Origin: Actinomycetota bacterium
GTDB lineage: Bacteria; Actinomycetota; Thermoleophilia; Solirubrobacterales; Solirubrobacteraceae
Assembly: GCA_005888335.1 (NCBI GenBank)
Contig: VAWY01000008.1
Location: 1-22,307 of the forward strand
Direction: 5' to 3'
Length of the DNA stretch: 22,307 bases
The notes under the pieces are model-generated. The model searched no databases. It had not been told where the DNA came from and saw only the letters and a list, made by a program, of their open reading frames with translations. This document shows, piece by piece, positions 1 to 22,307 of this stretch. The stretch's first letter is position 1, and each line of letters begins with the position of its first letter. Position numbers and translations under genes: made by a program.

Positions 1-261
1 CTCAGCGTCCTGACCTTCCGCACACCGGAGGAAGCCGTCGAGAAGGCGAACAACACGCCGTACGGCCTCAGCGCCGGCGTGTGGACGGAGAAGGGATCGC
101 GCATCCTCTGGATGGCACAGCGTCTGCGTGCGGGCGTGGTGTGGGCGAACACGTTCAACCGCTTCGATCCCTCGTCGCCGTTCGGCGGCTACAAGGAGTC
201 GGGCTTCGGCCGTGAAGGCGGCCTGCACGGGCTCGAGCCGTATCTGAGGTTCGAAGAATGA
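1..261 (+). CDS. Aldehyde dehydrogenase, C-terminal part (5' end outside window)
   Basis: The frame is open from base 1 to a TGA at 259-261 and gives the last 86 residues of an NAD(P)-dependent aldehyde dehydrogenase, an enzyme that oxidises aldehydes to acids. Recognisable family elements are NNTPYGLSAGVWT near the start, GVVWANTFNRFDPSSPFGG in the middle and the C-terminal YKESGFGREGG motif typical of the oligomerisation and cofactor-closing region. The catalytic Cys and Glu lie upstream of the window and cannot be checked. The stop overlaps the start of the next gene by four bases (ATGA), so the two are translationally coupled. From family knowledge, tandem aldehyde dehydrogenase genes of this kind are common in actinobacteria. 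The substrate cannot be told from this fragment. Confidence 0.92.
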   Translation, partial: LSVLTFRTPEEAVEKANNTPYGLSAGVWTEKGSRILWMAQRLRAGVVWANTFNRFDPSSPFGGYKESGFGREGGLHGLEPYLRFEE

Positions 262-1055
262 GCCGGCTGCCCGTCAGGAAGACGTACAAGCTGTTCGTCG
301 GCGGCGCGTTCCCGCGCAGCGAGTCCGGCCGCACCTACGAGGCGGAGGGGCAGAACATCGCGCGTGGCTCGCGCAAGGACGCCCGCGACGCCGTGCAAGC
401 GGCGCGCGGAGCCCAGCCGAAGTGGGCGGGTGCGACGGCGTACAACCGGGGCCAGGTGCTCTACCGGCTCGCGGAGATGGTCGAGTCGCGCGTGGCCGAG
501 TTCACGGAGCTGTGCACGGGTCGCGACGAAGTCGAGCGCACGATCGATCGGATCGTCTGGTACGCGGGCTGGGCGGACAAGCTGCCGCAGGTGCTCGGCG
601 GCGCGAATCCGGTGGCCGGGCCGTACTTCAACTTCAGCATTCCCGAGCCGACGGGGGTCGTCGCGGTGCTCGCGCCGGACGAGCCGCCGCTGCTCGGGCT
701 CGTGACGCGCCTGATCCCGCCGCTCGTCGGCGGCAGCGCAGTCGTCGCCGTCGCCTCCGAGACCCACCCGCTCGCGGCGATCGAGCTGGCGGAGGCCATC
801 GCGACGAGCGACGTCCCGGGCGGGGTCGTCAACATCCTCACCGGGTACCGCAAGGAGATCGGCCCGTGGCTCGCGGCGCACATGGACGTGAACGCCATCG
901 ACGTCTGCGGCGCCGACGGCTTCGCGGCCGAGCTGGAGCAGCTCGCCGCGGAGAACGTGAAGCGCGTCGTCCGCGGCCGCCCCGACACGCAGAGCCCATG
1001 GGAGATCTCGAGCTATCTCGAGCTGAAGACCGTCTGGCACCCGATCGGGCTCTGA
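258..1055 (+). CDS. Short aldehyde-dehydrogenase-like protein lacking the catalytic domain
   Basis: A 265-residue protein, about half the usual length of roughly 480-500. Residues ~1-215 follow the aldehyde dehydrogenase N-terminal NAD-binding fold: KLFVGGAFPRSESGRTY at the start, PTGVVAVLAPDEPPLLG where normal members have a PWNFP-type segment, then VGGSAVVAVASETHP and DVPGGVVNILTGY. After ~ residue 215, where the catalytic Glu and Cys region should begin, the sequence jumps to a short tail ending LELKTVWHPIGL, which resembles the extreme C-terminus of family members. The catalytic cysteine domain is therefore missing without any sign of a frameshift. The gene starts inside the stop of the preceding full-type enzyme (ATGA). 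A non-catalytic partner subunit of that enzyme is the likely role (inference). A decayed paralogue is the alternative, but the intact reading frame argues against it. Confidence 0.8.
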   Translation: MSRLPVRKTYKLFVGGAFPRSESGRTYEAEGQNIARGSRKDARDAVQAARGAQPKWAGATAYNRGQVLYRLAEMVESRVAEFTELCTGRDEVERTIDRIVWYAGWADKLPQVLGGANPVAGPYFNFSIPEPTGVVAVLAPDEPPLLGLVTRLIPPLVGGSAVVAVASETHPLAAIELAEAIATSDVPGGVVNILTGYRKEIGPWLAAHMDVNAIDVCGADGFAAELEQLAAENVKRVVRGRPDTQSPWEISSYLELKTVWHPIGL

Positions 1056-1066
1056 CAGGGCCCGGA

Positions 1067-1072
1067 TACGCT
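1067..1072 (+). promoter_or_regulatory. Possible -10 element (TACGCT) before the TrpC-like gene
   Basis: TACGCT fits the TAnnnT form of a primary-sigma -10 element and ends 11 bases before the ATG at 1084. No Shine-Dalgarno sequence precedes that ATG, which would agree with a nearly leaderless transcript. No convincing -35 box is present, so this is a weak call. Confidence 0.22.
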
Positions 1073-1083
1073 ACGAGCCGAGC

Positions 1084-1671
1084 ATGGCCGAACGTCGCTT
1101 CAGCCACGCGATCGCCGAGGGGGACGGCATCTCCGTGATCGCTGCAGTCGAGGACCCCGACGCGGCGCGAGCCGCGGAGTCGCAACGGGCCGAGGCGCTC
1201 GTCGTCCGCGGGAGCCCCGCACCGATCCGGGAGGCGACCTCGCTCCCCATCCTCTGGCGCGCGGACGTCTCCGTCGACGAGGCGGCGCAGGTGTCCGATG
1301 CGTATCTCTTCGTCTTCGACTCGCTGGACGACGACGACGGCCGGCTCGAGGAGCTGCACCAGCGCGCGGTCGAGCTCGGGCTCGACTGTGCCGTGGAGGT
1401 GCGCGGGGAGGAGGAGCTGGAGCAGGCGCTCGACCGCGTCGATCCGGAGATCTTTCTCCTCTCGCCGGTCGAGGCGGAGCGCGACGAGACGCCGCTCGAG
1501 GTCGTGCTCGACCTGCTCGCAGCCGTCCCGGCCGGCAAGCTCGCGATCGCGGACCTGCCGCACACCACCCCAGGCGAGGTGCGGGAGCTCGAGCGCGCGG
1601 GCTGCGACGCTGTGATCGTCTACAGCAGGGATCTCTCGCCGCTCGTCGGCGGGCCGCCGCCCGAGGTCTAG
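1084..1671 (+). CDS. TrpC-like TIM-barrel protein, probably non-catalytic
   Basis: A 195-residue protein with the order of elements of indole-3-glycerol-phosphate synthase (TrpC, usually ~260 residues): GISVIAAVEDPDAARAAE (beta 1 and following helix), LPILWRADVSVDEA (beta 3 region), ELGLDCAVEVRGEEELEQAL (the VEV strand with its following helix), and LERAGCDAVIVYSRDL (last barrel unit). The catalytic residues are altered. The EVK-type lysine after strand 1 is missing because the loop is deleted (AVED instead), and the RKD lysine of strand 3 reads RAD. The usual NNRNL segment is replaced by IFLLSPV. It is therefore unlikely to make indole-3-glycerol phosphate. A ligand-binding or structural role is possible. 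There are no other tryptophan genes beside it. Start ATG is 28 bases after the preceding stop. Confidence 0.65.
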   Translation: MAERRFSHAIAEGDGISVIAAVEDPDAARAAESQRAEALVVRGSPAPIREATSLPILWRADVSVDEAAQVSDAYLFVFDSLDDDDGRLEELHQRAVELGLDCAVEVRGEEELEQALDRVDPEIFLLSPVEAERDETPLEVVLDLLAAVPAGKLAIADLPHTTPGEVRELERAGCDAVIVYSRDLSPLVGGPPPEV

Positions 1672-1690
1672 CGGCCGCCAGGAACCGCGG

Positions 1691-1696
1691 TACCCT
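1691..1696 (+). promoter_or_regulatory. Possible -10 element (TACCCT) of a leaderless promoter for the secreted-protein gene
   Basis: TACCCT matches TAnnnT and ends seven bases before the ATG at 1704, placing transcription start at or next to the start codon. There is no Shine-Dalgarno site between them, as expected for leaderless mRNA, which is frequent in actinobacteria. No clear -35 box is visible. Confidence 0.3.
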
Positions 1697-1703
1697 GTCC
1701 GGC

Positions 1704-2306
1704 ATGAGGGCCACGATCGTCGCGGGAGCCGCCGCGCTGGCGCTCGCCGCGCTGGTACCGGCCGCCTCGAGCGCGCCGTCGGCACGCAGCTGCCCCGCCG
1801 CCTGGAAGAACGGCTGGCAGGCGCTCGCAAACCGCATCCAGGCGCCCGTCTACTGCCCGACATGGATGCCGAATCCGCTCGACGCGAACATTCGCGGGCA
1901 GTACATCGACATCAACTCGGTGCACGCCGACCGCAGCTACCTGATCAGCTTCCTCGAGCACGGCGACGCCGGGAGCGGCGACGTGCACGTCAACTTCCGC
2001 GGCTATCCGGGTCGCGCGAGGATCCCGAACTGCACGACCGTCATCCCCAACGGCAAGAAGACGATTCGCGGCACGACACCCTGCTTCGCCGACGCTGCGG
2101 GCACGCGCAAGGCGGGCGCGATCACTGCGACCGTCTACCAGGTGAACCAGGACGCCGACCAGTGGCACATCCTGCTCGCATGGCACCACAAGGGCTCCCT
2201 GTACACCGTGAGCCAGCACGTGATTGCGCCCTACACTCACCGCCAGGTCGTGAAGAACCTCGACCGGCTGCTCGCGGGCCTCGTGCTCGTCCAGCCCGAA
2301 GGCTGA
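1704..2306 (+). CDS. Secreted protein of unknown function
   Basis: A 200-residue protein with a clear Sec signal peptide: a short basic start (MR), a hydrophobic Ala/Leu-rich core at residues ~4-20, and an A-S-S-A cleavage region near residues 20-24. The mature part is about 175 residues with four Cys (SCPAAW, VYCPTW, IPNCTTV, TTPCFA), which could form two disulfide bonds outside the membrane. No known catalytic motif was recognised. The stop TGA overlaps the ATG of the next gene by one base, so it is coupled to a Tat-exported DyP-like protein. Both products act outside the cytoplasm, which suggests a shared extracytoplasmic job (inference). I do not recognise the family. Confidence 0.8.
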   Translation: MRATIVAGAAALALAALVPAASSAPSARSCPAAWKNGWQALANRIQAPVYCPTWMPNPLDANIRGQYIDINSVHADRSYLISFLEHGDAGSGDVHVNFRGYPGRARIPNCTTVIPNGKKTIRGTTPCFADAAGTRKAGAITATVYQVNQDADQWHILLAWHHKGSLYTVSQHVIAPYTHRQVVKNLDRLLAGLVLVQPEG

Positions 2307-3679
2307 TGCGCTTCACTCGTCGTCGGTTCCTCGGGGGAGCAGCCGCCGCCGCGCTCGGCGGTGCGGGCGTCTACGAGCTCGTGGACCAGCTTTCGGCTGC
2401 ACCCTCGCGGCCCGTTGCCGCGCCCAATGCACCCCCCGAGCAGCACGTCTTCGACCTCAGGACGGTGCAGAGCGAAGGCGTTGACGTGCTCGTGCCGCCG
2501 CGCCACAGCGAGGTGGTAACCGCGACCCTGAACGTCGACGATCTTCGCGCCGCGCAGCACGATCTCGAGCAAACCCTGCTCGACCTCGACGCGCGTTACG
2601 CACCGAGCCCCGCGGGGCTCGGAGTCACGATCGCGTGGGGCCTGCCGTACTTCGAGCAGCGCGTGGCGGCGCAGGCGAAACAGCACCTCCCGTTCGACCG
2701 CCGCGCACGCAAGTCCGTGCTCCTGCCCCCGCGCCGCTTTCCGAGCGACCCGCACCACACGGTCCTCGAGCGCAACGACGTGGCCGTGCTGTTGCGCAGC
2801 GACAGCCGGGGCCGCATCGACGAGGCGCACAAGGCGCTCTTCGACGACCTGCCGGTCTTCAAGGTGACGAGCATTCGCCGCGGGTTCGCCGGCGGGTTCG
2901 ACGGCGGTCCCGGCCTGCCGAAGCAGATGGCCGTCGCTGCAGGCATCCCCGGCGCCGACCTGATCCCGGACGGCTCCGAGCTCTTCCTCGGCTTCACGTC
3001 GATGCAGAAGGCGGGGCTCGGCCCGCGCAAGATCGCGAACCACGAGACGCTCGGCCTCGTCGACCTCCGGGCGGGCTACTTCCACGGCGGCACGCACATG
3101 CACCTCTCCCACATCACCGAGGACCTCGAGGCCTGGTACCTGAACTTCGATTTCGACGAGCGGGTGCTCACCGCGTTCCGGCCGGGGCTCACGAACGTGA
3201 AGCAGGGTGCGCAGACCGTGCCGCAGTTGCCGAAGGACGTCTCCGCGCAGCACGACGTCGCGCGTCAGTTCGGAACGAGCGGCCGCATCGGGCACAGCGG
3301 GCCGATTCAGACGACGTCGAGGCTGCAGGGCGACGTCGTCGGGCCCGACGGCACCGTGTATCCGAAGGGCACGGCGATTCCGCAGCGCGCGGACTTCAAC
3401 ACCCTCGACAACCCGTTTGCATTCTCGTCGCGGCCCGACCTCGACCGGTTGAGCAAGGAACCCGCCGCAGGCGTGCACTTCGTCGTCTTCAACCCGTCCG
3501 GAGACGACTTCGAGCGCAACCGGCTGGCGATGGACGGCGTCTTCCCGGACGGGACCAACCTCGGGCTCGGCGCGCGCTCCCGGGCGCAAGGGTTCAACTC
3601 CGTGCTCGAGACGACCCACCGGCAGAACTTCCTCGTGCCGCCTCGCCGGCACCGCTCGTTCCCGCTGGCGGAACTCTGA
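2306..3679 (+). CDS. Tat-exported DyP-type peroxidase-like protein
   Basis: A 457-residue protein starting at the ATG that overlaps the preceding stop (TGATG). Residues 1-32 are a twin-arginine signal (TRRRFLGGAAAAALGG), implying export of a folded, possibly cofactor-containing protein. The mature part follows the ferredoxin-like fold order of dye-decolorising peroxidases: LNVDDLRAAQHDLEQTL early, GYFHGGTHMHLSHITEDLEAW with FDFDERVLTAFRPG in the middle, a possible heme-ligand region GRIGHSGPIQTTSRL, and GVHFVVFNPSGDDFERNRL near the end. The distal GFxDG signature of active DyP enzymes reads GFTSMQ here, so the catalytic Asp is absent and peroxidase activity is doubtful. It ends only three bases from the convergent phosphatase gene. 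A related non-classical Tat family is the main alternative. Confidence 0.62.
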   Translation: MRFTRRRFLGGAAAAALGGAGVYELVDQLSAAPSRPVAAPNAPPEQHVFDLRTVQSEGVDVLVPPRHSEVVTATLNVDDLRAAQHDLEQTLLDLDARYAPSPAGLGVTIAWGLPYFEQRVAAQAKQHLPFDRRARKSVLLPPRRFPSDPHHTVLERNDVAVLLRSDSRGRIDEAHKALFDDLPVFKVTSIRRGFAGGFDGGPGLPKQMAVAAGIPGADLIPDGSELFLGFTSMQKAGLGPRKIANHETLGLVDLRAGYFHGGTHMHLSHITEDLEAWYLNFDFDERVLTAFRPGLTNVKQGAQTVPQLPKDVSAQHDVARQFGTSGRIGHSGPIQTTSRLQGDVVGPDGTVYPKGTAIPQRADFNTLDNPFAFSSRPDLDRLSKEPAAGVHFVVFNPSGDDFERNRLAMDGVFPDGTNLGLGARSRAQGFNSVLETTHRQNFLVPPRRHRSFPLAEL

Positions 3680-3682
3680 CCG

Positions 3683-4459
3683 TCAGGCGCTGAGCCGCTC
3701 CAGCACGACGGCCACGCCGTCCTCGTCATTGGACGCCGTGACCTCGTCCGCGGCGTCGATCACGTCGGGATGCGCGTTCGCGACAGCGACCGCTCGACCC
3801 GCCCATGCAAGCATCGGCAGGTCGTTCAGGTAGTCGCCGAAAGCGATGACGTCGGCCGCGCCGATCCCACGCTCGTCACACACTTCGGCCAGCGCTGCCG
3901 CCTTGTTCACGCCGGCGGCCGACATCTCGACCACCCACGTTCCGGAGATGTACACCGACGCGGCGTCGCCGGCGAGCTCGCGCGCGACCGCTGCGATGAC
4001 GTCGAGGGTGTGTCCTTCGTGGCGAAGGATCAGCTTCGTCGGCGGGCTATCGAGCAGGTCGAGCGCATCGCCGATCCGCGTGCCGGGTGGCGGCGTCCAG
4101 TTCCACGCGGCGAAGCCTTCCTCGTGCGCGAACGAGTCGCGCTCGACGCCGAAGAGGATCCCCGGCAGCCGTTCGCGCATGCCCTTGACCAGGCGGAGCG
4201 CGACTTCGGTTTCGATCGCCCTGACGCTCCGGATGGTGCGCGTCTCGAGATCGAGCACTGCACCGCCGTTGCTCGCGATCGCCGTGCCGGCGAGTCCGGC
4301 CGCGTCGACGATCTCGGCGACCCCGCGCGGCCCACGCGCGCTGACGAGCACGATCTCGAGCGGTGTCGCGCGGAGGGCCGAGGCCGTACGTGCAGACACC
4401 GAGCCGTCGCTGCGCAGCAACGTTCCGTCGAGGTCGATCGCCGCGAGCCTGGGAGTCAA
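3683..4459 (-). CDS. Cof-type HAD-superfamily phosphatase
   Basis: A 258-residue protein of the HAD hydrolase superfamily, type IIB (Cof) by length and cap placement; such enzymes dephosphorylate sugar phosphates and related metabolites. Motif I is DLDGTLL (residues 9-15, nucleophile Asp and acid/base Asp), motif II lies in VLVSARG, the motif III lysine is in NKAAAL, and motif IV is GDYLNDLPML. All catalytic residues are present. The start is a TTG placed directly after the TAG of the phosphofructokinase gene with no gap. No internal start would keep motif I near the N-terminus, so TTG is chosen. Co-transcription with phosphofructokinase suggests a sugar-phosphate substrate (inference). Confidence 0.9.
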   Translation of the reverse strand: MTPRLAAIDLDGTLLRSDGSVSARTASALRATPLEIVLVSARGPRGVAEIVDAAGLAGTAIASNGGAVLDLETRTIRSVRAIETEVALRLVKGMRERLPGILFGVERDSFAHEEGFAAWNWTPPPGTRIGDALDLLDSPPTKLILRHEGHTLDVIAAVARELAGDAASVYISGTWVVEMSAAGVNKAAALAEVCDERGIGAADVIAFGDYLNDLPMLAWAGRAVAVANAHPDVIDAADEVTASNDEDGVAVVLERLSA

Positions 4460-5503
4460 CTAGCCGAAGAAGGCCTGCGCCACCGCGTACCACTCGGGCG
4501 GCACGGTCTTCAGTTTGGCGGTGGCCTCCTCGAGCGACACCGCGACGACGTCGTCCCCGCGCAGCGCCGCCATCTGGCCGAACTGCCCGGTGTGCGCGAG
4601 CTGCGCGGCCTTCAGCCCGTACCGCGTCGCGAGCACGCGGTCGCGCGGAGTGGGGGAGCCCCCGCGCTGCACGTGACCGAGGACGGTGACTCGCGTCTCG
4701 AAGCCCGTGCGGTCCTCGATCTCGCGTCCGAGCACTTCGCCGACGCCGCGATGCGCCAGCGTCACGTGGCCGAACGCGTCGACCTCGCCGGTGTCCTCGA
4801 GACCCGGCAGCTCGCACCCTTCGCTCACGACGACGATGGAGAAATTCTTGCCGCGGGCGTGCCGTTTCCGGATGCCGTCGGCGACCTCTTCGTAGTCGAC
4901 CGGCTGCTCGGGGATGAGGATGACGTCGGCGCCGCCGGCGATGCCGCTTGTCACGGCGATCCACCCGGCGTGGCGCCCCATCACTTCGACGACCATCACG
5001 CGGTTGTGCGACTCGGCCGTCGTGTGGAGCCGGTCGATGGCCTCGGTCGCGACGGTCACTGCGGTGTCGAACCCGAACGTGTAGTCCGTGCCGGAGAGAT
5101 CGTTGTCGATCGTCTTCGGGACACCGACGATCGGAAGCTGGTGCTCGCGGTAGAGCCTGGCCGCGACGCCGAGCGTGTCCTCGCCGCCGATCGCAACGAG
5201 CGCGTCGAGGCCGCGGTCGTGGAAGTTCTGGAGCACGTTCTCAACCCCGCCGTCGAGCTTGTAGGGGTTCGTCCGGCTCGTGCCGATGATCGTGCCCCCA
5301 CGGGGCAGGATCCCCGAGACCTCCGACGGGCCGAGATCGCGGAACCGCCCGTCGACGAGGCCCCGCCAGCCCTCGACGACCGCGACCGGGTCCCAGCCCT
5401 CGGCGTCGGAGGCGCGGACGACGGCCCGGATGACTGCGTTCAGGCCGGGGCAGTCTCCGCCGCCGGTGAGGAGGCCGATCGTCTTAGCCACGGGCGTAGT
5501 CAT
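4460..5503 (-). CDS. pfkA: 6-phosphofructokinase, probable pyrophosphate-dependent type
   Basis: A 347-residue phosphofructokinase that phosphorylates fructose 6-phosphate in glycolysis. GGGDCPGLN (residues 14-22) forms the phosphate loop. The donor-selecting positions read GGEDT (residues 106-110) and PKTIDND (129-135). Asp109 and Lys130 occupy the sites of E. coli Gly104 and Gly124; from family knowledge the Asp/Lys pair favours pyrophosphate over ATP and can make the reaction reversible. TIDND carries the catalytic Asp, and MGRHAGW and QRGGSPTPRDR are the usual fructose-phosphate-binding segments. Length and order match actinobacterial group III enzymes. The phosphatase gene follows immediately in the same operon. 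Start ATG is at 5503; the region upstream is divergent. Phosphofructokinase is sure, donor choice likely. Confidence 0.93.
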   Translation of the reverse strand: MTTPVAKTIGLLTGGGDCPGLNAVIRAVVRASDAEGWDPVAVVEGWRGLVDGRFRDLGPSEVSGILPRGGTIIGTSRTNPYKLDGGVENVLQNFHDRGLDALVAIGGEDTLGVAARLYREHQLPIVGVPKTIDNDLSGTDYTFGFDTAVTVATEAIDRLHTTAESHNRVMVVEVMGRHAGWIAVTSGIAGGADVILIPEQPVDYEEVADGIRKRHARGKNFSIVVVSEGCELPGLEDTGEVDAFGHVTLAHRGVGEVLGREIEDRTGFETRVTVLGHVQRGGSPTPRDRVLATRYGLKAAQLAHTGQFGQMAALRGDDVVAVSLEEATAKLKTVPPEWYAVAQAFFG

Positions 5504-5633
5504 ACCGTTTACACACCCGCGTCACTCGGATGAGCGATGGGCGGTTCCCCAAAACCGGGCGATGCTGTGTCGGTAGACGGCGGGCAAACTGCGGCGAAGG
5601 GCCTCTTATGTTTTCGAGCTCTCTCGCCGGCGC

Positions 5634-5639
5634 GGAAGG
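5634..5639 (+). promoter_or_regulatory. Ribosome-binding site (GGAAGG) fixing the start of the MshEN gene
   Basis: GGAAGG lies five bases before the GTG at 5645. The in-frame ATG at 5537 has no such site, and the extra 36 residues it would add show no family resemblance, so the GTG is preferred. Confidence 0.55.
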
Positions 5640-5644
5640 CAACC

Positions 5645-7009
5645 GTGTCGGCACTGGCTGAGGAAGGCGGTTTGCGGCCGCCCCAGGAACCTCTCGGGAC
5701 GCTCCTCGTCAAGCGTGGCCTGATCACGCCCGAGCAGCTGACCGAGGCGCTCGCGGAGCAGCGGTCGACCGGCAAGCCGCTCGGCGCCATCGTCGTGGCA
5801 CGCGGCTTCGTGGCGCCGGCGAACGTGGCCCAGGCCCTCGCGACCCAGCACGGCGGGATCCTCAAGACCGAGTACGGCTTCGCCACCGGCTTCGGCGAGG
5901 GGCTCCGCCCGACCCTGCAGATCGGCGAGCCGCCGGTCAGCAGCCGCCGGATCGGGAAGCCGAAGTCCTCGGACTCGGCGGTCGCCGACATGACGCCTTT
6001 GGTGTCCCAGCCCGCGGGTGACCGCGAAGCCGTGCGCGAGGAGCTGGCGATGGCATCGTCGGAGACCACGCGCCTCACGGAGGCGAACGACCGGCTCGTC
6101 GAGCTCCGCACCGAGCTCGAGCAGCGGGTCGCGCAAGAGACGAAGCGCGCCGCGACCCTCGAGGCGACGATCGTCGACCTGCAGACCCAGGCGCAGACCG
6201 CGACCCCCGCCGAGTCCGCGGAGCGGGTCGCGCGGCTCGAGGCGGCGGTCGCCGAGCTGCATGCCGGCGCTGTCGCATGGGAAAAGGCTTACCGAGAGCT
6301 CGAGGAACGGCTGGCGGGGGCGGAGTCCTCACGGGCCGAGCTCGAGCAGTCGCTCGGACACGAAGTCGATCGGAGCGCGTCGCTGCGGGCCGAGCTGGCG
6401 ACGGTCGAGGATCGACGCGTTTCGGCGGAAGCGTCGGACTCCGTGCGCATCGAGCTGGAAGAGCGGCTGTCCCGAGTGTGCGAGCGCGCGAGCGCGCTCG
6501 AGGCTGAAGTCGCTGCGGGAGAGGAGCTGCGCGCGTCCGTGGCTGCGTCGAAGTCTGCGCGAGCCGAGCTGGAACAGCGGCTGCAGCAGGCATCGGAGCA
6601 GCTGCGCAGCGCGGAGTCCGTTCGCGCGGAGCTCGAGGAGCGGCTGGCGCGGGCGACCACGGGCGCAGCGGAGCTCCAGGCGACGGCTGCGGCGGCCGAG
6701 CAGCTGCGCGCATCGGCACTTGCTTCCGAGCAGGCCCGCGCCGGGCTCGCGCAGCAGCTCAACTCGCTCGAGGCCGAGCTGTCGAAGCGGAACGAGGAGC
6801 TCGAGGAGCTCCGCGCTGCGGCGGCGGCAGGCCCGTGGGCCTCGGCCGAGAAGCATCTCGTCTTCTTCCCGGGCGCGGAGTCCTACGAGCTCGTCTGGCG
6901 GGACGGCCCGCCGCCGAGCGAAGGAACGCGGGTCGGCGAGCACGTCGTCGCGCGGATCGCAGCGGGCGTCCTTCCGGGCGAGCTGCCCTGCGCGTACCTC
7001 GTGGTCTGA
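5645..7009 (+). CDS. MshEN-domain protein with long coiled coil
   Basis: A 454-residue protein in three parts. Residues ~12-70 (PLGTLLVKRGLITPEQL, then KPLGAIVVARGFVAPANVA and QALATQHG) form the paired-helix MshEN/type II secretion ATPase N-terminal domain, known to bind cyclic di-GMP in some proteins. Residues ~130-390 are a charged Ala/Glu/Arg coiled coil containing five copies of an SxRAELEQRL-like unit. The last ~60 residues (HLVFFPGAESYELVWRDG to PGELPCAYLVV) form a small globular domain with no recognised function. No Walker motifs are present, so it is not a secretion ATPase. It stands alone between phosphofructokinase (divergent) and the injection-system regulator. A link to either is unproven. 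Alternative start: ATG at 5537. Confidence 0.8.
   Translation: MSALAEEGGLRPPQEPLGTLLVKRGLITPEQLTEALAEQRSTGKPLGAIVVARGFVAPANVAQALATQHGGILKTEYGFATGFGEGLRPTLQIGEPPVSSRRIGKPKSSDSAVADMTPLVSQPAGDREAVREELAMASSETTRLTEANDRLVELRTELEQRVAQETKRAATLEATIVDLQTQAQTATPAESAERVARLEAAVAELHAGAVAWEKAYRELEERLAGAESSRAELEQSLGHEVDRSASLRAELATVEDRRVSAEASDSVRIELEERLSRVCERASALEAEVAAGEELRASVAASKSARAELEQRLQQASEQLRSAESVRAELEERLARATTGAAELQATAAAAEQLRASALASEQARAGLAQQLNSLEAELSKRNEELEELRAAAAAGPWASAEKHLVFFPGAESYELVWRDGPPPSEGTRVGEHVVARIAAGVLPGELPCAYLVV
6329..6770 (+). repeat. Degenerate internal repeats encoding SxRAELEQRL units
   Basis: Five related segments within the coiled coil read SSRAELEQSL, DSVRIELEERL, KSARAELEQRL, ESVRAELEERL and EQARAGLAQQL, separated by roughly 20-45 residues. 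The codons differ between copies, so these are old duplications kept under protein-level selection. Confidence 0.6.
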
Positions 7010-7017
7010 CGCAGCAC

Positions 7018-7035
7018 ACGACGCATAAGCGTCGT
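7018..7035 (+). terminator. Possible hairpin terminator after the MshEN gene
   Basis: A perfect 7-bp inverted repeat (ACGACGC / GCGTCGT) with an ATAA loop lies nine bases after the stop at 7009. There is no T-run, so if it terminates it is of the stem-only kind suggested for actinobacteria. Its right arm overlaps the first CGTCAC operator unit, so it may instead be part of that site. Confidence 0.3.
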
Positions 7036-7061
7036 CACCGAGACGTCACCGCTCCGTCACC
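7033..7061. promoter_or_regulatory. SARP-type direct repeats, site 1 (three CGTCACC units at 11-bp pitch)
   Basis: CGTCACC occurs at 7033, 7044 and 7055, exactly one helical turn apart; this is the reverse complement of the GGTGACG units found at sites 2 and 3. A fourth, out-of-phase CGTCAT lies at 7072. The array is in the 212-base gap before the BTAD regulator gene, so autoregulation is the simplest reading (inference). Its orientation is opposite to sites 2 and 3. OmpR-fold regulators such as SARP proteins, and PhoP, bind 11-bp direct repeats. Confidence 0.62.
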
Positions 7062-7221
7062 GCCGGTTTGCCGTCATCCGTTGACTCGCACGCCGAACGG
7101 TGCAAGGGTGGATTGCTTCCAACGGCAACGAGGTGGGGACGCGCATTTGGCTTCCATCGTTGCTGCGGCGGGGACCCCGGGGAGAGCTGGGGGAGACTTG
7201 ACCATCCGGGGCGGGGCGTCG

Positions 7222-7914
7222 GTGGAGCTTCGGCTGCTGTGCGGCTTCGACCTGCGCGCGGCGGGGCAACGAATGCGCCTACCGCTCTCCGGCCAGCGCG
7301 TCGTCGCGTTCCTCGCGTTGCACGACCAGCCCGTGCAACGTCTCTACGTGGCGGGCAGCCTGTGGCTTGACGCGCCGGAGGAGCGGGCGAGTGCACGACT
7401 GCGTACGGCGCTCTGGAGGCTGCGACAGCCGCAGTGCTGCATTGTCGAAGCCACGACCACCCACCTCTCGCTGGCACCGGACATCGCAGTCGACGTGCGC
7501 GACGCGGTCGCGGCCGCACGCCGCGCGCTCCGGGTGGGAACCGTGCCGGACGATCCGGAGGTCGAGGAGCTCTGTCTCGCCGGAGAGCTTCTGCCCGACT
7601 GGTACGAGGACTGGGTCCTGATCGAGCGCGAGCGCTTCCGGGTGCTCCGCCTGGAAGCGCTCGAGGCGATCGCAGCCGAGCTCGCAGGCGCGGGCCGCTA
7701 CGCAGCGGCTGCGGAAACGGCACTCGCCGCCGTCGCCGGCGAGCCGCTGCGTGAGAGCGCTCACCGCGTCCTGATCGGGGTGCACATCGCGCAGGGGAAT
7801 TGGTTCGACGCGCTGCGCCAGTACCGCTTCTACCGCGACCTCGTGCGCAAACAGCTCGGGCTCGAACCGTCGCCCGAGATGGAGCAGCTCGTCCAGCCGT
7901 TGCGGCCACGGTGA
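7222..7914 (+). CDS. SARP-family transcriptional regulator with BTAD domain
   Basis: A ~230-residue protein made of an OmpR-like winged helix (residues ~1-90: VELRLLCGFDL, LSGQRVVAFLALH, then ERASARLRTALWRLRQ as recognition region) and a bacterial transcriptional activation domain of TPR-like helices (residues ~95-225), ending with the hallmark GNWFDALRQYRFYRDLVRKQLGLEPSPEM. It has no ATPase or sensor domain, like short SARP activators such as ActII-ORF4. From family knowledge these bind direct repeats spaced 11 bp overlapping -35 regions and recruit RNA polymerase. Such repeats flank this gene on both sides, and the injection-system operon follows. GTG at 7222 is chosen because the domain begins right there. 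A TTG at 7198, or an earlier start, is possible. Confidence 0.86.
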   Translation: MELRLLCGFDLRAAGQRMRLPLSGQRVVAFLALHDQPVQRLYVAGSLWLDAPEERASARLRTALWRLRQPQCCIVEATTTHLSLAPDIAVDVRDAVAAARRALRVGTVPDDPEVEELCLAGELLPDWYEDWVLIERERFRVLRLEALEAIAAELAGAGRYAAAAETALAAVAGEPLRESAHRVLIGVHIAQGNWFDALRQYRFYRDLVRKQLGLEPSPEMEQLVQPLRPR

Positions 7915-7942
7915 CGTCTGCGTGACGGCGCGGGCGCAAGCT
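7911..7942 (+). promoter_or_regulatory. SARP-type direct repeats, site 2, with aligned -10 element
   Basis: GTGACG units begin at 7911 and 7922 (11-bp pitch). The first contains the stop codon of the BTAD gene. Exactly eight bases after the last GTGACGG is CAAGCT (7937-7942), a candidate -10, and six bases later the ATG at 7949. The spacing equals that of known SARP-activated promoters (final repeat 8 bp from the -10). No Shine-Dalgarno site precedes the ATG, consistent with a leaderless transcript. Confidence 0.62.
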
Positions 7943-7948
7943 GCGCCC
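7932..7948. repeat. Perfect inverted repeat abutting the start codon of the small gene
   Basis: GGGCGCA and TGCGCCC with a 3-base AGC loop occupy the 17 bases immediately before the ATG at 7949. It overlaps the candidate -10. It could be a hairpin ending the regulator transcript or a control element; in GC-rich DNA it could also be chance. Confidence 0.4.
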
Positions 7949-8149
7949 ATGGCCGCTTCGAACGCTGCGGAGCGCATCGGCGTCGTTGTCGTGCGCGTGT
8001 GGATCGAGCAGCCGCCCGGCACCGGATTGCGCGCGCGGATCACCGCACAGGAGCTCGGAGACGGAGAGCAGACGTCGCAGGCGGCAAAGAGCATCGACGC
8101 GATCGTCGACAACGTGCGCGCATGGCTCGAGGAGTTCGTCAACCGGTGA
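7949..8149 (+). CDS. Small protein of unknown function in the injection-system control region
   Basis: A 66-residue protein (MAASNAAERIGVVVVRVWIE at the start). It combines a beta-strand-rich N-terminal half (VVVVRVWIEQ, GLRARITAQEL) with a C-terminal helix ending VRAWLEEFVNR, so a compact alpha/beta fold is likely. It sits between the BTAD gene and the DUF4255 gene, with its own SARP-type repeat site upstream and another beginning at its stop. I cannot assign a function. The placement suggests an accessory or regulatory part of the system, co-activated by the BTAD protein. GTG at 7922 is an alternative start, but it lies inside the repeat site. Confidence 0.6.
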   Translation: MAASNAAERIGVVVVRVWIEQPPGTGLRARITAQELGDGEQTSQAAKSIDAIVDNVRAWLEEFVNR

Positions 8150-8188
8150 CGGCGCCGTGACGACGCCGTGACGGCTGCAGTGCACGCT
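8146..8188 (+). promoter_or_regulatory. SARP-type direct repeats, site 3, promoter of the injection-system operon
   Basis: Three near-identical 11-mers stand in tandem: GTGACGGCGCC at 8146, GTGACGACGCC at 8157 and GTGACGGCTGC at 8168. The last GTGACGG ends at 8174; eight bases later comes CACGCT (8183-8188), the same position as CAAGCT in site 2. The ATG of the DUF4255 gene follows eight bases after, without a Shine-Dalgarno site. This predicts a SARP-activated, leaderless promoter driving the whole operon. Confidence 0.7.
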
Positions 8189-8196
8189 CAACGCAC

Positions 8197-8784
8197 ATGG
8201 CCGGCTTCCGCGCGATCGCCGCAGCGGGCAAGAGCATCGAGCGACTGCTGAACACGGGCTTCGACGACGACGAGCCCGTAACCGGCAAGAGCACGAAAGC
8301 CACGCTCGTGCAGAGCAACGCCTTCGACCCCACGTCGGGCGGGCTCACCTTTCCGGCGCTGTCGATCTTCCTGTATCGCGTCGAGGTCAACAGGACGACG
8401 CGGGCGGCATGGTCGGCGGTCGGGTCGCTCGACGGAAGGCCGCACCTGCCCGTCGATCTGCACTACTTGCTCACGGCATGGGCCGACAACGCCGAGCACG
8501 AGCATGCCGTGCTCGGCCGCGCGATGCAGTGCCTCGACGAGTCGCCCATCCTGAGCGGGCCGCTGTTGCAGGCCGCCGGTGAGTGGGCGGCGAACGAGGT
8601 CGTTCAGATCGCGGTCGACGAGCTGGGCCTCGACGCCGTGATGCGGACCTTCGACGCTCTCGAGGCGAGCTACCGGCTCAGCGTCGGATACACGGCACGC
8701 GTCGTCCGCATCGACGGCGCACGGGCGCCGGACCCGGCCGTCACGTCGATCGTCGTCGGCAAGACCCCGACGCCGGTGCCGTGA
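8197..8784 (+). CDS. DUF4255 tail-terminator (Pvc16/Afp16-like) protein
   Basis: A 195-residue protein of the DUF4255 family, the N-terminal domain of Pvc16/Afp16 caps that end the contractile tail and set its length. Family marks are the early helix GKSIERLLNTGFDD, SIFLYRVEVNRTTR, the LPVDLHYLLTAWADNAEHEHAVLGRAMQ block (residues ~88-115, the most typical stretch), and SYRLSVGYTARVVRID near the end. It is the first gene of the operon and directly follows the three 11-bp repeats. The ATG has no Shine-Dalgarno site. The stop overlaps the next gene's GTG (GTGA). Confidence 0.9.
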   Translation: MAGFRAIAAAGKSIERLLNTGFDDDEPVTGKSTKATLVQSNAFDPTSGGLTFPALSIFLYRVEVNRTTRAAWSAVGSLDGRPHLPVDLHYLLTAWADNAEHEHAVLGRAMQCLDESPILSGPLLQAAGEWAANEVVQIAVDELGLDAVMRTFDALEASYRLSVGYTARVVRIDGARAPDPAVTSIVVGKTPTPVP

Positions 8785-9560
8785 CCGTCACGCTGCCCAC
8801 GCGCTACGACGCGGACGTCTACCGTCTCGCGCTCGGGATCGAGCCGATCGACGCGGCCCGCGGCCTGCGGGTCTCGCACGCGCTCGAGATCTCGCTCGAA
8901 GGCAGCGCAGGCGTGCTGGCCGTGCCCCGGCACGCGACCGGGCTGTACGCCGTGATCTATGCGGATGACACAGGCACGCCGCTCGACGTTCGCATCGACG
9001 ACGCCACGCGGCGGTTCGTTCCTCGCCGCCTGCGCGTTCCGATCGCGACGCTTGCGCAGGTGCTCACGGCGGACGACGCTGGAACTCCGGTCCCGGCCGC
9101 GTCGCGTGCACGCCGGCCCTTCCTCTTCCCCGGCGCGGCGTACGACCTTGCCGGCACGGCGACCGCGTTGCGCGGCAGCGTCGTCCGCAGCGGGAAGCCG
9201 ATGCGCTGGGCGCGTGTCGAGGCGCGCGTCGGCGGTCAGGTGATCGGACGCGCGCACGGCGACGACCGCGGCGAGTTCCTGCTCGTCCTGGGCGTCGACA
9301 CCACCAACCTCGGCGACGTCGTCGCGCCGCTCAACGTGTCGGTAACCGTTACCGGCCCGCTGCCTGCCCCGTCACCGCCTCTGCCCGACCCTCTCTGGGA
9401 CCTGCCGCTCGAGGTGCTGCCCGCGGCCGGTGCCCCCGATCCCGTGTCGACCGGGGATGAAGCTCCGGCCGCGTACGTCCCCGGCTCGTCCGTCTCCCGC
9501 ACCGTCGCGCTCACGCCCGGTCGGCTGACGAGCGCGCAGCCTCCCTTCGTCATCCCGTAA
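8781..9560 (+). CDS. Injection-system protein with carboxypeptidase-regulatory-like domain
   Basis: A 259-residue protein starting at GTG inside the preceding stop. Residues ~121-171 (GTATALRGSVVRSGKPMRWA, then VEARVGGQVIGRAHGDDRGE and FLLVLG) match the beta-sandwich carboxypeptidase-regulatory-like fold, with a typical GxV...G.P...A.V......G...TD..G.F pattern. Residues ~1-115 form another beta-rich domain, and the last ~80 are Pro/Ala/Val-rich. It has no signal peptide and no enzyme motif. Placement between the terminator and sheath suggests a structural or assembly role at the tail's distal end, but this is inference. I know of no characterised counterpart in Afp or PVC. The next gene has a good AAGGAG site overlapping this stop. 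Confidence 0.68.
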   Translation: MTVTLPTRYDADVYRLALGIEPIDAARGLRVSHALEISLEGSAGVLAVPRHATGLYAVIYADDTGTPLDVRIDDATRRFVPRRLRVPIATLAQVLTADDAGTPVPAASRARRPFLFPGAAYDLAGTATALRGSVVRSGKPMRWARVEARVGGQVIGRAHGDDRGEFLLVLGVDTTNLGDVVAPLNVSVTVTGPLPAPSPPLPDPLWDLPLEVLPAAGAPDPVSTGDEAPAAYVPGSSVSRTVALTPGRLTSAQPPFVIP

Positions 9561-9571
9561 GGAGCGACGCA

Positions 9572-11443
9572 ATGCCCGAGTATCTCGCCCCTGGTGTCTA
9601 CGTCGAAGAGGTCAGCTTCCGCTCCAAGACCATCGAGGGCGTAGCGACGAGCACGACCGGCTTTGCCGGCATGACGCGAACCGGACCTGTGCAGTATCGC
9701 GACGAGCCGCGCAGCGGTCCGGCGACGAGCGAGCCGCGCCTGATCACGAACTTCGCCGACTTCGAGCGGGTGTACGGCGGTCTGGAGCCGCTCAACGTCG
9801 GCCCGTCGGCCGGCGGGGCGGAGGAGCGCATCTGCTTCATGGCGCACGCCGCGCGTGCGTTCTTCCTCAACGGCGGCCGACGACTGTACGTCTCGCGGGT
9901 CTTCGCACCGCGCGATCCAGGTGGGGGAGCGGCTCTCGACGTCGGCGTCGCATCGCGTGCGGTGTCCGTCGGCGGCACCGCGGCCACCTGGCGTGCGCGC
10001 TGGCCTGGCGCCTTCGGCGACGTGTTCGTCGAGACGCGGGCCGTCCGCAGCAAGAACGTGGCGTACCAGCACCCGACGTTCGGTACCCAGGCGCAGCGTG
10101 CGAAAGCGGGTGCTGTCGTCGAGATCATCACGCCGCCGGCTGCAGTACCGGTGGAGAACGACCCGCTCGTCGGCGGCAACCTCGCCGTCGTATCCGTCGG
10201 TGTCGACGGCAAGCAGACGTTCAATCGTGGCGGCGGCCCGGTTGCGGTGGCTGCAACGGATGTGATCCAGCTGGTCGAGCTGTCGGTGCTCGTGCACGTC
10301 GACGCCGAGCGCGTCGACTCGTACAACGCGCTCGGCGCCGACCCGGCACAGGTGCGCTACATCGGCAAGATCCTCCAGAAGGACGATCCGGAGGACGAGA
10401 ACGCGGTCGTCTGGCTGGAGTGGGATCCGTCCGGCGCAGGCCCCGACGCTCCGGCCGCGCTCATGGCTGCGCTGCAGGGGAATCCGAACGGGCGTCTGAC
10501 CGGCGGTCACGACGGCGACCTCACGATGCCGGACGATCTGATGGGTGAGCCTGCCGCGCCCGACGACGCCACGATCAAGGCGACGGGCCTCGAGGCCCTA
10601 CAGGAGATCGACGACATCGCGATCGTCGCGCTGCCCGACGGGGGCACGTACGCGGACCGGCTGCTGTGCGAGCAGGCGGCCGACCGGCTGATCACGCACG
10701 CGGAGCAGGGCCGCTACCGGATCGCGGTCGTCGACGGCCCGCAGAACAGCTCGATGAACGAGATCCGCGAGTTCCGCGGCAAGTTCGACAGCAAGTACTC
10801 CGCGCTCTACCACCCGTGGATCAGGATCCTCAACCCGCTGGAGCGCGCCGCCGCAGGCGCGCCGCCGGCCCAGCTCACGCTGCCGCCGTCCGGATTCGTC
10901 AGCGGGATCTATGCACGCAGCGATGTCGAGCGCGGCGTCTACAAGGCGCCGGCCAACGAGGTGGTGCGCGGGCTGACGCAGTTCGAGCTCAACATCAACA
11001 AGGGTCGCCAGGACGTCCTCAATCCCGAGGGGATCAACGCGCTGCGGTTCTTCCCGGGCCGCGGCAGCCGCGTGTGGGGCGCACGCACGATGAGCTCGGA
11101 TCCGGAGTGGAAGTACGTGAACGTCCGGCGCCTGTTCATCTTCCTCGAGCACTCGATCGACAAGGCGACGCAGTTCGCGGTGTTCGAGCCGAACAACGAA
11201 CGCCTCTGGGCGATCATGCGCGACACCGTCTCCGACTTCCTGTTCCTGCAGTGGAAGGGAGGCGCGTTGCTCGGCACCAAGCCGGCGGAGGCGTTCTTCG
11301 TTCGCTGCGACCGCACGACGATGACGCAGAACGATCTGGACAACGGGCGGCTGATCGTGCTCATCGGCGTCGCGCCGACGAAGCCGGCGGAGTTCGTGAT
11401 CTTCCGGATCGGCCAGTTCACTGCCGACGCACCCCTGACCTGA
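9572..11443 (+). CDS. Contractile tail sheath protein 1
   Basis: A 623-residue tail sheath protein. APGVYVEEV at residues 6-14 and the ITNFADFERVYGGL segment are the standard N-terminal sheath marks. The conserved C-terminal domain spans ~465-615: FELNINKGRQDVLNPEGINA, FFPGRGSRVWGARTMSSDPEW, VNVRRLFIFLEHSIDKATQF, FEPNNERLW, then FFVRCDRTTMTQNDLDNGRL and the final IGVAPTKPAEFVIFRI strand that links neighbouring subunits. Residues ~130-330 are a variable surface domain. AAGGAG seven bases before the ATG gives strong translation, as expected for the most abundant part. Sheath contraction drives the inner tube through the target membrane. Confidence 0.95.
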   Translation: MPEYLAPGVYVEEVSFRSKTIEGVATSTTGFAGMTRTGPVQYRDEPRSGPATSEPRLITNFADFERVYGGLEPLNVGPSAGGAEERICFMAHAARAFFLNGGRRLYVSRVFAPRDPGGGAALDVGVASRAVSVGGTAATWRARWPGAFGDVFVETRAVRSKNVAYQHPTFGTQAQRAKAGAVVEIITPPAAVPVENDPLVGGNLAVVSVGVDGKQTFNRGGGPVAVAATDVIQLVELSVLVHVDAERVDSYNALGADPAQVRYIGKILQKDDPEDENAVVWLEWDPSGAGPDAPAALMAALQGNPNGRLTGGHDGDLTMPDDLMGEPAAPDDATIKATGLEALQEIDDIAIVALPDGGTYADRLLCEQAADRLITHAEQGRYRIAVVDGPQNSSMNEIREFRGKFDSKYSALYHPWIRILNPLERAAAGAPPAQLTLPPSGFVSGIYARSDVERGVYKAPANEVVRGLTQFELNINKGRQDVLNPEGINALRFFPGRGSRVWGARTMSSDPEWKYVNVRRLFIFLEHSIDKATQFAVFEPNNERLWAIMRDTVSDFLFLQWKGGALLGTKPAEAFFVRCDRTTMTQNDLDNGRLIVLIGVAPTKPAEFVIFRIGQFTADAPLT

Positions 11444-11456
11444 GGCGGAGGAGGCC

Positions 11457-11918
11457 ATGCCAACGTTTCGCGAGAACCCGTATCACGCCTTCAACTTCAT
11501 CGTCTCGCTCGGCGGAAGTCAGGGCGACGGCGGCGAGGGAACGATCATCGGGGGCTTCTCCGATGTGAGCGGGCTCGGCGTCGACGTCAACTACGCCGAG
11601 TACCGCAACGGGAACGAGCGGGTGAACACGGTTCGCAAGCTCCCGAACACGCACAAGTTCGACGACGTGACGCTCAAGCGAGGGCTCGTCGGATCGACCG
11701 ACCTGTTCGAGTGGCTCGCCACGGTGCGCGACGGGACGACCGATGCGCGCGACGTCTCCATCACGCTCATGGACGAGGCGCGGGATCCCGTCGCCACGTG
11801 GCGGCTGCATCGTGCGCAGCCGAAGAAATGGACCGGCCCGACCCTCGCGGCGAAGGGCGGTTCCGACGTCGCGATGGAGGAGCTCCACCTCGTCCACGAG
11901 GGAATCTCGTACTCGTAG
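11457..11918 (+). CDS. Tail tube protein 1 (gp19-like)
   Basis: A 153-residue inner-tube protein of the T4 gp19/Pvc1 family. NPYHAFNFIVSLGG at the start, FSDVSGLGVDVNYAEYRNGN, then TLKRGLVGSTDLFEWLATV (residues ~72-90) and the final SDVAMEELHLVHEGISY are the usual marks in the usual order, and the length is typical. It stacks as hexamer rings within the sheath. GGAGGAGG lies just before the ATG. The sheath-then-tube order is standard. The stop is one base from the GTG of the second sheath. Confidence 0.95.
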   Translation: MPTFRENPYHAFNFIVSLGGSQGDGGEGTIIGGFSDVSGLGVDVNYAEYRNGNERVNTVRKLPNTHKFDDVTLKRGLVGSTDLFEWLATVRDGTTDARDVSITLMDEARDPVATWRLHRAQPKKWTGPTLAAKGGSDVAMEELHLVHEGISYS

Positions 11919-11919
11919 C

Positions 11920-13894
11920 GTGAGCGGCGTCTCTCCTCTCGCGCTGGGAGCGCCGGGCGTTTACGAGCGTCCGCCGACGACGGTGCGCGCGCTCACGAAC
12001 GTGCGCATGGACGTGTGCGCGTTCGTGGGCGTCGCTCCGCGCGGGCCCGCCCGAGTGCCCGTCGCCGGTGAGGACCTCACGCCGGACTCGTCGTGCGTCG
12101 CACCGGCACGCCCGCGCAGGCGCTCGACGGCGGTAGCGGTGGAGAGCTGGGACGAGTACGTCCGGCTCTACGGCGCGTTCGAAGGCGCAGGGCTGCTTCC
12201 CTTCGCGGTGGCATCGTTCTTCGACCAGGGCGGCCGGCGCGCGTACGTCGTGCGCGTAGTGCACGACTTCGGCGGGCCGGATGACGACACGGGTGCGGCC
12301 GCCGGGGAGCTCGCGCCCCTGGCAGTGGCCGGCGGCGTGCCCGTGACGTTGCGCGCCCGCAACGAAGGCTCCTGGGGCAACGGCCTCACGGCTGAGCTCG
12401 GATACTCGACTCGCCCGATTGTTGCGGAGCCGCTCGACACCATGCGGCTCGCGCTTGCGACCGACACCGATCTGACCGCGGGCACCGTGCTGCGGCTGCA
12501 GCTCGGTGGAGGTATCGCGCAGGTGCGCGTGGTCGCGTCGCTCGTCTCCGAGGGTCTCGCCGATAGGCCGGCGCGGCGCATCGTCGCGACTCTGGCGGAA
12601 CCGGCATCCGCGCCGCCGGTGTCCGTCGAGGTGGTGGAAGCCACGTTGACGCTCGACGACGGCGCGGGCCGCCTGGAGCGATTCGAGCGGCTCGGGCTCT
12701 CTCCGGCGCATCCGCGCTTCGTCGCCGACGTCCTCTGCGCGGAGTCCGAGCTCGTCTATCCGGACTGGGCCTGGGTCGGGCGGGACATCCTGCCGGCCGA
12801 CGAGACGCTGCCGCCTGCGCGTGCGCTCGCTTTCGCCGGCGGCGAGGACCGGGCCCACCTCGTCACGCCCGACGACTTCTTCGACAACGCGTGGACGTTC
12901 GGCGACGAGGATCCCGGCAGCGGCGTGCACGCGCTCGTCGAGCTGGCGGACCTCTCGCTCGTCGTCGTGCCGGATCTCTATTCGCCGTCCGCGCTCGAGC
13001 CGGCGGAGTCGGTCGCGGACGTCGTGTCGCTCGCAGGGCCGACGTTCGAGCGCTGCGAAGACCCCGCTCCGGTCCCGGGGCAGGAGGTGCCGCAGGACCC
13101 GCTCGACGGGCTCGCGCTCGACCCTCGCCTGCCGTCCGACCGGCGGCGAATCGTCGAGCTGCAGCAACGCCTGCACGACCTCGCCGGCCTCCTGCGCTCG
13201 TGGATCGTGCTGCTCGACGTGCCCCCGGGTCTCAGCCAGCGGCAGGTGCTCGAGTGGCGCGCGCAGTTCGATTCCGGCTTCGCGGCCGCGTACCACCCCT
13301 GGCTCCGTGTGGCGCCCCTCGGCGACCGCCGGCGCGACCTCGTCGACCTCAATCCGTCGGCGACCGCGGCGGGGATCATCGCGCGCCGGGAGCTCCGCTT
13401 CGGCGTGCCGTTCGGCCCGTCGAACGAGCTCGCGCTCCAGGTCGTCGACGTGACCGAGCGCGTCTCGCCGGCGCGGCACGACGAGCTGCATCCCCAGGGC
13501 GTGAACGTCTACCTGCACGAGCGCGACGGCATCCGTCTCACGGCGGCCCGGACGCTCTCGCGCGACCCGGCGTGGCGGCAGCTCAGCGTGCGACGGCTGG
13601 TGACGATGCTGCACCGCGCACTCGAGCAGCAGATGCAGTGGGCCGTCTTCGAGCCGAACACGCCGTCGCTGCGGGCGGACATCCGCCACCTGCTGGAGAA
13701 CTTCCTGCGCCGGCTCGCGCGTGCGAATGCGTTCGCGGGCGCGACCGATGACCAGTCGTTCTTCGTGCGTTGCGACGATTGGGCAGTTGATCGTGGAGGT
13801 CGGCGTGGCGCCGGCCGAGCCGCTCGAGTTCATCGTGCTGCGGATCGAGCGCGACGGCGACGGGACGCTCACCGTGGAGACGACCGGTGGCTGA
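11920..13894 (+). CDS. Contractile tail sheath protein 2, frameshifted near the C-terminus
   Basis: A second, diverged sheath protein starting at GTG 11920 (SPLALGAPGVYERPPTTVRAL). PFAVASFFDQGGRRAYVVRV, LNPSATAAGIIARRELRFGV, LHPQGVNVYLHERDGIRLTA, LSRDPAWRQLSVRRLV and WAVFEPNTPSLRADIRHLLE follow the sheath pattern up to FFVRCDD (13762-13779). There the frame breaks: GQLIVEVGVAPAEPLEFIVL, the expected last strand, continues in the next frame from 13781 to a TGA at 13892-13894. About ten codons found here in sheath 1 are also missing, so a deletion of roughly 29 bases is likely. Without correction the original frame runs on to 14112 with arginine-rich nonsense. An 8-base overlap of the restored stop with the next start supports the original end. 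Real mutation or assembly error cannot be told apart. Confidence 0.82.
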
Positions 13895-14432
13895 CGAGAG
13901 CCCGCCGCTCGTCCGCACCTTCAACTTCCGCGTGCGGCTCTTTCGCAGCGCGCCGGGCGACGCCGAGGGCGCCGCAGACGCGCCGCGGGCGCGCGACGAC
14001 CTGCCGAGCAGCGGCGACCCGCTCGGCGACGGCGGCTTTCAGGAGTGTTCCGGGCTCGGCGTCGAGATGGACGTGCAGGAGTACCTCGAAGGCGGGCGCA
14101 ACGACGGCGTGATCAAGCGTGTCGGCCGGGCGAAGGTGCAGCCGCTCGTACTGAAGCGGGGCATGTTCTTCGAGCGCGGCGAGCTTGCGAACGACGACCT
14201 GTGGCGCTGGCTCGAGGACGTCGTCTCCGGCGTGCGGCCGGTCGCGCGCTACGACGGGATCGTCGAGGTGCTCGACGACACCGGCGAAGACGCCGTCGCC
14301 CGCTGGGTGTTCGACCGTGGGCTGCCGATGAAGATCGCCGGCCCGCTGCTGAACGCCAGAACCGGCGAGATCGCGATCGAGGAGCTGCACATCGCGCACG
14401 AAGGTCTCCGGCTCGCGAGGGGAACGCCATGA
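13887..14432 (+). CDS. Tail tube protein 2 (Pvc5/Afp5-like)
   Basis: A 181-residue tube-family protein: TFNFRVRLFRSA at the start, FQECSGLGVEMDVQEYLEGG, LVLKRGMFFERGELANDDLW and a C-terminal TGEIAIEELHIAHEGLRL matching the same elements as tube 1. It is longer by an N-terminal acidic insert at residues ~20-45. In characterised particles such a second tube protein forms the initiator ring between hub and tube, which fits the order here just before the Pvc7-like gene. It starts at GTG within the restored end of sheath 2 and ends in an ATGA overlap. Confidence 0.9.
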   Translation: MADESPPLVRTFNFRVRLFRSAPGDAEGAADAPRARDDLPSSGDPLGDGGFQECSGLGVEMDVQEYLEGGRNDGVIKRVGRAKVQPLVLKRGMFFERGELANDDLWRWLEDVVSGVRPVARYDGIVEVLDDTGEDAVARWVFDRGLPMKIAGPLLNARTGEIAIEELHIAHEGLRLARGTP

Positions 14433-15754
14433 CGCTCGCGAAGGCCACGCTCGTCGCGATCTCCGCCGACGCTCACCCGACCGAGCAGGGGACGCCGATC
14501 GAGGTGCAGTTCAACCCGACGTCGATGCGGCTCGCCATGACGAACTCGATCGACGTCGGCAGCGCGCGCGGCCGCGAGGCGGCACGGCACCTCGAGACGA
14601 GCGCGACGACGCTCAGCCTCGACCTCGTGTTCGACACGGCTGACCAGGCGAGCGCCGACGGGGAGGCGGTCAACGTGCGCGACCTCTCGAAGGGAGTCTC
14701 CCGTTTCGTGCTCCCGGAGGTGCAGGGCAGCAGGAAGCAGGCGCCGCCGCGCGTGCGATTCGCCTGGGGCACCTTCGTCTTCGACGGGGTGATGAGCCAG
14801 CTCACCGAGGACATCGACCTCTTCTCCGAGACGGGCGTGCCGCTGCGCTCGAAGGTCTCGATTGCGGTCAAGGAGCAGAACCCGGAGTTCATCGCGGGCC
14901 GGCTCGGCCCGGCCGCTGCGACCGGGGCCGGTGCCTCGCCCCCGGGCGGCGGCGGCGCGGGCCCGGGCTCCGCCGGGAGCGGCGGGGACTCGACGGGCCT
15001 CGCCCTCGGCGGTGAGAGCGCCGCCGACTTCGCCGCGCGCATGGGCCTCGACCCTGCAGCCTGGCGCGGCCTCGCCGGCGGTCTCTCCTCGACGCTGTCG
15101 CTCTCCGCCGGCCTCGAGATCGACTTCTCTGCCGGCCTGTCGGTCTCGGCCGGCATCGGCACGAGCGGTGGCGCCGAGGCGGGCGCCGCGACCTCCCCGG
15201 AGGCCGCCTTCGGGCTCGCGCCCGCAGCGGGCGGAGGCGGCGGGGGCGGCACGCCGGCCCAGGCCGGCTTCGCGCTCGCCGCGGGCGGAGGCGTGCGCGC
15301 CGCGGTCGAGTCCGTCGAGATCGCCAAGGCGTCGGACGCCGCCGCGCAGACGCGGGCGGCGTTCGCGGCCTCGCCCTCGCCCGTGCCGGGAGCCGCCGTC
15401 TCGCCGCGGCCGGCGGCGCCGGACCAGCCACATCCGCGGCTCGCAACGCAAGGGCTCCCGGCGCCCGGCGCGCAGGCGCCGCCGGCGCCCGCGCGGCCGC
15501 TCGCCGATCCCCGCGCGACGTCGTTCGGCTTCGGCATCCCGCTGCGCCCGCGCATCGAGGGTGCCGCGGCGGAACGCGGCGCAGCGACGAGCGGCTGGAT
15601 CAACGTGCGCGCGCGCGAGCGCGACCCGATCGCGGTTCCGCTCGTTCGCGATCCCACGGCCCCGCCGTGGACGGCTCTGCCTGCGGTCGCGCCGTCGGGG
15701 GCGCACACCGACGGACCCGGCTGCAGTTGCGGCTGCGGAGGCGGTTGCCGGTGA
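14429..15754 (+). CDS. Pvc7/Afp7-like tube-LysM protein with low-complexity region and Cys-rich tail
   Basis: A 441-residue protein. Residues 1-150 form the conserved domain of Afp7/Pvc7-type baseplate proteins (PIEVQFNPTSMRL at ~23-35; PPRVRFAWGTFVFDGVMSQL and TEDIDLFSETGVPLRSKVSI at ~104-145). A LysM-like part follows at ~195-240 (ESAADFAARMGLDPAAWRGL, then SLSAGLEIDF). In known members the protein ends about here. This one adds ~200 residues of Gly/Ala/Pro-rich sequence and a terminal tail CSCGCGGGC. The extension has very high GC but an intact frame. Family role: joins tube initiator to hub. The tail may bind a metal or form disulfides (inference). ATGA start, GTGA end overlap. Confidence 0.85.
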   Translation: MTLAKATLVAISADAHPTEQGTPIEVQFNPTSMRLAMTNSIDVGSARGREAARHLETSATTLSLDLVFDTADQASADGEAVNVRDLSKGVSRFVLPEVQGSRKQAPPRVRFAWGTFVFDGVMSQLTEDIDLFSETGVPLRSKVSIAVKEQNPEFIAGRLGPAAATGAGASPPGGGGAGPGSAGSGGDSTGLALGGESAADFAARMGLDPAAWRGLAGGLSSTLSLSAGLEIDFSAGLSVSAGIGTSGGAEAGAATSPEAAFGLAPAAGGGGGGGTPAQAGFALAAGGGVRAAVESVEIAKASDAAAQTRAAFAASPSPVPGAAVSPRPAAPDQPHPRLATQGLPAPGAQAPPAPARPLADPRATSFGFGIPLRPRIEGAAAERGAATSGWINVRARERDPIAVPLVRDPTAPPWTALPAVAPSGAHTDGPGCSCGCGGGCR

Positions 15755-15948
15755 GTGCGGTGCGCATCGACGAGCTGACGTCCGAGGTCGTGACCGAAGA
15801 CGCGCAGACGGCCGGGGCGACGCAGCAGGCGGCGACTCGCGGCGATTCGGCCTCGACCGTCTGGCAGGAGCAGGCGCGCTATCGCGCGCTCCGGGAGCGC
15901 GTGCAACGCGACGCGCTGCGCACCCGTGCGGAGGCGTACAGTGACTGA
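15751..15948 (+). CDS. Small injection-system protein, possible Pvc6/DUF5908-like
   Basis: A 65-residue protein starting at the GTG inside the preceding TGA. The N-terminal SAVRIDELTSEVV resembles the IEIRELxI opening of DUF5908 (Afp6/Pvc6-like) proteins, but is too short to be decisive. The rest is a charged helix (WQEQARYRALRERVQRDALR). Tiny proteins near the Pvc7 gene are common in these clusters, often without known role. Eight-base overlap (GTGACTGA) with the next gene shows coupling. Confidence 0.62.
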   Translation: MSAVRIDELTSEVVTEDAQTAGATQQAATRGDSASTVWQEQARYRALRERVQRDALRTRAEAYSD

Positions 15949-17020
15949 TCCTCTCTTCGCGTCGGTCGCTCCCGTCTTCAAGGTGGACGGCTCGACGAAG
16001 GGCCAGCTCGCGCGGGATCTCCTGCGGCTCGACGTCGAGGAGACGACCGCCGGCCTGAAGTCGCTGCAGGCGACGTTCCTCGGCGTGGGAGCGAACGACA
16101 CCGGCGAGGTCGACGACTCGCAGTACCTCGACGGCAGCATTCTCGACTTCGGCAAGGAGCTCGAGGTCTCGATCGGGCCCACGGGCAACGAACGCACGAT
16201 CTTCAAGGGCACGATCTCGGCGCTCGAGGCGGTCCACGGAGAGAGCCAGGCCGCGAACGTCACCGTGTTCGCCGAGGACAAGCTGATGCAGCTTCGCATG
16301 ACGCGGCGCGCAAAGACGTACCTGAACATGAGCGACGCCGACATCGCGTCCGCACTTGCGGGCGAGCACGGCCTCCAGCCGGACACCGCCGCCGACGGGC
16401 CGACATACGACGTCGTACAGCAATGGAACCAGAGCGATCTCGCGTTCCTGCGCGAACGAGCCGCGCGCGTCGCCGCCGAGGTCTGGTGCGACGACACGAA
16501 GCTCTACTTCAAGACGCGCCCGAATCGCACGGGCACCACGATCACGCTCGTCAACGGCAACACCCTCATCGCCGTCGAGCTACGCGCGGATCTGGCGCAC
16601 CAGCGCACCAAGGTGAAGGTGACCGGTTACGACGCGACGCAGCGCGACGCGATCGACGAGGAGTCCGGCAACGAAGCGCTGCAGGCCGAGATCTCCGGCG
16701 GCCGCACGGGGCCGAGCGTGCTCGAGTCGGCGCTCGGCGAGCGCGTGTCGCAACGCGTCCGCGACGTCCCGATCGCTGCCACCGAAGCCCGTGCATTTGC
16801 AAAGGGCGAGATGCTGCATCGCGGCCGTGCGTTCGTCACCGCCGTCGGTACGACGAGCGGCACGCCCGACCTCGTCGTCGGCAGCCGCCTGACGCTGCAG
16901 GCTGTCGGACGGCCGTTCGAAGGCGACGGGTACTACGTCACCCGCGTCGCCCACGCGTACGACCTGCGGAGCGGCCACCGGACGATGTTCGAGGCCGAGC
17001 GGGCGACGGTGAACGCATGA
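15941..17020 (+). CDS. gpD-like tail hub protein (N-terminal VgrG part)
   Basis: A 359-residue phage late control D/T4 gp27-type hub protein, equal to the N-terminal half of VgrG or Pvc8. Typical pieces: DLLRLDVEETTAGLKSLQAT (residues ~25-45), IFKGTISALEAVHGESQAAN, VTVFAEDKLMQLRMTRRAKT and the family hallmark VVQQWNQSDLAFLRERAARV (residues ~160-180). It ends with GDGYYVTRVAHAYDLRSGHR. It forms the trimeric base on which the needle sits. GTG 15941 has GGAGG six bases upstream. ATGA overlap with the needle gene shows that spike and hub are split into two coupled genes here instead of one Pvc8 polypeptide. Confidence 0.9.
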   Translation: MTDPLFASVAPVFKVDGSTKGQLARDLLRLDVEETTAGLKSLQATFLGVGANDTGEVDDSQYLDGSILDFGKELEVSIGPTGNERTIFKGTISALEAVHGESQAANVTVFAEDKLMQLRMTRRAKTYLNMSDADIASALAGEHGLQPDTAADGPTYDVVQQWNQSDLAFLRERAARVAAEVWCDDTKLYFKTRPNRTGTTITLVNGNTLIAVELRADLAHQRTKVKVTGYDATQRDAIDEESGNEALQAEISGGRTGPSVLESALGERVSQRVRDVPIAATEARAFAKGEMLHRGRAFVTAVGTTSGTPDLVVGSRLTLQAVGRPFEGDGYYVTRVAHAYDLRSGHRTMFEAERATVNA

Positions 17021-17670
17021 CCCCCCGCCCGCCCGACGGCGACGCTGCGCGCTATTTCGGCCTGTACCCGGCGATCGTCACGGACATCGTCGACCCGAAG
17101 TCGCTCGGTCGCATCCAGGTGAAGCTGCCGATGCTCGGCGACGACGTGAGGGCGTGGGCGACGCTGATCACTCCCTATGCCGATGACGACCAGGGTCTCG
17201 AGATCCTGCCCTCGGTCGACACGCAGGTCGTCGTCGCGTTCGAGGCAGGCGACCTCAGCCGGCCGTACATCGTCGGTGCGTGCTGGAACGGCCGCGAGTC
17301 GCTCCCGGAGGCGCCGGCTGCCCCGAACAACATTCGGCTGCTCAAGACGCGATCGGGAAGCAAGCTCGAGTTCGACGACACCGACGGCGCCGCGAAGGTG
17401 ACGCTCTCGATGCAGAGCGGCCATCTGCTCGTGCTCGACGACGCGGTGCAGCAGGTGCAGCTGAAGCACGCGAACGGCTGCATGATCACGATGAACGCCG
17501 CCGGGCAGGTCTCGATCACCGCGAACGCGACGGTGGAGATCACGGCTGCGGCGCTGAACGTCCACGCGCCGACGGCCACGTTCGACGGGCTGATCAACTG
17601 CACGACCGTCATCTGCAGCGCCGGCGTCGTCTCGCCGTCGTACACCCCAGGGGCGGGGAACATCTGGTGA
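17017..17670 (+). CDS. gp5/VgrG-like spike (baseplate V) protein
   Basis: A 217-residue protein. Residues ~12-105 are the OB-fold of gp5/baseplate assembly protein V (FGLYPAIVTDIVDPKSLGRI, VKLPMLGDDVRAWATLITPY, VDTQVVVAFEAGDLSRPYIV, GACWNG). The rest is a repetitive beta-helix: KLEFDDTDGAAKVTLSMQSG, GCMITMNAAGQVSITANATV, EITAAALNVHAPTATFDG. It would trimerise to a needle that pierces the target. No lysozyme domain is present. No separate PAAR tip protein was seen in the window. Overlaps: ATGA at the start, GTGA at the end. Confidence 0.92.
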   Translation: MTPRPPDGDAARYFGLYPAIVTDIVDPKSLGRIQVKLPMLGDDVRAWATLITPYADDDQGLEILPSVDTQVVVAFEAGDLSRPYIVGACWNGRESLPEAPAAPNNIRLLKTRSGSKLEFDDTDGAAKVTLSMQSGHLLVLDDAVQQVQLKHANGCMITMNAAGQVSITANATVEITAAALNVHAPTATFDGLINCTTVICSAGVVSPSYTPGAGNIW

Positions 17671-19313
17671 GCGGCCAGCATCCCTGGCTGCTGGTCGCAC
17701 CGTGGTACCGCTGGGCGCGCCAGGGCGGGCCGCCGCGTGAGACGCGGCCCGTGCTGCAGAAGTACGAGACGTCGGACCTCGTCAACGCCTTCCTCAAGGA
17801 TCCGCAGCACTCGCTGAAATTCACCGACGAGGATCGTGTCGCAGTGCTGCAGTCGCCGCTCGCGCCGTCGGGCTTGCCGAAGCGGCTCTCGAGCGCCGTG
17901 CTCGTCCGCTCCGGCACCCGGAAGCTCTTCCTCGACGCGCACAAGCGGTTCTACCTAATCGTCTGCGAGCTGCACTGCGACGTCGCCGGCCTCCCAAACG
18001 CGAATCCCGCCGAGGTCTGCGAGACCGGCTTCGTCGTCCGCCGTCGCGCGTGCAACGTGCCGCAGCCGATCCGGCGGGAGACGGCGGCGCGGCTGCAACG
18101 GATCGCGGCGCGCCGTGCGCGCCTCGCGCAGGTCGACCGGATCGAGCCGGCGACGCGGATCGCCGTCCTGCGGCGTCCCGCCGCCTGTGAGGCGGTCGCA
18201 CGTCAGCGGGTCGAGCTGACGCGCGCGCTCGTCGACGAGCGCGTGCAGCTGAAGGAGTTCCTGCGCGCGTCCGGCGCGGTCGACCTCGTCGAAGGCTGGA
18301 TTCCGTCGTCGCTCGACAAGGTCGGCTCCTGGCAGGCGGTGCCGGAGGACCCGCAAGCCGTCTCCGAGTCGATCTTCCCGCTCTTGCGGCTGATCCCCGA
18401 TCCGCGCGCGGAGCACCACGCCGCCGCCGGCCGCGCCATGTACTACGGCCTGGTCGCGACCGCGAGCGCCGACACGGACGCGCACGGCCACGCGCGCTTC
18501 GACGACGCGAGCTGCTACGAGATCCGCTGCTTCGTCCGCCGCCATGACCCTCGCTGCCCGCGCACCGGCGAGCGCAACGACTGCAAGGGCGAGCTCGTCT
18601 GGAGCGAGCCGACCGAGATCTACCGGATCGCGTCGCACTTCGACCTCGACGGGACGAGCAACCGGCCCGTGACGATCCAGCTGCCGGACATCCCGGCGCT
18701 CACGGCGCAGGCCGCAGCGCTGCCGGTGAAGGGCCCGCAGCGGGCGAAGGCCGCGCCCGTGAAGATGGTCACGCCTGCCGGCTCGAAGCTGAACATCCAG
18801 GTCTCCGGCGGGCTGCCGACGGGCGGAACGCTCGGCGGCCCCGGGTTCTGCCATCTCTCGATTCCGTTGATCACGATCGTCGCGACGTTCGTGTTCCAGC
18901 TCTTCCTGCCGATCGTCGTGCTCATCTTCGGGCTCTGGGCGCTGCTCAAGCTGCGCTTCTGCATCCCGCCCGAGATCTCGATCAGCGCCGGTGTGACCGC
19001 GGAGCTGCACGGCGTCACGGACGTCGATCTCCAGCTCCCGTCGGTCGAGTTGTCGGTAGCCATCGGCACGATCAAGACCGGTCTCAACGCCTCGGGGACG
19101 GACACCACGAAGCACGGCGTCGGCGACAGGATGCTCGGGCCGCCGCCCGTGTTCGGCGCCGATGCGCTCGCCGACTTCGCCGACTCGGTGAGCGTGAACC
19201 TCGGCGCGGCGCCGGCGGCGGACGACCCGCCCGAAGGCCCGCCCCTCGCCGACGCGCCGTGGGGTGAAGGCGACCCCAGCCTCGAGTGGGAGGAGGAGGT
19301 GGCCGTCGCATGA
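17667..19313 (+). CDS. Injection-system protein with strong membrane segment, candidate membrane anchor
   Basis: A 548-residue protein starting at GTG inside the spike gene's stop. N-terminal SGQHPWLLVAPWYRWARQGG, PPRETRPVLQKYETSDLVNA; residues ~100-130 hold several Cys (VCELHCDVA, EVCETGF, RRACNVPQPI) and ~290-315 four more (CYEIRCFVRRHDPRCPR, NDCKGELVW). Residues ~396-431 are strongly hydrophobic (LSIPLITIVATFVFQLFLPI, VVLIFGLWALLKLRF), long enough for one long or two short membrane helices. The rest is Gly/Asp/Pro-rich and acidic at the C-terminus. No signal peptide. It lies between spike and gp25, where Afp and PVC have no such gene. Its idea resembles CisA, the membrane protein of Streptomyces CIS (from memory; homology not tested). 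Confidence 0.75.
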   Translation: MSGQHPWLLVAPWYRWARQGGPPRETRPVLQKYETSDLVNAFLKDPQHSLKFTDEDRVAVLQSPLAPSGLPKRLSSAVLVRSGTRKLFLDAHKRFYLIVCELHCDVAGLPNANPAEVCETGFVVRRRACNVPQPIRRETAARLQRIAARRARLAQVDRIEPATRIAVLRRPAACEAVARQRVELTRALVDERVQLKEFLRASGAVDLVEGWIPSSLDKVGSWQAVPEDPQAVSESIFPLLRLIPDPRAEHHAAAGRAMYYGLVATASADTDAHGHARFDDASCYEIRCFVRRHDPRCPRTGERNDCKGELVWSEPTEIYRIASHFDLDGTSNRPVTIQLPDIPALTAQAAALPVKGPQRAKAAPVKMVTPAGSKLNIQVSGGLPTGGTLGGPGFCHLSIPLITIVATFVFQLFLPIVVLIFGLWALLKLRFCIPPEISISAGVTAELHGVTDVDLQLPSVELSVAIGTIKTGLNASGTDTTKHGVGDRMLGPPPVFGADALADFADSVSVNLGAAPAADDPPEGPPLADAPWGEGDPSLEWEEEVAVA

Positions 19314-19699
19314 CGAGCCTCGCCCACCTCGGCAGGGGCTGGACGTTCCCGGTGGCCGTGGATCCGCTTGTGCACGGCCTGCCCTACGTCGACGGCCCCG
19401 ACAAGGTGCGGCAGTCGATCCGGATCATCCTCGACACGGACCCGGGCGAGCGCGTGATGCGCCCGACGTTCGGCTGCGGCCTGCGCCGCTATCTCGCGCA
19501 GCCGAACACGGTCTCGACGCGCGCGCAGATCAAGCGCGACGTGGAGCAGGGGCTCGCCGCCTGGGAGCCGCGCATCAAGACGACTCGGATCGACGTCATC
19601 GCCGGCGACGACCCGTCACTCGTCGAGATCGCGATCTCGTACGTGCACCTGCGCACGGGCCGCCCGGACAACCTCGTCTACCCGTTCTCCCTGGAGTAG
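19310..19699 (+). CDS. gp25-like baseplate wedge protein
   Basis: A 129-residue wedge protein of the T4 gp25/Pvc9 family. GRGWTFPVAVDP at the start, VRQSIRIILDTDPGERVMRP with the hallmark TFGCGLRRYL (residues ~52-61), and EIAISYVHLRTGRPDNLVYP at the end. In contractile tails this protein ties the baseplate to the first sheath ring and starts sheath assembly. The ATG at 19310 overlaps the preceding stop and has a GGAGGAGG stretch about 10 bases upstream, so the more upstream in-frame ATG at 19286 is not used. Confidence 0.94.
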   Translation: MTSLAHLGRGWTFPVAVDPLVHGLPYVDGPDKVRQSIRIILDTDPGERVMRPTFGCGLRRYLAQPNTVSTRAQIKRDVEQGLAAWEPRIKTTRIDVIAGDDPSLVEIAISYVHLRTGRPDNLVYPFSLE

Positions 19700-19701
19700 C
19701 G

Positions 19702-21873
19702 GTGCCGCTGCCGACGCCGATCCTCGACGACCGCTCGTACCAGCAGCTGCGCGACGAGCTGGTCCGCCGCATCCCGGTCTACGCGCCGGAGTGGACGGAT
19801 CACAACGCGAGTGACCCGGGGATCGCGCTGCTCGAGCTGTTCGCGTTTCTCGGCGAGAACCTGCTGTTTCGCTTCAACCAGATTCCGGAGTCGACGTATC
19901 TCGAGTTCTTGCGCCTCCTCGACATCCCGCTGCGCGCCGCGCAGCCGGCGAAAGCGCTCGTCGCACTCGAGACGAAGGTGCCCGCGGGCGAGCTCGTGGA
20001 GCTCGCGACGCCGTTGCGCGCGGGCTCGGTCGCGTTCGAGACCAAGACGGAAGTGCACGCCTGGCCGGTGACGCTCGTCGGGGTCGCGCGGGCCGCGAGC
20101 GCGCTGCCGGACAACGACGAGGCACAGGCGTTCGCGGCGCGTGCGCTCGACGCGCTCGAGCTCGCAGACGACGAGGAGGCCGTCTTCTACGTCAACAAGC
20201 TCGTGCCGGCCGATCCGGCGGCACCCGACGCGCTGCCCGTCGACTTCCGGCAGGCCGTCGACGGGATCGTCTGGGCCGCCGTCGTCGGGCCCGACAAGGA
20301 CGCGACCGCGAAGGCGGCGCAGCTCGCGTTGATGCGCGAGGGGATCCTCAACGTCGGCTTCGCACCGGACGAGCCGGTCGCGAACGCGAGCGAGGTCGAC
20401 GCGTGCCTCGGCTTCGGCGCGACGCGCCGCAGCCCGCCGCTCACGTGGCAGATCTCCACCGGCCGCGTCGACCGGGACACTCCGGTCTACAAGACGCTGC
20501 AGCTCGTCGGCGACACGACGCGCGGGCTCTCCCAGCAGGGAGTCGTCCGCCTGCAGCTGCCGCGCGAGCTCACGAACATGGGTGACTTCCCGCCCCCGGC
20601 GCTCGACCTCGCCGGCACCGGTGACCTCCCTCCGGAGCTCGAGGACGCCGAAGCGGCTGCGAAGGTGCTCTTCTGGGTGCGCGCCTTCCGCGAAGACGGG
20701 AGCCGCGTCGGCTCCGTGACGTGGATCGGAGCGAACGCAGCCGAGACGGAGCAGACCGCGCGTGCACTGCCGGAGTTCCTCGGCACCGGCACCGGCGACG
20801 CGGACCAGCGCTATCCGCTCGTGCACAGCCCGGTGATCGACGGCACGCTCGTCGTTGAGGTCGAAGAGCAGCCGGACACGTGGCAGTCCTGGACTGCCGT
20901 GGAGGACTTCCTCGCGAGCGGCGAGGACGACCGCGTCTACACGCTCGACGCCGAGGCGGGCGTGGTCAAGTTCGGCAACGGCGTACGCGGGCGCGCTCCG
21001 CAGATCGGCCAGCGCATCCGCGCAACCGGCTACCGCTACGGCGGCGGCGCGGTCGGAAACGTCGCAGCTGCCGCGATCTCGAAGCTCGAAGGACCCGCGA
21101 CCGCGAAGGTGAGCAACCCGCTCGCCGCCGCAGGCGGCGCGGACGGTGAGACGATCGCTGCGGCACTCGAGCGGGTGCCGGGCGAGCTGCGGCGGCGCGA
21201 CCGCGCCGTCACGGCAGATGACTTTCGCGAGCTCGCGCTCGCAACGCCGGGAGCAGGTGTCGGTCGGGCGGAATGCCTGCCGCGCTTCCATCCGCGCACG
21301 CGGATCGAGGACGCCGCCGGTGTCGTCACCGTCGTCGTCTGGCCACGGGAGGACCGCAAGCATCCGAACGCTCCGATCCCGGACCGGACGCTGCTGCGGG
21401 CGGTGTGCGAATGGCTCGACGCGCGACGCCTCGTCACCACCGAGCTCTACGTGATCCCGCCGACGTACCGGAAGGTCTCCGTTGCCGTCGGCGTCGCTGT
21501 CAAACCGGGCTTCGGCGTCGAGGCCGTTCGCCGCTGGGCGGAGCTGGCGATCCGCCAGTACCTCGCGCCGCTGCCGCCGTTCGGTCCCGACGGCGGCGGC
21601 TGGCCGCTCGGTCGCCGCGTGCACGGCCCCGAGCTCGAGGCGGCGGCGTTGCAGGTCGACGGCGTCGAGTTCCTGCAGGGTCTACGCGTCGCGTCGCTCG
21701 CTGCGGACGGAGCCACGTGGGTGGAAGGCTCGGTCGCGCTGGCGGTCGACGAGGTGGTGGAGCTGACCGAGATCAGCGTCGTCGACGGGCCTCCGCTCGA
21801 TCCGGGCGCCGCACCGGCGCCGCCGCCCGCGAAAAAGCCGGTCCCGGTCCCGACGATCAAGGATCAATGCTGA
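19702..21873 (+). CDS. Baseplate J-like protein (putative baseplate assembly protein)
   Basis: A 723-residue baseplate J/gp6-type protein (Pvc11-like). N-terminal LDDRSYQQLRDELVRRIPVY and EWTDHNASDPGIALLELFAF, LGENLLFRFNQIPESTYLEF (residues ~8-70) are the usual marks. YTLDAEAGVVKFGNGVRGRA, then IRATGYRYGGGAVGNVAA (~415-455) and RDRAVTADDFRELALATPG (~502-520) form the conserved centre, and a C-terminal YVIPPTYRKVSVAVGVAVKP region follows. It polymerises into the wedge ring around the hub. The GTG at 19702 comes two bases after the gp25 stop. The stop overlaps the next ATG (TGATG). Confidence 0.92.
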   Translation: MPLPTPILDDRSYQQLRDELVRRIPVYAPEWTDHNASDPGIALLELFAFLGENLLFRFNQIPESTYLEFLRLLDIPLRAAQPAKALVALETKVPAGELVELATPLRAGSVAFETKTEVHAWPVTLVGVARAASALPDNDEAQAFAARALDALELADDEEAVFYVNKLVPADPAAPDALPVDFRQAVDGIVWAAVVGPDKDATAKAAQLALMREGILNVGFAPDEPVANASEVDACLGFGATRRSPPLTWQISTGRVDRDTPVYKTLQLVGDTTRGLSQQGVVRLQLPRELTNMGDFPPPALDLAGTGDLPPELEDAEAAAKVLFWVRAFREDGSRVGSVTWIGANAAETEQTARALPEFLGTGTGDADQRYPLVHSPVIDGTLVVEVEEQPDTWQSWTAVEDFLASGEDDRVYTLDAEAGVVKFGNGVRGRAPQIGQRIRATGYRYGGGAVGNVAAAAISKLEGPATAKVSNPLAAAGGADGETIAAALERVPGELRRRDRAVTADDFRELALATPGAGVGRAECLPRFHPRTRIEDAAGVVTVVVWPREDRKHPNAPIPDRTLLRAVCEWLDARRLVTTELYVIPPTYRKVSVAVGVAVKPGFGVEAVRRWAELAIRQYLAPLPPFGPDGGGWPLGRRVHGPELEAAALQVDGVEFLQGLRVASLAADGATWVEGSVALAVDEVVELTEISVVDGPPLDPGAAPAPPPAKKPVPVPTIKDQC

Positions 21874-22307
21874 TGCCCGGGCTGCGTCCGTTCGCGCTCA
21901 TGCAGACCGACGACCAGTGGGTGCGCTGCGCCCACTGGCAGACGCGGCTCCACGGCGGTGACGAGGGCATCGAGCTCGGCTTCCAGCCGGTGCAGCCGGA
22001 CGACGCCCCGACCGCCGCTCCAAAGCTCGCGGCCGGGCTCGCATTCGACGCCGAGTGCCGCTTCTATCGCAGCGACCCGGAGCGGGGCGAGGTCGAGCGT
22101 TCGCTCTGGTCGCCCGCCGATGCGTGGGGCCACACCACCGGGCGTCCCAGCCCGTCCGACCTGATCGGGCCCTCTCCGTCGGCGCCGGTCGGCGACTTCG
22201 CGCCTGCCGAGCCGGTGCCGCCGCTGCGCGAGCCGCGGGGGCTCGCGGTCGACGTCGACGACCGCCTCTTCGTCGCCGAAAGCGGAGCACGCCGTCTCCT
22301 CGTTCTC
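21873..22307 (+). CDS. NHL-repeat baseplate-associated protein (3' end outside window)
   Basis: First 145 codons of a protein open to the window end. LAAGLAFDAECRFYRSDPER then GEVERSLW resembles the opening seen in NHL-repeat proteins of actinobacterial injection clusters, and the last residues LREPRGLAVDVDDRLFVAES, GARRLLVL are a clear first NHL blade. More blades, forming a beta-propeller, should follow beyond the window. Overlap by one base with the baseplate J gene shows it belongs to the operon. A role in baseplate or target binding is inferred. ATG 21873 is preferred (AAGGA nine bases before); ATG 21867 is an alternative. Confidence 0.72.
   Translation, partial: MPGLRPFALMQTDDQWVRCAHWQTRLHGGDEGIELGFQPVQPDDAPTAAPKLAAGLAFDAECRFYRSDPERGEVERSLWSPADAWGHTTGRPSPSDLIGPSPSAPVGDFAPAEPVPPLREPRGLAVDVDDRLFVAESGARRLLVL

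Follow-up and report, generated by a model that had tools for sequence, protein, structure and literature searches.

GTGACG repeat arrays as candidate operators of a small SARP-type regulator at an actinobacterial contractile injection locus

The closest described counterparts of the sites considered here are the SARP-dependent promoters of antibiotic clusters, for which the available text of the published work gives a simple rule: repeats lie at 11 or 22 bp, and 8 bp separate the 3′ one from the -10 element (PMC10936776). In the same account, the afs box bound by AfsR covers -40 to -19, the -10 element of afsS is CACTGT, and AfsR residues T88 and R92 contact bases (PMC10936776). Geller et al. 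(2021; PMC8213781) list BTAD among the shell domains of eCIS loci and drew it as a putative regulator; unlike the locus described below, the available text of that survey gives no operator, promoter or companion protein, and in the literature as available BTAD genes at contractile injection loci have been noted only as neighbors or putative regulators.

The DNA analyzed here (hereafter the window, the whole stretch of 22,307 nucleotides) carries Pfam matches for sheath, tube and baseplate genes together with a DUF4255 gene and can be classed as an eCIS locus (Table 1). As originally noted, GTGACG recurs at an exact 11-bp pitch before a 66-residue gene (two units, the first starting 38 bp 5′ of the ATG) and before the DUF4255 gene (three units, the last two starting 40 and 29 bp 5′ of the ATG). 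In both arrays, the first unit shares bases with the TGA that closes the gene before it, namely the SARP-type regulator gene (7912-7914) and the small gene (8147-8149), respectively. At both sites, the succession first noted was recovered in full: GTGACGG (7922-7928 and 8168-8174), 8 bp, CAAGCT or CACGCT, 6 or 8 bases, and an ATG (7949 and 8197) with none of five Shine-Dalgarno-like strings 5-16 nt upstream. Both forward sites match the published SARP rule as predicted, with 11-bp direct repeats and 8 bp to a weak -10-like xAxxxT hexamer, and, like the afs box, the arrays would sit at -40 to -19 (PMC10936776 and PMC10972967, as available). With a transcript start at the DUF4255 ATG, the units at 8157 and 8168 would lie at -40 and -29. 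The window differs from the known SARP promoters in its repeat (GTGACG vs. CGTT(T/C)ATCG for AfsR in the available text of PMC10936776 and PMC10972967), in its target, which is a contractile injection cluster and not an antibiotic cluster, in the fixed distance to the start codon, implying leaderless mRNA, and in the small companion gene placed between regulator and target. Scanning 6950-8260 for sigma-70-type promoters and for terminators yielded neither.

Table 1. Coordinates of the features discussed, numbered from the first nucleotide of the window.
Feature	Position	Strand	Basis
Third array	7033..7060	-	three exact GTGACG units, 11-bp pitch, upstream of BTAD gene
Small SARP-type regulator, DNA-binding region + BTAD, proposed activator	7198..7914	+	Pfam BTAD, AfsR chain 8hvr, homologues
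Array 1	7911..7927	+	two GTGACG units, 7911-7916 and 7922-7927
CAAGCT, -10-like element	7937..7942	+	8 bp 3′ of GTGACGG, 6 nt 5′ of ATG
66-aa protein, SARP-associated small family, predicted leaderless	7949..8149	+	family core motif
Array 2	8146..8173	+	three GTGACG units, 8146-8151, 8157-8162 and 8168-8173
CACGCT, -10-like element	8183..8188	+	8 bp 3′ of GTGACGG, 8 nt 5′ of ATG
DUF4255 / Pvc16_N protein, opening the contractile injection cluster; predicted leaderless	8197..8784	+	Pfam Pvc16_N 1.6e-32
Rest of contractile injection cluster	9572..21873	+	Pfam; bounds are longest ORFs
Sheath	9572-11443	+	Pfam; longest ORF
Tube	11457-11918	+	Pfam; longest ORF
Second sheath	11743-14112	+	Pfam; longest ORF
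CIS_tube	14045-15754	+	Pfam; longest ORF
Hub	15926-17020	+	Pfam; longest ORF
Base V	16423-17670	+	Pfam; longest ORF
Baseplate J	19264-21873	+	Pfam; longest ORF

A third array, overlooked previously, lies on the minus strand in the gap that separates the BTAD gene from the gene that ends at 7009. On that strand, no xAxxxT hexamer occurs 6-11 nt after the last heptad, so that this array is not an obvious promoter of the forward-site type; it also lacks the 8-bp distance to a -10 element seen in SARP-dependent promoters. Its simplest reading is possibly that of an autoregulatory site upstream of the SARP gene.

Repeats of this kind could reflect chance, or be coding-sequence repeats without function, such as GTGA stop/start overlaps in GC-rich DNA. 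The overlap of the first units with stop codons would fit such an origin, as would the number of single GTGACG hexamers in the window, which is not enriched (34 vs. 29.1 expected). However, the window holds five exact 11-bp pairs (three on the plus strand and two on the minus strand), all within the three arrays, vs. a mean of 0.0175 and a maximum of 1 in 400 order-3 Markov sequences, an excess of nearly 300-fold; the best hexamer of any kind in those sequences gave at most three pairs. Furthermore, the array pattern had 102 matches in 396 Actinomycetota genomes vs. 12 for a reversed control (the latter summed by eye), and the distance to the start codon is conserved across genera. These comparative sequence data already contradict an origin by chance, which we regard as extremely unlikely, and uphold the original view that the layout is hard to explain in that way.

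Conservation upstream of orthologous operons had been set beforehand as the test that could count against the prediction, and the repeats were found to be kept at 7 of 45 DUF4255 loci on genome contigs, where a GTGAC-N6-GTGAC pair starts 38-40 bp 5′ of the DUF4255 start codon. These loci belong to Nonomuraea, Geodermatophilus (two), Terrabacter, Amycolatopsis, Pseudonocardia and one MAG labelled Acidobacteria; an Acidimicrobiia MAG (L001) carries a degenerate version before DUF4255, and GAC-core arrays of equal geometry occur in two Streptomyces and one Micromonospora. We examined 20 sites, among which the small-gene sites had been chosen because an array precedes them and from which two distant members of the window's DUF4255 subfamily (L070 and L099) were left out, and 15 of them carry the same pair starting 38-40 bp 5′ of the start codon. 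Exactly 8 bp separate the repeat from xAxxxT at 14 of these 15 (9 bp at L029). Four more have diverged units at unchanged spacing, and one misfits, with its array 60 bp 5′ of the start codon (L117). An xAxxxT hexamer ending 6-8 nt 5′ of the start is present at all 20 sites vs. 41 of 358 background genes, its position in L117 probably being a coincidence, and 18 of the 20 have no Shine-Dalgarno-like string. The idea that an array precedes all DUF4255 genes was rejected, as none of the 33 PF14065 loci in the 396 genomes, which are mostly of another DUF4255 subfamily, has one directly upstream.

The proposed activator, 238 aa long if translation starts at TTG 7198 (the start is uncertain), contains a BTAD above the Pfam cut-off (PF03704, 3.6e-18) and matches AfsR chain 8hvr at 1.4e-4. 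Although Pfam returned no N-terminal OmpR-type winged-helix domain for this protein, the alignment of its residues 50-234 with the AfsR chain takes in the recognition helix. The AfsR residues T88 and R92 are paired there with T70 and R74 (assuming an offset of 20 in the 8hvr numbering), and, like AfsR in the available text of PMC10936776 and PMC10972967, the regulator has a BTAD and keeps equivalents of this base-contacting pair. The two residues are invariant among 14 aligned SARP sequences, but not across a broader collection of 46 SARP-like rows, of which 40 have R at the R74 position and 42 have S or T at the T70 position. Two Streptomyces loci combine Q at the position of AfsR R92 with a diverged operator. 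This apparent covariation of operator and recognition residue is only suggestive because it is limited to one clade: the search for further Streptomyces loci found the gene in 1 of 111 genomes (G010 itself), and no SARP was found in the DNA examined around the diverged Micromonospora locus.

Arrays and this SARP subfamily are linked across the 396 genomes. With presence scored as an A2-type SARP at E 1e-45 and at most seven candidates scored per genome, arrays occur in 17 of at least 23 genomes having this SARP vs. 52 of 373 others (Fisher p = 9e-10, treating each genome as independent, although G039 seems closely related to G024, and G308 to G278). A strict array lies within 400 bp of the SARP gene in 10 of at least 26 cases vs. 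about 0.003 expected under random placement. Some counts weigh against reading the arrays as SARP operators: even a relaxed array is missing from the 500 bp around 12 of the at least 26 SARP genes, and the 52 genomes without an A2-type SARP each hold at least one strict match. In several genera the SARP genes are themselves preceded by arrays, and this would also suit a scheme in which the arrays do serve SARPs but the working regulator is not the neighbor: a different SARP, or more than one paralogue, would act in trans, and the neighboring gene would be a target and not the activator. Indeed, 9 of 10 array-bearing genomes searched contain two to five similar SARPs, and the regulator may act from elsewhere at L016, L039 and L043, since the locus DNA examined at these three showed no SARP gene although an array precedes DUF4255. 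The placement of an array directly 3′ of the SARP gene in the window, L020, L032, G039 and G024 speaks for the neighbor itself, and we consider such control in trans very unlikely.

The arrays might alternatively be sites of another OmpR-type regulator with direct repeats spaced by 5 nt, above all MtrA, with the SARP gene merely a neighbor. The Streptomyces MtrA site, [GT]T[GA]ACC-N5-GT[GT]ACN in the available text of PMC5650626, resembles the arrays in its two short direct repeats, its 5-nt separator and thus its pitch, and a similar half-site; where the consensus closes its first half-site with ACC, the arrays have ACG, a single difference (G for C at position six) from what is a loose consensus. 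MtrA regulates development from sites at various positions relative to promoters, overlapping the -10 (bldD) or lying at or above the -35 (whiI), and not, like the forward arrays here, at a set distance of 8 bp from a -10 element (PMC5650626, as available). MtrA relatives occur in 40 of 40 genomes at a loose threshold, and an MtrA equivalog above cut-off was found in 4 of 10 array-bearing SARP genomes vs. 0 of 30 array-free ones, which alone would favor MtrA. However, 9 of 9 further array-free genomes, chosen for large size, also pass the equivalog cut-off, so MtrA without arrays is common. Overall, the arrays did not co-occur with MtrA (4 of 10 array-bearing vs. 9 of 39 array-free genomes examined), and we infer that the first contrast was an effect of the groups sampled. 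In addition, 6 of the 10 array-bearing SARP genomes have no match above the 300-bit cut-off, though three reach 277-284. Mainly because arrays adjoin SARP genes far above chance, MtrA was rejected as owner of the arrays, and it appears very unlikely in that role.

We return to the SARP as the very probable owner, in support of the original prediction: the GTGACG arrays are most likely operators of the small SARP-type activator, driving leaderless promoters of the small gene and DUF4255. This proposal is built on the observed geometry, its conservation and its co-localization with the SARP subfamily. Two protomers would sit side by side on neighboring 11-bp repeats. They would thereby occupy about -40 to -19, and the bound protein would compensate for a poor -35 element by contacting sigma region 4 and RNA polymerase. 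Transcription would then use the CANGCT-type -10 element, which lies 8 bp downstream, and start at or within ~2 nt of the start codon, giving the leaderless mRNAs predicted from the -10 position for the companion protein and DUF4255, while the reverse array would serve autoregulation. Binding, activation, transcript start, and autoregulation with its direction are all inferred here from sequence. The best reading would be a small-SARP module, probably autoregulated, that was recruited to a contractile injection system.

The site itself appears to serve this SARP subfamily generally, as an operator that is not specific to eCIS. Other genes with the operator in front include Mn-catalase, phospholipase, protease and SARP genes, and a SARP gene is present in 11 of 20 hit-rich regions (chosen for being rich in hits). 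A regulon confined to eCIS was rejected; in one family the DUF4255 type occurs in 4 of 112 genomes and the pattern in 78 of 112.

The 66-aa protein had no match in Pfam (queried with the longer ORF 7922-8149) or in NCBIfam. It belongs to an unnamed small family with the core RVW[IL]E...G[LF]RAR[IL]...V..WL..F, whose genes, counted as at least the number found with at most 15 candidates scored per genome, mostly adjoin SARP genes of the window subfamily. The predicted structure is strand-strand-strand-helix, at low confidence (pLDDT 65, pTM 0.44). Tentatively, the small SARP, the GTGACG operator and a dedicated partner of ~66-77 residues may form a cassette that was plugged into unrelated actinomycetotal targets, including contractile injection systems, Mn-catalase, signaling genes and secreted or effector-like enzymes. 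In the window and in several relatives, the mRNA for the partner would be leaderless and under SARP control, and the protein could act in feedback on the SARP, as an anti-activator or as a co-activator. No description of such a cassette was found in the literature searched.

To our knowledge, the switching-on of actinobacterial contractile injection systems is poorly understood. The candidate operator offers a concrete, searchable and fixed promoter layout, by which genome sequences could reveal the regulons of such systems, with a single purified protein sufficing for tests. It would also give the SARP family targets beyond antibiotic clusters, link SARP control with predicted leaderless mRNAs, and draw attention to the small protein family that travels with these regulators. 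With regard to the two distant members of the DUF4255 subfamily, no array was found in the 62 bp upstream at L099, and at L070 an array precedes a small-family gene ~0.37 kb upstream of DUF4255.

The two forward GTGACG arrays of the window share the geometry of AfsR-type promoters, with an 11-bp pitch and 8 bp to a -10-like hexamer (xAxxxT). SARP targets have been described as direct repeats with a separation of 11 or 22 bp and with 8 bp from the 3′ repeat to the -10 element, and the afs box spans -40 to -19 in a promoter with the -10 CACTGT and a poor -35 (PMC10936776). If the transcript starts at the ATG, the DUF4255 units at 8157 and 8168 take up -40 and -29, as in the AfsR case, and the units ahead of the small gene, which encodes a 66-residue protein, lie at -38 and -27 relative to its ATG. 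The original prediction had placed GTGACG units, an 8-bp gap, CAAGCT or CACGCT and an ATG before both genes, and all are present in the window sequence, with exactly 8 bp between GTGACGG and the hexamer at both forward sites. Taken singly, GTGACG shows no enrichment in the window (34 copies vs. 29.1 expected). Exact 11-bp pairs number five, whereas 400 order-3 Markov sequences averaged 0.0175 and none held more than one, which bears out the view that the layout is hard to explain by chance. All exact pairs of the 22.3-kb window are confined to 1.1 kb surrounding the BTAD gene, and two of the five belong to a third, minus-strand array. Downstream of the DUF4255 gene lie sheath, tube, CIS_tube, hub and baseplate genes of the contractile injection system (eCIS), as assigned by Pfam.

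Features of the window (no prefix) and of fetched genome-contig loci (L numbers)
Feature	Location	Strand	Basis or remark
Array 1, GTGACG units	starts 7911 and 7922	+	window sequence
-10-like CAAGCT	7937-7942, then ATG of small gene at 7949	+	window sequence
Array 2, GTGACG units	starts 8146, 8157, 8168	+	window sequence
-10-like CACGCT	8183-8188, then ATG of DUF4255 at 8197	+	window sequence
Third array, three exact GTGACG units, upstream of BTAD gene	7033-7060	-	overlooked in the original prediction
SARP-type gene	ORF ending 7914		BTAD domain PF03704, 3.6e-18 (Pfam)
Pvc16_N/DUF4255 gene	8197-8784		Pfam, 1.6e-32
Small-family members	7949-8149; L140 2699-2920; L141 2054-2275; L001 6035-6259
Window-like order with Mn-catalase target	L140 2928-4001; L141 2283-3358
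Sheath proteins after array	L090, L103, L104		Pfam
Mn-catalase after array	L140		Pfam
Tle1-like phospholipase after array	L107		Pfam
Patatin after array	L102		Pfam
M43 and S8 peptidases after array	L100, L101, L103		Pfam
Tyrosinase after array	L104		Pfam
eCIS_core/Het-C protein after array	L154		Pfam; beside oppositely oriented sheath gene
C-x-x-(L/K)-GI-x-AQAAYN proteins after arrays	L087 12339-13625; L089 12859-11612; L105 9704-10834
Ten relaxed array matches	L144 5463-13794

The window SARP, the BTAD gene product, aligns over residues 50-234 with AfsR of PDB 8hvr (1.4e-4), and among the relatives listed, one at 58% identity bears the name Gaiellaceae. The closest SARP and DUF4255 relatives listed are mostly on short contigs, and the window probably derives from an uncultured actinobacterium. 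From this alignment, with an inferred chain numbering offset of 20, its T70 and R74 would correspond to T88 and R92 of AfsR, two residues that contact bases (PMC10936776). Both residues are invariant across the 14 sequences of the alignment of window-type small SARPs (A2, window included), and among 46 aligned SARP-like rows taken from the loci, 42 have S or T at the T70 position and 40 have R at the R74 position.

The repeats, whose lack of conservation upstream of orthologous operons would have refuted the prediction, proved to be conserved before DUF4255 genes. Among 45 genome-contig loci encoding relatives of the window DUF4255, seven have a GTGAC-N6-GTGAC pair that begins 38-40 bp upstream of the start codon (L016, a MAG labelled Acidobacteria; L020, Nonomuraea; L028 and L029, Geodermatophilus; L032, Terrabacter; L039, Amycolatopsis; L043, Pseudonocardia), and six of the ten loci with actinobacterial titles carry it. 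Diverged units stand at the same spacing in the other four of these ten (L001, Acidimicrobiia; L005, Micromonospora; L006 and L025, Streptomyces), and the other 34 have no such pair at that position. Twenty sites were then compared, comprising the window's two, these eleven loci, one more DUF4255 locus, from Geodermatophilaceae (L097), and six sites at small genes, chosen because an array precedes them. The pair starts 38-40 bp before the start codon at 15 sites, and in 14 of these the proximal heptad lies exactly 8 bp from the -10-like hexamer (9 bp in L029); four sites have diverged units, and one (L117) does not fit, its array lying 60 bp upstream of the start. At all 20 sites an xAxxxT ends 6-8 nt upstream of the start codon, vs. 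41 of 358 background genes; in L117 this is probably a coincidence. None of five Shine-Dalgarno-like strings was found at 18 of the 20 sites, both window genes among them, in agreement with the earlier claim that their ATGs lack a ribosome-binding site; L032 and L043 have such a string, overlapping the -10. Because the distance to the start codon is fixed, a leaderless start, as predicted from the geometry, is likely. Such mRNAs are common among these bacteria, at 22.2% in S. avermitilis, where AUG is preferred (PMC8780764). The GTG start codon found at eight of the 20 sites counts against a simple leaderless picture. In the two Streptomyces loci, the SARP and DUF4255 genes are on opposite strands, with the SARP gene upstream; the diverged operator keeps a GAC core, and Q replaces R at the position of AfsR R92.

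Linkage of the arrays with the SARP extends to 396 Actinomycetota genomes, drawn evenly, in which the strict pattern GTGACG-N5-GTGACG-N9-12-ANNNT gave 102 matches in 69 genomes and a reversed control pattern 12 matches (summed by eye from the table). The A2 profile at E 1e-45 gave 26 SARP matches in 23 genomes, and an array is present in 17 of these 23 vs. 52 of the remaining 373 (Fisher p 9e-10 if genomes are treated as independent). A strict array lies within 400 bp of 10 of the 26 SARP genes vs. ~0.003 expected, a rough figure that assumes random array placement and a mean genome size of 3.1 Mb. Relaxing the pattern and widening the distance to 500 bp brings the number of SARP genes with an array to 14, leaving 12 without. 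Among the matches listed for genomes G001-G009, an A2-type SARP gene lies within 200 bp of 10 of 42 arrays (one place twice), and in Nonomuraea G003 (13.1-Mb genome) all four pattern matches fall within 61 kb of one 285-kb contig. A rival but unlikely reading is that MtrA, not the SARP, owns the arrays: an MtrA site with the same pitch and a similar half-site has been described (PMC5650626), and in one set the MtrA equivalog was over cut-off in four of ten array-bearing SARP genomes vs. none of 30 array-free ones, which alone favours MtrA. Three of the six array-bearing genomes under the cut-off come close (277-284 of 300 bits). However, the equivalog was over cut-off in all nine large array-free genomes of a second set; therefore, MtrA without arrays is common. 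Less probably than the adjacent SARP, a paralogous SARP might act on the arrays in trans, since nine of ten array-bearing genomes searched hold 2-5 SARPs and some array-bearing DUF4255 loci have no SARP nearby.

Control by the adjacent SARP may include its own gene. Arrays stand upstream of SARP genes in forward orientation (L001, L028, L085, L087, L089, L090, L032, L127, L128) and in the reverse, window-like orientation (G017, G047, G215, G004:C52); the one in G047 points at a divergent short predicted gene. Because gene calling placed nothing on the minus strand between 5492 and 7033 of the window and the reverse array has no xAxxxT at the usual distance on its strand, the SARP gene itself is the array's more likely target. 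A TTGACT-17-AAGGGT pair lies downstream of this array and is absent from the promoter-scan output. At another locus (L144, from G047:C99), ten relaxed array matches, two of them overlapping, occupy ~8.3 kb around one SARP gene, and some arrays precede signalling-type genes, one with a histidine-kinase-like domain.

In the family of G004, the window DUF4255 type occurs in four of 112 genomes and the pattern in 78, and 11 of 20 pattern-rich regions, selected for that richness, contain a SARP gene. The array-following genes named by Pfam start 42-198 bp after an array; of twenty proteins scanned in all, five had no match. Because array-following genes are of many kinds and the pattern is commoner than the DUF4255 type, the operator would reach wider than eCIS, and the window array appears to be one case of a SARP operator in broader use, with the injection system among its targets. 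Proteins of ~375-430 aa encoded after arrays in Nonomuraea, Amycolatopsis and a Geodermatophilaceae genome have C-x-x-(L/K)-GI-x-AQAAYN in common; the two scanned had no Pfam match.

SARP promoters are of an already known kind. BTAD has been reported as an eCIS shell domain (Geller et al., 2021, PMC8213781), as restated in a 2026 review (PMC12961389), a SARP gene of S. clavuligerus has been tied to phage-tail genes by co-occurrence and neighbourhood (PMC13102240), and eCIS promoters of S. coelicolor have been shown to be developmentally timed and bldA-linked (PMC10020575). In the literature searched, with few subscription journals covered, the GTGACG operator, the leaderless layout and the small family are unnamed, and the GTGACG string was not found by text search among the matches listed. 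What the window would add to the known SARP promoters is a different operator sequence, a new target class and a companion protein.

This 66-residue protein has three database relatives and no NCBIfam match, and the longer ORF at 7922-8149 has no Pfam match. Its family comprises proteins of ~66-77 residues with an RVW(I/L)E...RAR core, encoded mostly beside actinobacterial SARP genes. A profile located the family at 17 separate places in the fetched loci (E 2.2e-11 or better), 15 of them with a SARP gene within 450 nt, in loci mostly fetched for SARPs or arrays. In the 396 genomes, the family profile A3 matched 15 times across 13 genomes, and an A2-type SARP is present in 12 of these genomes. 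An A2-type SARP lies within 110 bp of 11 of the 15 (distances read off), the profile having already included G103, one of these 11 places, and the match G310:C134; a small-family gene adjoins 11 of the 26 SARP genes. From this linkage, we infer that the small protein may have a role in SARP regulation. G039 (L140) and G024 (L141), seemingly close relatives, have the window order of SARP, array, small gene, array and next gene, the last being a Mn-catalase by Pfam in G039 and sharing its N-terminus in G024. L001 has the SARP gene first, then the small gene and then DUF4255.
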